The notes beneath the pieces are model-generated. The model saw nothing but the letters and a program-made list of their open reading frames with translations, did no database searches and was not told the DNA's origin. From Pseudonocardia hierapolitana (GTDB lineage: Bacteria > Actinomycetota > Actinomycetes > Mycobacteriales > Pseudonocardiaceae): a stretch of 64,000 nt of DNA. This document shows, piece by piece, positions 1-64,000 of this stretch. The DNA lies in assembly GCF_007994075.1 (NCBI RefSeq), contig NZ_VIWU01000001.1:992001-1056000 (forward strand). Reading direction: 5' to 3'. Numbering within the stretch: position 1 is the first letter of the stretch; every line of letters begins with the position of its first letter. The position numbers were made by a program, and so were the translations under genes.

Positions 1-893
1 CGCGCGGCCGTTTCTACCCGCCCCGCCTCCTCCGTCGGCTTCCATCCCCCGGTGCGCAGGAACTCCAGGCTGATCGGGTTGTAGAGCTCCGCCTGCTCGT
101 GCTGCGGCCAGTGCCCGCACCGCTCGAACAGCTCCAGCTGCGAGCCGGGGATGTTCTCGTGCATCGCCGACGCCTCCGGCACCTCGCCGAACGGGTTCTC
201 CCGACCCCAGACGATCAGCGTCGGCTGGGTGATCCGGCCGAGCTCCTCCGGCGTGAGCAGGTTGCGCGTGCGGCGCTCCATGTCCTGCAGCGACAGCAGG
301 TTGTCGACGTTGGCCACGAACTCCGGCGTGTGGTAGATCGCGTGCCGGACCTCGACCAGCTCCTCGGTCGCGTCCGCCGGGTCGGCCATCAGCAGCCGCA
401 GCCGCTTGCGGGTCAGCTCGACGTCGTCGGTGGTGACGGCGTCGCGGGTGCTGGTCTTGATCCGCTCCATGACGGCCGGGTTGGCCACCGTTCCGCCGGC
501 GCACAGCAGCTGCAGGCTCTGGACGCGCTCGGGGTGCGTGGTGGCGGTCCGGGCGCCGACCCAGCCGCCGAGCGACTCGCCGACGATGTGCGCCCGGGTG
601 ATCCCGACGGCGTCGAAGTAGTCGACCAGGTGCCGGACGTAGTCCGCGATCTCGTACGGACGGTCCGGCTTGCCGGTGTAGCCGTGGCCGAGCATGTCGA
701 TCGCGTGCACGTCGTACTCGGCGTGCGCCACGACGTTGCGGGTGAACGCCTCGAGGTGGCCGCTCGTGCCGTGCAGGAACACCACCGGCTCCGCATCGGG
801 GTTGCCGGCGCGCAGGGTCCGGGTGGGGACGCCGGCCGCGTCGACGTACTCGACGCGGAAGGCGATCGGGCTCAGTTCGGTCCAGATGCTCAC
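1..893 (-). CDS. alpha/beta hydrolase, meta-cleavage product hydrolase type (3' end outside window)
   Basis: This is the last visible gene of the Rieske-oxygenase operon, and its C-terminus runs off the window's left edge. It starts at GTG 893. The fold is an alpha/beta hydrolase with an oxyanion-hole HG near residue 41, a nucleophile elbow GESLGG (Ser about 107) and a late GHWPQHE segment carrying the catalytic His. The acid residue lies near the IVWGRENPFGE segment. Proteins of this type (MhpC, BphD, DmpD) hydrolyse C-C bonds in 2-hydroxy-6-oxo-dienoates made by extradiol ring cleavage, and an MhpB-like dioxygenase lies upstream. The specific substrate is unknown. A simple esterase is the main alternative. 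Confidence 0.85.
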   Translation of the reverse strand, partial: MSIWTELSPIAFRVEYVDAAGVPTRTLRAGNPDAEPVVFLHGTSGHLEAFTRNVVAHAEYDVHAIDMLGHGYTGKPDRPYEIADYVRHLVDYFDAVGITRAHIVGESLGGWVGARTATTHPERVQSLQLLCAGGTVANPAVMERIKTSTRDAVTTDDVELTRKRLRLLMADPADATEELVEVRHAIYHTPEFVANVDNLLSLQDMERRTRNLLTPEELGRITQPTLIVWGRENPFGEVPEASAMHENIPGSQLELFERCGHWPQHEQAELYNPISLEFLRTGGWKPTEEAGRVETAA

Positions 894-901
894 GGGAGTC
901 C

Positions 902-1012
902 TTACTTCTGGTTGATGCGGTGGACCTGGGTGTTGCTCCGCGCGGCGAGTTTGCGGAGCGCGAGCACGGTGCCCGCCAGCGCCAGCAGGAGCAGCGGCTT
1001 GCGAACCTTCAT
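902..1012 (-). CDS. small single-pass membrane protein, 36 aa
   Basis: This small gene sits between two hydrolase genes. Its ATG (1012) overlaps the upstream hydrolase stop as ATGA, which suggests translational coupling. The product starts MKVRKPLLLLALAGTVLA, so it has a positively charged N-terminus, one hydrophobic stretch and a basic, polar tail. It could be a one-pass membrane peptide or an uncleaved signal anchor. I recognise no family. The coupling and the lack of other use for the 100 bases support it, but so short an ORF could be chance. Confidence 0.4.
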   Translation of the reverse strand: MKVRKPLLLLALAGTVLALRKLAARSNTQVHRINQK

Positions 1013-1902
1013 CGAGCACCCACCTCTGCGAGCGAGCCGGATGGCACCTCTGTGGACGGAATCGAGTCCAGGAAGCCGGAGACCACCGAGTGGTACGCCT
1101 GCGGGCGCTCCTCCTGCAGGTGGTGCGAGGCGTGGTCCATCACGTACAGGTTCCCGCGCGGGACCATCCGGGCCAGCATGAGCGGGTAGTCGGGCGTCAG
1201 GAACGCGTCCTGCATGCCCCACATGAACAGGACCGGGGCGTCGATCCGTCCGAGCTCCGCTGTCAGGTCCTGCCACTCCCCCCGCGGCGAGTCGGACATC
1301 GCGGCCAGCGCGCGCTCACCGGGGTCGAGGCTCTGCTCGTAGCGCAGGTCCAGGGTCTCCTCGGGTAGCGCGTCGGCGTCGTACCACTCCAGGCGGGTGA
1401 TCAGCGCGCGCATCTTCTCCCGGGTGGGGCCCTCGCCGCCGTAGTAGGCGTCGCGGGCGTTGCGGCCGCGGCGACCGCCCTCGGGCAGCGGGGCGAGCGG
1501 CCCGTGGAAGACCGGCATGCTCCCGGTGACGACCAACGAACGCGCGCGGTCCGGGTACTTCGCGGCCAGGTTGAGCGCGATCGTGCCGCCCCACGAGTTG
1601 CAGACGAAGTCCGCACGCTCCACGCCGAGGGTGTCGAGGAGCGCGACGGTCTTGGCGGCGTGGTGGTCCCACATCGGGCCCTCGATGCGCGACTTCTCGG
1701 ACTTGCCGTACTGGTGGATGTCCACGAGCAGGCAGCGGCGGTCGGCCGCGAAGAGCGGGGCGACGGGGCCGAAGTCGCTCCACGCGGTGCAGCCCGGTCC
1801 GCCGCCGTGCAGGAACACGGTGTCGGGACCGCTGCCGAGATCGTGGTAGTGGTAGCGGACGCCGCCACCGTCCGCGTAGCGGCTCTCCGGTGCGGGCGCC
1901 AT
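1009..1902 (-). CDS. alpha/beta hydrolase, 2-hydroxy-6-oxo-dienoate hydrolase (MhpC/BphD/HsaD) family
   Basis: The 297-residue protein has the hallmarks of C-C bond hydrolases acting after extradiol cleavage: HGGGPG as oxyanion hole near residue 24, nucleophile elbow CNSWGG, an acid in the GMQDAF segment and a late DHASHH histidine. Family members are about 280-290 aa, so it is complete. It starts at ATG 1902, overlapping the upstream M20-like stop by one base (TGATG), and its own stop overlaps the next small ORF. It probably cleaves the ring-fission product of the MhpB-like dioxygenase in the same operon. Why the operon has two such hydrolases is unclear; one may be an esterase. Confidence 0.88.
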   Translation of the reverse strand: MAPAPESRYADGGGVRYHYHDLGSGPDTVFLHGGGPGCTAWSDFGPVAPLFAADRRCLLVDIHQYGKSEKSRIEGPMWDHHAAKTVALLDTLGVERADFVCNSWGGTIALNLAAKYPDRARSLVVTGSMPVFHGPLAPLPEGGRRGRNARDAYYGGEGPTREKMRALITRLEWYDADALPEETLDLRYEQSLDPGERALAAMSDSPRGEWQDLTAELGRIDAPVLFMWGMQDAFLTPDYPLMLARMVPRGNLYVMDHASHHLQEERPQAYHSVVSGFLDSIPSTEVPSGSLAEVGAR

Positions 1903-3236
1903 CAGGAGTCCTTCCGTGTCGTGGTGGTGGTGGCGATCGTGGTGCGGGCCAGCACTTCGCAGAGGCGCCTCATCGCCCGGACGTCCACGGTGTTCATCCC
2001 GCGGGAGAAGTCGACGGCCGGATCGACGTCGAGCTCCTCCGAGCTGACCTTCGGCATCCCGACCCGGGCGGTCGGGATGCCCCTGGCGCGCAGGATGTTC
2101 GCGTCGGTCGCGCCGCTGAGGTCCGGGACGGGCTCGTGCGGGCGCCCGGTGGTCCGTTCCCACGCCGTCACGGTCCGCCGCACGATCGGCGCGTCGGGCG
2201 AGGTGTGCGTCGCCGGGACGGCGAGCACCATCTCGACGCCGAGATCGACGTCCAGGTCCCGGCCCAGCTCCTCCACGAAGCCGCGGAGCTCGCGCTTGAC
2301 CTGCAGCGGTGTCGTCCCGGGCGCGATGCGGATGTCCAGCCGCAGCCGGCAGAGCGCCGGGGTCACCGCGAGCATCCGCTCCCAGCCGCCCGCGATCGAC
2401 CCGATCACACCCTGCGGAGCGGCCGTGGCCGTGCGGTGCCGGACCGGGTAGTCGGCCAGCCACCGCTCGAGCCGGATGACGACCTCGGCGGCCGTGACGA
2501 TCGGGTTGCGGTAGGGCATCCGGTGCCGGCTGCCGACGTAGGTGTGGACGCCGGGGACGGTCACCTCGAACCAGGCCAGCCCGACCTCTTCGTGCGCCAC
2601 GAGATCGCCGGGCTTCGCGATCACCGCGTGGTCGGTGTACCAGCCCCGCTCCAGCAGGAACGAGCAGCCCACGCCCTGGCCGGTGTTCGCCCGCTGCGGG
2701 TAGCCGGGGGCGTCGACGGCGTTGGTCGGCATCCCGCCGGCCCCGAACGCGACGACGACGTCGCCCGCGAGCTCCGGCCGGACCTCGCCGAGCGCCTCCG
2801 CGAGCACCAGGATGCAGGCCGCGTGCCCCTTCGGGTTGCCCGCGCCGAGCCCGGAGACGAACGGGCCCTCGTCGCGCGCGATGGACAGCATGTCGGGACG
2901 GAGGCGCTCCCCGATCCACGGCACGTCGATCGCCTCCTCACCCGTGGTGAGGGTGTCGATCGGCGCGTAGAGCATCAGGTCCTCGCCGCCACCGCTGCCG
3001 CGCAGCCTGCCCACGGCGTTGGCCTGGAACTGGTCGATGTGCTGGGCGGTCGCCCCGAACCCGGCCGCGGCGAGCCGGTCGGCCAGGAAGCGCGCCAGTG
3101 GCGCCTCACGGCCGGTCGGGCTCGGGATCCCGGTGACGGCGCGGGCCGCGGCGCGCAGCCGGTCCTCGGTGATCGCGGCGAGCAGCCGGTCGACGACGGC
3201 GTCCTCGGCGACGGCCGTACCGGTCGGCGCGATCAC
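1902..3236 (-). CDS. M20/ArgE-DapE family homologue with degenerate metal site
   Basis: The 444-residue protein (GTG 3236, GTGA overlap with the upstream dioxygenase) has the M20 layout: a catalytic-type domain, a central lid of about 110 residues and a return to the first domain. The metal-site motifs are altered, however. The usual HxD reads YAPID (Pro92 for His), the usual D-x-KGG region reads GNPKGHAA, and the paired catalytic glutamates are replaced in FGAGGMPTN. It is therefore probably not an ordinary zinc amidohydrolase. In a ring-cleavage operon it may act on a pathway intermediate, but I cannot name a reaction. The family call is firm and the function open. Confidence 0.75.
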   Translation of the reverse strand: MIAPTGTAVAEDAVVDRLLAAITEDRLRAAARAVTGIPSPTGREAPLARFLADRLAAAGFGATAQHIDQFQANAVGRLRGSGGGEDLMLYAPIDTLTTGEEAIDVPWIGERLRPDMLSIARDEGPFVSGLGAGNPKGHAACILVLAEALGEVRPELAGDVVVAFGAGGMPTNAVDAPGYPQRANTGQGVGCSFLLERGWYTDHAVIAKPGDLVAHEEVGLAWFEVTVPGVHTYVGSRHRMPYRNPIVTAAEVVIRLERWLADYPVRHRTATAAPQGVIGSIAGGWERMLAVTPALCRLRLDIRIAPGTTPLQVKRELRGFVEELGRDLDVDLGVEMVLAVPATHTSPDAPIVRRTVTAWERTTGRPHEPVPDLSGATDANILRARGIPTARVGMPKVSSEELDVDPAVDFSRGMNTVDVRAMRRLCEVLARTTIATTTTTRKDS

Positions 3237-4189
3237 GGCTCGCGCTCCGCCGCGGGTTCGATCAACCCGACGCCCATGCCGGTCAGCCACTCCGGCATCG
3301 CCGCGTACGCCAGGCGGCGCCCGGGCGCGAACCCCATGGCCGCGGCCATGGTCAGCCAGGTCCGCAGCTCCTGGCCGCCGTTGCCGGCGAGCCCCTCGAT
3401 GTCGTCGGAGGAGTAGGTCGCGTAGCGCTCCAGCTTTCCCGCCTCGAGATCGGCCAGGAAAGCCTCGTCGAAGTCCTCGAAGATCGTCGGCCGAGCCGCG
3501 GTGATGATCTCCCGGCGCCGCTTGTCGTAGCGCTCCCACTCACCGCGGCCGTTCAGCCAGGCCTCGACGAGGAACTCCTCGTCCGTGTTCTGCGGGTCCC
3601 GCCAGTCGGCGGGCCACGGCAGCTGGTGCGACAGCCCGCCCGACGCGATCACGACCACCCGGAGGTCCTCCGGGATCGCCTCGACGGCCTCGGCGAGGTT
3701 GCGGCCCAGCTGCACGCACCGGTCGAGCCGGGGCAGCGGGGCGGCGAACACGTTGATCACCAGCGGGACGACGGGAACGTCTGACGCTGGATCGCCCAGG
3801 AGGTACTGGATCGCGTGGGTCTGCCCGTGGTCGATCTGCAGCCGGGCCGAGATCGCCACCTCGGTGCCGCGCTCGACCAGCTCACCGGCGATCGCCTGTG
3901 CGAAGCCGGGATCGCTGCGTTGCGGACCCTTCGGGGTGCCCGCCTCACCCGCCCCGATCACCTCGCCGACGCCGAGCGTGAACGCCGGGATCATGTCCAG
4001 CCAGAACCCGCGGAAGTGGTTGGAGCCGATGATGACCGCCACGTCCGGCCGGGCGCGAGCCACCGCGTCGCGGGCTTCGGCCAGCGCGTCCCGGAACCGC
4101 TCCGCGCGGTCGGTGTGCACGACCTGGTCCCAGTGCGTGTTCATCAGGGTGGAGTGGGAGGCACCCGCTCCGAGCACGATGCGCGCCAT
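3233..4189 (-). CDS. class III extradiol ring-cleavage dioxygenase, MhpB-like
   Basis: The 318-residue protein resembles 2,3-dihydroxyphenylpropionate 1,2-dioxygenase (MhpB, about 314 aa) along its length. It has GASHST with His12, GSNHFRG with His58, the LQIDHG segment, GGLSHQ with the probable catalytic His, and the late PEWLTGMG end. In this family two His and one Glu bind non-heme Fe(II), and the enzyme opens a catechol ring next to its hydroxyls. The C-terminal third resembles the LigA-type helical part fused in MhpB. It follows the Rieske gene after 6 bases, so it probably cleaves the catechol that oxygenase makes. The exact catechol is unknown. Confidence 0.9.
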   Translation of the reverse strand: MARIVLGAGASHSTLMNTHWDQVVHTDRAERFRDALAEARDAVARARPDVAVIIGSNHFRGFWLDMIPAFTLGVGEVIGAGEAGTPKGPQRSDPGFAQAIAGELVERGTEVAISARLQIDHGQTHAIQYLLGDPASDVPVVPLVINVFAAPLPRLDRCVQLGRNLAEAVEAIPEDLRVVVIASGGLSHQLPWPADWRDPQNTDEEFLVEAWLNGRGEWERYDKRRREIITAARPTIFEDFDEAFLADLEAGKLERYATYSSDDIEGLAGNGGQELRTWLTMAAAMGFAPGRRLAYAAMPEWLTGMGVGLIEPAAEREP

Positions 4190-4195
4190 GTGTCC

Positions 4196-5446
4196 TCAGC
4201 TCTCGACGGGCGGGCCGACGGGCTCGAACCCGTCGGTCTTGAGCCGTTCGATCCGTTCCTCGGTGACGTCCTCGGCGAGCTTGCGCCATTTGAGCAGCGA
4301 CTCGTCCGGCCGGTACAGCCGCTCCGGCGGGGCGTCGGTCACCTCGACCATCCACTTGTCCTGCGCGGAGAACTGCCCGTGGAACAGCCACCGGACGAAT
4401 CCGAGGTACTTCAGGTAGAAGGGCAGGGTCCGCCACCCCTGGCGGAAATCCGCCATCACACCCACGTACAGGTGGTTCTCGGCGTCCACCGGAACGTAGA
4501 ACTCGTAGTGGATGAACGTCGGGTACGCGATCCGCAGAACCCCCGGCATGCTCACCGACGCGAACCCCGGGAACTCCTGGGCGGCGATCACGGGGTTGAC
4601 ATCGCGGTGGCTGCCGGTGTTGCCGATGTTGCTGGTCTGCTTCGGCGGCTTGAGCTTGAACCAGGCCTGGTTGTCCCACTTGCCGAGACCGGGGAACTCC
4701 GCGGTCCAGTACTGCTTGTCCTGCACGCGGTAGATCCAGCGCCCGCGCTGCACGATGCGGGTCTCGTTCCACACCGGCATGGCCTTGAACAGCCGCCAGA
4801 GCGACGTGCGGTGCAGGTACTTGGCGTGTCCCTCGTCGTAGCCGTTCTCGCACGCGAACCGCCAGTTCCCGATGCGGGGCTGGATCCGGGAGCCGACCAC
4901 CGCGGCGTTGCCGACCAGCTCCTCGGGCAGCTGCTGGTCGATCGGCGGCGCGTCCTCGCCGTCGCCGACGAAGACCCACACCATGCCGAGTCGTTCCTCG
5001 ACCTCGTAGGTGGGCTGGGTGACCTTCCCGCAGATCGGGCTCTCGGGGCCGTCGGTGATGACCGCCTTCAGCTCGCCCGTCGCGAGGTCGAACGTCCAGC
5101 CGTGGTACGGGCACGAGATCGTGCCGGGGAACTGCTGGTTGCCCTCGCTCAACGGCACCCCGCGATGCGGGCACCGGTCCTTCAACGCATACGCCGTGCC
5201 CCTGTTCTTGACACCGTCGCGGATCAGCACGATCTTCTCACCGAGCAGCGTGATCTGCTTCGGCTTCCCGGTGAGCTGTGACGAGTAGCAGACCGGGTAC
5301 CAGTAACCGCGGAAACCGGCGGCCGCGGCCTGGTAATGGGGCCAGCTCGACCAGTCCTGGCGTCCGGGGAGCTTGCCGGCGCGCCGCGGCCGGCGGCGTG
5401 GGGCGCCGGCTGCCAACGCGTCGGTCGCTCCGCCATTCGCATTCAT
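4196..5446 (-). CDS. Rieske non-heme iron oxygenase, alpha subunit (CarAa/LigXa-like group)
   Basis: The 416-residue protein has a Rieske cluster site, CPHRG (Cys92, His94) and CPYHGW (Cys112, His115). It also has the mononuclear iron motif ENGYDEGHAKYLH, with Asp204, His207 and His212. Layout and phrases such as RGYWYPV and SMPGVLRI recall carbazole dioxygenase CarAa and the dehydrodivanillate demethylase oxygenase LigXa, which work without a beta subunit. No beta subunit is present here. The start is taken at ATG 5446; an in-frame extension to 5557 looks non-coding. It heads the catabolic operon and probably takes electrons from the divergent reductase/ferredoxin pair. The substrate is unknown. 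Confidence 0.9.
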   Translation of the reverse strand: MNANGGATDALAAGAPRRRPRRAGKLPGRQDWSSWPHYQAAAAGFRGYWYPVCYSSQLTGKPKQITLLGEKIVLIRDGVKNRGTAYALKDRCPHRGVPLSEGNQQFPGTISCPYHGWTFDLATGELKAVITDGPESPICGKVTQPTYEVEERLGMVWVFVGDGEDAPPIDQQLPEELVGNAAVVGSRIQPRIGNWRFACENGYDEGHAKYLHRTSLWRLFKAMPVWNETRIVQRGRWIYRVQDKQYWTAEFPGLGKWDNQAWFKLKPPKQTSNIGNTGSHRDVNPVIAAQEFPGFASVSMPGVLRIAYPTFIHYEFYVPVDAENHLYVGVMADFRQGWRTLPFYLKYLGFVRWLFHGQFSAQDKWMVEVTDAPPERLYRPDESLLKWRKLAEDVTEERIERLKTDGFEPVGPPVES

Positions 5447-5644
5447 GAAGCCAGTCCAACACCGGCCGGCGGACCCTCCAAGGTCGCGGTTCCGCTGACC
5501 GAACCGCGCCCGGGAATCCGGTCCCGGTTTCGCTGAGCGGTCCGGCGGGCGGGACACACCCTGCGGGCGCTCCTACCGTCCGGAACGCCCCCGGCGCCGG
5601 GGAGCTCGTCTTCTTCCCTTCCCACCATCCACCGGAGGTCGGCC
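5447..5644. promoter_or_regulatory. divergent promoter region with two operator-like palindromes
   Basis: The 198 bases between the oxygenase operon and the reductase gene hold GCGGTTC-N8-GAACCGC at 5486-5507 (7-base perfect arms) and GGTTTCGCTGAGCGGTCC at about 5526-5543. The core CGCTGAGC of the second recurs near 14640 and 21360, so one regulator may bind all three. GGAGG at 5634-5638 sits six bases before the GTG at 5645 and fixes that start. Confidence 0.6.
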
Positions 5645-6615
5645 GTGCCCGCGAGCATGAACACGGACATCCTGATCGTCGGCGCCGGCCCCACCGGTCT
5701 CTACGGCGCCTACTGCGCAGGGTTCCGCGGCCTGCGCACCGTGGTCGTCGACGCCCTGCCACAGGCGGGCGGGCAGATCGCCGCGCTCTACCCGGAGAAG
5801 GAGATCCGGGACATCGCGGGCATCCCCGGGTCGCGCGGCCGGGACGTCGTCGCCGCGCTGAAGGAGCAGGCCGACGCGTTCGGTCCGCAGTACCTGCTGG
5901 GCAGCCAGGCCACCGCACTCGTGCACTCCCCGGACGGTCGCCCACAGGTGTCGCTGGCGGACGGCACCGTCGTCGATGCGGGCGCGGTCGTCCTGACCGC
6001 AGGAATCGGCACCTTCACGCCGCGCCCGCTCCCCGCGGGCGAGGGGTTCCTCGGGCGTGGCCTCTCCTACTTCGTGCCGGACCCGTCCGCCCACGACGAC
6101 CAGGACGTGCTCGTGGTGGGCGGCGGCGACAGTGCCGTCGACTGGGCGCTCGCCCTGCACCCGATCGCCCGCTCGGTCACCCTCGTGCACCGCCGCGGTG
6201 GCTTCCGCGCCCACGGGCCGTTCACGAGTGCGGCGCCACCGTCATCACCGACGCCGAGGTCGAGGCCCTGCTCGGTGACGAGCTGCTTCGCGAGGCGCAC
6301 ATCCGCGTGCGCGGCGAGGCCGAGCACCGCGTCCTGAAGGTCGACAGCGTGGTGGCGGCGCTGGGCTTCGTCAGCAACCTCGGACCGCTGGCCGAGTGGG
6401 GCCTGGAGCTGAACCGCCGCTCCATCGTCGTCGACACCCGGATGCGGACGACGGTGGACCGGGTCTTCGCCGCGGGCGACGTCACCGACTACCCGGGCAA
6501 GGTCCGGCTGATGTCCGTCGGGTTCGGCGAGGTCGCGACCGCCGTCAACAACGCCGCAGTGGAGCTGGACCCGGAGCTGACGCTCTTCCCCGGCCACTCC
6601 ACGGAGAGGAGCTAG
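5645..6615 (+). pseudogene. ferredoxin-NAD(P) reductase (thioredoxin-reductase-like), frameshifted
   Basis: The N-terminal part, from GTG 5645, has an FAD motif GAGPTGLYGAY and an NAD(P) motif GGGDSAVDWAL, then VHRRGGFRAH. Around 6220-6226 the frame changes. The C-terminal part continues in another frame with ITDAEVEALLGDELL and ends with FAAGDVTDYPGKV and the FAD-contacting GFGEVATAVNNA. The join is about five residues shorter than in relatives, so a small deletion of 1 mod 3 bases, not just one base, is likely. The intact enzyme (about 330 aa) would pass electrons from NAD(P)H to ferredoxin, here presumably the next gene and the Rieske oxygenase. Sequencing error remains possible. Confidence 0.8.
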
Positions 6616-6619
6616 CACC

Positions 6620-6955
6620 ATGGCCTACGTCATCGGCGCCAACTGCGTCGACGTCACCGACCGCGCCTGCCTCGACGTCTGCCCCGTCGACTGCATCTAC
6701 GTCGGCGAGCGCAAGAGCTACATCAACGCCAACGAGTGCATCGACTGCGGAGCCTGCGAACCGGAGTGCCCGGTCGACGCGATCTTCGTCGACCGCGCCG
6801 GACGCAAGGACGAGGAGAAGGCGGTCTTCATCGCCGACTCGATCGACTTCTTCGCCACGCCGCTGCCGGGGCGGGACGCGCCGCTCGGCGATCCGGGTGG
6901 AGCGGCGTCCGTCGGCGACCTGGGCGTCGACACGCCGCTGGTCACCGCACTCTGA
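6620..6955 (+). CDS. fdxA: seven-iron ferredoxin, FdxA type
   Basis: The 111-residue protein has eight cysteines in the FdxA pattern: Cys9, Cys17, Cys21 and Cys25, then CIDCGACEPECP (Cys40, 43, 46, 50). These normally hold one [3Fe-4S] and one [4Fe-4S] cluster. It begins four bases after the reductase and has a good ribosome site (GAGAGGAG). It is a soluble electron carrier and probably links the reductase to the divergent Rieske oxygenase. The final 30 residues, rich in Gly, Pro and Asp, are usual for actinobacterial members. Confidence 0.93.
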   Translation: MAYVIGANCVDVTDRACLDVCPVDCIYVGERKSYINANECIDCGACEPECPVDAIFVDRAGRKDEEKAVFIADSIDFFATPLPGRDAPLGDPGGAASVGDLGVDTPLVTAL

Positions 6956-6996
6956 TCCGTCGCGATGCGCTCTACACCTGGTGGCATGCTGGTCTG

Positions 6997-9894
6997 ATGC
7001 GGGAGCTGCTGTGCCCCGTACTTGTCGGCCGCGACCAGGAGTGGCAGGAGCTACGACCCGCCCTCGATCGCCTGGCCGACGGACTCGGCGCGACACGGGT
7101 GGTCGCGGGCGAGGCCGGGGTCGGGAAGTCGCGGCTGTTGCGGGAGGTTGCCGAGGAGGCCGGTCGCCGGGGAGCGCGCGTGCTGACCGGCCGGGCTGTC
7201 GAGCGCGACAGCCCGCTCCCGTTCCGGCCCGTCGCGGAGGCGTTGTTCTCGCACCTTCGCAGGTCCGGGCCGCCACGGGTTCGGGAGCTCGCACCGTTCC
7301 TGCCCATCCTCGGCCGACTCGTCCCGGAATGGCGTCTCCCCGGCGAGTCAGCCGGGGAGGAGTCGCTCGTGGTGCTGGGCGAAGCGGTGCTCAGGCTGCT
7401 CGCCGCTCTGGGCCGAGATGGTGGCTGCGTGCTCGTGCTCGAGGATCTCCACTGGGCGGACGCCGAGACCGTCGAGGTCGTCGAGTACCTCGCCGACAAC
7501 ATCGCGGGCGAGCCGGTCCTCTGCGTGGTCTCGCTCCGCAGCGATGAACCCAGTAGGGCTCGGTCGCGCGTCCACGACCTCGCTTCCCGGCGATCGGCGA
7601 CGGTGGTGGAGCTCCGGAGCCTCACCGACGACGAGGTCGTGTCGGTGGCTGCGGGCTGCCTGCATGCTCCGGTCGTCCCCCGCGGGGTTGCCGAGGTGGT
7701 GGTGGCGCGGGCCGATGGGCTGCCGTTCCTCGTCGAGGAGCTGTTGGCGGCGATGGTCCAGGCCCACGAGTTGTACGAGACGGCCGACGGCTGGGTCCTC
7801 GACCGCTCACCAGGGCTTGCCATCCCTGCCACGTTCGCCGAGACCGTGCAGCGACGTGTGGGAGCATCGCCGGACCTTCGGGGCCTCCTCGTGGCGGCGG
7901 CGCTGCTCGGCCGGAGCTTCGACTGGCGCCTGCTGGGGGCCATCAGCGGCCGGGACGAAGCCGCGGTGGTCGATCACCTCCACCGGGCTGTCGACGCCCA
8001 GCTGCTGTCCGTGGAGGCCGCCGATCCCGGGCACCGCTTCCGGTTCCGGCATGCGCTGACCCGCGACGCCATCCTCGCGGAGCTCCTTCCGCCGGAGCGG
8101 GCAACCCTCGCCGCGCGCGGTCTCCGTGCTGTCGAGGCCGCTCATCCGGGCCTGCCAGGGGAGTGGTGCGAGCTGGCGGCCGAGCTAGCGGAACAGGCCG
8201 ACGAGCCGTCGCGGGCGGCCGGGTTGCACCTCGAGTCCGGGCGGCGGGCGTTCGGGCGCGGCGCGCTGGCCAGCGCCGAGGCGAACCTGGAGCGGGCCCG
8301 GCGGCTGGTCGGTGACAACCGGCAGCTGGCCGTCGAGATCGACGAGGCGCTCTGCGAGGTGCTCGTCAAGGCCGGCAACGCCGAGCGGGTGGACGAGGTC
8401 GGCCGGCGCCTGCTTCCCCGGCTGGCGGCGCTGGCTGCCTCGCCGGCGCGCCGGGCCCAGGTGCACCTGTGGCTGGCCCGCACGGCCATCGTGTCGGCTG
8501 ATTGGGCACGTGCTCTCGATCGGCTCCACGACGCCCGGGAGCTCGCGGCGAGTGGCGGCGTCGGGGTCGGCGAGTTCGAGGTCCTGGCCGCTCAGGTGGC
8601 GCTCGGCGAGGGTCGCCTCGACGACGCCGTGGCCCTCGCCGAGAGGGCGTTGACCACGGCCGGGTCCGGCCGGCGCTACGAGCTGGCCTGCGAGGCCCTT
8701 GCGGTCCTCGGCCAACGGGAACGCCTGCGTGATCTCGCCTCAGCTGCGCGGGCCTTCGCGGCTGTCTTGGCCCTGGCCGAGCAGCACGGCCTTGTCCTGT
8801 GGCGCGTGCGGGCCCTCCACGAGCTGGGCACCATCGACCTGCTCGGCGGCGGCCCGCTCGATCGGCTCGCCCAGGCTCGCAAGGCGGCGCTCGACGTGGG
8901 CGCACTGGCCACCGCGGCCACGCTCAGCCTCCAGATGGCCGCGTGGTTCACCAACCACGCCGAACCGGAAGGGGTCCTCGACGCCGGCCGGTCCTGCGCC
9001 GCGGAGGCGCGCCGGCTGCGGCTCCCCCTCGTCGAGGGACTGGGGTTCGTCCTGCAGGCGGTGGCTCACGCCCTGCGGGATCAGTGGGCCGAGATGGAGG
9101 CGGCCATCGACGAAGCCGTCGTCGTCTCGGGCGGCCACCCCGAGGTCCGAGGGGTGGCCCTGCTCATGGCCCGGGCGCTGCTGTGGATCATCCGCGACGA
9201 CCGCGCCCGGGCGCTGGCCGAGCTGGACGCCGGCATGGAGCTATTGCGGGGCACGCCGGTCACGGCGCCGTGCCGGGGCTTGTGGGCCCTCGTCCACGCC
9301 CTGGATGCCGGCGACGGGGAGGCGGCGGTGGCCGAGGTCGAGGCGTCGGGACTGACGACGTACTGGCTGATCCGAGGATGGGTGGGACATGCCCGGGCCG
9401 TGACCCTCGGCCGGCGAGGGCAGGCAGCCGAGGCCGAGGAGGCCTTCGTCCGAGCTGACGCCGACCTCGCCCCGTGCGACTGGTACCGCCACCACGCCCG
9501 CCGATTGGTGGCCGAGGCGGCCATCGCCGACGGCTGGGGAGACCCGACGCGATGGCTGGCCGATGCGCTGGCCTTCTTCGATCCGTCCGGGCCGCCCGCG
9601 GTGGCCTCGGCGTGCCGATCGCTGCTCCGCCAGGCCGGTGCGCCAGTGCCGCGGCGCCGCCGGCCGGCCCCGGACCTGCCGGCGACGATGGCGACCGTGG
9701 GGGTGACCCCGAGGGAGGCGGAGGTGCTGGCATTCCTCGCCGAGGGCCGCTCCACCAGAGAAATCGCGGCTCGCCTCTATCTCTCTCCGAAGACCGTCGA
9801 GCGCCACATCGCCAACCTGGCCGCAAAGGTGGGCGTCGGGGGCCGATCCGAGTTGGTCGCCTACGCGGCCCGCCACCATGTGGGGACGGGATGA
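6997..9894 (+). CDS. LuxR-family regulator with N-terminal ATPase domain (LAL type)
   Basis: The 965-residue protein has a P-loop GEAGVGKSR near residue 43 and a Walker B-like VLVLEDLHWAD. A long helical middle section resembling TPR repeats follows, and a C-terminal LuxR helix-turn-helix begins VTPREAEVLAFLAEG and contains STREIAARLYLSPKTVERH. Such large ATP-binding LuxR (LAL) proteins activate nearby genes in response to an unknown ligand. I place the start at ATG 6997 because homology begins with CPVLVGRDQEW just after it. The downstream metallo-beta-lactamase and VOC genes on the same strand are possible targets. There is no GerE-only or response-receiver domain. Confidence 0.88.
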   Translation: MRELLCPVLVGRDQEWQELRPALDRLADGLGATRVVAGEAGVGKSRLLREVAEEAGRRGARVLTGRAVERDSPLPFRPVAEALFSHLRRSGPPRVRELAPFLPILGRLVPEWRLPGESAGEESLVVLGEAVLRLLAALGRDGGCVLVLEDLHWADAETVEVVEYLADNIAGEPVLCVVSLRSDEPSRARSRVHDLASRRSATVVELRSLTDDEVVSVAAGCLHAPVVPRGVAEVVVARADGLPFLVEELLAAMVQAHELYETADGWVLDRSPGLAIPATFAETVQRRVGASPDLRGLLVAAALLGRSFDWRLLGAISGRDEAAVVDHLHRAVDAQLLSVEAADPGHRFRFRHALTRDAILAELLPPERATLAARGLRAVEAAHPGLPGEWCELAAELAEQADEPSRAAGLHLESGRRAFGRGALASAEANLERARRLVGDNRQLAVEIDEALCEVLVKAGNAERVDEVGRRLLPRLAALAASPARRAQVHLWLARTAIVSADWARALDRLHDARELAASGGVGVGEFEVLAAQVALGEGRLDDAVALAERALTTAGSGRRYELACEALAVLGQRERLRDLASAARAFAAVLALAEQHGLVLWRVRALHELGTIDLLGGGPLDRLAQARKAALDVGALATAATLSLQMAAWFTNHAEPEGVLDAGRSCAAEARRLRLPLVEGLGFVLQAVAHALRDQWAEMEAAIDEAVVVSGGHPEVRGVALLMARALLWIIRDDRARALAELDAGMELLRGTPVTAPCRGLWALVHALDAGDGEAAVAEVEASGLTTYWLIRGWVGHARAVTLGRRGQAAEAEEAFVRADADLAPCDWYRHHARRLVAEAAIADGWGDPTRWLADALAFFDPSGPPAVASACRSLLRQAGAPVPRRRRPAPDLPATMATVGVTPREAEVLAFLAEGRSTREIAARLYLSPKTVERHIANLAAKVGVGGRSELVAYAARHHVGTG

Positions 9895-10058
9895 CCTAAA
9901 TATGGGGGTCTGCCCGATGCCGGGGCGCGGGCACCACTCCGATCATGGCTTACAGCGCCAAGCACCACGGGGTTTGAGATCTCGTCCGCCATCCAGGACG
10001 ACCGGCCTACGACGACCGACGCGAGGCGCCGGTAGTGCCGTACGAGGAGGGAACGGAC

Positions 10059-10856
10059 ATGGACCCTGTCTACCGGGCCACCGACGACGTCTACGTCCTG
10101 CCGACGACCCTGCCGCTCCCGGGCGTGGGTGAGCTCGTCGTCAACGCGTACCTCATCTTGGCCGCCCAACCGGTCCTCGTGGACACCGGTCTCGCCATCG
10201 ACGCCGAGGAGTTCGAGCACGCGGTGCGGTCGATCATCGACCCGGCCGAGATTCGATGGATCTGGTTGACGCATGACGACGCCGACCACACGGGCAACCT
10301 CGAGCGGGTCATGTCGCTGGCGCCGGCGGCACGACTGGCAACGCATGGTCTCGGTGCCCTGCGCATGGCCACCTGGTGGCCGGTGCCGTTGGACCGGGTG
10401 ACCGCGCTCCGACCCGGCGACCGGATCGATGTGGGTGACAGGCACCTTCGTGCTCTGCGGCCACCGCTGTACGACAATCCCATGTCGACCGGCCTGCTCG
10501 ACGACAGAACCGGTGCGCTGTTCACGGTCGACGCCTTCGGCGCGATCTTGCCGGCCGTCCCGCAGGACTGCGCAGACGTGCCCGAGGCGGATCTCGTCGG
10601 CGGAATGGCCGGCTGGGCGGCATTCGATTCGCCGTGGACCCACCTCGTCGATCAGGAGCGCTTCCAGGTGGCGGTCGAGGATGTTGCGCGGCTCCGACCC
10701 ACAACCGTTTTCAGCTCCCACCTGCCGGCCGCATCGGGCCGGTCGATCGACCAGTTCGTGAAGGTCATCGGGTCGGTTCCCGCCGGCGCGCCGTTCGACC
10801 CGCCCAACCAGGCAGCGTTCGACGCGATCGTCGCCGGGGTCGGCCCAGCCGCATGA
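10059..10856 (+). CDS. metallo-beta-lactamase-fold protein, ODP (diiron oxygen-binding) type
   Basis: The 265-residue protein has the metal motif THDDADHTG (H-x-D-x-D-H), a NAYLI...VDTG strand before it, LFTVDAFG supplying the bridging Asp and FSSHLPA the last His. The set resembles the ODP family, in which this fold carries a non-heme diiron centre as in flavodiiron proteins, but no flavodoxin domain is present. The start is ATG 10059 with GAGGAGGG 6-13 bases before it; an in-frame GTG at 10035 is less likely. It follows the LuxR regulator by 160 bases in which I see no gene. Oxygen or peroxide sensing is possible but not shown. Confidence 0.8.
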   Translation: MDPVYRATDDVYVLPTTLPLPGVGELVVNAYLILAAQPVLVDTGLAIDAEEFEHAVRSIIDPAEIRWIWLTHDDADHTGNLERVMSLAPAARLATHGLGALRMATWWPVPLDRVTALRPGDRIDVGDRHLRALRPPLYDNPMSTGLLDDRTGALFTVDAFGAILPAVPQDCADVPEADLVGGMAGWAAFDSPWTHLVDQERFQVAVEDVARLRPTTVFSSHLPAASGRSIDQFVKVIGSVPAGAPFDPPNQAAFDAIVAGVGPAA

Positions 10857-10892
10857 GAAGTCCCGACGGTACGAGTCCCGAGGAGGATCGAC

Positions 10893-11351
10893 ATGACGAC
10901 CGCCGAAGCGAGGCCGACCAATGATTCAGCAGTGCAACCGGCACTCGCCGCGATTCACCACGTCGGCATCACGGTCACCGACCTGGAGACGAGCGCCGTC
11001 TGGTACGAGCGAGTATTCGGCTTCCGACGCCAGTTCCAGGTGCGGCACTTCGGAAGCGACGCGGGCGGCTACACGATCGTGCTCGGCCCGCCCGACTCGT
11101 CGTTCACCCTCGGCCTCGATCACCATCCCGCGAATCCCGGAGACGGGTTCGACGCGACCCGGACGGGGCTCGACCACCTGTCCTTCGCGGTCGCATCGGT
11201 GGACGCACTGCATGCGTGGGTGGCACATCTGCACAGCCAGGACGTCCCCAACTCCGGCGTGTACGACATGGACGGATTTCCGGTGTCGCTGGTGACATTC
11301 TGCGACCCGGACGGCGTGCAGCTCGAACTCATCGCAAGCCACGGCTGTTGA
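10893..11351 (+). CDS. VOC (glyoxalase/extradiol dioxygenase fold) family protein
   Basis: The 152-residue single-domain protein has paired beta-alpha-beta-beta-beta modules. It opens IHHVGITVTDLETSAVWYERVFGF and closes FCDPDGVQLELI. Candidate metal ligands are His in IHHVG, His in LDHLSF and Glu in QLELI, the usual VOC set. A ribosome site GAGGAGG precedes ATG 10893 and it follows the metallo-beta-lactamase gene by 36 bases, so the two probably share a transcript. VOC proteins include glyoxalases, resistance proteins and ring-cleavage enzymes, so the reaction cannot be named. Confidence 0.85.
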   Translation: MTTAEARPTNDSAVQPALAAIHHVGITVTDLETSAVWYERVFGFRRQFQVRHFGSDAGGYTIVLGPPDSSFTLGLDHHPANPGDGFDATRTGLDHLSFAVASVDALHAWVAHLHSQDVPNSGVYDMDGFPVSLVTFCDPDGVQLELIASHGC

Positions 11352-11492
11352 CCAGCGGCTGCGCCGGTATGACCCGCGGATCCTGGAACGACCGGCCAAG
11401 GATCCACCCCGCCCCGCCACCACCGGCGAGACCGGAGTCGCCACCGGATGACGAACCACCACCGTTCTAGCCGCCGGCGACGCGCGGGCTCC

Positions 11493-12260
11493 TCAGCGAC
11501 CGATGAAACGGGCCTCGCGTCTGTCGAGGAAAGCCTGCAGGCCCTCCGCCGCATCGGCGGTGCGGGTGAGCGCCTGCACGCCCTTCTCCTCGCGGAGCAG
11601 CGCGTCCTCGATCGGGAGCCCCCAACCCTCGTCGACGACCCGCTTGAGCACGCCGATCGCGCCCGTCGGCTTGGCGGCGAGGCGGTGCGCCTCGGCGGCG
11701 AGCACGGAGTCGAACTCGGCGGCGTCGACCACCCGGTCGACGAGGCCGAGGTCGAGGGCCTGCTGGGGTGCGAGCCGCTCCCCCTCGATCATCAGGCGCT
11801 TCGCCAGGTGAGGCCCGACGAGCCGGGGAAGACGCTGGCTGCCGCCCGCACCGGGGAAGAGGCCCAGGGCGATCTCCGGGAAGCCGAAGCTCGCGGCGTT
11901 CGACAGGATCCGCAGGTCGCAGGCCAGCGACAGTTCTGCGCCCCCGCCCAGCGCGTGCCCGTTCATCCCGGCGATCACCGGCTTGGGCGCGAGCTCGATC
12001 GCCCGCTGCACCTCGATCCACCGGCGCATCGCGGCCTGGTTCTCCTCGGACAGGTCGCGCATGACGGCGATGTCCGCGCCGGCCACGAAGAACCGGCCGG
12101 TCCCGGTGATCACGATGCAGCGCACCTCCGGGTCGGCGGCCAGCGGTGGCAGCACGACGAGGAACTCCTCGATCATCGCGGGATCCACGGCGTTGGCCGG
12201 CGGCCGGTCGATCCGGACCGTGGCCACGCTCCCGTCACGGGCAACCCGAAGTACGGTCAT
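11493..12260 (-). CDS. enoyl-CoA hydratase/isomerase (crotonase) family
   Basis: The 255-residue protein has the crotonase oxyanion region VAGADIAVM and GHALGGGAELSLACD, and then FPEIALGLFPGAGGSQRL. Both acid residues used by true hydratases are present, the Glu in GGGAE and the Glu in FPEIA, so hydration of an enoyl-CoA is plausible. It lies seven bases after the CoA-transferase gene, so the pair forms a unit that would activate an acid to its CoA ester and process it. The C-terminal DRREARFIGR is typical. The substrate is unknown. Confidence 0.9.
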   Translation of the reverse strand: MTVLRVARDGSVATVRIDRPPANAVDPAMIEEFLVVLPPLAADPEVRCIVITGTGRFFVAGADIAVMRDLSEENQAAMRRWIEVQRAIELAPKPVIAGMNGHALGGGAELSLACDLRILSNAASFGFPEIALGLFPGAGGSQRLPRLVGPHLAKRLMIEGERLAPQQALDLGLVDRVVDAAEFDSVLAAEAHRLAAKPTGAIGVLKRVVDEGWGLPIEDALLREEKGVQALTRTADAAEGLQAFLDRREARFIGR

Positions 12261-12267
12261 CGCTTCC

Positions 12268-14589
12268 TCACTCGGTCACGCCGGCGGCGGCGAGCGCGGC
12301 CAGCTCGGTCTCGTCGAGCCCCAACAGGTCGGTCAGCACGGCTGTGGTGTCCTGGCCGAGCAGCGGCGCGGGAGAGGTGAGCGCACCGGGCGTCGCGCCC
12401 AGCCGCGCGACGATCCCCTCGTGCCGCACCGGGCCGGCGATCGGGTGCTCGAGCACCGGGTAGAAGCCGCGGGCCGCGAGGTGCTCGTCCCGGTCCACCA
12501 GGTCCTGGCCGGTGGCGACCAGCGCGGCCGGCACGCCTGCGGCTTGCAGGGCAGCGGCCGCCTCGACGGGGTCGCGCTGCGCCGTCCACCCGGCGAGCGC
12601 GGCGTCGATCGCGTCCTCGGCCGCGCGGCGGGCGGCCAGGTCCGCGGCGGCGGGGACACCGAGTCCGCCGGTGACGCCGACGAGCGCGCGCCACTGGGCG
12701 TCGTCCAGGACGGCGACCGCGACCCACCGGTCCTCGCCCGCGGCCGGGTAGACCCCGTGCGGCACCGCCCGCACCGAGCGGTTCGGCTGCTCCGGCGTGC
12801 GGTGGTCCTCCCCCGCGGGCGGGAAGGCCGCCTCGGCGACGGCAGGCCCGATCGATGCCGCCATGGCCTCCAGCTGCGAGAGGTCGACGTGCCCGCCGCG
12901 CTGGTCGGCGAGCAGGGTCAGTGTCGCGAGGACGGCGGCGTTCCCCGCGACCATGTCGCCGAGCCCGAACGTGAGGCCCTGCGGCGGCCCGCCCGGGTCG
13001 CGCGTCTCGCTGGACAGCCCGGACATCGCCGCGAGCGTGTCCGCGAAGGTCACGGCATGCCGCCACGGCCCGGTCTGCCCGACGCCCGCCATCGACACGA
13101 GGACGACGTCCGGATTGAGCTCCCGCAGGGACGCGTAGTCCATCCCCCACTTCGCCAGCACGCCCGGGCTGAAGTTCTCGACCACCACGTCGCAGTGCGG
13201 CACGAGCTCGCGCAGCAGCCGCACGCCCTCGGCCGTCCGCAGGTTCAGCGCGACGCTCCGCTTGCCGCGGTTGAAGTTGAGGAAGTACGCGCTGTCGTCC
13301 GGGCCCGCGCCCTCCCGCAGCCGCATCGACGGCGAGAACCGCGTCGGGTCCTGCCGGTGCCTCGACTCGATCTTGACGATCTCCGCACCGTGCTCCGCCA
13401 GCTGCTTGGTCACGTACGGGCCGGCCAGCACCCAGGTCAGGTCCAGCACGCGGACGCCGTCGAGGGCGCGGGCACCGGAGGGCCGCGGTCGTCGCCCACG
13501 CGGCTCGGTGTGCGTCCAGGCCCGACGGGCGGGCGTCTCGTGCAGCGCGTGCAAGCGCACCGGACGCGGCACGCGTGGCGCCTCCCACGGGAACCCGGCG
13601 TCCTCGACGACACCGGGCAGATCGTCACCCACCACCGAGACGAAGAACTCCCGGTCGCGCAGCTGCGGGTTCTCCGTGAGCTGCGCCGGTGGAACGACCT
13701 CGGCCCACGGCAAGGCGCGCGCCCGGCCCTCCTCGGCGACGGCCCGCGCGCCGCGCTTGCCGACGAACCGGGCGACGACCTCGTCGACGTACGGGCGGCC
13801 CTGCCAGCGCACGACCGGATCGCTCCACTTCCCGTCGACCAGGTCGGCGGCCTCGCCCTCCTCGACCATCCAGGCCAGGAGGTCGGTCCACATCCGGTTG
13901 CTGCCGGAGTAGCCGCCGGCCACGAACCCGTCCGACGCGGCGAAGATCCGGTGCGCGACGTGCTCGAAGACCCCGCCGTTGCGGACCGGGAACCGGCCGG
14001 CGTGGATCCAGGCGATCGCGCCCGTCTCGAGCGTGGCGGCCACGGCCTCCTGGCCCGAGATGTCGATGAGTTGGCCCGCTCCGGTCCGGTCGCGGGCGAG
14101 CACGCCGAGCAGCGCGGCGATGGCCGCATGCGCGCCGGCGACCTGGACGGCCTGCTCGCGCGGCGGCGGCTTCGGCGGGCCGTCGGCGCGCCCGCCGAGC
14201 CACGTCATCCCGCCGGCGGAGGCGAGGACGAGGTCGTCGGCCAGCCGGTCGCGGTGCGGTCCGGTCAGCCCGAACGGGGTGACGACGACGTGCACCGCGT
14301 GGGGCCAGCGCGACGTGCCGTCCGCGCGCACGCCCCGCAGCGCGGCCACCGGGCCGCTCTCCAGCACGACGTCGGCCCCTGCCGCGAGCTCGTCGAGCAC
14401 GCGCTCGCCCGTCAGCCGCACCCAGCGCTTGCCTGCGTGCCAGTGGATGCGGGCCGCGGCGTCGAGGTCCTCACCCGGGTCGACCCGCACGACATCGGCG
14501 CCCATGCCGACCAGCAGGCGCGCCCCCTGGAAGGCGAGTCCGTCGGTGAGGTCGAGAACCCGCGGTGGCGGCGTGGTGTGTTCGGGCAT
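12268..14589 (-). CDS. tandem-fused class III CoA transferase (CaiB/BaiF family)
   Basis: The 773-residue protein is two CaiB/BaiF-type domains in one chain. The second starts near residue 375 (RALDGVRVLDLTWVLAGPYV) and keeps the catalytic Asp in FGLGDMVAGN. The first (RVLDLTDGLAFQGARLL) has the fold signature RTGAGQLIDISGQEA, but the position matching the Asp of formyl-CoA transferase is Val. The enzyme therefore probably has one active site per chain, the first half serving as partner or scaffold. Class III transferases move CoA between acids. It forms a unit with the crotonase and is preceded by an operator-like palindrome. Confidence 0.88.
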   Translation of the reverse strand: MPEHTTPPPRVLDLTDGLAFQGARLLVGMGADVVRVDPGEDLDAAARIHWHAGKRWVRLTGERVLDELAAGADVVLESGPVAALRGVRADGTSRWPHAVHVVVTPFGLTGPHRDRLADDLVLASAGGMTWLGGRADGPPKPPPREQAVQVAGAHAAIAALLGVLARDRTGAGQLIDISGQEAVAATLETGAIAWIHAGRFPVRNGGVFEHVAHRIFAASDGFVAGGYSGSNRMWTDLLAWMVEEGEAADLVDGKWSDPVVRWQGRPYVDEVVARFVGKRGARAVAEEGRARALPWAEVVPPAQLTENPQLRDREFFVSVVGDDLPGVVEDAGFPWEAPRVPRPVRLHALHETPARRAWTHTEPRGRRPRPSGARALDGVRVLDLTWVLAGPYVTKQLAEHGAEIVKIESRHRQDPTRFSPSMRLREGAGPDDSAYFLNFNRGKRSVALNLRTAEGVRLLRELVPHCDVVVENFSPGVLAKWGMDYASLRELNPDVVLVSMAGVGQTGPWRHAVTFADTLAAMSGLSSETRDPGGPPQGLTFGLGDMVAGNAAVLATLTLLADQRGGHVDLSQLEAMAASIGPAVAEAAFPPAGEDHRTPEQPNRSVRAVPHGVYPAAGEDRWVAVAVLDDAQWRALVGVTGGLGVPAAADLAARRAAEDAIDAALAGWTAQRDPVEAAAALQAAGVPAALVATGQDLVDRDEHLAARGFYPVLEHPIAGPVRHEGIVARLGATPGALTSPAPLLGQDTTAVLTDLLGLDETELAALAAAGVTE

Positions 14590-14630
14590 GTTCCGACGCT
14601 AGGTCCCGGATCGGCGGCGCCCGAAGTCTT

Positions 14631-14649
14631 CGGTCCGCTGAGCAGACCG
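14631..14649. promoter_or_regulatory. operator-like palindrome before the CoA-transferase unit
   Basis: CGGTCCGCTGAGCAGACCG is an inverted repeat with only two mismatched pairs, about 45 bases before the CoA-transferase start. It shares the GGTC-CGCTGAGC core with sites near 5535 and 21360. Confidence 0.45.
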
Positions 14650-14727
14650 CGAACTGTTCCCTGAGATCAACGGATACCGGCACCGGCACCGGTAGCGGTC
14701 GCGTCGTGCGCCACGGATGCTCATGCT

Positions 14728-15213
14728 GTGCCGATGACGGCGACCACGGGCTACTACCGGATCCGGTTCGCGGCCGACCCCGTGCAGTTGATCTTCTTTC
14801 GGGCCGGGCTCAACGCCTGGCTCCGCGGACTGCGATGGCCGGAGTCCGAGCGCGTCGACGCGGTACTGGCGGTCAGCGAGGCATGCACGAACTCCGTCCA
14901 GCACGCCTACCCGACCGGGGAACCCGGAGACGTCGACGTCACCGGCCGCCTGGTCGTCGACGAGACCGCCCGCCGAATCATCGTGACCGTGCGCGACGAG
15001 GGCCGGTGGCGAACGCGGGCGAGCGGGCATGGCTACGGCCTGACGACCGTGCGCGAGTGCATGGCGGAGGTCCGCATCCGACACGACGCCGCCGGGACGG
15101 TCGTGACCATGACCAGCAGACCCGTGCCCCTGCTCGATGCCCCAGACGGTGGCGAGGGCCTTTCTACGACCGCGGACTCGACCCAGGCTTCCCCCGCCCG
15201 CCAGGACCTCTGA
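14728..15213 (+). CDS. anti-sigma-factor type ATP-binding protein (RsbW-like HATPase)
   Basis: The 161-residue protein has a GHKL ATPase fold of the anti-sigma regulatory type. It has an N-box-like EACTNSVQHAY near residue 51, VRDEGRW as the G1 region and GHGYGLTTV as the G2 region. Such proteins bind and often phosphorylate anti-sigma antagonists in partner-switching stress control. No sigma factor or antagonist is next to it. The start is taken as GTG 14728; ATG 14734 is equally possible. The last 25 residues look disordered. Confidence 0.82.
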   Translation: MPMTATTGYYRIRFAADPVQLIFFRAGLNAWLRGLRWPESERVDAVLAVSEACTNSVQHAYPTGEPGDVDVTGRLVVDETARRIIVTVRDEGRWRTRASGHGYGLTTVRECMAEVRIRHDAAGTVVTMTSRPVPLLDAPDGGEGLSTTADSTQASPARQDL

Positions 15214-15281
15214 CATCGGAGCCCGAGGCTGGAGGCGCGGACGCCACGGGGGTGACGGGGTGCCAGGGCCTTGGAGGGTGG

Positions 15282-15857
15282 TCAGTCCGCGTTCAGGAGT
15301 GTGACGGCGGCCAGGACTCGGTCGACGAGATCCTCGACGAACGCCTCGCCGATCGGACCAGCCTGGAAGGATGCGCGTGCGAGCACGCCTCCCACCAGGA
15401 GCAGCAGCGACGGTTCCACGTCGACGGGCGCGAGATGGTCGCGGAGGACGGCGTCGAGCGACCGGGTCCCCGCGACGTAGAGCTGCTCGCGCAGTCGGTC
15501 CACGACCGGGTCGTCGCCCGCTCGCTCGATGGCGCCGCCGAGGACTCGGGCCAGGTGACCGCTCGCGAGATCGTCGGCGAAGTCGACCAAGCCTCGGACG
15601 AGGTCACCACGCAGATCGCCGGTCGGGTGCGGGTGACCGGCCGAGTCGCAGATCTGCGTGACAGCCGCCCCGACGAGGTCCAGCCGGGTGGGCCAGTGCG
15701 TGTACACGGTCGCCTTCGAATAGCCCGCTCGCTTGGCGACCTCGCCGTGGGTGACCGCCGACCAGCCCTGATCACGGAGTATCGCGGTGGCCGCGTCGAC
15801 CACGTCCCGACGGGTGCGGACGACGCGTGGGTCGGTTCCGGTCACATCCTGCGACAC
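15282..15857 (-). CDS. TetR-family transcriptional regulator
   Basis: The 191-residue protein has an N-terminal TetR helix-turn-helix (AVTHGEVAKRAGYSKATVYTHW, residues about 34-55) and a C-terminal ligand domain of the TetR_C type (SGHLARVLGG, LLLLVGGVLARASF). It is divergent from the DoxX gene. The shared gap has an inverted repeat at 15907-15922 that is its likely operator, so it probably represses both. The inducer is unknown. Confidence 0.9.
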   Translation of the reverse strand: MSQDVTGTDPRVVRTRRDVVDAATAILRDQGWSAVTHGEVAKRAGYSKATVYTHWPTRLDLVGAAVTQICDSAGHPHPTGDLRGDLVRGLVDFADDLASGHLARVLGGAIERAGDDPVVDRLREQLYVAGTRSLDAVLRDHLAPVDVEPSLLLLVGGVLARASFQAGPIGEAFVEDLVDRVLAAVTLLNAD

Positions 15858-15906
15858 AGCGCGCGACCCTACCCGTCCCGGACGGTCGACGTTCTTCTGG
15901 ACGCAA

Positions 15907-15922
15907 TGTTCAGTAATGAACT
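15907..15922. promoter_or_regulatory. probable TetR operator
   Basis: TGTTCAGTAATGAACT is a near-perfect inverted repeat (GTTCA...TGAAC) between the divergent TetR and DoxX genes. It is AT-rich against a GC-rich background, as expected for an operator over a promoter. Confidence 0.55.
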
Positions 15923-15990
15923 GCTCGTATAGTAAGGTCGACCTGGTCGACAGGCCGTCGGCGGTTCACCACACAGGAACGAGAAGACAC

Positions 15991-16419
15991 ATGAGCGACG
16001 TCTCGACGCCCCGATCGGCAGGAGCGTCCACCCGCCTGAACGTCTCGCTGTGGGCTGCGCAGGTGGTCCTCGCCGTCACGCTCGCCGGTGGCGGGGCGTG
16101 GAAGATCGCCACCCCGTTCGAGATCGTCGCGGCAACCTTCCCGTGGGCCGGAGAGACGGGCCCCGGCCTGCTCTACGCCAGCGCGGTGTTCGACGTCCTC
16201 GGCGGGCTCGGCGTCCTCCTGCCGTCCCTGACCCGGATCGCGCCGCGGCTGACGGTCCTGGCCGCGCTGGGCGTCGTCGTCCTGATGGTGTCTGCGACGG
16301 TCTTCCACCTCGCTCGTGGCGAGGCCGCGGACACGCCACTCAACATCGCCCTCGCTGCGGTCGCACTCGTCGTCGCCTGGGGGCGGCACGCCAGGGTGCC
16401 CATCGCGCCACGATCCTGA
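15991..16419 (+). CDS. DoxX-like four-helix membrane protein
   Basis: The 142-residue protein has four hydrophobic segments: VVLAVTLAGGGAWK, LLYASAVFDVLGGLGVLL, LTVLAALGVVVLMVSATVF and LNIALAAVALVVAW. The pattern of Pro and Arg between them matches the DoxX/DoxX-like family. Family members are linked to thiosulfate oxidation or redox stress, but most have no known role. It starts at ATG 15991, the only strong start after the operator, although its ribosome site (ACGAGAAG) is weak. The divergent TetR probably controls it. Confidence 0.85.
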   Translation: MSDVSTPRSAGASTRLNVSLWAAQVVLAVTLAGGGAWKIATPFEIVAATFPWAGETGPGLLYASAVFDVLGGLGVLLPSLTRIAPRLTVLAALGVVVLMVSATVFHLARGEAADTPLNIALAAVALVVAWGRHARVPIAPRS

Positions 16420-16613
16420 GGCCCGACTGTCGGCCGCCTCTGCACCGAACACCCCGAGCCGGCGGGATGGCGCCGATCCTCCGCACGCGCCGGCCGCGGG
16501 ACAGCAGCTCTTCGGTCATCGCGTGGACGCGCATCGGGGCGAATGCCGAGGTCGGATCGGCAGCCATGCGGCTCGTGTCGACCGATTGACAGGGCATCGA
16601 GCCAGTCGTACTG

Positions 16614-16643
16614 TTCGTTAGCGAATCTTTTTCGTATAACGAA
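16614..16643. promoter_or_regulatory. two IclR-type boxes before the FAD monooxygenase
   Basis: TTCGTTAGCGAA (16614-16625, four-base spacer) and TTCGTATAACGAA (16631-16643, five-base spacer) stand in tandem. The second touches the ribosome site GAAAGGA of the gene starting at 16653. Similar boxes occur at 21331, 30706, 31640 and 32783. The likely binder is the IclR protein encoded at 30846-31637. Confidence 0.65.
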
Positions 16644-16652
16644 AGGACGTCC

Positions 16653-17849
16653 ATGAGTGCAGGACTCCAGGTGGCCGTTGTGGGTGGCGGGATCGGCGGT
16701 CTGGCGACGGGGCTCGCCCTGCACCGGCACGGGATCGACGTCACCGTGTACGAACAGGCGCCTGCGCTCGGAGAGGTCGGGGCCGGGGTCCAGGTGACGC
16801 CGAACAGCCTGCGCCTCCTCGACCGCTTCGGACTCGGCGAGGAGGTGCGTCGCCTCGGCGTGGAGCTGGACCGGCAGCGGTCGATGTACTACCGGATGGA
16901 CGGCACGCCGATCGCGCCCGTCCTCACCACCGACTCCACCGGCCACAACTCCATCTACGGGATCCACCGGGCCGACCTGGTGGACGTGCTCGCGAGCGGC
17001 ATCCCCGCCGGCGTCGTGCGCACCGGCCACCGGTGCACCGGGCTGCGGCAGTCCGAGGACGCCGTCCAGTTGGAGTTCGAGAACGGCGCCCTCGTCCGGG
17101 CCGACGTGGTCGTCGCCGCCGACGGCATCCACTCGTCGCTCCAACGGCACGTGGTCGAGCCCGCCCGCCCGGTCGACTCGGGCTCGGTCGCCTACCGGGG
17201 GCTCCTGCCCGCCGAGGAGGTGCCGTCGTGGCCGACCGATCGGTTCGAGCTCTGGATGGGCGCGGGCAAACACCTGCTCGTCTTCCCGGTGCGCGCCGGC
17301 ACCCTCATCAACTACGTGGGGTTCGTCCCGAGCGACGTTCGTGCCGCGGAGTCGTGGTCGGCGCCGGGCGATCCCGCCGTGCTCGCGGCGGCCTTCTCCG
17401 GCTGGGACCCGCGCATCCAGGAGTTGCTGGCGGCGGTGCGGAGCACCTTCTGGTGGGGCCTGTACGACCGGGAACCGCTGCGCCGCTGGACCGACGGCAG
17501 GGTCACGCTGCTCGGCGACGCCGCGCACCCGATGCTGCCCCACCTCGGCCAGGGCGCCAACCAGTCCATCGAGGACGCGATCGCCCTGTCCATCGTCCTG
17601 GCCGACGCCACACCGGAGACGGCACCCGCCCGGCTGCGGGAGTACGAAGCGCTGCGCCACCCCCGCACCACGGCCGTGCAGGCCGGGGCGCGCGCGAACG
17701 GCCTGCGCTACGACTCGCGGTACGAGGACCTCAGCGTCCGGGACGCCGAGCTCGACAGCGTGCGCACCTTCCGCCTCTCGCTCTACGACTACGACGTCGA
17801 GCGCGCGGCGCTGGACGCCCGCTCGGCTCTGCAGACCACGGCCGACTGA
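16653..17849 (+). CDS. FAD-dependent aromatic monooxygenase (salicylate / 3-hydroxybenzoate hydroxylase type)
   Basis: The 398-residue protein is a class A flavoprotein hydroxylase. GGGIGGLATGLAL at residue 10 binds the ADP part of FAD, VAADGIHS is the DG motif, and LLGDAAHPMLPHLGQGANQ is the GD motif with the flavin-contacting loop. Sequence and length fit salicylate 1-hydroxylase, 3-hydroxybenzoate 6-hydroxylase and 6-hydroxynicotinate monooxygenase, which hydroxylate aromatic acids using NAD(P)H and O2. Two IclR boxes precede it, linking it to the TctCBA transporter and decarboxylase units. The exact aromatic acid is unknown. Confidence 0.9.
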   Translation: MSAGLQVAVVGGGIGGLATGLALHRHGIDVTVYEQAPALGEVGAGVQVTPNSLRLLDRFGLGEEVRRLGVELDRQRSMYYRMDGTPIAPVLTTDSTGHNSIYGIHRADLVDVLASGIPAGVVRTGHRCTGLRQSEDAVQLEFENGALVRADVVVAADGIHSSLQRHVVEPARPVDSGSVAYRGLLPAEEVPSWPTDRFELWMGAGKHLLVFPVRAGTLINYVGFVPSDVRAAESWSAPGDPAVLAAAFSGWDPRIQELLAAVRSTFWWGLYDREPLRRWTDGRVTLLGDAAHPMLPHLGQGANQSIEDAIALSIVLADATPETAPARLREYEALRHPRTTAVQAGARANGLRYDSRYEDLSVRDAELDSVRTFRLSLYDYDVERAALDARSALQTTAD

Positions 17850-17882
17850 CCCGGGAGAGACGGACTCGACCGACCCGGCCCG

Positions 17883-18184
17883 ATGCTGGTCATCCGCGTC
17901 CACCCCGGCGACGTCGTCCGGCGCGCCGCCGGCGCGACCGTGCGCGCCGTCGCCGAGGACCGGCCGGTGACGATCGTGTACCTCGGACACGGCGAGCGCG
18001 GCGAGTGCGCCGCGCTGAACCGCCGGGTGACCGACGAGTGGGCGCTCGGGCCGGTGCGGCCCGTCTCGTGCTGGCTCCGACCGGGAGCCGGTCACGTGGA
18101 CGCGGCAGGAGCGGGCGAAGGGCCAGGCCTGGGGCCTGCAGACGATCGGGACCTTCCACACGCACGCCTCGCCCGCGATCTGAG
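17883..18184 (+). pseudogene. remnant of PIG-L/LmbE deacetylase-fold gene (4-oxalomesaconate hydratase-like)
   Basis: The first 50 codons read MLVIRVHPGDVVRRAAGATV and TIVYLGHGERGEC. They match the start of PIG-L-fold proteins, especially GalB-type 4-oxalomesaconate hydratases, which have a similar GERGES phrase. After that the frame degenerates. A second piece, ending QAWGLQTIGTFHTHASPAI and a stop at 18184, is in another frame and I cannot assign it. Normal proteins are about 240 aa, so most of the middle is gone. It follows the monooxygenase by 33 bases and may be what is left of a pathway gene. Confidence 0.5.
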
Positions 18185-18192
18185 CGGGCAGG

Positions 18193-19236
18193 TCAGGAGG
18201 CCGTCCGGTAGGCGTCGCGCAGCAGCTGCCGGAACTGAGCGGGCACGCCGCCGATCCGGGCGACCACGGCCTCGAGGTCGGCCCCCGACGCGTAGCCGAT
18301 GGTGCGTCGCTGCTGTTCCGCCCTGGCCACCACCTCGGGGTCGGTCGCGGCCCGCGTGAACGCCTCCCGCAGGCAGGTGAGCGTGTCGGGGGCGATGCCC
18401 GCCGGGGCGACCAGCGGGCGGCCGAGCTCGTTGAGCGTCAGGAGCGACTCGAGCAGCACCGCCTGGTCCGGGCCGAGCGCCATCTCCCCCACGGCGGGCG
18501 CATCGGGCGCGATCTCCGTGCGCTCCCGCGTCACCGACAGCACCGGGACGAGCTCACCGGCCTCGATCGCTGCGCGGCGGTCGTCGACGGGACCGGTGAG
18601 ACCGTGGATGTCGCCCTGCAGGAGCGCCAGCTGCGCCTCGCTCTGGCCGGGGAACCCGGTGACGATGCGGGCGTCCAGTTCGAACACCTCGATGAGGATC
18701 GTCGCGGTCGCGTAGTCGGCGCCGCCGGGGCCGGTGGAGCCGAAGCGGAAGTCACCGGCGGCGCGGACCTCCTCCCAGGTGCGGTGCACGCCCTCGGGCG
18801 CCCGGACGAGGACGGTGTTCTCGGTGGCGACGCGGCCGATGTAGGCCAGGTCGGTGAGCGCGAAGTCGGCGCCCTCGGCCTCTCCGAGCACCGACGCCGA
18901 GGCCCCGGTGCCGTTCATGATCGCGATCTGGGTCCCGTCGGCCGGCCCGTTGACCAGCCGGTTGATCGCCAGCAGCCCGCCCGCACCGGGCCGGTTCTCC
19001 ACGATCACCTGTGCGTTGAGCTGCTCGCCCAGCGGGTCGGCGACGATCCGGGCGGCCGTGTCGAAGCCGCCGCCCGGACTGAACGGGACGACCAGGGTGA
19101 TCGTCTCGCCCTCGAGCGCTGCGCAGCCGCCGCCACCTCCCGTGGCCGCGGGACTGCCGATGGTGCACCCCGTCACGCACGCGAGCGAGGCGACGGCTGC
19201 GGCAAGCGATCGGTGGGACGCCGTTGTCCGGGCCAT
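18193..19236 (-). CDS. tctC: tripartite tricarboxylate transporter substrate-binding lipoprotein
   Basis: The 347-residue protein has a signal peptide ending VTGC (lipobox Cys). It then has the TctC/Bug fold with ITLVVPFSPGGGFDTAARI, VENRPGAGGLLAINRL and DFRFGSTGPGGADYAT, which form the carboxylate-binding loops. It captures an organic or aromatic acid outside the membrane and delivers it to TctAB. The start is ATG 19236 because it gives a proper signal peptide. The gene ends the tctA-tctB-tctC unit. A paralogue lies at 31716-32750. Confidence 0.93.
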   Translation of the reverse strand: MARTTASHRSLAAAVASLACVTGCTIGSPAATGGGGGCAALEGETITLVVPFSPGGGFDTAARIVADPLGEQLNAQVIVENRPGAGGLLAINRLVNGPADGTQIAIMNGTGASASVLGEAEGADFALTDLAYIGRVATENTVLVRAPEGVHRTWEEVRAAGDFRFGSTGPGGADYATATILIEVFELDARIVTGFPGQSEAQLALLQGDIHGLTGPVDDRRAAIEAGELVPVLSVTRERTEIAPDAPAVGEMALGPDQAVLLESLLTLNELGRPLVAPAGIAPDTLTCLREAFTRAATDPEVVARAEQQRRTIGYASGADLEAVVARIGGVPAQFRQLLRDAYRTAS

Positions 19237-19258
19237 GATCGAACCCCTTCTCGACTGG

Positions 19259-19780
19259 TCAGGCGAAGCGGATGAAGCCCTGCGGCACGGGCACGTGGAC
19301 GAACCAGCGGAACGAGGCGAGCAGCACCAGCACGAGCACGGCCGCGTACACGGCCGAGAACAGCCAGCTGCGCCGACCGCAGAACCGCAGGTACGCGAGG
19401 GCGAAGACGCCGCTGGCGGTGAACAGGCCGTAGGCGACGAGCAGCAGCAGGTAGCCCGCCACCCAGCCCAGGGCACGCAGCCACGCGCCCCTCCCGGCTG
19501 TTGCGAAGACGTACTCACCGTCGTCCGGGTCGTCGCCGGGCTCGGCACCTGCCTGGGGTCCCGGGGCGGCGCGGCGACGCCAGAGCACCGTGACGAGGAC
19601 GGCGAGCGCGAACAGCACGCCCACCCCGGAGGCCATGCGGGGGAACCGCGCAGCTGCCTCCGGCCAGGAGAAGGTGACAGCGAAGGCGACTGCGAACAGG
19701 ACGAGAGCGGCCGCGGCGATGGCGCCGTCGGGTCCGCTCGTCCGGCGGGCCCGGGTGGGGGTCACGTCGGTGGTGGTCAC
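19259..19780 (-). CDS. tctB: tripartite tricarboxylate transporter small membrane subunit
   Basis: The 173-residue protein has four hydrophobic segments: AAAALVLFAVAFAVTFSW, GVGVLFALAVLVTVLW, WVAGYLLLLVAYGLF and VYAAVLVLVLLASFRWF. A charged cytoplasmic loop separates the second and third. This is the TctB layout. It overlaps tctA by ATGA and is followed after 22 bases by tctC, so all three are one transcript. TctB is needed with TctA to form the membrane channel. Confidence 0.92.
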   Translation of the reverse strand: MTTTDVTPTRARRTSGPDGAIAAAALVLFAVAFAVTFSWPEAAARFPRMASGVGVLFALAVLVTVLWRRRAAPGPQAGAEPGDDPDDGEYVFATAGRGAWLRALGWVAGYLLLLVAYGLFTASGVFALAYLRFCGRRSWLFSAVYAAVLVLVLLASFRWFVHVPVPQGFIRFA

Positions 19781-21294
19781 GCGTTGCGCTCCATCTCACG
19801 AGGCCCGGCGGGCGACGCGCGGTGCGCGCGCCTGCGTCCGGCCCGGACGCCGAAGGCGATCGAGGCCGCCCCGATCAGGGCCAGCACGAGCACGCCCGGA
19901 CGAGTCACCCACGAGGTGCCGAACAGGGTCGTCGACAGGTTCAGGTACTCCTCCGCCAGCCCGCCGAGCACGACGGCGAGCAGGAACGGCACGCGCGGCC
20001 ATCCCCACCGGATGCAGGCGACGCCGACCGCGGCGGCGCACAGCATCACGAGGATGTCCCCGTAGCTGTTGGTCGCCGTGTACGCGCCGACGAGCAGCAG
20101 CAACAGGAGACCGGGGACCAGCAGCGGGCCGGGAACGCGGGTGAGCAACGTCAGTGGGCGCGCGAGCGTGACCGCGAGCGAGACCGCGATGAGGTTGGAC
20201 ACGATCATGATCCACACCATCGAGAACGTCACGTGGAGGTTCTCGTCGAGCATCTCCTGGCCCGGGTTGAGCCCGAGGATCATGAACCCGCCCAGCAGCA
20301 CCGCGGACGACGCGCCGCTGGGGATGCCGAACGCGATCGTCGGGATGAGGGATCCGGCATCCCGGGCGTTGTTCGTGGCGCCGGCTGCGACGACCCCGTC
20401 GATCGCGCCCTTGCCGAACATCTCGGGATTCTTCGACGCCTGCCGGGCCTGCCCGTAGGCGATCCACTGGGTCACGGTGCCGCCGACGCCGGGCAGGCTG
20501 CCCACTCCCACCCCGATCGCGGCCGAGCGGGCGACCACGCGCCAGTGCCGGAAGGCGTCGCGGACGCCGGCCAGTGTGCCGGTGAGGTGGGTCGGACCGG
20601 AGGCCGACGTGGCGATGCTCTTCTTGCTCAGCATGATCTGCAGGACCTCGGCACCGCCGAACAACCCGACGACGAGCGGCACGATGTTGATGCCGTCCCA
20701 CAGGTAGAGCTGATCGCCGGTGTAGCGGGGGATGCCGAGCTGGGGGTCGATGCCGATCGTGGCGACCAGCAGCCCGAGTGACACCATGACGAAGCCCTTG
20801 AGCATCGCACCGCTCGACAGGGTGATCACGAACGTCAGGCCGACGACGGTCAGCATGAAGAACTCCGGTGGCCCGAACGACAGCACGACGGGCCGGATGA
20901 TGCTGATCGTCAACGCCAGGACGAGGGCACCGACGATCGCGCCCATCGCCGAGCTGGTCAGCACGGCACCCAGCGCGCGGCCGCCCTGTCCCTTCCGGGT
21001 GAGCGGGTAGCCGTCGAGCACCGCCGCGGCGGAGGTCGCCTCCCCGGGCACGCCGAACAGGACCGAGGTGATGTCGCCCGCCGTCGAGGTCACCACCCAC
21101 ATGCCGAGCAGGAACGCGAAGCCTTCGACCGGGCTCATCCCGAACGTGAACGGCAGCATCAGCGCGAGGGCGACGGGGCCGCCGAGTCCGGGGAGGATCC
21201 CGACGACGAACCCGATCGCGATCCCCAGCAGCATCACTGCGAACGTCCGCAGATCCAGGATCCCGGCGAGGCCGGCGACGATCGCATCGAGCAT
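19777..21294 (-). CDS. tctA: tripartite tricarboxylate transporter large permease
   Basis: The 505-residue protein is a TctA permease with about 11-12 membrane segments. It has the conserved GILPGLGGPVALALMLPF near residue 43 and SLPGVGGTVTQWIAYG in the second half, the pair of re-entrant Gly-Pro motifs typical of TctA. It would import a carboxylate using the ion gradient. The start is ATG 21294; the in-frame extension to 21390 covers the operator region and is rejected. It is first in the operon, with an IclR box 37 bases upstream. Confidence 0.94.
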   Translation of the reverse strand: MLDAIVAGLAGILDLRTFAVMLLGIAIGFVVGILPGLGGPVALALMLPFTFGMSPVEGFAFLLGMWVVTSTAGDITSVLFGVPGEATSAAAVLDGYPLTRKGQGGRALGAVLTSSAMGAIVGALVLALTISIIRPVVLSFGPPEFFMLTVVGLTFVITLSSGAMLKGFVMVSLGLLVATIGIDPQLGIPRYTGDQLYLWDGINIVPLVVGLFGGAEVLQIMLSKKSIATSASGPTHLTGTLAGVRDAFRHWRVVARSAAIGVGVGSLPGVGGTVTQWIAYGQARQASKNPEMFGKGAIDGVVAAGATNNARDAGSLIPTIAFGIPSGASSAVLLGGFMILGLNPGQEMLDENLHVTFSMVWIMIVSNLIAVSLAVTLARPLTLLTRVPGPLLVPGLLLLLLVGAYTATNSYGDILVMLCAAAVGVACIRWGWPRVPFLLAVVLGGLAEEYLNLSTTLFGTSWVTRPGVLVLALIGAASIAFGVRAGRRRAHRASPAGPREMERNA

Positions 21295-21330
21295 GGCCAC
21301 CTCGTGGAGTCGACGACGCTGTCGCGAGTT

Positions 21331-21343
21331 TTCGCTAAGCGAA
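21331..21343. promoter_or_regulatory. IclR-type box before tctABC
   Basis: TTCGCTAAGCGAA is a perfect palindrome (odd centre), 37 bases before tctA. It is the most symmetric of the six boxes of this kind in the window. Confidence 0.65.
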
Positions 21344-21352
21344 TAGTTTTCA

Positions 21353-21368
21353 GTCTGCTCAGCGAACC
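21353..21368. promoter_or_regulatory. second operator-like site before tctABC
   Basis: GTCTGCTCAGCGAACC, read on the minus strand as GGTTCGCTGAGCAGAC, shares the CGCTGAGC core with sites at about 5535 and 14640. It lies nine bases beyond the IclR box, so two regulators may act here. Confidence 0.4.
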
Positions 21369-21412
21369 ACGGGCCCCGCGCGGGAGTCAAGAGCTCGGCG
21401 GACGGCCCGCGG

Positions 21413-22111
21413 TCAGGACCCGTTGGTCGCGACCCGCTCCAGCCACTCCCGCAGGAGCCCGCGCTCGGCCTCGGTGAGCGCCGCCAGATCCGCCAGCTGA
21501 GCCCGCAGGGTCACGGCCGCGGGGACGGCCCCAGCTCCCGCGGACGGGCCCGCCGCCCCGTCGGTGGTGATGGCGGCGATCACCGACTCCCTGGCGAACT
21601 CGGACAGAGCGGGATCGCGCCGCTCGGGAGGCGTCCCGATCAGCGTGAGCGTGATTCCGCGCCCCGTGGAGTGCAGCAGGTGCGCCGCGCGCTCCTCGCC
21701 CACGCGCAGCCGCCCCGCCTCGGCGACGCGTCGGATCATGCCCGCGAGCACGGCGGCCGACTGGCGCTCGCCGGGCGACTCGACGCCCGGGCGCACCTCT
21801 CCGAAGACGAGCGCGTAGAGCGCGGGATGCTCCAGCCCGAAGCCCACGTGCAGGTCCCACCCGCGCCGCAGGTCCGCCACCGGGTCCGGGTCCCGCTCAC
21901 GAGCGGTCTTGCTGTGCAGGTACTCCGCGATCCCATGGCTGGCGACGGCGTCGAGCAGACCTTGCTTGTCGCCGAAGAGGCGGTAGATCGTCGGCGCCTG
22001 CACGCCCGCCGCGGCACTCACCGCTCGCGTGGACACCGCCTCGCGCCCGCCCGTGGTCAGCAGCTCGGCGGCCGCCTCGACGATGCGCTCGCGGGTCGTC
22101 CTCGCGTCCAT
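21413..22111 (-). CDS. TetR-family transcriptional regulator
   Basis: The 232-residue protein has a TetR helix-turn-helix at residues about 25-45 (VSTRAVSAAAGVQAPTIYRLFGDK). A C-terminal domain follows (EHPALYALVFGEVRPG) of the kind found in TetR_C_33-like regulators. It is divergent from the aldo/keto reductase and molybdenum oxidoreductase genes. The shared gap contains TAACA-N6-TGTTA. A similar site occurs before the sugar dehydrogenase at 32963. It probably represses itself and the reductase operon. Confidence 0.9.
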   Translation of the reverse strand: MDARTTRERIVEAAAELLTTGGREAVSTRAVSAAAGVQAPTIYRLFGDKQGLLDAVASHGIAEYLHSKTARERDPDPVADLRRGWDLHVGFGLEHPALYALVFGEVRPGVESPGERQSAAVLAGMIRRVAEAGRLRVGEERAAHLLHSTGRGITLTLIGTPPERRDPALSEFARESVIAAITTDGAAGPSAGAGAVPAAVTLRAQLADLAALTEAERGLLREWLERVATNGS

Positions 22112-22122
22112 GATTCCAACGA

Positions 22123-22138
22123 TAACACGCCACTGTTA
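22123..22138. promoter_or_regulatory. probable TetR operator
   Basis: TAACACGCCACTGTTA is an inverted repeat with five-base perfect arms between the divergent TetR and aldo/keto reductase genes. The outer pattern TAAC-N8-GTTA recurs at 32862-32877. Confidence 0.55.
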
Positions 22139-22214
22139 GCACCAGTTGCGGTAACGATGGAAACGTGCTTCGGTTATCAGTGGAAGCAGTCCACACGACA
22201 CGAGGAGCACGACG

Positions 22215-23225
22215 ATGGACACCCGCAAGCTCGGCGCCGACGGCCCGGAGGTCTCCGCACTGGGACTCGGCGCCATGGGCATGTCCGACCTCTACGGCCC
22301 CGCCGACGAGGCCGAGAGCATCGCCACGATCCACGCGGCGATCGACGCCGGGATCACCCTGATCGACACCGGGGACTTCTACGGCTCCGGTCACAACGAG
22401 ATGCTGATCCGCGACGCGCTCCGGCAGCGCGACCGCGACGACGTCGTGATCAGCGTCAAGTTCGGCGGCAGGCGCAGCCCCGACGGTGCCTTCCAACCCG
22501 CCCCGCCCGAGACCGACCCCGTCGCCGTCAAGGACCGCCTGGCGTACACCCTGCGCCGGCTCGGCACCGACCACGTCGACATCTACCGCCCGACCCGGCT
22601 CAACGCGGACGTCCCGATCGAGGACACCGTCGGCGCCATCGCCGGGATGGTCGAGGCCGGCTACGTCCGCCACATCGGGCTCTCGGAGGTCGGCGCCGCG
22701 ACACTGCGGCGGGCCGCCGCCGTGCACCCGATCAGCGACCTGCAGATCGAGTACTCCCTGCTCTCGCGGGGCATCGAGGCCGAGATCCTGCCCACCGCGC
22801 GCGAGCTCGGTATCGGCATCACCGCCTACGGCGTGCTCTCCCGCGGCCTGCTGTCCGGCCACTGGACGCCCGACCGCGCGCTGACCGGGACCGACTTCCG
22901 CGGGCACGTGCCCCGCTTCCAGGGCGAGAACCTGACGACCAACCTCGCCCTCGTCGACGCCCTGCGCACCGTCGCGGACTCGATCGGGGCCACGGTCGCG
23001 CAGGTCGCCATCGCGTGGGTCGCCTCCCGCGGCACCGACGTCGTGCCGCTCGTCGGCGCCCGGCGCCGCGACCGCCTCCAGGAGTCGCTCGCCGCCGCCG
23101 ACCTCGTGCTGAGCGACGACGACCGCGCGGCGATCGAGGCGGCCGTGCCCGCGGGCGCCGTCGCGGGCGAGCGCTACCCCGAGCAGCAGATGGCCGTCCT
23201 GGACAGCGAGACGGCCCGCTCGTGA
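22215..23225 (+). CDS. aldo/keto reductase
   Basis: The 336-residue protein is a TIM-barrel NADPH-dependent oxidoreductase. It starts TRKLGADGPEVSALGLGAMG and has IDTGDFYGSGHNE with the Asp and Tyr of the catalytic tetrad, and SVKFGG with the Lys. The usual His position reads IYRPTR, as in one AKR subgroup. The NADPH-binding end is PLVGARRRDRLQESL. It is the first gene of a unit with three molybdenum-enzyme genes (GTGA overlap), so it may interconvert aldehyde or ketone substrates of the same pathway. Confidence 0.92.
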   Translation: MDTRKLGADGPEVSALGLGAMGMSDLYGPADEAESIATIHAAIDAGITLIDTGDFYGSGHNEMLIRDALRQRDRDDVVISVKFGGRRSPDGAFQPAPPETDPVAVKDRLAYTLRRLGTDHVDIYRPTRLNADVPIEDTVGAIAGMVEAGYVRHIGLSEVGAATLRRAAAVHPISDLQIEYSLLSRGIEAEILPTARELGIGITAYGVLSRGLLSGHWTPDRALTGTDFRGHVPRFQGENLTTNLALVDALRTVADSIGATVAQVAIAWVASRGTDVVPLVGARRRDRLQESLAAADLVLSDDDRAAIEAAVPAGAVAGERYPEQQMAVLDSETARS

Positions 23226-23833
23226 CCACGCCTCCCGAAGGGACGCCGGCCCCGCTCGAGATCGGCAGGCGGACGGTGCTGAAAGCGGGAGCCGCCGGTA
23301 CGGCTGTCGCGGCGCTCCCCCTGGCGGCCTGCTCGTCGACGCTCGAATCGGTTCCGCCCACCTCCGGGCCGCGGGAGGTCGCGCTGCGGGTCAACGGCGA
23401 GGTCCGCGCGCTCAGCGTGGAACCGCGCGTCACCCTGCTGGACGCCCTGCGCGAGCGGATGGGGCTGACCGGCACCAAGAAGGGGTGCGACCGCGGCGAG
23501 TGCGGTGCCTGCACGGTCCTGGTCGACGGCCGGCGGATCAAGTCCTGCATGACGCTGGCCGTGATGCAGGACGGCCGCGAGGTCACGACCGTCGAGGGCC
23601 TGGCCCGTGGCGGCGAGCTGCACCCGGTCCAGGCCGCGTTCGTCCGGCAGGACGGTCTGCAGTGCGGCTTCTGCACGCCGGGCCAGATCATGTCGGCCGT
23701 CGCGGTCATCGAGGAGGGGCACACGTCGTCCGACGCCGAGATCCGCGAGTGGATGAGCGGAAACCTCTGCCGGTGCAGCTGCTACCCGAACATCGTGGCC
23801 GCGGTCCGCGAGGCCGCCGAGGAGGTGCGCTGA
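23222..23833 (+). CDS. exported xanthine dehydrogenase-family 2Fe-2S subunit (PaoA-like)
   Basis: The 203-residue protein carries two [2Fe-2S] sites, GCDRGECGAC...C (plant type) and CGFCTPGQ with CRCSC. They pass electrons from the molybdenum centre to the FAD subunit. Its N-terminus has a twin-arginine motif GRRTVLKAG (Arg16-Arg17), a hydrophobic stretch and LAAC (Cys37), so it looks Tat-exported and perhaps lipid-anchored. E. coli PaoA also has a Tat signal, which suggests the whole complex is moved out as a unit. It starts at GTG 23222, overlapping the reductase stop. Confidence 0.92.
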   Translation: MTTPPEGTPAPLEIGRRTVLKAGAAGTAVAALPLAACSSTLESVPPTSGPREVALRVNGEVRALSVEPRVTLLDALRERMGLTGTKKGCDRGECGACTVLVDGRRIKSCMTLAVMQDGREVTTVEGLARGGELHPVQAAFVRQDGLQCGFCTPGQIMSAVAVIEEGHTSSDAEIREWMSGNLCRCSCYPNIVAAVREAAEEVR

Positions 23834-24801
23834 TGCGCGACTTCGCCTACGCGCGCGCGGCCGGGCCGGAGGAGGCGGTACGGCTGGCCGGCCCGCCGCA
23901 CGCCCGGTTCGTCGCAGGTGGGACCGACTTGTTGAACCTGATGAAGGACGGGGTGCAGGAGCACGATCTGCTCGTCGACCTCAACGCCCTCGATCTGGCC
24001 GAGGTCGACGCCTCGCAAGGCCGGGTGCGCATCGGCGCGACGGCCCGGATGAGCGACGTCGCCGCCGACCCCGCGGTGACCGCCGTCCCGGTGCTGGTCG
24101 AGGCGCTGCTCGCCGGGGCGTCACCGCAGATCCGCAACATGGCCTCGATCGGTGGAAACCTGCTGCAGCGCACCAGGTGCTGGTACTTCCGCGACGCGAC
24201 CATGCCGTGCAACAAGCGCGTGCCCGGCAGCGGCTGCCCCGCTCTCGACGGGGTCAACCGGTGGCACGCGGTCCTCGGGGGCAGCGAGCACTGCATCGCC
24301 GTGCACCCGTCCGACCTCGCCGTGGCCCTCACCGCGCTGGGCGCCACGGTGAACACCCTGCACGGGGACGGCGAACGCCGCATCCCGGTGGCCGAGTTCT
24401 ACCTGCAGCCGGGGAGCACCCCCGACCGGGAGACCGCGCTCCGCCCGGGGGAACTGATCACGAGCGTCGACGTGCCCGTCCCCGGCCCAGGCACGCGTTC
24501 GCGCTACCTCAAGCTGCGGGACCGGGCGACGTTCGAGTTCGCCGTGGTCTCGGTCGCCGCCGTGGTCCGGCTCGCCGGCGGCGTCGTCCAGGAGGCGCGG
24601 CTCGCCTTCGGCGGGATCGGCACCCGGCCGTGGCGGTCGCCCGAGGCCGAGCAGGCCCTCGTCGGCAGGCCGCTGACCGCCGCCACCACGCAGGCGGCCG
24701 GCCGGGCGCTGGTCCGCGACGCGGTACCCCGCCGGCACAACGCGTTCAAGGTGGACCTCGTGCAACGGGCACTCGCCGACGTCCTCGGAGGCATGCGATG
24801 A
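23833..24801 (+). CDS. xanthine dehydrogenase-family FAD subunit with extra 4Fe-4S site (PaoB-like)
   Basis: The 322-residue protein has the FAD motifs RFVAGGTDLL and ASIGGNLLQR of molybdenum hydroxylase medium subunits. After the second motif comes an insertion with three spaced Cys (RCWYFRDATMPCNKRV, then GSGCPA), matching the extra [4Fe-4S] cluster of PaoB and 4-hydroxybenzoyl-CoA reductase beta subunits. It starts at ATG 23833, overlapping by one base, and ends overlapping the next start. It would take electrons from the iron-sulfur subunit to an acceptor. Confidence 0.92.
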   Translation: MRDFAYARAAGPEEAVRLAGPPHARFVAGGTDLLNLMKDGVQEHDLLVDLNALDLAEVDASQGRVRIGATARMSDVAADPAVTAVPVLVEALLAGASPQIRNMASIGGNLLQRTRCWYFRDATMPCNKRVPGSGCPALDGVNRWHAVLGGSEHCIAVHPSDLAVALTALGATVNTLHGDGERRIPVAEFYLQPGSTPDRETALRPGELITSVDVPVPGPGTRSRYLKLRDRATFEFAVVSVAAVVRLAGGVVQEARLAFGGIGTRPWRSPEAEQALVGRPLTAATTQAAGRALVRDAVPRRHNAFKVDLVQRALADVLGGMR

Positions 24802-27001
24802 CCACCATGGTCGGACGGCCGATCGCCCGGCTCGACGGCGACGCGAAGGTCACCGGCGCCGCCCGGTACGCCGCGGACGTCCAGGTGGCCGGGCTGACCC
24901 ACGGCACCCTGGTGATGAGCACGATCGCCCGCGGCCGGATCGCTCGCATCGACACCCGTGCCGCCGAGGCGGCGCCGGGCGTGCTCGCGGTGCTCACGCA
25001 CCGCACCATGCCCCGGCTCGCCCTGCCCAACGCCGATCTGGCCACCGCGTACTTCCAGCGGTTCGTACCGGTGCAGGACGACGTCGTCCGCTACGCCGGG
25101 CAGCCCATCGCCGTCGTCGTGGCGGGCACGCTGGAGCAGGCACAGCACGCCGCCACCCTGGTCGACGTCGAGTACGCGGCCGAGCAACCCGCGGTGACGC
25201 TGGCCGAAGGCATGCCCACGGCCTACGTGCCCCCGCCGACCCCGGTGGAGCACAACGACGTCGTCCGCGGCGACCCGGACGCCGGATTCGCCGCAGCGCA
25301 CGCCGTCGTCGACGCCGAGTACCTCACGCCGTTGCAGCACCACAACTCGCTGGAGCCCTCGGCGACGGTCGCGCAGTGGGACGGCGACCGGCTCACCGTC
25401 CACGAGTCCGCCCAGTACATCAACGCGACGCGCAACGCCCTGGCCCAGGCGTTCCGGCTGCCACCCGCGAACGTCCGGGTGCTCTCCCCGTACCTCGGCG
25501 GCGGGTTCGGATCCAAGGGACCGGTATGGCCGCACACCCTGCTGACCGCGGCCGCTGCCCGCCGTGTCGGACAGCCCGTGAAGCTCGTGCTGACCCGCGC
25601 GCAGACCTACACCTCCAACGGCCACCGCGCCGCGACGCACCAGCGCCTGCGCATCGGCGCGGACCGGGACGGGCGGCTGACCGCGATCGAGCACGTCCTC
25701 ACCCAGCACGTCTCGCGCACCGACGAGTTCATGGGCAACGGCGCCGAGCCGATCCGGATGCTCTACGCCGTCCCGAACCTGCGCTCCACCCAGCGCGCGG
25801 TGCGGCTGGACATGCCGACGCAGAGCTTCGTCCGCTCCCCCGAGACGGCGGCCGTCCACGCCCTCGAGTCCGCGCTGGACGAGCTGGCCGTCGCGCTCGG
25901 CGTCGACCCGGTGGAGCTGCGGATCCGCAACCACTCCGCGATCAACCAGGACACCGGCGTGCCGCACGGCAGCAACCACCTCGTCGAGTGCTACCGCCGC
26001 GGCGCCGAGGCGTTCGGGTGGGCCCGCCGGGACCCCCGCCCCGGTTCGATGCGCGACGGCGACGCCCTGGTCGGCTGGGGCATGGCCACCGCGGCCCACA
26101 CCGCGGGCAACCGGCCCGGCGCCGGCGTCCGGGTCGCCCTCGGCCCGGACGGCACCGCGACCGTCCAGTGCGCCACGCACGACATCGGCACCGGCACCTC
26201 CACCGTGATGACGCAGGTCGCCGCGGACACCCTGGGCATGCACCTGCACACGGTGACCTTCGAGCTGGGGGACACGGACTTCCCGCCGGCGTTCGCCTCC
26301 GCGGCATCGTCGACCGTGCCCGCGGTCGGGCCGGCGTCGTGCGGGCCTGCACGCAGGCGCGGGACCGCGCGATCGCCATCGCCGTCGCCGATCCCCGTTC
26401 ACCCCTGCACGGCGTGGCGCCCGAGCAGGTCGGGGTGGCCGAGGGGCACCTGTTCGCCACGGCCATGCCGTCGCGGCGGATCAGCTACCGCGACCTCATG
26501 GGGTACCACGGCCGGGCGGAGGTGGTCACCAGCTCGCCGGTGCCCGCACCGCTCGGCTACTCGACCGGCGCGGTGTTCGCCGAGGTCCACGTCGACCCCG
26601 CGGTCGGCCGGGTGCGCGTCACCAGGCTGGTGGGCGTGTTCGACCCCGGCCGGGTGCTCAACCACCAGACCGCACGCAGCCAGGCCGTCGGCGGGGCGAT
26701 CTGGGGCATCGGCATCGCCCTGACCGAGCACACGCTCGTCGATCCGCACCTCGGGCGGATCGTCACGCCGAACCTGTCGGGCTACCTCGTCCCGGTCAAC
26801 GCCGACGTCCCCGAGATCGAGGTGAGCTTCATCGACGAGCCCGACCCGGCCAGCCCGGCGCTCGGCGCCCGCGGCTTCGGCGAGACCCCCTCGACCGGGG
26901 CCACCGCCGCGATCGGCAACGCCGTGTACCACGCCACGGGACGGCGCATCCGCGACCTGCCGCTCACCCAGGACAAGGTCCTGGCCCCACCGGCGACCTG
27001 A
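24798..27001 (+). pseudogene. molybdenum-binding subunit of aldehyde oxidoreductase (PaoC-like), frameshifted
   Basis: The protein (about 734 aa if read through) starts MVGRPIARLDGDAKVTGAAR and has the molybdopterin-binding PYLGGGFGSKG. It ends with ARGFGETP, whose Glu is the general base of the family. The frame breaks at about 26328-26332: FASAASSTVPAVG continues in another frame as VVRACTQARDRAI. Adding one G to the run GGG restores it, so one base appears to be missing. Everything else looks intact. With the two upstream subunits it would oxidise an aldehyde or N-heterocycle outside the membrane. Sequencing error is quite possible. Confidence 0.85.
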
Positions 27002-27018
27002 CGAGCCGGACGCGCACC

Positions 27019-27053
27019 GCGGGGCCGCCTCCCGGACCGGGAGGCGGCCCCGC
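27019..27053. terminator. strong hairpin between convergent genes
   Basis: A 15-base perfect GC stem (27019-27033 with 27039-27053) and a five-base centre GGACC lie between the ends of the molybdenum subunit and the aldehyde dehydrogenase gene. There is no T tract. It can work on both strands, so it is probably a bidirectional terminator. Confidence 0.8.
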
Positions 27054-27069
27054 CGCCGGGGAGCCGCGG

Positions 27070-28503
27070 TCAGGGTGCGCAGTAGACGTGCTTGACCTCC
27101 TGGAACTCGGCCAGTCCACCGGGGCCGCCGAGCCGGCCGAGCCCGCTGTGCTTGTAGCCGCCCTCCTCGAAGCGGTCGACGATCCTGGCCCAGTCGTTGA
27201 TCCACACCGTGCCGGCGTGCATGGCGGCCGCAACGCGCTGGGCGCGGGCGCCGTCGCTCGTCCACACCGAAGCCGCGAGCCCGTACCGGGTGGCACCGGC
27301 CCGGTGGACGGCGTCGTCCTCGTCGTCGAACACCTCGATGGTCGCCACCGGCCCGAAGATCTCCTCCTGGACGAGCGGCGATTGGAGGTCCTGCACGGCG
27401 AACAGGGCCGGCCGGTAGAACGAGCCGGGACCGGGAGTCGGCCCGCCGCACAGCACCGGTTCGGCGCCGTCCGCGCGTGCGACCAGGCCGTCGACGCGGT
27501 GCACGGCGGCGTGGTCGATCAGCGGTCCGAGCTGGGTGGCCGGCTCGATGCCCGGCCCCAGCACGGTCGCGGCGAGCGTGTCGCGGAGTCGGACGCACAG
27601 CTCGTCGGCGATCGGGCGCTGCACCAGGATGCGGCTTCCCGCCATGCAGAACTGCCCGGCGAACCGGGTGACCCCGGCGGCGAGAACGGGCACGGCGGCG
27701 TCCAGGTCGGCGTCGGCGAACACGACCATGGGGGTCTTGCCGCCCAGCTCGAGCGACACCCGCTTGAGCTGCGCACCTGCCGCCGCCATGATCCGTGCCC
27801 CGACGGCCGTGCTGCCGGTGTAACTGACCACCGCGACCCGCGGGTCCGCCACCAGTTCCCGCGCGGCGCCGTCGCCGGACTCGGTGACGACGTTCAGCAC
27901 GCCCGGCGGCAGCGCCGGCACGCCCGCGAGCACCTCGGCGAGCAACGCGCCCGTCAACGCCGTCTGGGCCGGCATCTTCACCACCGCGGTGCACCCGGCG
28001 GCGAGGGCCGGGGCCACGCTGCGGATCGCCAGGATGACCGGCGAGTTCCACGGCACGATCACCCCGGCCACCCCGACCGGCTCCTTGACCAGCATCGAGA
28101 CGGAACCGGTGGCGGACCGCGCCGCCGTGCCGAGGTCGGTGAGCGCGAGCCCGGCGTGGTAGCGCAGCTTGCCCGCCGCCCGCCCGACCTCCGCGGTGGA
28201 CTGCACGAGGGGTTTGCCGTTCTCCAGCGTGAGCGCGGTCGACAGGCGCTCGGCATTGCGGTCGAGCGCGTCGGCGAAATCCCACAGCACGCGGGCCCGC
28301 AGCTCGTGGTCGATCCGCCACCGTCCACGGGCGAACGCGGTGGCCGCGGCGTCGATCGCGGCGCGGGCGACCTCGGCCCCTCCGTCGCGGAACACGCCCA
28401 GCTGCTCGTCGGTGGCCGGGTCGACGGAAGCGGCGAGATCGCCGTGCGCCAGCCAGTCGCCGCCGACGAGATGCCGGGCGGGCTCCGGGGAGAAGACGCT
28501 CAT
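27070..28503 (-). CDS. NAD(P)-dependent aldehyde dehydrogenase
   Basis: The 477-residue protein is an ALDH-superfamily enzyme. It has PWNSPVILAI, LELGGKTPMVVF with the general-base Glu, GQFCMAGSR with the catalytic Cys and the late EEIFGPVATI. It starts at ATG 28503 and overlaps the preceding ALDH stop (ATGA). It is last in a three-gene unit with a second ALDH and a class II aldolase-type decarboxylase, all behind an IclR box. It may oxidise a semialdehyde from aromatic breakdown. The substrate is unknown. Confidence 0.92.
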   Translation of the reverse strand: MSVFSPEPARHLVGGDWLAHGDLAASVDPATDEQLGVFRDGGAEVARAAIDAAATAFARGRWRIDHELRARVLWDFADALDRNAERLSTALTLENGKPLVQSTAEVGRAAGKLRYHAGLALTDLGTAARSATGSVSMLVKEPVGVAGVIVPWNSPVILAIRSVAPALAAGCTAVVKMPAQTALTGALLAEVLAGVPALPPGVLNVVTESGDGAARELVADPRVAVVSYTGSTAVGARIMAAAGAQLKRVSLELGGKTPMVVFADADLDAAVPVLAAGVTRFAGQFCMAGSRILVQRPIADELCVRLRDTLAATVLGPGIEPATQLGPLIDHAAVHRVDGLVARADGAEPVLCGGPTPGPGSFYRPALFAVQDLQSPLVQEEIFGPVATIEVFDDEDDAVHRAGATRYGLAASVWTSDGARAQRVAAAMHAGTVWINDWARIVDRFEEGGYKHSGLGRLGGPGGLAEFQEVKHVYCAP

Positions 28504-29948
28504 GCCGGGAAGGTGAGGATCAAGCTCTTCTCCCGGGTGAAGCTCAGCGCCTCACCGAGGCAGGCCTCCCGGCCGAGCCCGCTGTGCTTGTAGCCGCCGA
28601 ACGGAACGCCGACCGGCCGCGCCCCGGCTGCGCCGTTGATCCACACCGTGCCGGCCTCGACCGCGCGCGCGATGCGGTGGACGGCGGAGAAGTCGTTGGT
28701 CCAGATGTTCGCCGTGAGGCCGTACTCCACGCCGTTGGCGAGCGCGATCGCCTCGGCCTCGTCCCGCCACGTCATGATCGAGATGACCGGCCCGAAGATC
28801 TCCTCGTTCGCGATCCGCATGTCCGGCGTGACGTCGGCGAACACGGTCGGCGCCACGTAGAAGCCGCGGTCGAGGCCGTCGGGCCGCCCGCCGCCGGTGA
28901 GCAGCCGGGCGCCCTCGGCCTTGCCGATCTCGATGTAGCCCAGCACGCGCTCGTGGTGCTCGCGGAAGCACAGCGGGCCGATCTCCACGTCGTCGTCGCG
29001 GGGATCGCCGATCCGCAGCCCGCCGATGATCTCCAGAATGCGCGCGGTGAGCTCGTCGGCGATCGAGGCGTGCACGAGGATCCGGGAGGTCGACTGGCAC
29101 GACTGGCCGGTGGAGCGTCGCAGGCCCATGCCGGCGACCGCCGCCCGGGCCGCGGCCGCGAGGTCGACGTCGGGGCAGACGATCATCGGGTTCTTCCCGC
29201 CCAGCTCCAGCGAGACGTGCTTGATGTGCTCCGCCGCCGCGCGCAGGATCGCCCGGCCGGTGGGGACGCCACCGGTGAAGGAGATGCGCGGGACGTCCGG
29301 GTGCTCGACGAGCGGAGCACCGGCGCCGATCCCGGTGCCCGTCACGACGTTGAGCACCCCCGGCGGAAGCACGTCCTGGGCGAGCTCGGCGAACCGCAGC
29401 GCCGACATCGAGGTGTGCTCCGACGGCTTGAGGACGACGCTGTTGCCCGCGATCAGAGGGGCCGCGACCTTCGTGACGGCGAACTGCAACGGGTGGTTGT
29501 AGGCGGTGATGCGGCCGACCACGCCGTACGGCTCGCGGAAGGTCTGCCCGAACTGCTGCTCGGTCCAGGGCACGGTGTCGCCCTTGAGCTCGCCGCCGAG
29601 CCCGGCGTAGTAGCGGACCTCCTCGACGGCGCGGCGCACGTCCCCGCGCATCCCGCTGACGGGATTGCCGCCGTCGACCGCGTCCATCATCGCGAGCTCG
29701 TCGACGCGCTCCTCGATGCGGCCGGCCAGCTCCCGCAGCAGCTCACCGCGGTCGAGCCAGGGCCGGGCCGCCCAGCCGGGCGCGGCGTCCGCGGCCGCCT
29801 CCACCGCGGCGGCCACGTCCTTCGCGCCGCCGGCCGGGATCGTGCCGATCCGTTCCTCGGTGGCGGGGTCGACGACGGGCAGCGTGGCGCCGTCCGCCGC
29901 GGGCACCCACTGGCCGCCGATGCTCATCCTGAGGTCGGTGTCGTTCAC
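28500..29948 (-). CDS. NAD(P)-dependent aldehyde dehydrogenase
   Basis: The 482-residue protein has ITAYNHPLQFAVTK, LELGGKNPMIV with the general-base Glu, GQSCQSTSR with the catalytic Cys and NEEIFGPVISI. GTG 29948 overlaps the upstream stop as GTGA, and its own stop overlaps the next ALDH start. The two ALDHs are only moderately alike, so they are not a recent duplication. Betaine- or hydroxymuconic-semialdehyde-type dehydrogenases are near in general features, but the substrate cannot be read from sequence. Confidence 0.92.
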   Translation of the reverse strand: MNDTDLRMSIGGQWVPAADGATLPVVDPATEERIGTIPAGGAKDVAAAVEAAADAAPGWAARPWLDRGELLRELAGRIEERVDELAMMDAVDGGNPVSGMRGDVRRAVEEVRYYAGLGGELKGDTVPWTEQQFGQTFREPYGVVGRITAYNHPLQFAVTKVAAPLIAGNSVVLKPSEHTSMSALRFAELAQDVLPPGVLNVVTGTGIGAGAPLVEHPDVPRISFTGGVPTGRAILRAAAEHIKHVSLELGGKNPMIVCPDVDLAAAARAAVAGMGLRRSTGQSCQSTSRILVHASIADELTARILEIIGGLRIGDPRDDDVEIGPLCFREHHERVLGYIEIGKAEGARLLTGGGRPDGLDRGFYVAPTVFADVTPDMRIANEEIFGPVISIMTWRDEAEAIALANGVEYGLTANIWTNDFSAVHRIARAVEAGTVWINGAAGARPVGVPFGGYKHSGLGREACLGEALSFTREKSLILTFPA

Positions 29949-30685
29949 GGTGCTCCCTGTCCGTCGAGGAGATCTGCACAGCCCGCGCGTTCGGCCCAGG
30001 CGTTCCAGCCCCGGCGCATGGCAGGCGACTCGGGGTCGTAGGCGCGCCGGGCCCCGATCTCGGCGTCGGTCAGCGCCACCACCTCGCCGCCCATGGCGGC
30101 GGCGATCGTCTGCACCTGCGCGTTGCGGCCCAGGTAGACGCACATGCGCACGGTCATCACCAGCGACCGGCCGGCCGCCGCGAAGCCGTGGCCGCGCATG
30201 AGCACGACGCTGTGCGCGCCGAGCCGCCGGGCCAGCGACTCCCCCATCTCCGCGGTGCGGACGAGCATGTCCGTGCCGTCACCGAACTCCTCGCGGATGT
30301 CCCACAGCGGGATCTCCGAGCCGATGTCGCTGGCGTCGTGGACGACCGCCCGCAGCGGCACGTCCGTGATCGTGTAGGGCAGGACGGCCGCGGTGTGGCC
30401 GTGCACCACGCAGTCGACCTCCGGCCGCGCGGCGTACACGGCGCCGTGGATGAAGCGTTCGAGGTAGGGCGGGCGGTCGTCGGAGACCGCCGTGCCGTCG
30501 AGGGTGAACTCGACGATGTCGTCGGGGGTCACGTGCTCCGGGCCCAGCGAGCGCGACAGCAGGTAGCGCTGCGGGTCGTCGGGGTGCCGGACGCTCACGT
30601 GCCCGTACGCGTCGAGCACGCCTTCGTTGGCCAGCACCCGGTTGGCGATCACCAGATCACGGACCGCGCGTTCGAGGGCGGACAT
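29945..30685 (-). CDS. class II aldolase/adducin-fold protein, probable aromatic acid decarboxylase or related lyase
   Basis: The 246-residue protein has the class II aldolase fold with metal ligands in VHGHT and MRGHG. It keeps the N-terminal EGVLDAYGHVSVRHP and SRSLGPEHVTPDDI typical of a subgroup that includes 3,4-dihydroxyphthalate and HCOMODA-type decarboxylases. That subgroup and the IclR-linked TctC uptake genes suggest decarboxylation of an aromatic or ring-opened acid, by inference. ATG 30685 has GAGGCG upstream and an IclR box 21 bases before it. Fuculose-phosphate aldolase activity is the alternative. Confidence 0.85.
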   Translation of the reverse strand: MSALERAVRDLVIANRVLANEGVLDAYGHVSVRHPDDPQRYLLSRSLGPEHVTPDDIVEFTLDGTAVSDDRPPYLERFIHGAVYAARPEVDCVVHGHTAAVLPYTITDVPLRAVVHDASDIGSEIPLWDIREEFGDGTDMLVRTAEMGESLARRLGAHSVVLMRGHGFAAAGRSLVMTVRMCVYLGRNAQVQTIAAAMGGEVVALTDAEIGARRAYDPESPAMRRGWNAWAERAGCADLLDGQGAP

Positions 30686-30705
30686 GCGCCTCCTGTGCGT
30701 CGAGT

Positions 30706-30718
30706 TTCGCTATTCGAA
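30706..30718. promoter_or_regulatory. IclR-type box before the aldolase/ALDH unit
   Basis: TTCGCTATTCGAA (TTCG-N5-CGAA) lies 21 bases before the class II aldolase start, downstream of the iclR gene end. Confidence 0.6.
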
Positions 30719-30845
30719 GAACTTGCGGGTTTGGAATCTAACAGAGGGTCTCCGCACTGACAAGCCGGTGACCTGCGCGTTCGAGAGCGCACACAGCGAG
30801 CGCCGGCGGCGTTCACGCCGCGGCGCTGTCAGGAGACGAGGAAGG

Positions 30846-31637
30846 TCAGAGCATCTGGCCGAGCCGGGCGGCCTCGCGCTGCATGACCGGGACGTGCCGC
30901 TCGCGCAGCTCGTCCATCGAGGTCCGGCTGGCGAGCACGGCGAGGCTCAGCGCGGCGTGGGTCCGGCCGGCCGCGTCGACCACCGGCACGGCGACGGTCC
31001 GGATGCCGAGCTCCAGCTCTTCGTCGGTGAACGACACCCCGGACTCGCGCACCGCGAGGATCCGCCTGCGGATCTCCGCGACGTCGGTGACGGTGTTCGG
31101 GCCCGTGCGCTCCGGCACGCACCCCTCGAGGTGGCGGTCGATCTCCTCGTCGGGCAGGGCCGACAGCAGCAGTCGCCCGGTGGCGGACGCATGCGCCGGC
31201 AGGCGGGCACCGAGGCGCACGTTCATGGTCACGATGCGCTGCGACTCCACCCGGGCGACGAACGTGACGTGCGAGCCGTCGAGCACCGCCAGCGACGCGG
31301 ACTCCCCGAGCTCGTCACGCACCACCTGCAGGTGCGGCTGGGCGAGCACCGGCAACGGCGCGCTGCCGCTGTAGGAGCCGCCGAGGCGCTGCATCCGGGG
31401 GGTGGGCCGGAAGAACTTGCCGTCGTGACTGACGTACCCCAGCTCCTGCATGGTGAGCAGGCAGCGGCGGGCCGCCGCCGGCGTGATGCCCGCCGCCTCG
31501 GCCGCGGTGGAGACCGTGAGCTTCGGGTGGGCCTCGTCGAAGGCCTCGATGATCCGCAGCCCCTTGGCGAGGCCGGCCATCACCTCCGCCCGCTCACGCA
31601 CGGGCGCAGGACGAACACCATCCGCAGCATCGGACAC
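30846..31637 (-). CDS. IclR-family transcriptional regulator (PcaR-like)
   Basis: The 263-residue protein has an N-terminal winged helix-turn-helix (LTVSTAAEAAGITPAAARRCLL) and an IclR effector domain with HASATGRLLLSALP. The family includes PcaR, PobR and MhpR, which bind aromatic acids and control their breakdown. A TTCG-N5-CGAA box lies three bases before its GTG, which implies autoregulation, and matching boxes precede five other sites. The GTG start leaves no room for a ribosome site, so the message is leaderless or the true start is the internal ATG of MAGLAKGLRI. Confidence 0.92.
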   Translation of the reverse strand: MSDAADGVRPAPVRERAEVMAGLAKGLRIIEAFDEAHPKLTVSTAAEAAGITPAAARRCLLTMQELGYVSHDGKFFRPTPRMQRLGGSYSGSAPLPVLAQPHLQVVRDELGESASLAVLDGSHVTFVARVESQRIVTMNVRLGARLPAHASATGRLLLSALPDEEIDRHLEGCVPERTGPNTVTDVAEIRRRILAVRESGVSFTDEELELGIRTVAVPVVDAAGRTHAALSLAVLASRTSMDELRERHVPVMQREAARLGQML

Positions 31638-31639
31638 GC

Positions 31640-31652
31640 TTCGTTATACGAA
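31640..31652. promoter_or_regulatory. IclR-type box at the iclR start
   Basis: TTCGTTATACGAA is separated by two bases from the GTG of the iclR gene. Binding there would block its own transcription or early translation. Confidence 0.62.
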
Positions 31653-31715
31653 AAACGGCGGGCATCTGTCAAGAAGCGGCCGCTCTCGCCGTGATCACCG
31701 ACCCTACCGGCCGAC

Positions 31716-32750
31716 TCACGGGCGGCTCAGCGCCTCGCGCAGGATCCCGACGAACTCCGGGGGAAGAGCCTCGATCCTGCCGACCACCGCGTCGAGCTCC
31801 TGACCGGACACGTAGCCGATCCGGCGGCGCTGCTGGGCGGCCGTGGCCACCACGTCGGGATCCTGGGCGACCGTGGCGAACGCCGTGCGCAGGCACTCCA
31901 GCGTGCCCGGCTCGATGCCGGCCGGCCCCACCAGCGGACGTCCGAGCTCGTTGAGCGTCAGCAGCGCGTCGAGCAGGCTCCGCTGCTCCGGCCGGAGGTC
32001 CAGCTCACCGATCGCCGGGGCGTCCGGCGCCACGTCGGCGCGCTCGGGCGTGATCGACAGGATCGGCACGACCTCGCCCGACTCGATCGGCGGCCTGCGG
32101 TCGTCGGCCGTCCCGATCAGGCCGTCGATGTTGCCCTGCAGCAGCGCGAGCATGGCCTCGCTCTGCCCCGGGAAGCCGGTGACGATCCGGCCGCGCAGCC
32201 CGAAGGCCTCGATGAGCACCGTCGCGGTGGCGTAGTCGGTGCCACCGGGACCGGTCGAGCCGAAGCGGAAGTCGGGTGACGCCAGCGCGTCCTGCCAGGT
32301 ACCCCCTTGCGGGGACGTCACCAGCAGCGTGTCCTCGCTGGCGAGCCGGCCGATGTAGGACAGGTCGCGCAACGCGAAGTCCGCGCCCTCGGCCTCACCG
32401 AGGACCGAGGCCGCCGCTCCCGTGCCGTTCATCAGGGCGATCTGCCTGCCGTCGGCCGGGGCGTTGACGAGGCGGTTGACGGCGAGCAGCCCGCCGGCAC
32501 CCGGCCGGTTCTCCACGATGACCTGCGCGCCCAGTTCGCCACCGAGCGGCTCGGCGATGATGCGCGCGAGCGTGTCGAAGCCGCCACCGGGACTGGCCGG
32601 CGCGACGAGGGTGACGGTCTGCCCCTCCAGGGCCGCGCACCCGTCGGCCGGCGCCGGTGCGGCTTCCGGACCGCCGATCGTGCATCCGGCCAGGGCCGTC
32701 AGCGACACGGCCACGGCGGCCGTCCGGCGTGACCAACTCGTGCGAGGCAT
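31716..32750 (-). CDS. tctC: second TctC-type substrate-binding lipoprotein
   Basis: The 344-residue protein is a close paralogue of the TctC at 18193-19236. It has a lipobox ALAGC, then TLVAPASPGGGFDTLARI, VENRPGAGGLLAVNRLV and DFRFGSTGPGGTDYATA. It stands alone, with no TctA or TctB beside it, so it probably uses the permease at 19.3-21.3 kb. The start is ATG 32750, giving a proper signal peptide, with GGGTGGC upstream. An IclR box lies 33 bases upstream. It may widen the substrate range or act as a sensor protein. Confidence 0.93.
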   Translation of the reverse strand: MPRTSWSRRTAAVAVSLTALAGCTIGGPEAAPAPADGCAALEGQTVTLVAPASPGGGFDTLARIIAEPLGGELGAQVIVENRPGAGGLLAVNRLVNAPADGRQIALMNGTGAAASVLGEAEGADFALRDLSYIGRLASEDTLLVTSPQGGTWQDALASPDFRFGSTGPGGTDYATATVLIEAFGLRGRIVTGFPGQSEAMLALLQGNIDGLIGTADDRRPPIESGEVVPILSITPERADVAPDAPAIGELDLRPEQRSLLDALLTLNELGRPLVGPAGIEPGTLECLRTAFATVAQDPDVVATAAQQRRRIGYVSGQELDAVVGRIEALPPEFVGILREALSRP

Positions 32751-32782
32751 GGAGCCACCCTTCCGTCGACGATGACAGGCGT

Positions 32783-32795
32783 TTCGCTTAACGAA
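32783..32795. promoter_or_regulatory. IclR-type box before the second tctC
   Basis: TTCGCTTAACGAA (TTCG-N5-CGAA) lies 33 bases before the lipoprotein start and is flanked by T and A, extending the symmetry. Confidence 0.62.
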
Positions 32796-32859
32796 AATCT
32801 TTCGCCATCTCAGGACACCATGCCGTTCCGCTGCAGTCAAGACGCACGGCCCGACAGTC

Positions 32860-32879
32860 GCTAACAGTGCTACGTTAGC
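32860..32879. promoter_or_regulatory. TetR-type operator before the sugar dehydrogenase
   Basis: GCTAAC-N8-GTTAGC is a perfect six-base inverted repeat in the gap between the divergent tctC and sugar dehydrogenase genes. Its TAAC-N8-GTTA layout equals the site at 22123-22138, so the TetR protein at 21413-22111 may act here too. Confidence 0.5.
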
Positions 32880-32962
32880 GCCTGAGGTATCGTCGCTATC
32901 ATTTCGACGTTTCCAGCGGTAGCACTCGCTGCACCGCTGCCCCCGGGAGGTGGGCGATCATC

Positions 32963-34168
32963 GTGATCTCGAACCGACTCCGTACCGCGTTGCCGACACT
33001 GGTCGCGCTCGCGCTGGCAACCGGGTGCGCGGCCGCGCCGGACGACGCCCCGGGCTCCGTCCCCGCCGGCGTCCCCACCCGCAACTACCCCGACGACGAC
33101 AGCGCGCCCGCGGTCAGCCCGGTGGTCCCACCGGTGACGGCCACCCCGCGAGAGCCGGTGACGCCCGTCGAGGTCGCGACGCCGGGCGCGGTCACCGAGG
33201 TGACCTCGGGGCTGCGCATGCCCTGGGGCCTGACGTTCCTGCCCGACGGTTCGGCGTTGGTCTCGAGCCGTGGCTCGGGGGACATCAGCCACGTCCCGCC
33301 GGGCGGCGGGCCGGCGTCGCGGGTCGGCACGGTCCCCGGTGTGGCCGAGAGCGCCGAGGGCGGCTTGCTGGGCCTCGCGGCCTCCCCGGGCTTCGCCGCC
33401 GACCGGACGGTGTACGCCTACGTGTCCGCCGACCCCACGAACCGGGTCGTCGCGGTGCGGATCGGCGAGGACCTGCGCTCGATGAGCGTCGAGCGGGTCG
33501 TCCTGGACGGGATCGGCACGGCCGACCGCCACCACGGGGGCAAGCTGGCGTTCGACCGGGACGGCAACCTCTGGGTCGGCACCGGCGACGCGTTCGAGGG
33601 CAGCCGCTCCCCCGACCCCGACTCGCTCAACGGGAAGGTGCTGCGGATCCGGCCGGACGGCTCGCCGGCCGCGGGCAACCCGCTCGGGACCGCGGTGTTC
33701 TCGCTGGGACACCGCAACGTGCAGGGGATCGCGTTCGGCCCGGACGGCACGGTGTACGCGTCGGAGCTCGGCCACCGCACGTGGGACGAGGTCAACGTCC
33801 TGCGGCCGGGCGTGGACTACGGATGGCCCGAGGCCGAGGGTGTCGACGGGGCCACCGGGGAACCGCCGGTCTTCGCCCTGCACCCGGACGAGGCGTCACC
33901 GTCCGGCATCGCCTTGGCCGGCGAATCGCTCTGGATGGGGGCGCTGTCCGGGCAGCGGCTCTGGCAGCTCCCGGTGCGGGACGGGCACGCCGCGGGGACG
34001 CCGATCCCGCACTTCATCGGCGAGTACGGCCGGATCCGCGCGGTCGAGGTCGCACCGGACGGCGCGCTGTGGATCGTCACCTCCAACACCGACGAGGCGA
34101 CCTGGGGAGGGACCGACCCCCGCCCCGGGGACGACCGGATCCTCCGCGTCGAGCTGACCACCCCCTGA
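32963..34168 (+). CDS. PQQ-dependent sugar dehydrogenase-type lipoprotein (GSDH/HHIP beta-propeller)
   Basis: The 401-residue protein starts with a lipoprotein signal ending ATGC, then about 60 Pro/Val/Asp-rich linker residues. A six-blade propeller follows, with [40 protein letters not shown] and [11 protein letters not shown], phrases shared with soluble aldose dehydrogenases such as Asd. PQQ-binding residues of that family (HHGG, GHRN) are present. It would oxidise sugars or other alcohols outside the membrane. No pqq biosynthesis genes are nearby. GTG 32963 is preceded by GGGAGGTGGG. Confidence 0.9.
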
Positions 34169-34292
34169 CCGGTCCGGGTAGCGCCGACCCGAGACCGGCC
34201 ACCGTCGCCAGCACGAGCACCGCAAGCGTGGAGAAGAGCACGAGGACGACCGCGAGGACGAGTCCGACGACGGCCGACCCGGCGCCGCTCAT
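34077..34292 (-). CDS. small membrane protein coupled to Usp gene, 71 aa
   Basis: The ATG at 34292 overlaps the universal stress protein stop (TGATG). The product begins [20 protein letters not shown], has one strong membrane segment to about residue 33, then a basic tail. Its last 92 bases run antisense to the 3' end of the sugar dehydrogenase. Coupling and the strong membrane segment favour a real gene. The Arg/Gly-rich tail, which looks like the antisense of coding DNA, may not be meaningful. I recognise no family. Confidence 0.42.
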
Positions 34293-35182
34293 CAGCCCTC
34301 GCTCCCTGCGACGGCGCGGACGACAGCGACGGGGCAGTGCGAGCGATGCAGCACGGCGTGGCTGACCGACCCGAGCACCAACCCGGTGAAGCTGCCGCGG
34401 CCCCGCGAACCGACGACGACGAGCTGGGCGTGCCGGGACTGCTCGACCAGCGCGTGGGCCGGCCGGTCCTTCGTGACGACGCGCCGCACCGGCACGTCGG
34501 GGTACTTCTCGCCCCAGCCCGCCAGCCGCTCGGAAAGCGCCTCGCGTTCCTCGGTCTCGATGCCGTCCCAGTCCAGCAGCGGCGCCACGTCGAGATCGCC
34601 GATGAGCCCCCGCCAGCTGTGCACAGCCACCAGGTGCACGCCACGCGCGGCCGCGGCCTCGTAGGCGTAGGCCAGGGCGGCCTCGCTGAGCGGCGTTCCG
34701 TCCACGCCCACGACGATCGGCCCCGCCGGGTCGGTGTCCTCGTCCCCGCGGACGACGACCACCGGGGACTTCGACTGCGCGGCCAGCCCGGCGGCGACGG
34801 AGCCCAGCAGGAGCCCGGTGACGCCCCCGAGCCCGCGGTCGCCGATCACCACCAGCTGGGCGTGCTCGGACTCGGCCGTCAGCACGGCGATCGGGAACCC
34901 GACGACGAGCTGCTGCTCCACCTCGATCCCCTCGGCCGCGCGTTCGGCGGCGGCAGCGGCGTCGGCGAGGTTGCGTCGCGCCTCGTTCAGCATGATGTCC
35001 CGGTAGCTCGCCCCGAGGTTGATCTCGCCGATCGGGTGGTTCCGGGTCCAGTCGAAGGCGGTCACCACGCGCAGGGGGACCCTGCTCCGGGCGGCCGCCG
35101 CTGCGGCCCAGCGCACTGCTCGCAGGGCGATCTCCGATCCGTCGATTCCGACGACCACCGCTCGGCCGCTGTATGCATCCAT
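34292..35182 (-). CDS. universal stress protein, two Usp domains
   Basis: The 296-residue protein has two Usp domains. Each ends with the ATP-binding loop, GDRGLGGVTGLLLGSV near residue 115 and GSRGRGSFTGLVLGSVS near residue 262. The N-terminal VVVGIDGSE and central IVVGVDGTP are the usual first strands. Tandem ATP-binding Usp proteins of this size are prominent in the mycobacterial DosR regulon (for example Rv2623). A GTGCCGTTCGGCCC element 60 bases upstream resembles a DosR box. It probably helps survival in low oxygen. Confidence 0.92.
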   Translation of the reverse strand: MDAYSGRAVVVGIDGSEIALRAVRWAAAAAARSRVPLRVVTAFDWTRNHPIGEINLGASYRDIMLNEARRNLADAAAAAERAAEGIEVEQQLVVGFPIAVLTAESEHAQLVVIGDRGLGGVTGLLLGSVAAGLAAQSKSPVVVVRGDEDTDPAGPIVVGVDGTPLSEAALAYAYEAAAARGVHLVAVHSWRGLIGDLDVAPLLDWDGIETEEREALSERLAGWGEKYPDVPVRRVVTKDRPAHALVEQSRHAQLVVVGSRGRGSFTGLVLGSVSHAVLHRSHCPVAVVRAVAGSEG

Positions 35183-35240
35183 GTCGACGACACTCCCCCT
35201 TCCGGCGCGCCCTCGGCAGGTGCGCCCGGCCCTGAATCGG

Positions 35241-35254
35241 GTGCCGTTCGGCCC
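35241..35254. promoter_or_regulatory. weak DosR-box-like element before Usp
   Basis: GTGCCGTTCGGCCC matches 10 of the 13 fixed bases of the mycobacterial consensus GGGACTTTNGGCCC (known consensus; match counted by eye). It lies about 60 bases before the Usp start and would be read towards the CBS gene as well. Confidence 0.35.
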
Positions 35255-35387
35255 GTACCGGGCACCGCGAACAGGACGAGCGTCGACGAACGAGCATGAT
35301 CGGGCGCGTAGTGAATCGCGCTACCGGCAGCCCAGCCCGTCGCGCCAGGCCCTACCCGTCGTCCGGTGACCTAAGGGCGCGTTCCGC

Positions 35388-35401
35388 GGGACCTCCGCCC
35401 C
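35388..35401. promoter_or_regulatory. DosR-box-like element before CBS/Usp/SulP genes
   Basis: GGGACCTCCGCCCC matches 10 of 13 fixed positions of GGGACTTTNGGCCC and lies about 63 bases before the CBS-domain gene. Confidence 0.38.
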
Positions 35402-35463
35402 TGCCGACGTGACTCCGCCGACACGAGGCTGGAGGCCCGAGCGCACGCAAGGGAGCGACAGTC

Positions 35464-35925
35464 ATGACAACCGGTCCACAGCGCCTGGCAGCGCCACCGG
35501 AGAGCCGCGACGGTGATCCGCCCGTCAGCAGGATGATGACCAGGCGAATCATCGGGCTCACCCCCGACGCACCGGCGTCGGCCGCCCTCACGCTCATGGC
35601 CTCGGCCGGCGTGCACCACCTCCCCGTGTTCTACGGCAACCGTTGCCGCGCGGTGCTCCGGGAGGCCGACGTGATCCAGCACCTCGCGGCGAGTCCGACC
35701 TCCCCCGTCGACCGGGCGGCGACCCGGGTCGGCCGGTTGATCCGGCCGCTGACATCCGTGGACATGTCCGCCCGCCGCTCCGACGCCGCCCGCTGCATGA
35801 ACGCCGCCGGCACGGACGCCGTGCTCGTCATCGGCCACCACGGGCCGGCCGGCATCGTCACCGCTGCCGATCTCGTCCGGTCCCTCGCCGACGAGCGAGC
35901 GCATCCCGAGAGCGCCCCGTCGTGA
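35464..35925 (+). CDS. CBS-domain pair protein
   Basis: The 153-residue protein has two CBS motifs, SRMMTRRIIGLTPDAPASAA...GVHHLPVF and then RLIRPLTSVDMSARRSDAARCM...AVLVIG, ending GIVTAADLVRSL. CBS pairs sense adenosine ligands and are common in DosR-type regulons (for example Hrp1). Unlike the CBS genes at 38.7 and 55.8 kb, its motifs are less regular, with Arg-rich loops. It overlaps the following Usp gene by GTGA, so they are co-translated. The ligand is unknown. Confidence 0.82.
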   Translation: MTTGPQRLAAPPESRDGDPPVSRMMTRRIIGLTPDAPASAALTLMASAGVHHLPVFYGNRCRAVLREADVIQHLAASPTSPVDRAATRVGRLIRPLTSVDMSARRSDAARCMNAAGTDAVLVIGHHGPAGIVTAADLVRSLADERAHPESAPS

Positions 35926-36779
35926 CCCACGCCGTCGTCGTCTGCGCCGACCAGTCGCCCGCCGGCCTGCAGGCGCTCAGGTGGGCGACCAGCGAGGCCG
36001 AGCGTCACAGGTTGCCTCTCACCGTCGTCACCGAACCGCAGCGCACCCGCCGCTCACGCAACTCCGCCTTCGCGGGCGCCCTCGCGGCCGCGCGGGCCGC
36101 GGTTCCCGGCCTCCCGGTGATCGGAGGAGCGTCCGGTGACTCCCCGGGCGCGCTGTTGCGCCGGCTGTCCATCGGCGCCACCGCACTGGTCGTGCCGGCG
36201 ACGCTGCCCGAACTCGAGGTCATCGTCGCCGATGCCTACTGCCCCGTGGTCACGGTTCCGGCACGCGATCCGTCGCCGGATGCGGTGCACGGCCCGGTCC
36301 TGCTCGGCGCGGCACCGTGGACCCCCTCGAACGTCATCGAGCTCGCCTTCCAGGCGGCATCCGACCGCGGCACGAAGGTGCTCGCGGTCCGGGCCTGGTC
36401 CGAACCGCCCCTCGACCTCGGAAGGCCGCGGGCCGACCCGATCGCGGCGTGGGACGGCGCCGAGCAGCGCGTTCGCCGCGAGCTCGACCATGCGCTCTCC
36501 GCGTGGACGATCATCCACCCCGATGCCCCCATCGATGCGATGGTCGTACAGGACCGGCCCACCGAGCTCTTCCAGGCGCTCTCCCACCGGGCACAGCTGC
36601 TCGTACTCGGCCGGTCCACGCGCGGCGCACTCGTCGCCGGCATCACCGGATCACCCGCGAACGCGCTGCTGCGCACCAGCGCGTGTCCCGTGATGGTCGT
36701 GCCGACCGCGGCAGCGCTGCAGGCACGCCCGCCATGGCTCCCGACCCGCGAACGGGTGTGGGCGCTCATCGGACCCTGA
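35922..36779 (+). CDS. universal stress protein, divergent first domain
   Basis: The 285-residue protein has two Usp-fold halves. The second keeps the nucleotide loop LGRSTRGALVAGITGSPANALL and the CPVMVV end. The first (THAVVVCADQSPAGLQAL) has lost the GxxG-GS loop and may not bind ATP. GTG 35922 overlaps the CBS stop, so an upstream CBS-Usp pair is made together. The role is probably stress adaptation in the same island. The degenerate first half could be a dimer or regulator part. Confidence 0.82.
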   Translation: MTHAVVVCADQSPAGLQALRWATSEAERHRLPLTVVTEPQRTRRSRNSAFAGALAAARAAVPGLPVIGGASGDSPGALLRRLSIGATALVVPATLPELEVIVADAYCPVVTVPARDPSPDAVHGPVLLGAAPWTPSNVIELAFQAASDRGTKVLAVRAWSEPPLDLGRPRADPIAAWDGAEQRVRRELDHALSAWTIIHPDAPIDAMVVQDRPTELFQALSHRAQLLVLGRSTRGALVAGITGSPANALLRTSACPVMVVPTAAALQARPPWLPTRERVWALIGP

Positions 36780-36905
36780 TCCGCGCGGCGCGCCGCTCTC
36801 ACGCCCGGAACGCGCGGACGCGGGGAGGGTGAGAGGCCCTCGGACCCCGCAGACCCTGCCTGAAGGACCGTGGACGCCGCGGCGACGCGGCCCGACGATG
36901 GAGCG

Positions 36906-38624
36906 ATGAGCGCCCGCCCCTGGTCCGGTATCGGCACGGGGCTGCGGCCGGGACTGGCGGCCATCCGTCACCGCGACCACCCACGGGTGCGGGCCGACAC
37001 CGTCGCCGGCATCACCGTCGCCGCCTACCTCGTACCGCAAGTCCTCGCGTACGCGCAGGTAGCGGGGCTCGCCCCGGTGACGGGGCTGTGGGCCGCCGTC
37101 GCCGCGCTGGCTGTGTACGCCGTCCTCGGGTCGTCCCGCCAGCTGTCGGTGGGCCCGGAGTCCACCACCGCGGTGATGACCGCGATCGCCATCGCCCCGC
37201 TCGCCGCCGGCGATCCGCACCGCTACGCCGCCCTCGCCGCGGTGCTCGCCCTGCTGGTGGGCGGCATCTGCCTGCTCGGACGCGCGGCCCGGCTGGGCTT
37301 CCTCGCCGACCTGCTGTCACGCCCGGTGCTGGTGGGCTACCTCGCCGGGATCGCCCTGATCATGATCTCCGGCCAGCTCGAGAACGTGACCGGGGTGCCC
37401 ACCGAGGGCGACACGTTCCTGGCCGAGCTGGTCTCCTTCGCCGGCGGCCTCGGAGAGGTGCACGTCCCGACGCTCGTGCTGTCGGTCGCCGTGCTCGCCT
37501 TCCTGGTCGTGGTCGGGGCGCTGCTCCCGCGCGTGCCCGGCCCGCTGCTCGCGGTGTTGCTGGCCGCCGCCGCAACCGCGCTGCTGTCACTCGACCGGCT
37601 CGGCGTGCAGGTCGTCGGGGCGGTCCCGAGCGGGCTACCCGTACCTGCGCTACCCGCGGTCAGCGCAGTGGATCTGGCGAACCTGCTGCTCCCGGCGCTC
37701 GGCGTCACGATCGTTGCCTACTCCGACAACGTCCTCACCGGCCGCGCCTTCGCGACGAAACGCGGATACCCGGTCGACGCGAACCAGGAGATGCTCGCGC
37801 TCGGTGCGGCGAACGTCGCGTCGGGTCTGCTGCACGGCTTCCCGGTCAGCAGCAGCGGCAGTCGCACGGCGATCGGCGACTCGCTGGGCGCGCGCAGCCA
37901 GCTGAGCTCGGTCATCACGGTGCTCGCGGTCCTGGTCGTGCTCGTCGTCGGCGGGCCGGTTCTCGCCACGTTCCCGATGGCTGCCCTGGGCGCTCTCGTC
38001 GTGTACGCCGCCCTGCGCTTGATCGATGTCCCCGAGTTCCGCCGGTTCGCCAGCTTCCGCCGCTCCGAGCTGGCGCTCGCCCTCGTCAGCACCGCCGCGG
38101 TCCTGGCCGTCGGCGTCCTCTACGGGGTGCTCGCGGCCGTGGGTCTGTCGATCCTCGACCTGCTGCGCAAGGTCTCCCGCCCCCACGACGGCATCCTCGG
38201 CTTCGTCCCCGGCCTCGCCGGGATGCACGACGTCGACGACTACCCGGACGCCACGACCGAGCCAGGCCTCGTCGTCTACCGATATGACGCCCCGCTGTGC
38301 TTCGCGAACGCCGAGGACTTCCGGCGCCGCGCACTCGCCGCCGTCGATGCCGCCGACCCGCCCGCCACGTGGCTGCTGCTCAACACCGAGGCCATCATCG
38401 AACTCGACGTCACCGCCGCCGACGCACTCCACGCGCTCTGCGACGAGCTCGACCGCCGCGGCGTGGTATGCGCACTCGCACGCGTCCAGCAGGACCTCCT
38501 CGGGTACCTGGACGGAAGCGGACTGCGGGAACGGATCGGCGATGACCGGATCTTCCCGACGCTCCCCACCGCAGTTGCCGCCTTCCGCGAAGCACGCGCG
38601 TCCAGCCCGGCAGACCCGCCGTGA
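36906..38624 (+). CDS. SulP-family anion transporter with STAS domain
   Basis: The 572-residue protein (from ATG 36906; GTG 36870 is possible) is a SLC26/SulP transporter. It begins AGITVAAYLVPQVLAYAQVAG and GLWAAVAALAVYAVLGSSRQLSVGPE, has about ten to twelve membrane segments with SSSGSRTAIGDSLGARSQ, and ends with a cytosolic STAS domain (LVVYRYDAPLCFANAEDF). Such proteins move sulfate, bicarbonate or dicarboxylates. Mycobacterial DosR regulons include a SulP member (Rv1739c). It follows the CBS-Usp pair on the same strand. Confidence 0.9.
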   Translation: MSARPWSGIGTGLRPGLAAIRHRDHPRVRADTVAGITVAAYLVPQVLAYAQVAGLAPVTGLWAAVAALAVYAVLGSSRQLSVGPESTTAVMTAIAIAPLAAGDPHRYAALAAVLALLVGGICLLGRAARLGFLADLLSRPVLVGYLAGIALIMISGQLENVTGVPTEGDTFLAELVSFAGGLGEVHVPTLVLSVAVLAFLVVVGALLPRVPGPLLAVLLAAAATALLSLDRLGVQVVGAVPSGLPVPALPAVSAVDLANLLLPALGVTIVAYSDNVLTGRAFATKRGYPVDANQEMLALGAANVASGLLHGFPVSSSGSRTAIGDSLGARSQLSSVITVLAVLVVLVVGGPVLATFPMAALGALVVYAALRLIDVPEFRRFASFRRSELALALVSTAAVLAVGVLYGVLAAVGLSILDLLRKVSRPHDGILGFVPGLAGMHDVDDYPDATTEPGLVVYRYDAPLCFANAEDFRRRALAAVDAADPPATWLLLNTEAIIELDVTAADALHALCDELDRRGVVCALARVQQDLLGYLDGSGLRERIGDDRIFPTLPTAVAAFREARASSPADPP

Positions 38625-38687
38625 CGGTTCCAGCGAGCTGCTCGGCCAAACCCCGTTCCCCGGGCCCGCCGCGGTGTCCCGGCCGAG

Positions 38688-39134
38688 TCAGCCGATGACC
38701 CGGTCCCTGCGGGTGATGTGCCGCTGCCCGCTCAGCGACGCGGCTCCGGCCCTGGCCACGACACGCAGGACGTCCCGCCGGGAGACGATCCCGACCATGC
38801 GACCGTCCTCGACGATCGGTACGGACCTGATCCCGGCGTCGAGCATCGTCGACACCACGTCGGCGAGGTCGTCGTCGGGCCGCATGCACACGGGCGCATG
38901 GGTCATCACGTCCGCCACGACCGGCTCGGGCCGCTCGTCCACGGTCCAGCCGTCCGGGACGAACCGGCCGCGCACCAGATCCGCCTCGGTCGCGATACCC
39001 ACGACAAGACCGTCCTCGTCCACCACCGGCGCAGCCGTGTACCCGTGCGCGACAAGCAGCGCCGCGGCGACATCGGCCGGCACGTGAGGCCTCAGGGAGA
39101 TCACCGGACTGCTCATCACATCACGTGCCTTCAT
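38688..39134 (-). CDS. CBS-domain pair protein (Hrp1-like)
   Basis: The 148-residue protein consists of two CBS motifs. The first starts MKARDVMSSPVISLRPHVPADVAAALL and the second VADVMTHAPVCMRPDDDLADVV, ending RMVGIVSRRDVLRVV. Each has the typical G-I-V-T/S-x-x-D end. It resembles hypoxic response protein 1 (Rv2626c). It starts at ATG 39134, since homology begins there. It is 230 bases downstream of the hydrogenase-like operon, with a 34-base perfect palindrome between. Confidence 0.88.
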   Translation of the reverse strand: MKARDVMSSPVISLRPHVPADVAAALLVAHGYTAAPVVDEDGLVVGIATEADLVRGRFVPDGWTVDERPEPVVADVMTHAPVCMRPDDDLADVVSTMLDAGIRSVPIVEDGRMVGIVSRRDVLRVVARAGAASLSGQRHITRRDRVIG

Positions 39135-39219
39135 GGCCGCCTCCTCGGTTGCGCGGAGCCACCGCTCCGCACGACCAGCGTCCGCCGCCGCCCCGGCCCC
39201 GCCCCAGAGGCGATGGACC

Positions 39220-39253
39220 CGGTGGAGTCCCGACAGCTGTCGGGACTCCACCG
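39220..39253. repeat. 34-base perfect palindrome
   Basis: Two 17-base arms meet without a loop (centre CAG|CTG). The outer part carries GGTGGAGTCCC and its mirror. It lies between the end of the hydrogenase-like operon and the CBS gene. It has no T tract, so it is either a factor-binding site, a processing or termination element, or a relic of an inverted repeat. It contains GGGACT/AGTCCC half-sites, but in the opposite order to a DosR palindrome. Confidence 0.9.
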
Positions 39254-39364
39254 ACCTGCGTCACCTCGCCTGACGGATGTGTTCGTCGCTGCGGGCCGGG
39301 CGCCGGTCGAAGTCGGTCGAGTCGCCCTTCGATCCGCCGCTCCGTCCAGCGTTTCGAGCGAACG

Positions 39365-40857
39365 TCAGAGGTCGTTCCCTGCGTAGGACAGGTTGAAGCT
39401 CTTGTTGACGAGGGGGAAGTCCGGAACGATCGTGTCGGCCAACGCGACCGGCAACGCCGGCCAGTTGAAGAAGCTGGGGTCCACGATCTTGAGACGACTG
39501 ATCGTGCCATCCTCGGCGAGTTCGACGCGGTGGACGATCGTCCCGCGCCACCCTTCGACGATTCCGACGCCCGGTCCGGCCTCCCCGCCGGATGCCGAGG
39601 GCTGGTTCGTCGGCATGCCACCGAGGTGCTCGACCAAGGCAGTGATGATGTCGACGGACGCGGCGGCTTCTTCGGCGCGGACACAGAAGCGGGCGAGAAC
39701 GTCCCCGCGGGTATGGCGATGTGTCGCGTGGGAGAAGGCCGCACTCAGGGTGGGATGGTCGTGGCGGGCATCGACCGGGAGACCACTGGCGCGGGCGACG
39801 TATCCGAGCGCCCCCAGATCGCTCGCCTGCTCGCGGGTGAGCACGGCGGTGCCGGTGAAGCGGTCGCGGACCACGCTGTGCTCCAGCGCGAGGGCGACGA
39901 CCTCGGCGACGTCGTCGGCGATCGCGGCGAGATCGGCGGGGTCGGGCAGCCGGAGCACGGTGGCCGTCCCGAGGCCGATCGCGCCGCGGAGCAGGCGGTG
40001 CCCGGCGACCTGTTCGTTCAGCCGGAGCAGGCGCTCGCGGATGCGCAACGCGTGCGCGTTGAGCACGCCGTGACCGACGTCGTTGCACAGCGCACCGATG
40101 TCGCCGACGTGGTTGTACAGCCGCTCGAGCTCGAGGACGATCATCCGCAGCCGGCTGTCGTCCTCGGTGACCGGGGTTCCCAGGGCGTCCTCGACGGCCT
40201 GGCAGAACGCCAGCGTGTGGCCCACTGTCGTGTCGCCGCTGACCCGTTCGGCCACGGGAAGGGCCTCGGCGGGCATCCTGCCCTGGACCAGCTTCTCGAG
40301 CCCGCGGTGGACGAACCAGAGCCGGGCCTTGAGCTTGAGGATGGTCTCCCCGACCACCGAGAACCGGAAGTGGCCAGGTCCGATCATGCCGGCGTGCACC
40401 GGGCCGACCGGGATCTCGTACACGCCGGCGCCCTCGACCTCGTGGAACGGGTACGGGCCGTCGACGTCGCCGAACTCCGGCGGGGGCCCGGCGTCGGAAA
40501 GCATCGGGTACCAGCCCTGCGGCCAGTGGAAGTGGCGCACCAGCCGCCGCGGCAGCGGATGCCCGACGGGCACGATCCCGAACAGGTCGCGCATCTCGCG
40601 CTCGAACCGTCCGCCGGGAACGACAGGTCGGCGAGGCTCGGCACGTGCGGCTTCGCGGGGTCGAGCGGGACGTGCAGCTCGGTGCGAGCGTCCGTGGCCG
40701 GGTCGGTGAACAGGTACACCGCGCGCAGCCCACCACCGATCGGTCGGTCGTCGTGGCCGGCGACGAGCGCGAGCCGGGCGCCGCCGCGCAGCAGCTCGGC
40801 CGCGCGGTCGGGCAGTTCGTCCGGTCGCAGCTTCGGGTTGGGGATCACGGCGGTCAT
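39365..40857 (-). pseudogene. hyfG: hydrogenase-4/FHL large-subunit-like protein (Rv0087/HycE type), Ni ligands absent, frameshifted
   Basis: A NuoC-like N-terminal domain (from ATG 40857) is fused to a NuoD/HycE-like C-terminal domain. The frame breaks at about 40611: LSFPA should run on to GRFEREMRDLFGIVPVGHP, and adding one G restores it. Where NiFe hydrogenases have two CxxC motifs, this protein has ERVSGDTTV and DPSFFNWPAL, so it cannot bind the Ni-Fe centre. It is the last gene of the ArsR-led operon and corresponds to M. tuberculosis Rv0087. It may link proton pumping to another electron carrier. The break could be a sequencing error. Confidence 0.85.
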
Positions 40858-42332
40858 GGCGCTCCGGAGAGGATCTCGGCGGCCGCGCCGAGCAGATCGG
40901 CCAGCGGCCCGGTGGACAGGCCCAACGCGACGCAGGCGAGCAGGCCGGTGACGAGGGCCACCGCGGTGGTGCGGGGCAGCGGCCGGGGCACCGGGGCCGC
41001 TCCAGGGGCCTCGCGGGGAGGACCGAGCAGCATCCGGCTGGTGTGGTTGACGAGGGCGGCGCCGATCACCACGACGAGCAGGAGCGCGACGGCCATCGCC
41101 CATCCGATACCGGATCCGAAGCCGGCGCGGGCGATGCCGAGCTCGCTGGCGAACAGGCTGAACGGCGGCAGCCCGACCAGCGCGAGCACGCCGAGCCCGA
41201 TGCTCCCGGCGAGGACGGGCTGACGCGCGGCCAATCCGCTGACCTCGGCGATGCGGCTGGTGCCGGTGGTCTGCAGCACCCGTCCCGCGCCGAGGAACAG
41301 CACGGTCTTGGCCAGGCCGTGCCCGAGCACGTGCAGCAGCACGGCGGCGGTGGCGAGCGGCCCGCCCACGGCCGCGCCGAGCGCGAGCAGGCCCATGTGC
41401 TCGATGCTGGAGTAGGCGAGCATCCGCTTGTAGTCGCGCTGCGCGATCAGCAGCGAGGCCGCGACCAGCAGCGATGCGAGCGCGGCCGCGAGCAGGAGCG
41501 CGCGGGCGAACCCCGGGCCGAGCACGCCGTCGGAGATGACTTTGATCCGGAGCACCGCGTAGAAGGCGACCGACAGCAGCACCCCGGACATCAGCGCTGA
41601 CACCGGGGCGGGTGCCTGGCTGTGCGCGTCGGGGAGCCACGCGTGCAGCGGCGCCAGCCCCGCCTTGGCCCCGAACCCGACGACCAGCAGCACGATAGCG
41701 ATGCGGGTGACGCCAGGGTCGAGGTGCGCAGATGCGCCCGCCAGCGCCGCCCAGTCCAGTCCCGCGCCGGTTCCGGAACGGGCGGAGGCGTGGTTGAGCA
41801 CGACGATCCCGAGCAGCGCGAGCGCGATCCCGGCCGAGCAGATGACCACGTACTTCCAGGCCGCCTCGACCGCTGCGCGGGTACGCCGCTGCCCGACCAG
41901 GAACGCGGTGACGATCGTCGTCGCCTCGACTGCGACCCACAGCACGCCGAGGTCTGCCGCCAGCACCGCGAGCGCCATCGCCGCGAGGAACGCCTGCACG
42001 AGCACCGCGTGCCAGGTCGCCGTGCGCGACCCGATCCGCCCGGCCGCGAGCTCCGCGGCCAGGTGCGCCGGCGTGGCGATCGCGACCAGCACGGCAACGG
42101 CGGTGATCACCACCAGCATGAACGCGCTCACCGCGTCGGCGCGTAGCAGCGCTCCGACGACGAGCGGGCCGTGCGTCACCACCTCCCCGGCCAGCACCGC
42201 AGCCGCGAGCAGCGAGAGCACGGCCGACACCGCGGCCACGCCCGCCGTAGACCGCCGCCACCCGGCCGCGGCGTACGCGAGGGCGCCGAGCGCGGGAACC
42301 GCGAGCGGCGCCACCACCAGCAGGATTTCCAT
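40854..42332 (-). CDS. hyfF: hydrogenase-4 subunit F-like / NuoN-type antiporter-like subunit
   Basis: The 492-residue protein has about 13-14 membrane segments of the proton-pumping antiporter family (proton_antipo_M). Typical phrases include VGFGAKAGLAPLHAWLPDAHS, KRMLAYSSIEHMGLL and HVLGHGLAKTVLFLGAG, holding the Lys and His residues used in proton transfer. It corresponds to Rv0086 (hycQ). It starts at ATG 42332, overlapping the upstream stop by one base, and overlaps hyfG by ATGA. It would form the pumping arm with HyfB-like and HyfE-like subunits. Confidence 0.92.
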   Translation of the reverse strand: MEILLVVAPLAVPALGALAYAAAGWRRSTAGVAAVSAVLSLLAAAVLAGEVVTHGPLVVGALLRADAVSAFMLVVITAVAVLVAIATPAHLAAELAAGRIGSRTATWHAVLVQAFLAAMALAVLAADLGVLWVAVEATTIVTAFLVGQRRTRAAVEAAWKYVVICSAGIALALLGIVVLNHASARSGTGAGLDWAALAGASAHLDPGVTRIAIVLLVVGFGAKAGLAPLHAWLPDAHSQAPAPVSALMSGVLLSVAFYAVLRIKVISDGVLGPGFARALLLAAALASLLVAASLLIAQRDYKRMLAYSSIEHMGLLALGAAVGGPLATAAVLLHVLGHGLAKTVLFLGAGRVLQTTGTSRIAEVSGLAARQPVLAGSIGLGVLALVGLPPFSLFASELGIARAGFGSGIGWAMAVALLLVVVIGAALVNHTSRMLLGPPREAPGAAPVPRPLPRTTAVALVTGLLACVALGLSTGPLADLLGAAAEILSGAP

Positions 42333-42985
42333 CAGTCGTGCAGCTCCCGCAGCTCGTCGAGGTCGGTGTCGCCGAACGCCTCCCGCATCCGCCCGGTGAG
42401 CACCTGCAGCACGAGCACGACGAGCAGGACGTCCAGCGCCACCCCGATCTCGACGACCAACCCGATGCCCGATGTGGTGAGGAACCCGACCGCCGTGATG
42501 CCGTTGTCCATCAGCAGGAACCCGACCAGCTGCGACACGGCGTGTCTCCTCGTCACCAGGACGAGGAACCCGATGAGGACCACTGCGATCGCAATCGGCA
42601 CCGCGCGCGACGCCGGTGTCGGCGCGAGGTCGACCAGCGGCCGCGACACGGCGAGCGCGAGCAGCGTGAGCGCCGCGGCCGCCAGGAGCGACGTGGCGAC
42701 GTTGATGACGGGGCGGGTCTCGCGTTGCACCGGCCCGGCCCCGGCGAGGGCGCGGCGCAGCAGCCATGGCAGCACGGCCCCGCGCAGCACCAGGAAGCCG
42801 ACCGCCACCATCGCCAGCTCGGCCGAGCTCTCGTCCCACGCCAACGCGGCGACCAAGGCCGAGAGCGCGACGCCCTGCAGCCCGAAGACACGCACGATGA
42901 CGGTCAGCTCACGGCGCCACAGCACGAGCACGGCCGTCAGCAGCAGGCCACCGGCGGCGAGGTTGAGCATCTCGATCCCGTGCAC
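42332..42985 (-). CDS. hyfE: hydrogenase-4 subunit E-like membrane protein
   Basis: The 217-residue protein has six or seven membrane helices, with LLMDNGITAVGFLTTSGIGL typical of the HyfE/HycP (Rv0085) family; its part resembles NuoK. It starts at GTG 42985, three bases after the HycD-like stop at 42989, and overlaps the next gene by one base. Its job in the complex would be as part of the membrane proton path. It has no cofactor motifs. Confidence 0.88.
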   Translation of the reverse strand: MHGIEMLNLAAGGLLLTAVLVLWRRELTVIVRVFGLQGVALSALVAALAWDESSAELAMVAVGFLVLRGAVLPWLLRRALAGAGPVQRETRPVINVATSLLAAAALTLLALAVSRPLVDLAPTPASRAVPIAIAVVLIGFLVLVTRRHAVSQLVGFLLMDNGITAVGFLTTSGIGLVVEIGVALDVLLVVLVLQVLTGRMREAFGDTDLDELRELHD

Positions 42986-42988
42986 TTC

Positions 42989-43936
42989 TCACCCCAGGAC
43001 GTACGCGGCAGTGACGGCGAGCACTGCGAGCAGGAACGACCCGGCCAACAGCTCGGGCACGCGGAACAGCCGCAGCTTGGCCAGGAACACCTCGGCGTAG
43101 GCGAGCGCCGCGCCGAGCAGGGCGACCTTCACGGCGAACGCTGCGAGGCCGACGGCGAGTGCCAGCAGGCCGGGCTCGGTGGCAACGCCCCACGGCAGGA
43201 ACAGGTTGGCCAGCAGCCCCAGGTACACCGCGAGCCGCATCGCCCCGCCGAGCTCGACGAGCGCGAGCCGCGGTCCGGCGTACTCCAGCACCATCGCCTC
43301 GTGCACCATGGTCAACTCCAGGTGCGTCGACGGGTTGTCCACTGGGAGCCGTCCGGTCTCGGCGACGATCACCATGGCGAGCGCGACCGCCGCGAGCAGG
43401 CTCGCCGGGGACAGCCCCCGCGCCGGGTCGTCCAGGGTGGACTCGACGATCGCAGGCAGGCTCGTCGATCCGACGCGCACCGACAGCGCGAAGATCGCCA
43501 CCAGCGCGGTGGGCTCGACCAGGGCGAGGATCGTCACCTCCCGGCTCGCGCCCATCCCGCCGAACGCCGTGCCGGTGTCCAGCCCGGCCAGCGCGATCGC
43601 CACGCTGCCGTGCGCGAGCAGCGCCACCACGACGAACAGGTCGGCGACGGCCGGCAGGGCCGACGCCGTGGTGACGAACGGGACGACGACCGCGACCACC
43701 AGCGCCATCGCCACCATCAGCACGGGGGCGACCCGGAACATCTCGCTCGTGCCACGCGGCGTGATCGTTTCCTTGCGCAGCTGCTTGCGCAGGTCCCGCC
43801 ACGGCTGCCCGATCCCGGCCCCCGCCCGGCCTTCCAGCCGGGCCCGCACCTGCCGCATCAGGCCGAGCAACAGCGGTGCCCCGCCGACGATCAGGACCGC
43901 CTGCAGCACGCCGCCCGCCACTCCGAGCGCGGTCAC
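42989..43936 (-). CDS. hycD: hydrogenase-4/FHL membrane subunit (NuoH-like, HycD)
   Basis: The 315-residue protein is a NuoH/HycD-type subunit with eight membrane segments. It has GIGQPWRDLRKQLRKE in the first loop, AETGRLPVDNPSTHLELTMVHEAM in the loop that faces the quinone or catalytic subunits, and a late LLAGSFLLAVLAV. It starts at GTG 43936 with GTGA overlap to the previous stop. It corresponds to Rv0084. It would anchor the soluble FeS and large subunits to the pump arm. Confidence 0.93.
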   Translation of the reverse strand: MTALGVAGGVLQAVLIVGGAPLLLGLMRQVRARLEGRAGAGIGQPWRDLRKQLRKETITPRGTSEMFRVAPVLMVAMALVVAVVVPFVTTASALPAVADLFVVVALLAHGSVAIALAGLDTGTAFGGMGASREVTILALVEPTALVAIFALSVRVGSTSLPAIVESTLDDPARGLSPASLLAAVALAMVIVAETGRLPVDNPSTHLELTMVHEAMVLEYAGPRLALVELGGAMRLAVYLGLLANLFLPWGVATEPGLLALAVGLAAFAVKVALLGAALAYAEVFLAKLRLFRVPELLAGSFLLAVLAVTAAYVLG

Positions 43937-45933
43937 CGGGTCACCGCCAGCAGAACGAGCAGGCCGCACAGCGTGGCGAAGCCGTACCCCAGGTAGAGGT
44001 GCACGCTGCCGGTCGCCAGCCGGCGCCCGACCCGACCCCACCCGGCGGCGGCGGACAGCACCGGCTCGTACAGGCGATGCTCGACCCGGTCCCGGAGGGT
44101 GCGCCGGTAGGCCACCGCGCGGACGAGGTAGCGGGACTCGTCGTGGTGGGTGACGTCGACGTCCTGGTCGGGCTCGAGCACGTTGTCGAACACGCGCTGC
44201 AGCGGCTCGGCGAACGAGGTCGCGGTGTACTCCATGCGCGCCGTCACGGGCCCGCCGCCGCAGTCCCACAGTCGCGCCTCCCGGGCGGCCCGTCCGGACA
44301 CGAGCGCAGCCACGAGCGCGGTCGCGGCTGCGAGCGCCGCCACCAGCAGCAGCGGCGACATCGCCCCCGAGACGCCTGCGAGCTCGATCGTGACCGTTCC
44401 GGTCACCGCAGGGGCCGAACCGGCCACCCCGCCCGCGACGCCCGCCACGGCCGGGAGGACGAGGGTGGGCACGACCGCGAGGACGATGCACGCGAGCCCG
44501 GCGAGGCCCATTCCCACCAGCATCGTCGGCGGGCTCTCGTGCGCCGCCGCGGAGGCGGCGCTGCGCGGCCGGGCCAGGAAGCCCACCCCGAACGCCTTGA
44601 CGAACGTCGCGACGGCCAATCCCGCGGTGAGCGCCACCGCGCCCACCGCCACCGGCAACACGAGCGACGACGCCACCCCCGACCCGCTGCCCGAGCCGTG
44701 GACCAGCGCCTGCAGCAGCACCCACTCGCTGACGAACGCCGTGCCCGGCGGCAGCGCGGACGCCGCCAGCGCCCCCAACCCGAACGCCGCCGTCGTCAGC
44801 GGCATCACCGGGCGCAGCCCGCCCAACGCATCGAGATCACGGGTGCCGGTGGCGTGCAGCACCGAGCCGGCGGCGAGGAACAGCAGCGTCTTGAACGCCG
44901 CATGCGCCATGACGTGCAGCAGCGCGGCGGTGAGCGCCAGGGCCGCGAGCACCTCGTCCCCGCCCGCTGCGAACATGCCGCTCGCGCCCACGCCGACCAT
45001 GACCAAGCCCATGTTCTCGGTGGTGGAGTAGCCCAGCAGTCGCTTCAGGTCGCTCCCCACCGCCGCCTGCAGGATCCCGTACACACCCGATGCGGCGCCG
45101 AGCACCAGCACGGTGAGCCACCACCACGACGCGCCGCCCCCGAGCAGGTCGAACCCCACCCGCACGATCCCGTACACGCCGAGGTTCACCATCGCCGCCG
45201 ACATCAGCGCCGAGACGTGGCTCGGCGCCTCCGGGTGCGCCCGCGGCAGCCAGCCGTGCAACGGCAGGATGCCCGCCTTGGAGCCGAACCCCACCAGGCA
45301 CAGCACGAACACCAGCCCGGCCGTCGCGGGTGAGCGGGTCGACTCCCGCACGGCCGCGAACGAGCCGTCGCCCGCCGCGCCGGCCAGCACCAGCAGCCCG
45401 ATCAGGATCGCGACGAACCCGAGGTGGGTCATCACCGCGTACCACCGGCCCGCCGACGCCACCTCGGCCCGCTGCCCGTGTTCGGCCAGCACCAGCAACA
45501 ACGACGCCAGCGCCATCAGCTCCCAGCACACCAGCAGCGTGCCGATGCTCCCCGCCGCCGGAACGAGCAACAGCGACACGACGAAGATCGGGAAGCTCGC
45601 CTGTACCGCCCGCCCGTCCAGCCCGCCGCGCGCGTACCCGATCCCGTACACGCCTGCTGCCACCGCAACGGCGCCCGCGACCGCGAGGAACACCCCACCG
45701 AGCGGGTCCACTGCGAGCTCGACGCCGGTGAGCGGCAACAGCCGGGGCAGCGCGACCGACCATGAGACCCCGCTCATCGCTGCGACCCCGGCGACGGACC
45801 CGAGCCCGCCGGCCGCGACGACGCAGGCGCCGACGACCGCGGGCCGGGCCGCGCGCGGCACGACGAGCGCGGCGACGCCTCCACCGAACCCGACGACGAG
45901 CGCTGCGACGAGAGCCACCTGCACGACGTTCAT
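43933..45933 (-). CDS. hyfB: hydrogenase-4 subunit B-like proton antiporter subunit
   Basis: The 666-residue protein is the largest subunit, corresponding to Rv0083. It is a NuoL/M-type antiporter with about 16 membrane helices, including LVGFGSKAGILPLHGWLPRAH, KRLLGYSTTENMGL and HVMAHAAFKTLLFLAAG. A C-terminal amphipathic part (WDCGGG) is followed by a last helix. ATG 45933 overlaps the HycG-like stop (ATGA). Key Lys and His for proton transfer are present in the phrases shown. Confidence 0.92.
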   Translation of the reverse strand: MNVVQVALVAALVVGFGGGVAALVVPRAARPAVVGACVVAAGGLGSVAGVAAMSGVSWSVALPRLLPLTGVELAVDPLGGVFLAVAGAVAVAAGVYGIGYARGGLDGRAVQASFPIFVVSLLLVPAAGSIGTLLVCWELMALASLLLVLAEHGQRAEVASAGRWYAVMTHLGFVAILIGLLVLAGAAGDGSFAAVRESTRSPATAGLVFVLCLVGFGSKAGILPLHGWLPRAHPEAPSHVSALMSAAMVNLGVYGIVRVGFDLLGGGASWWWLTVLVLGAASGVYGILQAAVGSDLKRLLGYSTTENMGLVMVGVGASGMFAAGGDEVLAALALTAALLHVMAHAAFKTLLFLAAGSVLHATGTRDLDALGGLRPVMPLTTAAFGLGALAASALPPGTAFVSEWVLLQALVHGSGSGSGVASSLVLPVAVGAVALTAGLAVATFVKAFGVGFLARPRSAASAAAHESPPTMLVGMGLAGLACIVLAVVPTLVLPAVAGVAGGVAGSAPAVTGTVTIELAGVSGAMSPLLLVAALAAATALVAALVSGRAAREARLWDCGGGPVTARMEYTATSFAEPLQRVFDNVLEPDQDVDVTHHDESRYLVRAVAYRRTLRDRVEHRLYEPVLSAAAGWGRVGRRLATGSVHLYLGYGFATLCGLLVLLAVTR

Positions 45934-46409
45934 CTGCCGGTCAGTTCCCTCAGCGCCGCGACGATCGCCTCCGGCCGAGGCGGGCACCCGGCGACCTCCG
46001 CGTCCACCGGGACGATCTCGGAAACCGGGCCGACCACCCCGTAGGCCCCCGCGAACACACCGCAGTTGCGGGCGCAGTCACCCACCGCAACCACGACCCG
46101 CGGCGTCGGCACGGCCTCGTACGTGCGGCGCAGCGGTTCGGCCATGTTGCGCGTCACGGGCCCGGTGACCAGCAGCGCGTCGGCGTGCCGCGGCGAGGCG
46201 ACGAGCCGTGCCCCGTAGCGCTCCGCGTCGTGGACCGGCCCGAACGCCGACCCGATCTCCACCTCGCAGCCGTTGCACGACCCGGCGTCCACGTGCCGGA
46301 TCTGCACCGAGCCGGACAGCGCGGCGGCAGCGGGTGACGCCGTCGGCGCGGGCGGCGCGGCCTCCGCGACCCGTCCGGTCCGGCGGATCTTCCGCCACAG
46401 ACCGATCAC
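45930..46409 (-). CDS. hyfI: NuoB/HycG-like iron-sulfur subunit
   Basis: The 159-residue protein has the NuoB-type [4Fe-4S] (N2) site: SCNGCEVEI gives two Cys, GDCARNC one or two more and AGCPPRPE the last. An unusual N-terminal stretch rich in Ala and Pro (RTGRVAEAAPPAPTASPAA) precedes it. It corresponds to Rv0082. It would pass electrons between the large subunit and its partner carrier. It overlaps the ArsR gene by ATGA and starts the structural part of the operon. Confidence 0.9.
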   Translation of the reverse strand: MIGLWRKIRRTGRVAEAAPPAPTASPAAAALSGSVQIRHVDAGSCNGCEVEIGSAFGPVHDAERYGARLVASPRHADALLVTGPVTRNMAEPLRRTYEAVPTPRVVVAVGDCARNCGVFAGAYGVVGPVSEIVPVDAEVAGCPPRPEAIVAALRELTGR

Positions 46410-46735
46410 GACGAGGTCCGCAGGTCGTCGAACAGCTCGAGCTGCCCGGACAGGACGCCGGTGAGGATCGACCGGGCCACCGCCAGCAGCTCCGAGACCT
46501 GCGGGCTCGTCAGCGCGTAGTGCACGGCCGCCCCTTCCCTGCGCGCGGTCACCAGGCCCGCCCGGCGCAGCACCGCGAGCTGCTGCGAGAGGTTCGCCGG
46601 CTCGATCTCGATCTCTCGGAGCAGCTCCGACACGGCGTGCTCCCGGATGCTGAGCAACTCCAGCACTCGGATCCTCACCGGGTGGCCGAGCGTCTTGAAG
46701 AACTCCGCCTTGAGCTGGTGGAGCGGCGTGCTCAC
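46406..46735 (-). CDS. ArsR/SmtB-family regulator, Rv0081-like
   Basis: The 109-residue protein has a winged helix domain. STPLHQLKAEFFKTLGHPVRIRVLELL and PANLSQQLAVLRRAGLVTARREG closely match M. tuberculosis Rv0081, a hub regulator of early hypoxia. It starts at GTG 46735; the longer ORF is rejected because that part belongs to a decayed DevS fragment. No Cys metal site is visible, so it may respond to redox or to a protein partner. An AGTTGC-N8-GCAACT operator lies 30 bases upstream. It likely controls its own operon. Confidence 0.9.
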   Translation of the reverse strand: MSTPLHQLKAEFFKTLGHPVRIRVLELLSIREHAVSELLREIEIEPANLSQQLAVLRRAGLVTARREGAAVHYALTSPQVSELLAVARSILTGVLSGQLELFDDLRTSS

Positions 46736-46765
46736 GACACCTCCCGGACCGTTGACAACGTTCGC

Positions 46766-46785
46766 AGTTGCAAAGATTAGCAACT
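46766..46785. promoter_or_regulatory. probable ArsR operator
   Basis: AGTTGC-N8-GCAACT is a perfect six-base inverted repeat with an AT-rich centre, 30 bases before the GTG of the Rv0081-like gene. Position and symmetry fit an ArsR-family site for autoregulation. Confidence 0.6.
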
Positions 46786-46818
46786 GGTGAAGAGTCCTGT
46801 GTCGTCGGGTTTCGAAAC

Positions 46819-46970
46819 CCCGCACCCGCACGCCGAAGGAGCTGCGGATCGGCGGCCGGTTGGGTGGGAAGCCGACCGGTGACTCGTACACCCAGGCCGA
46901 CCAGGCGCAGCGGGCGCGGATCGATGACGAGCTGGCCCAGGAGCGCCTTCGCCCGTTGGGCAGGGGCTGC
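46819..46970 (-). pseudogene. decayed GAF fragment of a DevS-type kinase
   Basis: Read on the minus strand, this stretch gives AKALLGQLVIDPRPLRL in one frame and YESPVGFPPNRPPIRSSFGV in another. Both match the DevS-like kinase at 59546-61258 ([15 protein letters not shown] and [18 protein letters not shown]). A two-base loss at about 46890 splits them, and the heme-binding His of the real protein is Arg here. The rest of the gene is absent. It lies immediately upstream of the ArsR operon, so it marks a past rearrangement of the dormancy genes. Confidence 0.72.
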
Positions 46971-47023
46971 CCTCTACGCCGCCGGGCTCCGCAAGGACAA
47001 CGACAACCGCGGGATCCCGAGGA

Positions 47024-48253
47024 TCACGACGCGCCTCTCCAGCGGGCCGCCTGCCTGCGCACGACCGTCGCGGTGAGCGCGCCCGCGGCTGCCGCGGTGA
47101 GCGCGAGCAGCACGTAGCCGATGGAGTAGTCCCCGAAGATCCCGTAGATCACGCCCATCACCAGCGGCGGGAAAAAGCCGCCCAGCCCGCCGGCGGCACC
47201 GACGAGGCCGGTCACCGCGCCGACCCGGCTCGGCTCGACCAGGCGCGCGACGAGCGCGAAGACCGCACCGGTGCCGACGCCGAGCGCCGCCGCGAGTCCG
47301 AGGAAGGCGACGGTACCGACCGGGGCGAGGGGCAGCTCGAACGCGGCGAGAGCGGCCAGCAAGGTCACCGCCCCGTAGGTGCAGGTGAGGACGGGAATCG
47401 GCGGGTAACGGTCGCAGAGCCAGCCTCCGACCGGCCGCATCGCGACCGCCAGAACGACGAAGCCGGCCGTCCGCAGTGCGGCGTCGCCGCGCTCCAGGCC
47501 GTACGCGGTGCTCAGGTAGGAGGGCAGGTAGACGCTGAAGGCGACGAACCCGCCGAACGCCACGGCGTAGAGGAAGGAGAGCTGCAGCGCCACCGGCGTC
47601 CGCAGCGCGGCGGCAAGGCGGGTGAGCATCGAGCCCGACGGGACCGGCCGGTCGGGGCGGTCGCGCAGTAGCAGGAAGGCGATCGCCGCGAAGACCACGA
47701 GCACGATCGCGACCAGGTCGAACGGGAAGTTCGGCCCGAACGCGGCCGCGAGCTGCACGGTGGAGAACGCCGAGATGGCGGTGCCACCCATCCCGGCGCC
47801 GAAGATGCCGAGGGCGAGCCCGCGGCGCTCGGGCGGGTACCAGGAGTTCACGAACGGGACGCCGATGGCGAACGTGGTGCCACCGAGGCCCAGGAAGAAC
47901 CCACCGACGAGGTAGCCGGCCAGCGAGTCGGCGAAGTGCCCGAGGTAGAGGACCGGCAGCACGGTCAGCAGGGCGACGGTCGGGAACATCCGGCGCGCCC
48001 CCAGCCGGTCGGTGAGTGCACCGACCGGGATCCGGCCGAGCGATCCGACGATGACCGGAACGGCCACCAACAGGGACTGCTGGAACGACGTGAGGGACAG
48101 CTCCTCGCGGAGTGTCGCCCCGAGCGGGGAGAGCAGCGCCCACGCCCAGAACGTCACCGCGAACCCGACCGTGGCGAGCACGAGCGCTCGGCGTGCCGAC
48201 GGTGGCTTCCCGTGCGAGTGGATCTGCATCGATTCCCGCGGGTCCTCGGCCAT
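47024..48253 (-). CDS. narK: NarK-type nitrate/nitrite transporter (MFS)
   Basis: The 409-residue protein has twelve membrane segments of the NNP/NarK group. It has SLGRIPVGALTDRLGARRMF in loop 2-3, GFFLGLGGTTFAIGVPFVNSWYPPERRGLALG in the first half (nitrate signature) and GAVTGLVGAAGGLGGFFPP in the second. The start is ATG 48253 with GGAGGGG upstream. It is divergent from narG, and their shared gap has a DosR-like box. It would bring in nitrate or expel nitrite for the reductase. Confidence 0.92.
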   Translation of the reverse strand: MAEDPRESMQIHSHGKPPSARRALVLATVGFAVTFWAWALLSPLGATLREELSLTSFQQSLLVAVPVIVGSLGRIPVGALTDRLGARRMFPTVALLTVLPVLYLGHFADSLAGYLVGGFFLGLGGTTFAIGVPFVNSWYPPERRGLALGIFGAGMGGTAISAFSTVQLAAAFGPNFPFDLVAIVLVVFAAIAFLLLRDRPDRPVPSGSMLTRLAAALRTPVALQLSFLYAVAFGGFVAFSVYLPSYLSTAYGLERGDAALRTAGFVVLAVAMRPVGGWLCDRYPPIPVLTCTYGAVTLLAALAAFELPLAPVGTVAFLGLAAALGVGTGAVFALVARLVEPSRVGAVTGLVGAAGGLGGFFPPLVMGVIYGIFGDYSIGYVLLALTAAAAGALTATVVRRQAARWRGAS

Positions 48254-48336
48254 GATCCCCTCCGACTGGATGTTCCAGGCCCCGATTGCGCCAGCTGCTC
48301 TCCCTGGCGGGACAGGGCCGTTGCGACCGAGTACCC

Positions 48337-48350
48337 GGGACTTTCGCCGG
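48337..48350. promoter_or_regulatory. DosR-box-like element in the narK-narG gap
   Basis: GGGACTTTCGCCGG keeps the first ten bases of GGGACTTTNGGCCC exactly and differs at three of the last four. It lies 84 bases before narK and 111 before narG. In M. tuberculosis, narK2-narX is under DosR control. Confidence 0.5.
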
Positions 48351-48460
48351 TGATCGCCCGCTGCCGAGCTCGGCACGATGGGTCGCCGAGCGGCCAGAGG
48401 TATGGCCGCGGCCGGTTACGGGAACGTCCGGTGCCGGGAGACGGGCAGGGGAGCTTCACG

Positions 48461-51400
48461 ATGGGCGGGCGACACGCTGCGGCGGCAGGAACGACCGAGG
48501 GCAGGGCCGCCGGCCCGGGCACGGATGGGGCTGTGGCAGATGCGTTGCTGCGGACCGGCCGCTTCTTCACCCGCCGCGAGACGTCCGACGACCTACGCGC
48601 GGTGTACCGGGCGGGTGGCCGCGAGGGCGACGTCTTCTACCGCGACCGGTGGAGCCACGACAAGGTCGTGCGCTCCACGCACGGGGTGAACTGCACGGGT
48701 TCGTGCTCGTGGAAGGTCTACGTCAAGGACGGGATCATCACCTGGGAGAGCCAGCAGACCGACTACCCGTCGGTCGGCCCCGACTCCCCGGAGTACGAAC
48801 CGCGCGGCTGCCCGCGCGGCGCGGCCTTCTCCTGGTACACCTACTCCCCCACCCGCGTCCGCTACCCGTACGCCCGCGGGGCGCTCGTTGAGATGTACCG
48901 CGAGGCGAAGGACCGCCTGGGGGATCCGGTCCTCGCGTGGGCCGAGGTCACCGGCGATCCCGAGAAGCGTCGCCGCTATCAACGAGCTCGCGGCAAGGGC
49001 GGCCACGTGCGGGTGTCGTGGGACGAAGCGGTCGAGATGGTGGCCGCAGCGCACGTCCACACCGTCAAGGCCCACGGGCCGGACCGGATCGCCGGGTTCT
49101 CGCCCATCCCGGCGATGTCGATGGTCAGCCACGCCGCCGGGTCGCGGTTCATCGAGCTGGTCGGCGGCTGCATGACGTCGTTCTACGACTGGTACGCCGA
49201 CCTTCCCGTCGCCTCCCCGCAGGTGTTCGGTGACCAGACCGACGTGCCCGAGTCCGGCGACTGGTGGAACGCCTCCTACCTGCTCATGTGGGGGTCGAAC
49301 GTTCCGATCACCCGCACGCCGGACGCGCACTGGATGGCCGAGGCGCGGTACAAGGGCCAGAAGGTCGTCGTGGTCTCACCCGACTACGCCGACAACACGA
49401 AGTTCGCCGACACCTGGCTCCCCGCCCAGCCCGGCACCGACGGCGCACTGGCGATGGCCATGGGCCACGTCATGCTCAAGGAGTTCTTCGTCGACCGGCG
49501 CGTGCCGTTCTTCGTCGACTACGTGCAGCGCTACACCGACCTGCCGTTCCTGGTGGCACTGGAGGAACGCTCCACCGAGAACGGCGCTGTGTACGTCCCG
49601 GGGAAGTTCCTCACCGCCGCCGACATCGGCGACACGGGCGAAGGCGCGGAGTGGAAGACGGTGCTGTTCGACGGCCGGACCGGCGAGCCGGTGGTCCCGA
49701 ACGGCTCGCTGGGCTTCCGCTACACCGAGGCGGGTCGGGGTCGGTGGAACCTCGAGCTCGGGGACGTCGCTCCGCAGCTCACGCTGTTCGGTGGCGCGGC
49801 CGCGGAGGTGTTGCTCCCCCGCTTCGACTCCCTCGACGGCACCGGCGGCGTGCTACGTCGTGGTGTGCCCGTGCAGCGGGTCGGCGGGAAGCTCTGCACC
49901 ACGGTGTTCGACCTGATGCTCGCCCAGTACGGCGTGCGCCGCGACGGCCTGCCGGGCACCTGGCCGTCCGGTTACGACGACGCCGCGGAGCCGTACACCC
50001 CCGCATGGCAGGAGTCGATCACCTCGGTGCCGGCCCAGCAGGTCGTGCGCGTGGCGCGGGAAATGGCGCGCAACGCCGAGGAATCCGAGGGTCGCACCAT
50101 GATCATCATGGGGGCGGGCATCTGCCAGTGGTTCCACGGCGACGCCACCTACCGCGCGGTCCTCTCGCTGCTGCTGCTCACCGGATCGATGGGCCGCAAC
50201 GGTGGCGGCTGGGCCCACTACGTCGGGCAGGAGAAGTGCCGCCCGATCACCGGCTGGGCGACCATGGCGATGGCCACCGACTGGTCCCGCCCGCCGCGAC
50301 AGATGATCGGCACGGCCTACTGGTACACGCACACCGACCAGTGGCGCTACGACGGCTACCGCGCCGACGCCCTCACCTCGCCCTTGGCGCAGGGGCATCT
50401 GGCGGGCATGCACACGATCGACACGATCGCGCTGTCCGCCCGGCTGGGCTGGATGCCGTCCTACCCGCAGTTCGACCGCAACCCGCTGGACGTGGCGGAC
50501 GAGGCCGGGGACGGCGACGTCGTGGCCCACGTCGTCGACCAGCTGCGGTCGGGGAAGCTGAAATTCGCGATCGAGGACCCGGACGCGCCGGAGAACTGGC
50601 CGCGCTGCCTCACGCTGTGGCGGGCGAACCTGCTGGGCTCGTCGGCGAAGGGCGACGAGTACTTCCTCAAGCACCTGCTCGGCACCCACAACAACCTCCT
50701 CGCGGGCCAGACGCCCGAGGACCGCAGGCCCCGTGACGTGGCGTGGCGCGACGGCGAGCCACCGGAGGGCAAGCTCGACCTCCTGCTCGCGCTGGACTTC
50801 CGGATGACCAGCTCCACGCTGCTCGCCGACGTCGTGCTCCCGGCCGCCACCTGGTACGAGAAGCACGACCTCAACACCACCGACATGCACCCGTTCGTCC
50901 ACGCCTTCACGCCGGCGATCGACCCGCCGTTCGAGACGCGCACGGACTTCGCCGCCTTCCAGGCCATCGCCCGCCGGTTCTCCGAGCTCGCCGGCACGCA
51001 CCTGGGCGTGCGGCGCGACGTCGTCGCCGTGCCGCTGCAGCACGACACGCCCGGCGAGACCGCCCAGCCCGGCGGCCGGGTGCGCGACTGGCGGACCGGC
51101 GAGGTGGAGCCGGTCCCGGGCCGGACGATGCCGAACTTCGTCATCGTCGAGCGCGACTACGCCGCGATCGCCGACAAGATGGCGAGCATCGGGCCGCTGC
51201 TCGACCGGCTCGGGATGACGACCAAGGCGATCACCTACCAGCCCGACGAGGAACTCGCCCACCTCGCGGCCAAGAACGGGGTGATGCTCGGCGGCGCGGG
51301 CGACGGCCGCCCCGCGATCGACACCGACGCCAAGATGGCGGAGGCGATCCTCACCCTCTCCGCCACGACGAACGGGCGGCTCGCCGTCCAGGGGTTCCGG

Positions 51401-52192
51401 GAGCTGGAGCGGCGCACCGGCACCCGCCTCGTCGACCTCGCCGAGGGCAGCGAGGAGAAGCGCATCTCCTTCGCCGACACCCAGGCCCGCCCCGTGCCGG
51501 TGATCACCAGCCCGGAGTGGTCGGGCAGCGAGACCGGCGGTCGGCGCTACGCCCCGTTCACGGTGAACGTGGAGCGGAGCAAGCCGTGGCACACCCTGAC
51601 CGGCCGGATGCACTTCCTGCTCGACCACGACTGGATGCACGAGTTCGGCGAGACGCTGCCGGTCTACCGGGCCCCCCTGGACATGGAGCGCCTCTTCGGT
51701 GAGGGCCGGCCGGGGCAGCTCGGTGACGACGGCCGTTCGGTGACCGTTCGCTACCTCACGCCGCACTCGAAGTGGTCGATCCACTCGGAGTACCAGGACA
51801 ACCTGTTCATGCTCTCGCTGTCGCGCGGCGGCCCGGTGGTGTGGATGAGCGAGGCGGACGCGGCCTCGATCGGGGTGCGCGACAACGACTGGGTCGAGGG
51901 GGTCAACCGCAACGGCGTGCTCGTCGCTCGGGCGGTCGTCACGCACCGCCTGCCGCCGGGTGTCGTGTTCGTCTACCACGCACAGGAGCGGGTGGTGAAC
52001 GTGCCGAAGTCGGAGGCGACCGGTCGCCGGGGCGGGATCCACAACTCGCTGACGCGGATCATGGTCAAGCCCACGCACCTCGTGGGCGGGTACGCGCAGC
52101 TGTCGTTCGCGTTCAACTACCTCGGTCCCACGGGGAACCAGCGGGACGAGGTCACGGTCATCCGCCGCCGGTCGCAGGAGGTGACGTACTGA
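48461..52192 (+). CDS. narG: respiratory nitrate reductase, alpha (molybdenum) subunit
   Basis: The 1243-residue protein is a full-length NarG. The N-terminal [4Fe-4S] site is His74-x3-Cys78-x3-Cys82 with Cys117 (HGVNCTGSC, PRGCPRG). SFYDWYADLP carries the Asp that binds molybdenum, and later motifs for the bis-MGD cofactor are present. It reduces nitrate to nitrite on the inner side of the membrane. ATG 48461 has AGGGGAG upstream and gives the family's usual length. It is the first gene of narGHJI, whose genes overlap throughout. Confidence 0.96.
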   Translation: MGGRHAAAAGTTEGRAAGPGTDGAVADALLRTGRFFTRRETSDDLRAVYRAGGREGDVFYRDRWSHDKVVRSTHGVNCTGSCSWKVYVKDGIITWESQQTDYPSVGPDSPEYEPRGCPRGAAFSWYTYSPTRVRYPYARGALVEMYREAKDRLGDPVLAWAEVTGDPEKRRRYQRARGKGGHVRVSWDEAVEMVAAAHVHTVKAHGPDRIAGFSPIPAMSMVSHAAGSRFIELVGGCMTSFYDWYADLPVASPQVFGDQTDVPESGDWWNASYLLMWGSNVPITRTPDAHWMAEARYKGQKVVVVSPDYADNTKFADTWLPAQPGTDGALAMAMGHVMLKEFFVDRRVPFFVDYVQRYTDLPFLVALEERSTENGAVYVPGKFLTAADIGDTGEGAEWKTVLFDGRTGEPVVPNGSLGFRYTEAGRGRWNLELGDVAPQLTLFGGAAAEVLLPRFDSLDGTGGVLRRGVPVQRVGGKLCTTVFDLMLAQYGVRRDGLPGTWPSGYDDAAEPYTPAWQESITSVPAQQVVRVAREMARNAEESEGRTMIIMGAGICQWFHGDATYRAVLSLLLLTGSMGRNGGGWAHYVGQEKCRPITGWATMAMATDWSRPPRQMIGTAYWYTHTDQWRYDGYRADALTSPLAQGHLAGMHTIDTIALSARLGWMPSYPQFDRNPLDVADEAGDGDVVAHVVDQLRSGKLKFAIEDPDAPENWPRCLTLWRANLLGSSAKGDEYFLKHLLGTHNNLLAGQTPEDRRPRDVAWRDGEPPEGKLDLLLALDFRMTSSTLLADVVLPAATWYEKHDLNTTDMHPFVHAFTPAIDPPFETRTDFAAFQAIARRFSELAGTHLGVRRDVVAVPLQHDTPGETAQPGGRVRDWRTGEVEPVPGRTMPNFVIVERDYAAIADKMASIGPLLDRLGMTTKAITYQPDEELAHLAAKNGVMLGGAGDGRPAIDTDAKMAEAILTLSATTNGRLAVQGFRELERRTGTRLVDLAEGSEEKRISFADTQARPVPVITSPEWSGSETGGRRYAPFTVNVERSKPWHTLTGRMHFLLDHDWMHEFGETLPVYRAPLDMERLFGEGRPGQLGDDGRSVTVRYLTPHSKWSIHSEYQDNLFMLSLSRGGPVVWMSEADAASIGVRDNDWVEGVNRNGVLVARAVVTHRLPPGVVFVYHAQERVVNVPKSEATGRRGGIHNSLTRIMVKPTHLVGGYAQLSFAFNYLGPTGNQRDEVTVIRRRSQEVTY

Positions 52193-53922
52193 TGCGCGTG
52201 ATGGCCCAGATGGGCATGGTCATGAACCTCGACAAGTGCATCGGCTGCCACACCTGTTCGGTCACCTGCAAGCAGGCGTGGACCAACCGCAGCGGCGTCG
52301 AGTACGTCTGGTTCAACAACGTCGAGACCCGGCCCGGGCAGGGCTACCCGCGCCGGTACCAGGACCAGGAGACGTGGAAGGGCGGCTGGGTGCTGGGCCG
52401 CCGCGGACGGCTGCAGCTCAAGGCCGGTGGGAGGTTCCGGAAGCTCTTCTCGATCTTCGCCAACCCGGTCCTGCCCAACATCCGCGACTACTACGAGCCC
52501 TGGACCTACGACTACGAGAACCTCACCGACGCCCCGCTGGGCGACGACTTCCCCGTCGCCCAGCCGAAGTCGCTGATCTCCGGCGAGCCCATGGCCGTCG
52601 AGTGGAGTGCCAACTGGGACGACGACCTCGGCGGCGCCCCCGAGCACGGCCCGCGCGACCCGATCGTCGAGCGGATCCGGCGCGAGTCCGAGGACAAGGT
52701 CAAGTTCGACTACGAGCGGGCCTTCATGTTCTTCCTGCCGCGCATCTGCGAGCACTGCCTGAACCCGTCGTGCGTGGCCTCGTGCCCGTCCGGCGCGATG
52801 TACAAGCGGGCCGAGGACGGGATCGTCCTCGTCGACCAGGACCAGTGCCGCGGCTGGCGGATGTGCGTCACCGGCTGCCCTTACAAGAAGGTCTACTTCA
52901 ACCACCGCACCGGCAAGGCCGAGAAGTGCACGTTCTGCTACCCGCGGGTCGAGGTCGGACTGCCCACGGTGTGCAGCGAGACCTGCGTGGGGCGGCTGCG
53001 CTACATCGGCCTGTTCCTCTACGACGCCGACCGCGTCACCGCGGCGGCCTCCGTCGAGGACGAGCACGACCTGTACGAGGCGCAGCTCGACCTGCTGCTC
53101 GACCCGCACGACCCGCAGGTGATCGCCGCCGCGCGCCGCGACGGCATCGCCGAGGACTGGATCGCGGCCGCCCAGCGCTCGCCGGTCTTCAGGCTGGCGA
53201 AGGAGTACCGGGTGGCGCTCCCGCTGCACCCGGAGTTCCGGACCATGCCGATGGTCTGGTACATCCCGCCGCTCTCCCCCGTCGTCGACCGGCTCGCCGA
53301 GACGGGGCACGACGGCGAGGACGCCGGCAACCTCTTCGGCGCGATCGACGCGCTGCGCATCCCCGTCGAGTACCTCGCCGAGCTGTTCACCGCCGGTGAC
53401 GTCGAACCCGTCCGCACTGTGCTGCAGAGGCTGGCAGCGATGCGGTCGTACATGCGCGACGTCACCCTGGGCCGGCCGCGCAACGAGTCGATCGCGGAAT
53501 CCGTGGGGATGACCGGCGCCGAGATCCTGGAGATGTACCGGCTGCTCGCGATCGCGAAGTACGAGGAGCGCTACGTCATCCCCACCGCATACGAGGCGCA
53601 GGCCCACGACCTCGAGGAGATCGGCTGCAGCCTCGACGTCGACGGCGGGCCCGGGATGGTCGGCAGCGGCCCGTTCGGCGAGGCCTCCGGACGCCCGATG
53701 CCGGTGTCGGTGGAGACCTTCCACGCCCTGCGCGACCGCCAGACCAGCGACACCTTCGCCGACCCGAGCGAGCGCGGCGCCCGCATCAACCTCCTCAACT
53801 GGGACGGCAAGGGCCGCCCGCCCGGTCTCTTCCCGCCGCCGCGCGAGTCGCCACCGGGACCCGGGGACATCACCGGCCGCAGCCGACCCGATCCCGCCCC
53901 CACGCCGGGGGAGACGCGATGA
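52192..53922 (+). CDS. narH: respiratory nitrate reductase, beta (iron-sulfur) subunit
   Basis: The 576-residue protein binds one [3Fe-4S] and three [4Fe-4S] clusters. The motifs are CIGCHTCSVTC near residue 15, CEHCLNPSCVASC, CRGWRMCVTGCPYKK (Trp for Cys in the 3Fe cluster, as in other NarH) and CTFCYPR. It passes electrons from NarI to NarG. Its C-terminal 40 residues, rich in Pro and Gly, are an extension relative to E. coli NarH (512 aa). ATG 52192 overlaps the narG stop by one base. Confidence 0.96.
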   Translation: MRVMAQMGMVMNLDKCIGCHTCSVTCKQAWTNRSGVEYVWFNNVETRPGQGYPRRYQDQETWKGGWVLGRRGRLQLKAGGRFRKLFSIFANPVLPNIRDYYEPWTYDYENLTDAPLGDDFPVAQPKSLISGEPMAVEWSANWDDDLGGAPEHGPRDPIVERIRRESEDKVKFDYERAFMFFLPRICEHCLNPSCVASCPSGAMYKRAEDGIVLVDQDQCRGWRMCVTGCPYKKVYFNHRTGKAEKCTFCYPRVEVGLPTVCSETCVGRLRYIGLFLYDADRVTAAASVEDEHDLYEAQLDLLLDPHDPQVIAAARRDGIAEDWIAAAQRSPVFRLAKEYRVALPLHPEFRTMPMVWYIPPLSPVVDRLAETGHDGEDAGNLFGAIDALRIPVEYLAELFTAGDVEPVRTVLQRLAAMRSYMRDVTLGRPRNESIAESVGMTGAEILEMYRLLAIAKYEERYVIPTAYEAQAHDLEEIGCSLDVDGGPGMVGSGPFGEASGRPMPVSVETFHALRDRQTSDTFADPSERGARINLLNWDGKGRPPGLFPPPRESPPGPGDITGRSRPDPAPTPGETR

Positions 53923-54545
53923 CGACGCAGGCAGGCGGGCAAGCGGTCGTGCTCCAGGCGGCGTCGATCAGCCTGCAGTACCCCGACGACACCGTCCGGG
54001 AGACGTTCCCGCTCGTCCGGACCGCGGTGGACGCGCTCCCGGCCGGTCGGCCGCGTGAACGGTTGACGGCTTTTCTGGACCACGCGGAGACCACTCCGGC
54101 CGGTCCACTCGCCGAGCACTACGTCGCTGTGTTCGACCGGCGCCGCCGCTGCTGCCTCTACCTCACGTGGTGGAGCGACGGCGAGACCCGCCGCCGAGGC
54201 GGCGCGCTCGCCACGCTCAAGCAGCGCTATCGCGCCGCCGGGGTCGATTGGGACAGCACCGAGCTGCCCGACTTCCTCCCCGCGGTACTCGAGTACGCCG
54301 CCACCACCGACCTCGTCGACGGGCTCGCGCTGCTGCAGGAGCACCGGGCAGGTCTGGAACTGCTGCGGCTCGCCCTGCTCGAGGCCGGCACGCCGTACGT
54401 CGCGCCGGTCGAGGCGGTGTGCGCGCTGCTCCCCGGCCCCTCCCCCACCGACGTCGCGGCCGCGAAGGCGCTCGCGCGCAGCGGCCCACCGCGCGAGCAG
54501 GTCGGTCTGGAGCTCGCCCCGTTCCCGATGGGAGGACCCCGATGA
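53919..54545 (+). CDS. narJ: nitrate reductase molybdenum cofactor assembly chaperone
   Basis: The 208-residue protein is an all-helical NarJ (TorD family), with SLQYPDDTVRETFPLV, HYVAVFDRRRRCCLYLTWWSDGETR and PDFLPAVLEYAATTD. It helps insert the molybdenum cofactor into NarG and is not part of the final enzyme. It overlaps narH by ATGA and narI by ATGA. The length is usual for actinobacteria. Confidence 0.95.
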   Translation: MTTQAGGQAVVLQAASISLQYPDDTVRETFPLVRTAVDALPAGRPRERLTAFLDHAETTPAGPLAEHYVAVFDRRRRCCLYLTWWSDGETRRRGGALATLKQRYRAAGVDWDSTELPDFLPAVLEYAATTDLVDGLALLQEHRAGLELLRLALLEAGTPYVAPVEAVCALLPGPSPTDVAAAKALARSGPPREQVGLELAPFPMGGPR

Positions 54546-55267
54546 GTGCGCTGGACGTCCTGCTCTGGGGCGTACTGCCCTACGTGACGATCGTGATCCT
54601 GGTCCTCGGCACGATCTGGCGGTACCGCTACGACAAGTTCGGCTGGACGACCCGTTCGTCCGAGCTGTACGAGTCCCGGCTGCTGCGCATCGGCAGCCCG
54701 CTGTTCCACTTCGGCATCCTCGTGGTGATCATCGGCCACGTCATCGGCCTCCTCATCCCGAAGACCTGGACCGACGCGGCGGGTCTGTCCCAGGGGGCGT
54801 ACCACGTGCAGGCGCTACTGCTCGGCGGGATCGCCGGCTTCTGCACCCTCGTCGGGGTCGGGATCCTCGTCTACCGGCGCCGCACGACCGGGCCGGTCTT
54901 CATGGCCACCACGAAGAACGACAAGGCCATGTACGTGGTGCTGGTCGCCGCGATCGTCGTCGGGCTGGCAACCACCCTCCTCGGTGCCGCCGGCGGCGAG
55001 GAACACAACTACCGGCTATCGGTCGCCCCCTGGTTCCGGTCCCTGTTCGTGCTGCAGCCCGACATCGAAGCGATGGCCCACTCCGGCCTGGCGTTCCAGC
55101 TGCACACGCTCATCGGCATGCTGCTGTTCGCGATCTGGCCGTTCACCCGGCTGGTCCACGCCTTCACCGCGCCGATCCAGTACCTCTTCCGCCCCTACAT
55201 CGTCTACCGCTCCCGCGGTGGCGGGCCGGCGGCCCGACCACCGCGCCGCGGGTGGGAGCGGGTCTGA
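54542..55267 (+). CDS. narI: respiratory nitrate reductase, gamma (heme b) subunit
   Basis: The 241-residue protein has five membrane segments. Two pairs of His (FHFGILVVIIGHVIG and the LHTLIGMLLF...RLVH part) hold the two b hemes and oxidise menaquinol, passing electrons to NarH. The end is Arg/Gly-rich. ATG 54542 overlaps narJ. The gene completes narGHJI; no narX-type fusion is present. Confidence 0.95.
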   Translation: MSALDVLLWGVLPYVTIVILVLGTIWRYRYDKFGWTTRSSELYESRLLRIGSPLFHFGILVVIIGHVIGLLIPKTWTDAAGLSQGAYHVQALLLGGIAGFCTLVGVGILVYRRRTTGPVFMATTKNDKAMYVVLVAAIVVGLATTLLGAAGGEEHNYRLSVAPWFRSLFVLQPDIEAMAHSGLAFQLHTLIGMLLFAIWPFTRLVHAFTAPIQYLFRPYIVYRSRGGGPAARPPRRGWERV

Positions 55268-55272
55268 GCACC

Positions 55273-55614
55273 GTGCGGAAACTGTCACTGGACGCGCTCG
55301 CCCGCGAGCAGCTCGACGCCGCCCGCCGCAGCAACGCCGGGCGGGCGGCGCACACCGCGGTCGGCGGGCACGAGCACGTGATGCGCCAGACGGTGATCGC
55401 GTTGCTGCGCGGCAGGACCCTGGCCGAGCACGTCAACCCGGGCGAAGCCACCGTGCACGTCCTGCTCGGCCGCGTCCGCCTCGTGAGCGGCGACGACGCA
55501 TGGGAGGGCAGGCGCGGAGACCTGCTGATCGTTCCGCCCGCGTCGCACAGCCTCGAGGCGCTCGAGGACGCCGCCGTGCTGCTGACCGTGGCGAAGCGAG
55601 GCAGCCACCCCTGA
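55273..55614 (+). CDS. small cupin-fold protein
   Basis: The 113-residue protein has a single cupin barrel: HVMRQTVIALLRGRTLAEHVNPGEATVHVLLGRVRL, then GDLLIVPPASHSLEALED. Residues that hold metal in cupins (His, Glu, His) are partly present (EHVNPGEATVH, PASH). The start may be GTG 55273 or GTG 55252, which would overlap narI; I prefer 55273. It is probably co-transcribed with nar. Small cupins of this type are common in the DosR-like islands of actinobacteria, but no function is known. Confidence 0.78.
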   Translation: MRKLSLDALAREQLDAARRSNAGRAAHTAVGGHEHVMRQTVIALLRGRTLAEHVNPGEATVHVLLGRVRLVSGDDAWEGRRGDLLIVPPASHSLEALEDAAVLLTVAKRGSHP

Positions 55615-55765
55615 TCGTGAGCAGCGACACCGCGATCGGATGGGACGAGTCGTCCTGGAAATTGCCGGTCAACAACACGTTCGCGCCATTCGCGACGTTC
55701 CTGCCTCCCCGTCCCTGGGCAGAGCTTCCTACGGGCCCGCGGTGACGAGGTGACAGGCGGCTCGG

Positions 55766-56380
55766 TCAGAGCTGAACCGCCGCGATGCGGACTCCGATGA
55801 CGCCTCGTACCGATCCGGCGAGCAGCGCGGCGATCTGCCGCCCCGTCTCGTCGTCGAAGGGGTCGCCGAGGGTGACGATCCCGTCGTGCACGTCGACGTG
55901 CCAGCGGCCCGGCAGGGCGTGGCGCGCCAGCCGGTTGCACACGTCGTGCGCGAGCTGGCCGTCATCGCGCGCGATCGCGGCCAGGATGTCGCGGCGGGTG
56001 ACGACGCCGATGAGCTCGCGACCACGCACGCCGCCGGTGACCACCGGCACGGAGCGGACACGGCGGGTACGCATGGCCTCGACGACGTCGGCGACGTCGG
56101 TCGTCGGGGCGGCGATGAGCACGTCAACCGCCATCACGTCCGCCACCGTCTGCGGGACGGCACCCATCGCGAGCTCGGCGGCCGGCAGGGGCGGGCGGGC
56201 ATCGTGACGCACCCGGCCGTGCAGAAGATCGATCTCGGTGACGATGCCGACGAGCTCCCCGTCCTCGACGACGGGGAGAGCGGTGAACCGGTGCTCGGCC
56301 AGCAAACTCGCCGCAGCGGCGACCGTCACGTCCGGCCCGACCGACACCGCGGGGCTGCTCATCACGTTCCGGACCTGCAT
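55766..56380 (-). CDS. CBS-pair protein with C-terminal BON domain
   Basis: The 204-residue protein has two CBS motifs (MQVRNVMSSPAVSVGPDVTVAAAASLL and VADVMAVDVLIAAPTTDVADVV). A BON domain follows (RWHVDVHDGIVTLGDPFDDET and VRGVIGVRI), a fold thought to bind membranes or lipids. ATG 56380 has AAAGGA upstream. Its start resembles the CBS protein at 38.7 kb (MKARDVMSSPVIS), so the two are paralogues. CBS-BON proteins are frequent near DevR/DevS in actinobacteria. Confidence 0.88.
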   Translation of the reverse strand: MQVRNVMSSPAVSVGPDVTVAAAASLLAEHRFTALPVVEDGELVGIVTEIDLLHGRVRHDARPPLPAAELAMGAVPQTVADVMAVDVLIAAPTTDVADVVEAMRTRRVRSVPVVTGGVRGRELIGVVTRRDILAAIARDDGQLAHDVCNRLARHALPGRWHVDVHDGIVTLGDPFDDETGRQIAALLAGSVRGVIGVRIAAVQL

Positions 56381-56393
56381 GTCGGTCCTTTCC

Positions 56394-56564
56394 TCATACG
56401 GCGTCGGTGACGGCGGTGGCAGCACGGGCGACGTCGGCACCGCAGTTCCGCGTCCGGGCGAGCTCGCCCTCGCGCAGCGGCCCCTCCGCCAGTCCGTGGG
56501 CCACCTCCTCGGCGATCCGCCGCGTGTTGCCGAACACCGACTCCACCACCACGAGCGCGCGCAT
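56394..56564 (-). pseudogene. truncated flavodoxin
   Basis: The frame from ATG 56564 gives MRALVVVESVFGNTRRIAEE, which is the first strand and FMN phosphate loop of a flavodoxin. The chain ends after 56 residues with unrelated Ala/Arg-rich sequence. Flavodoxins are usually 140-180 aa, so two thirds are missing. The deletion end lies 13 bases before the CBS-BON start. It is one of three decayed genes in this island. Confidence 0.68.
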
Positions 56565-56720
56565 CCACCGCCTCCTGTCTCTCGCGGCCTGCTCCAAGGC
56601 TGCTCGCGGAGCGAGGCAGGCGGCAGGGCAGCAGATCCCGGCCATGCGGGACGTCCGCAGTGCTCGGTCAGGCCGAAGGTCCCGCCCGACGCCGCGACAC
56701 CGCTTCTCGACCGTCTGTCC

Positions 56721-57608
56721 TCACCGCGCCGGGTCCGTCGTGTGGGTGGCCGGCACCACCGGCGCCGGGACCGGCGGGGTGACGACGACCGGACAGGGGG
56801 CGAACTCGACCAGCGCGCGACTGGTCGAACCGAGCCCCATGCCCTCTGCGACCCGGCCGCCGCGATGCCCGACGACCAGCATTCGGGCGTCCTGGGCCCG
56901 GCGCAGGAGCGCCCGCAGCGGGGTGTCGCGCACCAGATCGGGCCGAACGTCCAGTGCGGGCCGGACCTCCGACACGGCCCGGACCTCCTCGGCGAGCGCC
57001 GCGCCGCCTTGTTCGGCGAGCTGTGCCCAGTCGTCGTGCATGCGACGCAGGCCGCTCTCGGTCTCGGCGAGGTCGGACCAGGCGTGCACGGCGACGAGCG
57101 GAGCACCCATCGACGCTGCGATGTCCGCGGCGAGCAGCGCGGCGGCGTGCGCGGTCGCGGAGCCGTCGACACCGACGACGACCGGACCGGTGCGAGGCGG
57201 AGCCACTCGCGGCGCCACGCCCCGCACGACGGCGACCGGGCAAGGCACGGTCCCGGCCAGCGCGAGCGCGACGGCACCGGCGAGCATCCCGGACGAGGCA
57301 CCCTCGCCGTAACTGCCCAGCACCAGCATCCGGGCACGATCGGCACGGTCGGTGAGCAGCTCGATGGTGTCGCCGGGTACGACATCGGCCCGGCTCGCGC
57401 CGGCACCGGCGCTCTCGGCCTTGTCCGCCAACTCGCGCAGCCACGCCGGCGATGCCGCTCGCACCGGTGCGTCGGCGGGCACGGAGTGCAGCAGGTGCAG
57501 CGGGGCACCCCACACCGCGGCCAGGTCACCGGCCCAATCCGCGGCGGCGCGCGCCGAGTCCGAGGCGTCCACCCCCACCACCACGGGTCGCTCGTCGTGT
57601 GTCTCCAC
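56721..57608 (-). CDS. universal stress protein, two Usp domains
   Basis: The 295-residue protein begins VETHDERPVVVGVDASDSARAAADW. It has two Usp domains, the nucleotide loops being GSYGEGASSGMLAGAVALAL and GHRGGRVAEGMGLGSTSRAL. It starts at GTG 57608 with GGAGGGAGG just upstream; an in-frame extension to 57728 is disfavoured because it has no Usp similarity. It resembles DosR-regulated ATP-binding Usp proteins. It lies between the flavodoxin remnant and the decayed phosphotransferase gene. Confidence 0.9.
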   Translation of the reverse strand: METHDERPVVVGVDASDSARAAADWAGDLAAVWGAPLHLLHSVPADAPVRAASPAWLRELADKAESAGAGASRADVVPGDTIELLTDRADRARMLVLGSYGEGASSGMLAGAVALALAGTVPCPVAVVRGVAPRVAPPRTGPVVVGVDGSATAHAAALLAADIAASMGAPLVAVHAWSDLAETESGLRRMHDDWAQLAEQGGAALAEEVRAVSEVRPALDVRPDLVRDTPLRALLRRAQDARMLVVGHRGGRVAEGMGLGSTSRALVEFAPCPVVVTPPVPAPVVPATHTTDPAR

Positions 57609-57886
57609 CGTTCCTCCCTCCGGCCACGGGAGCTGGGCGAGCTCGTCCCGCACGCCCACATGGTCCATTGCCTTCGCCGCCGCAACCTGCGCCGGCGTCC
57701 GGACGGCAGGAGCGACGACGGCAGCCATCCCCGCCGTCTCCGACCGTGCTCATCGTCTTCCTTCCTCAGCGATCTTCTTGCCGAGGTTCACCCGGCAGGA
57801 CGAGCCGGCGGCAGTGGCGCCGGTCCCCATGTGGCAGGTCTTCGGACCCGCGGGATCCACTTCGGGTGTTCTCGCCTCGCGCGTCG

Positions 57887-58744
57887 ATGTGCACCGACTT
57901 CAGCACGCCCGCACGGCGGCTCGCCGCGCTGCGGCGTGAGCTGGAACTCAACCGCAGGCTCGCCCCGGACGTCTACCTCGGGCTCTGAGCGCCTCGGTCG
58001 ACCGGATCTCGGCGAGGCCTTCCTCGACTCCTACCTCGAGTTCTCCGGCGACCCCGCGCCGACGTCACTGCGCCACCACTACATCGCCTACCGGGCGGGC
58101 GTGCGCGCCAAGGTCGGGTGCATCCGCCACGCCCAGGGCGACCCGGCCGCGGGCGCCGACGCGGCGACTTACACCGCGATCGCGCTGCGCACCTGCGCGC
58201 GGGCGCCCCCCGCCTGGTCCTCGTGGGCGGCCTGCCCGGCACCGGGAAGTCCACCCTGTCGGGCGCGCTCGCCGACCGGTTCGGCGCTGTGGTGCAGTCC
58301 AGCGACCGCATCCGCAAGGAACTCGCCGGGATCGACCCGACGCGGCCCGCCGGCGCCGCGTTCGGCCAGGGCATCTACGCCCCCGAGCGCACCGAGGAGC
58401 TCTACGCCGAGCTGCTGCACCGCGCGGAGCAGCTGCTCGGCCGGGGCGAGTCGGTCGTGCTGGACGCCTCCTGGACCTCGGCGCCGCACCGCGCGGCCGC
58501 GGCGGACATCGCCCGGCGCACCAGCAGCGAGCTGCTACAGCTGGAGTGCCGTGCCGGCGCCGAGACGACGGCCCGCCGCGTCGCCGAGCGTCACGACGAC
58601 CCGTCCGACGCGACCGTGCCCGTCGCCACGCTCATGGCGAGCGTCGCGGACCCGTGGCCGGACGCAGTCCCGATCGACACGGCGGGCCCGGTCGGGTTCG
58701 CGCTGGAGCGCGCCACGGCGCTCTGGCGAGACGCGGCCGGTTGA
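57887..58744 (+). pseudogene. decayed aminoglycoside-phosphotransferase-like / P-loop ATPase fusion gene
   Basis: Three pieces of a roughly 500-residue protein remain. DFSTPARRLAALRRELELNR and APDVYLGL match the N-terminal kinase-like part. ERLGRPDLGEAFLDSYLEF and YRAGVRAKV match its C-terminal end. APRLVLVGGLPGTGKSTLS starts the P-loop domain, which is intact to the stop at 58744. About 200 codons are missing between the first two pieces (at about 57984), and one C is missing near 58190. Such genes sit in actinobacterial DosR regulons. It is probably non-functional, although the ATPase half could still be made. Confidence 0.75.
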
Positions 58745-58781
58745 CCGGCCGAGGCGGTACGCGGTAGTCGCAACACCGACA

Positions 58782-58795
58782 GGGCCTTTCGGCCC
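58782..58795. promoter_or_regulatory. DosR-box-like element before devR
   Basis: GGGCCTTTCGGCCC differs from the consensus GGGACTTTNGGCCC at one base. It lies 87 bases before the devR GTG. It is also a short GC hairpin and could serve as a terminator for the gene before it. Confidence 0.5.
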
Positions 58796-58881
58796 GCTCT
58801 CCCGGGCCGACTGCGGCTCGCCGACGCGGGTACCCAGGTCTACCGTCGTCCGTGTCGCAACCCTGATCGAAAGGCCAGAGC

Positions 58882-59535
58882 GTGACGATCTCCGTCTTCC
58901 TGCTCGACGATCACGAGATCGTCCGACGCGGGATCGCCCAGCTGCTCGAGGGCGAGGACGACATCACCGTCGTCGGCGAGGCGGGCAGCGCCGCGCAGGC
59001 ACTGGCCCGGATCCCCGCTCTGCGCCCCGACGTCGCGGTCCTCGACGTCCGCCTGCCGGACGGGGACGGCGTCACCGTCTGCCGGGACATCCGCTCGGCC
59101 GTCGCTCCACCGCCGGCCTGCCTGATGCTCACCTCCTACGCCGACGACGAGGCGCTGTTCGGCGCGATCATGGCCGGCGCCTCGGGCTACCTGCTCAAGC
59201 AGGTCACGGGCATCGACCTCGTCGGCGCCGTCCGGACGATCGCGGCCGGCGGGTCCCTCTTGGACACCAAGGCCACCGCCGCGGTGCTGGAGCGGCTGCG
59301 CAAGGGCGACGAACCTGCCGACCCCCGCTACGCATCGCTGAGCCCTCAGGAACGACGCATCCTGCACCTGATCGCCGACGGCCTCACCAACCGCCAGATC
59401 GGCGCCGAGATGTTCCTGGCCGAGAAGACGGTCAAGAACTACGTCTCGTCGCTGCTGCACAAGCTCGGCTTCGCCCGCCGCACCGAGGCCGCCGTCTACG
59501 CCGCCGAGTTGCGCAAGGACGGCAGCGCGCGCTGA
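58882..59535 (+). CDS. devR: DevR/DosR-type response regulator
   Basis: The 217-residue protein has a receiver domain and a LuxR/NarL helix-turn-helix. VLDVRLPDGDGV holds the phosphorylated Asp55, and LTSYADDEAL and GYLLK supply Thr84 and Lys106. The DNA-binding end, SPQERRILHLIADGLTN and FLAEKTVKNYVSSLLHKLGF, is nearly the same as mycobacterial DosR. GTG 58882 has GAAAGG upstream. It is convergent with devS, ten bases apart. It should turn on the dormancy genes in low oxygen or with NO/CO. Confidence 0.93.
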   Translation: MTISVFLLDDHEIVRRGIAQLLEGEDDITVVGEAGSAAQALARIPALRPDVAVLDVRLPDGDGVTVCRDIRSAVAPPPACLMLTSYADDEALFGAIMAGASGYLLKQVTGIDLVGAVRTIAAGGSLLDTKATAAVLERLRKGDEPADPRYASLSPQERRILHLIADGLTNRQIGAEMFLAEKTVKNYVSSLLHKLGFARRTEAAVYAAELRKDGSAR

Positions 59536-59545
59536 ACCCCGCGCG

Positions 59546-62487
<2,942 letters not shown>

Positions 62488-62618
62488 CGAGGTGGACGGT
62501 CGTGGTCGACATCGATGAGGTCGACCACGCGGCCTTGCGACGGACATCGTCGGAGACGGCATCGCTCAGGTCGGTCCGGTCGAACGCGCGGCGGGAAGCA
62601 CGACTACGACAACGCCGA

Positions 62619-63194
62619 TCAGAGGATGGTGCGGCGCCACAGCGGCTCCACGCGCACCCACTCCTGCTCCCACTGCCGGGAGTTGTAGCGCCCCGTCAGG
62701 CGGCGGACGCCGAACCAGGCTGCGAGGAGGGGCGTCCCACCTGCGCACACCACGCCGATCGCCGCCACGATCCCACCGAAGACAGCATTCGCCGGGTGCA
62801 CGGGCCGTGACGCGATCTCGCCCGCGGCATCGATCCACACGTCCACCTCGGCGCCGGCGGGCTGCGAGCGCATCGCCGGGACGACGCCGACGTGCTCCCG
62901 CCCCTCGCGGTCGGCCCAGCGCGCTCGGACCTGCGCCGGCGTGTGCCCGAGTTCCAAGGACAACGCCACGTGCGCGTTCTCGAGCAGCACGGCACGGGTC
63001 TGCGACGTCGCCCTGCTGTCCAGCTCGGCCCGTTCGGCTTCCCCGCGGTGCACGGCGAGCCCGGTCACCGCGCCGATGACGATCACCACCAGGACGGCAC
63101 CCGTCAGGAACCATGCGACGGCGTCCTCGATCCGGTCGCTGGTGCGCCGCGGGAGCCGCCCGGCAACGGGGGCGCCGTCCGGGTCAGGACGCAT
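62619..63194 (-). CDS. membrane protein, Rv1733c-like family
   Basis: The 191-residue protein has two membrane segments, WFLTGAVLVVIVIGAVTGLAV near residue 28 and GGIVAAIGVVCAGGTPLLAAWF near residue 142. Between them is an extracellular domain with ARWADREGREHVGVV and AGAEVDVWIDAAGEI. This layout and wording fit the Rv1733c family, DosR-regulated in M. tuberculosis with unknown function. ATG 63194 starts it. It faces the acg gene end to end. Confidence 0.82.
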   Translation of the reverse strand: MRPDPDGAPVAGRLPRRTSDRIEDAVAWFLTGAVLVVIVIGAVTGLAVHRGEAERAELDSRATSQTRAVLLENAHVALSLELGHTPAQVRARWADREGREHVGVVPAMRSQPAGAEVDVWIDAAGEIASRPVHPANAVFGGIVAAIGVVCAGGTPLLAAWFGVRRLTGRYNSRQWEQEWVRVEPLWRRTIL

Positions 63195-63496
63195 CGCGAT
63201 CCCCTCCCTCCGCGGGCCGGGTCAGCGCCACCGGGTACTCGGTCCGGTGCGGCAGAGCGTTTCCGACCGGTGCGAGTAGCAGCCCGGCGAGCGGGGCCCG
63301 GCCGCTCCTCCTCGATCTCGAGGGAACGTTCCGCCACGCCGCGGGTCTCGCGGAAGCGCCCGGAGACCCCGCTCGCAGGGGCGAGAGTCCTTCCCGGTCC
63401 GGGACCACGGCCGCTGGTCGCGATCGGGCCCGCAGGGGATCGTCGACGGCGAGCAGGAACGGACCCGCGTCCGCTCCGCCGCCCCGAGGAGCAGGA
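63195..63496. other. non-coding stretch before the second acg-type gene
   Basis: This 302-base gap has no credible gene on either strand. It contains GGTCCGGGACC at 63396-63406, a short palindrome next to AGTCC, which is a poor DosR-box candidate at best. It is probably the promoter region for the genes on both sides. Confidence 0.5.
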
Positions 63497-63688
63497 ATGA
63501 TCGTCGAGCACGTCCAGCTGGCCGCCCACGCCCCCTCCGTGCTCGGCCTCGTCGCGCGCAGTGCGCTGTTCCACGCTCCGTGCGCGGTCCTGTTGGCTCC
63601 CCGGCCCGCGCCGTCGGCGGCCGAGCCGTGGTCGCCGACGTTCGGCGAGAAGACACCGCCGGCTCCGGCAGCCGGAGGCCGAAGGTGA
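63497..63688 (+). CDS. small ORF, 63 aa, possibly a Usp C-terminal remnant
   Basis: ATG 63497 (GAGGAGCAGG upstream) gives a short protein whose centre, LVARSALFHAPCAVLLAPRP, resembles the last helix and strand of Usp domains (HAPCPVLLV). The rest is Pro/Ala-rich and has no known match. Its stop overlaps the next GTG (GTGA), so it could be a leader that couples translation. It might be a relic of a Usp gene; I cannot decide. Confidence 0.3.
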   Translation: MIVEHVQLAAHAPSVLGLVARSALFHAPCAVLLAPRPAPSAAEPWSPTFGEKTPPAPAAGGRR

Positions 63689-64000
63689 CGACCGCGACGC
63701 AACTCGCCGACGCCGTCGAGGACGCCCTCCACGCGCCGTCGGTGCACAACAGCCAGCCGTGGCGCTGGCGGATCGGCTCCGACGAGGTGCGGCTGCACGC
63801 CGACCCACAACGTCACCTCGTGGCCACCGACCCCGATCGTCGCGACCTCGTTCTCAGCTGCGGCGCGGCCCTGCACCACCTGCGCGTCGCCCTCGCCGCA
63901 CGAGGTCTCCGCGCCGACATCCGACGCCTTCCCGACCCCGAGGACAGCACCCACCTCGCCACCGTCGAGGTGCGGCCCGGGGGCGAACCGGCCGACGCCG
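63685..64000 (+). CDS. second Acg-family nitroreductase-fold protein (3' end outside window)
   Basis: From GTG 63685 (GGAGG six bases before) the frame is open to the end of the window. DALHAPSVHNSQPWRWRIG, ATDPDRRDLVLSCGAALHHL and the spacing between them match the N-terminal third of the Acg protein at 61453. It would be another FMN-binding, dormancy-linked nitroreductase-fold protein. The remaining two thirds lie outside the window. Confidence 0.85.
   Translation, partial: MTTATQLADAVEDALHAPSVHNSQPWRWRIGSDEVRLHADPQRHLVATDPDRRDLVLSCGAALHHLRVALAARGLRADIRRLPDPEDSTHLATVEVRPGGEPADA

What the first reader, a model, noticed from the sequence alone, without database searches (positions are those of the whole stretch)
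39365..46735. ArsR-led, nickel-free hydrogenase-like proton-pump operon (Rv0081-Rv0087 type)
Gene order ArsR, HycG, HyfB, HycD, HyfE, HyfF, HycE matches M. tuberculosis Rv0081-Rv0087, with overlaps or very short gaps throughout. The large subunit replaces both CxxC nickel motifs (ERVSGDTTV, DPSFFNWPAL), and no formate dehydrogenase, ferredoxin-like electron-input subunit or maturation genes are nearby. The complex therefore keeps a full antiporter arm but has an unknown electron donor and acceptor. It may be a little-studied redox-driven (or reverse) proton pump used during hypoxia, next to nitrate respiration.
Basis: partly seen in the sequence, partly recalled or inferred. Interest (0 to 1): 0.78.

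Follow-up and report, generated by a model that had tools for sequence, protein, structure and literature searches.

The report
Nickel-free hydrogenase-like proton pump operon
A soil bacterium carries the genes for a membrane machine that looks like a hydrogen-making enzyme but has lost its nickel site; the same stripped-down set of genes recurs in many other bacteria with a new, strictly conserved pocket, and in this strain one of its genes appears broken.

Summary
The operon is real: ArsR-hycG-hyfB-hycD-hyfE-hyfF-hycE on the minus strand of a Pseudonocardia genome (window 46735-39365). It is not a [NiFe] hydrogenase or formate hydrogenlyase: the four nickel cysteines are Ser/Thr/Ser/Gly in 80 of 80 related loci (one has Ala for Thr), and this genome has no hypD and no hypE above cut-off. 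What remains is strongly conserved in relatives: a four-cysteine cluster in HycG, an invariant cavity, the proton path and the pump residues of both antiporter subunits. Complex I's quinone Tyr/His pair is absent, and no electron-input subunit is encoded with it. The same minimal gene set occurs in many actinobacterial genera and in proteobacteria. A palindromic operator, unique in this genome within one mismatch, lies in front. Best reading: an Ehr-type redox-driven proton pump that takes electrons straight onto HycG and reduces an unknown substrate. Ni-free Ehr complexes and the Rv0081-Rv0087 operon are in print, so I file this as a variant of a known kind.

The parts
46765..46786 (.). Palindromic operator CAGTTGCTAATCTTTGCAACTG (read on the minus strand) in front of arsR; its core 46768-46783 is the only place in the 8.86-Mb genome within 1 mismatch of TTGCTAANNTTNGCAA
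46406..46735 (-). ArsR-family regulator (GTG start), no cysteine; probably the operon's own repressor
45930..46409 (-). HycG/NuoB-like small subunit; C45, C48, C112, C142 correspond to the ligands of one [4Fe-4S] cluster, plus C116
43933..45933 (-). HyfB antiporter-like subunit, Glu138/Lys219/Lys348 kept
42989..43936 (-). HycD/NuoH-like membrane anchor, acidic E-channel-region residues kept
42332..42985 (-). HyfE membrane subunit
   Evidence: below the model's cut-off
40854..42332 (-). HyfF antiporter-like subunit, Glu137/Lys224/Lys343 kept
40600..40857 (-). hycE, N-terminal part of the NuoC-like domain, in one frame (ATG at 40857 overlaps the hyfF stop); lower end approximate
39365..40594 (-). 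hycE, remainder in another frame (409 aa): SGDT in place of CGIC, C-terminus NKSFNLSYAGNDL in place of the DPCYSC region; the frame break lies near 40600
47024..48253 (-). Neighbour: NarK-type nitrate/nitrite transporter (below the model's cut-off)
48533..55267 (+). Neighbour: narG, narH, narJ, narI

Best explanation
This is a six-subunit, nickel-free relative of group 4 hydrogenases (an 'Ehr' complex) with its own ArsR repressor. A soluble low-potential donor docks directly on HycG, where HycF/NuoI-type subunits sit in relatives, and reduces its single [4Fe-4S] cluster. The electrons pass to an unknown oxidised substrate bound in the HycE cavity where nickel used to be (invariant SGD-T and N-x-SY-x-GND-L). 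The substrate is protonated through the retained Arg/His/Glu/Arg path, and the reaction drives the E-channel and two antiporter subunits to pump protons, or runs backwards. Shown by sequence: loss of the nickel and quinone ligands, retention of cluster, proton-path and pump residues, conserved gene set and operator. Inferred: donor, substrate, direction and pumping. In this strain the complex is probably not made intact, unless the frame break is an assembly error.
For: Nickel Cys 241/244/531/534 (HycE numbering) are S 80/80, T 79/80, S 80/80, G 80/80. No hypD in this 99.88%-complete single-contig genome, and only sub-cut-off hypE matches, while three genomes with a canonical formate hydrogenlyase large subunit have both. 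Four HycG cluster cysteines 71/71 called HycG. R478, H284, E437, R395 kept 80/80. HyfB Glu138/Lys219/Lys348 71/71, HyfF Glu137/Lys224/Lys343 74/74; HycD E133, E141, E193, D200, E207, E213, E218 in at least 75/76. C-terminal 14 residues: mean column entropy 0.14 bits against 0.90 for the 409-aa part. ArsR plus the six genes uninterrupted in 57 of 80 loci and the six without a called ArsR directly in front in 9 more; the other 14 are cut by a contig end, miss a called gene or have an extra call in between. The six genes recur, in another order, on plasmids of Rhizobium, Paraburkholderia and Methylocalor. Operator TTGC-N8-GCAA in 45 of 73 upstream regions.
Against: No donor, acceptor or activity is known. 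No electron-transfer gene was seen to be conserved beside the operon, though my gene caller can miss ferredoxin-sized genes. The frame break in hycE argues that the complex is dispensable, or already lost, in this strain. The beta1-beta2 loop glutamate, the proton donor in hydrogenases, is Gly in 20 of 80 relatives and in the window. 13 of 27 genomes given that carry the Ni-free form do have hypD, though other hydrogenases could explain that. No structure could be predicted.
Confidence: 0.5

Rival explanations
1. A menaquinone reductase: a soluble donor reduces HycG's cluster, which reduces menaquinone in the HycE cavity, as in complex I but with different head-group contacts.
For: Same family as NuoD, with complex I chains among the best solved matches; canopy Arg and the proton path kept; actinobacteria use menaquinone (recalled).
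Against: The position of Nqo4 His38 is Ile 80/80 and that of Tyr87 is Gly 80/80. Complex I's adjacent cysteine pair is replaced by the hydrogenase-type CxxC spacing. Canopy Asp529, called strictly conserved in PMC9474812, is Asn 80/80.
Confidence: 0.2
2. A sulfur (polysulfide or persulfide) reductase like archaeal MBS, in which the cluster itself is the catalyst.
For: MBS is a Ni-lacking relative that also lacks the His38/Tyr87 equivalents (PMC7684303, passages).
Against: MBS catalysis rests on a proximal cluster held by three cysteines; here all four ligand cysteines with CxxC spacing are kept 71/71. MbsL keeps two of the four nickel cysteines; here none. The window's HycE part scores 163 bits against HycE and 45 against the MBS chain.
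Confidence: 0.08
3. A redox-gated or redox-independent ion antiporter or membrane-potential regulator: the membrane arm does the work and the HycE-HycG pair is a sensor or a remnant.
For: No electron-input subunit; full antiporter arm; neighbours in some loci look like CBS-domain and universal-stress proteins (labels by eye).
Against: Invariant cluster cysteines and a cavity that is among the most conserved parts of HycE.
Confidence: 0.15
4. A true [NiFe] hydrogenase / formate hydrogenlyase, as annotated for the M. tuberculosis operon.
For: Gene names; HycE is the best solved match.
Against: No nickel ligands, no C-terminal extension past the DPCYSC position, no hypD in the genome, no formate dehydrogenase, HycB or HycF gene in or directly beside the operon. 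A formate dehydrogenase elsewhere in the genome was not searched for.
Confidence: 0.02
5. In this particular strain the operon is decaying, and the frame break in hycE is a real inactivating change.
For: Frames part near 40,600; 79 of 80 loci from named genomes give an ORF of at least 470 aa there; no second copy in this genome.
Against: The other six genes are open; an assembly error in G+C-rich DNA gives the same picture.
Confidence: 0.45

Closest known systems
M. tuberculosis Rv0081-Rv0087 ('predicted formate hydrogenlyase', hycDPQE)
   Same: Regulator followed by the same kinds of subunit in the same order, as listed in PMC6901956 (passages); [quoted passage not shown]
   Different: There rv0079-rv0081 belong to the DosR regulon; no DosR-type box was found here. 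Rv0087 itself was not compared; two Mycobacterium MAG loci (L118, L122) and 'Ca. M. methanotrophicum' (L125) are among the 80 with the Ni-free pattern.
Ehr (energy-converting hydrogenase-related) complexes
   Same: Group 4 relatives that lack the residues coordinating Ni and Fe and carry antiporter-like subunits (PMC6349859, passages)
   Different: Six subunits with no ferredoxin-like or NuoE/F-like partner; in 57 of 80 loci an ArsR gene is called directly in front (one on the other strand)
E. coli formate hydrogenlyase (Hyc) and hydrogenase 4 (Hyf)
   Same: HyfB, HycD, HyfE, HyfF, HycE and HycG homologues; HycE is the best solved match to the large subunit
   Different: No nickel cysteines, no C-terminal extension, no HycB/F/H/I or formate dehydrogenase with the operon; HyfB keeps a lysine that is Leu in E. 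coli HycC
Pyrococcus MBS sulfane reductase
   Same: Nickel lost; quinone residues absent
   Different: All four nickel cysteines lost instead of two; four-cysteine proximal cluster; no MbsN-type subunit encoded with it
Respiratory complex I (NuoB/C/D/H/L/M/N)
   Same: Core subunit families; canopy Arg and proton path
   Different: No NADH module or NuoI encoded with it; Tyr87/His38 positions are Gly/Ile; canopy Asp is Asn

Membership tests
Group 4 [NiFe] hydrogenase | Four cysteines (two CxxC) binding the Ni-Fe site | tested here: not met
   S/T/S/G in the window and in 80 of 80 loci, one Ala at the second position
Group 4 [NiFe] hydrogenase | Hyp maturation genes in the genome | tested here: not met
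   hypD absent, hypE only far below cut-off in G000; other hyp genes not searched
Formate hydrogenlyase | HycB/HycF electron-transfer subunits and formate dehydrogenase with the operon | tested here: not met
   Absent from the operon and its annotated neighbours; control L163 has HycB, F, H and I
Ehr (Ni-free hydrogenase-related) complexes | Group 4 homology without Ni/Fe-coordinating residues | tested here: met
Ehr (Ni-free hydrogenase-related) complexes | Antiporter-like membrane subunits | tested here: met
   HyfB and HyfF, PF00361, with pump residues
Ehr (Ni-free hydrogenase-related) complexes | Redox reaction coupled to ion translocation | not testable with these tools
   needs biochemistry
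Rv0081-Rv0087 operon type | ArsR then HycG, HyfB, HycD, HyfE, HyfF, HycE in this order | tested here: met
   M. tuberculosis order from a table in PMC6901956
Complex I | Quinone residues Tyr87/His38 of the 49-kDa subunit | tested here: not met
   Gly and Ile in 80 of 80
MBS sulfane reductase | Proximal cluster with three cysteine ligands | tested here: not met
   Four ligand cysteines 71 of 71 with CxxC spacing

The most novel reading that the evidence does not exclude
A widespread six-subunit complex, found in actinobacteria and proteobacteria, is a minimal redox pump of its own: one iron-sulfur cluster fed directly by a soluble donor, and a new nickel-free and not complex-I-like active site with an invariant signature, working on a substrate that no known complex of this superfamily uses. 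Its close sister group keeps the nickel cysteines yet lives mostly in genomes in which no HypD or HypE was found, so the site may hold another metal there.
Probability: 0.35. Interest if true: 0.8.

Novelty: new variant of a known kind. Interest (0 to 1): 0.55.

Why it matters
The M. tuberculosis operon of this type is described as a predicted formate hydrogenlyase or putative [NiFe] hydrogenase; the sequences here argue that this type makes no hydrogen at all. A functioning complex with one cluster and two antiporter subunits would be close to the simplest redox-driven pump, and its conserved cavity points to residues that can be tested to find the missing substrate. Cysteine-bearing sisters in genomes without HypD and HypE bear on how the nickel site was lost on the way to complex I.

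Tried and rejected
Conserved electron-transfer neighbour: clustering all called genes of 81 loci (window included) showed none among the 45 families listed, judged by eye except for five put to Pfam; ferredoxin-sized genes can be missed by my caller. What recurs downstream in the same direction is PEP carboxykinase (13 of 81), a malic-enzyme-like protein (23 of 81) and an 80-aa protein (10 of 81). The malic-enzyme-like protein looked like a possible donor enzyme, but the glycine-rich nucleotide motif expected there (recalled) is not visible (A1), so I did not build on it. MBS-type chemistry: disfavoured by the four-cysteine cluster. Programmed frameshift: not supported, since 79 of 80 loci give a full-length ORF. 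Structure prediction: never accepted, so no fold search. Literature: ten searches; 'Rv0087' + 'formate hydrogenlyase' gave 4 papers, 'Rv0082' + 'hydrogenase' + 'tuberculosis' gave 3, a six-term search on mycobacterial Hyc and cysteines gave 0, and one on HyfB/HyfE with ArsR or stress proteins gave 0. Of papers I saw only listings and passages. Marreiros 2013 (not tried) and He 2011 (not held) may cover part of this. The claim that the residue pattern is unreported rests only on these searches of open papers.
Full report
What is there. The window lies in an 8.86-Mb single-contig genome; the closest named homologues are Pseudonocardia. On the minus strand, from 46735 down to 39365, lie arsR, hycG, hyfB, hycD, hyfE, hyfF and hycE, overlapping by 4 bases at four junctions and by 1 base at hyfE/hyfF, with one 3-base gap between hycD and hyfE. 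Pfam and NCBIfam agree on the kinds: ArsR HTH, Oxidored_q6, two Proton_antipo_M subunits, NADHdh, a hydrogenase-4 membrane subunit (below cut-off), and Complex1_49kDa/NiFeSe_Hases. The order is that listed for rv0081-rv0087 in PMC6901956 (passages read).

hycE is broken here. The N-terminal part starts at ATG 40857 and follows the expected protein down to about 40,600; the rest (39365-40594, 409 aa) is in another frame. The 119 other relatives listed (of 7992 found) are single proteins of 451-562 aa. Of 80 loci from named genomes, 79 give an ORF of at least 470 aa and one (L101) gives 436 aa. G030 in the same genus also shows a split match. There is no second copy in this genome; its only other hit is complex I NuoD. 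Whether the break is real or an assembly error cannot be told without reads. Intact copies exist in relatives.

No nickel site. In the alignment with E. coli HycE, the four cysteines 241, 244, 531 and 534 are Ser (80/80), Thr (79/80, one Ala), Ser (80/80) and Gly (80/80) in the 80 actinobacterial loci, and S, T, S, G in the window. The protein ends there (NDL), without the C-terminal extension that the E. coli protein carries. HypD is absent from this genome and HypE matches are far below cut-off; the three control genomes with a canonical formate hydrogenlyase large subunit have both. Of 27 genomes given that carry the Ni-free form (18 of the 19 Pseudonocardia positives, G030 left out, and 9 from the phylum scan), 14 lack HypD and 13 have it. 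Five of five genomes of a 41-45% identical Ni-free clade and four of five of another Ni-free type have HypD too, so HypD presence alone says little.

No complex I quinone site. The positions of Nqo4 His38 and Tyr87 are Ile 80/80 and Gly 80/80. Canopy Asp529 of HycE, described as strictly conserved (PMC9474812, passages), is Asn 80/80.

What is kept. HycG (71 called): the four cluster cysteines C45, C48, C112 and C142 in 71, and a fifth, C116, in 70; it is Gly in the five reference sequences used, but a cysteine four residues after the third ligand is also seen in two of the sister-group loci (L153, L156) and in L164. HycE: R478, H284, E437 and R395, 80 of 80; beta1-beta2 loop Glu193 in 60, Gly in 20 and in the window. 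HyfB Glu138, Lys219, Lys348 (71/71) and HyfF Glu137, Lys224, Lys343 (74/74); Lys219 is Leu in E. coli HycC. HycD E133, E141, E193, D200, E207, E213 and E218 in at least 75 of 76. The C-terminal 14 residues have mean entropy 0.14 bits against 0.90 for the 409-aa part; 156 of 409 positions are invariant in at least 79 of 80; the ending KSFNLSYAGNDL is identical in 73 of 80. The old nickel pocket is thus under strong constraint, not decaying, in the family.

Spread and kinship. 19 of 60 Pseudonocardia genomes have an orthologue. In 396 actinobacterial genomes, 10 have one at 54% identity or more, this genome included. Of 80 loci from many genera, 57 have ArsR and the six genes uninterrupted (in L119 the ArsR is on the other strand), 9 have the six genes without a called ArsR directly in front, and 14 are cut by contig ends, miss a called gene or have an extra call in between. 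Plasmid relatives at about 40% identity in Paraburkholderia, two Rhizobium and Methylocalor have hyfB-hycD-hyfE-hyfF-hycE-nuoB without input subunits, the two Rhizobium with a helix-turn-helix regulator in front. A Rhodococcus plasmid copy (58%) has no annotated ArsR, and an Alicyclobacillus relative (31%) stands without the other subunits. In a quick tree of 56 rows the Ni-free rows of this type form one branch (support 88), next to a separate group that keeps nickel cysteines (100); together with two other Ni-free types they lie apart from formate hydrogenlyases (98). The program warns of long branches and odd composition.

A curious sister group. L049, L052, L055, L058, L060 and L061 keep all four cysteines (L050 keeps three), lack the C-terminal extension, and the six of them fetched in full (L050 was not) sit in the same six-gene sets with an ArsR-like gene beside them. 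Of the nine genomes of this group, seven lack HypD and the same seven lack HypE above cut-off; G156 and G167 have both. G134 is a single contig. The N-terminal cysteines of G332 and both sites of G156 were not read.

Regulation and neighbours. A palindrome TTGC-N8-GCAA lies in front of the operon in 45 of 73 usable upstream regions, window included (one more has a 5-base spacer). Within one mismatch of TTGCTAANNTTNGCAA, this genome has a single place, window 46768-46783. Six of seven Pseudonocardia genomes searched have such a site; G009, which carries the operon, has none, and the reversed control pattern gave 1-2 chance hits in four of the seven. In the 80 loci, 57 such sites lie at the operon front and 14 elsewhere, six of these beside CBS-like genes; at least three of the 14 (L070, L089, L101) are probably operon-front sites where a gene was not called or another call lies between. 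The ArsR has no cysteine; Rv0081 likewise lacks a defined metal site and represses itself through an inverted repeat (PMC6177252, passages). No DosR-type box was found. Downstream, in the same direction, 13 of 81 loci have PEP carboxykinase and 23 of 81 a malic-enzyme-like protein; the window has neither. narG is present over cut-off in 13 of 19 operon-bearing and 13 of 41 other Pseudonocardia genomes (p 0.012, uncorrected for kinship; 14 of 19 against 14 of 41 if two fragmented ones are added, p 0.006); the two lie close on one contig only here and in G048, though many of these genomes are drafts.

How it most likely works. One cluster, no input subunit, a conserved cavity with a proton path, and two complete antiporter subunits point to a redox-driven pump in which a soluble donor meets HycG directly. 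Donor, acceptor and direction are inferred, not shown. An MBS-like mechanism is disfavoured (PMC7684303, passages); a menaquinone reductase with unusual contacts remains open.

Known or new. Ni-free Ehr complexes are described (PMC6349859, passages), and the M. tuberculosis operon is described as a predicted formate hydrogenlyase. What this adds is the residue-level case against hydrogenase and against a complex-I-type quinone site, the minimal gene set across phyla, the operator and the cysteine-bearing sisters without HypD and HypE.

Noticed in passing
window near 40600: hycE changes reading frame inside its NuoC-like domain; assembly error or real loss cannot be told.
   Followed up: partly
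L151-L156; genomes G342, G327, G134, G167, G235, G261: Sister six-gene sets keep the nickel cysteines, yet five of these six genomes lack hypD and hypE above cut-off; the site may hold another metal or none.
   Followed up: partly
L066:3768-4562 and 22 other loci: A malic-enzyme-like protein of about 260 aa with no Pfam hit lies downstream of hycE in the same direction, in some loci followed by PEP carboxykinase.
   Followed up: partly
L160, L161 (same genes as L048, L051): Another Ni-free HycE type (SGTD, tail ending CDG) in operons whose HycG is closer to E. coli HycG; L161 also has a HycF-like gene.
   Followed up: no
window 34292-39116 and 55766-56380: A SulP transporter and genes that by eye look like universal-stress and CBS-domain proteins flank the operon and nar cluster.
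   Followed up: no
L070:12754, L073:13295, L082:15235, L087:15004, L089:13790: Further copies of the ArsR-type operator between a second ArsR gene and a CBS-like gene (in L070 in front of the second ArsR only), a possible small regulon.
   Followed up: partly
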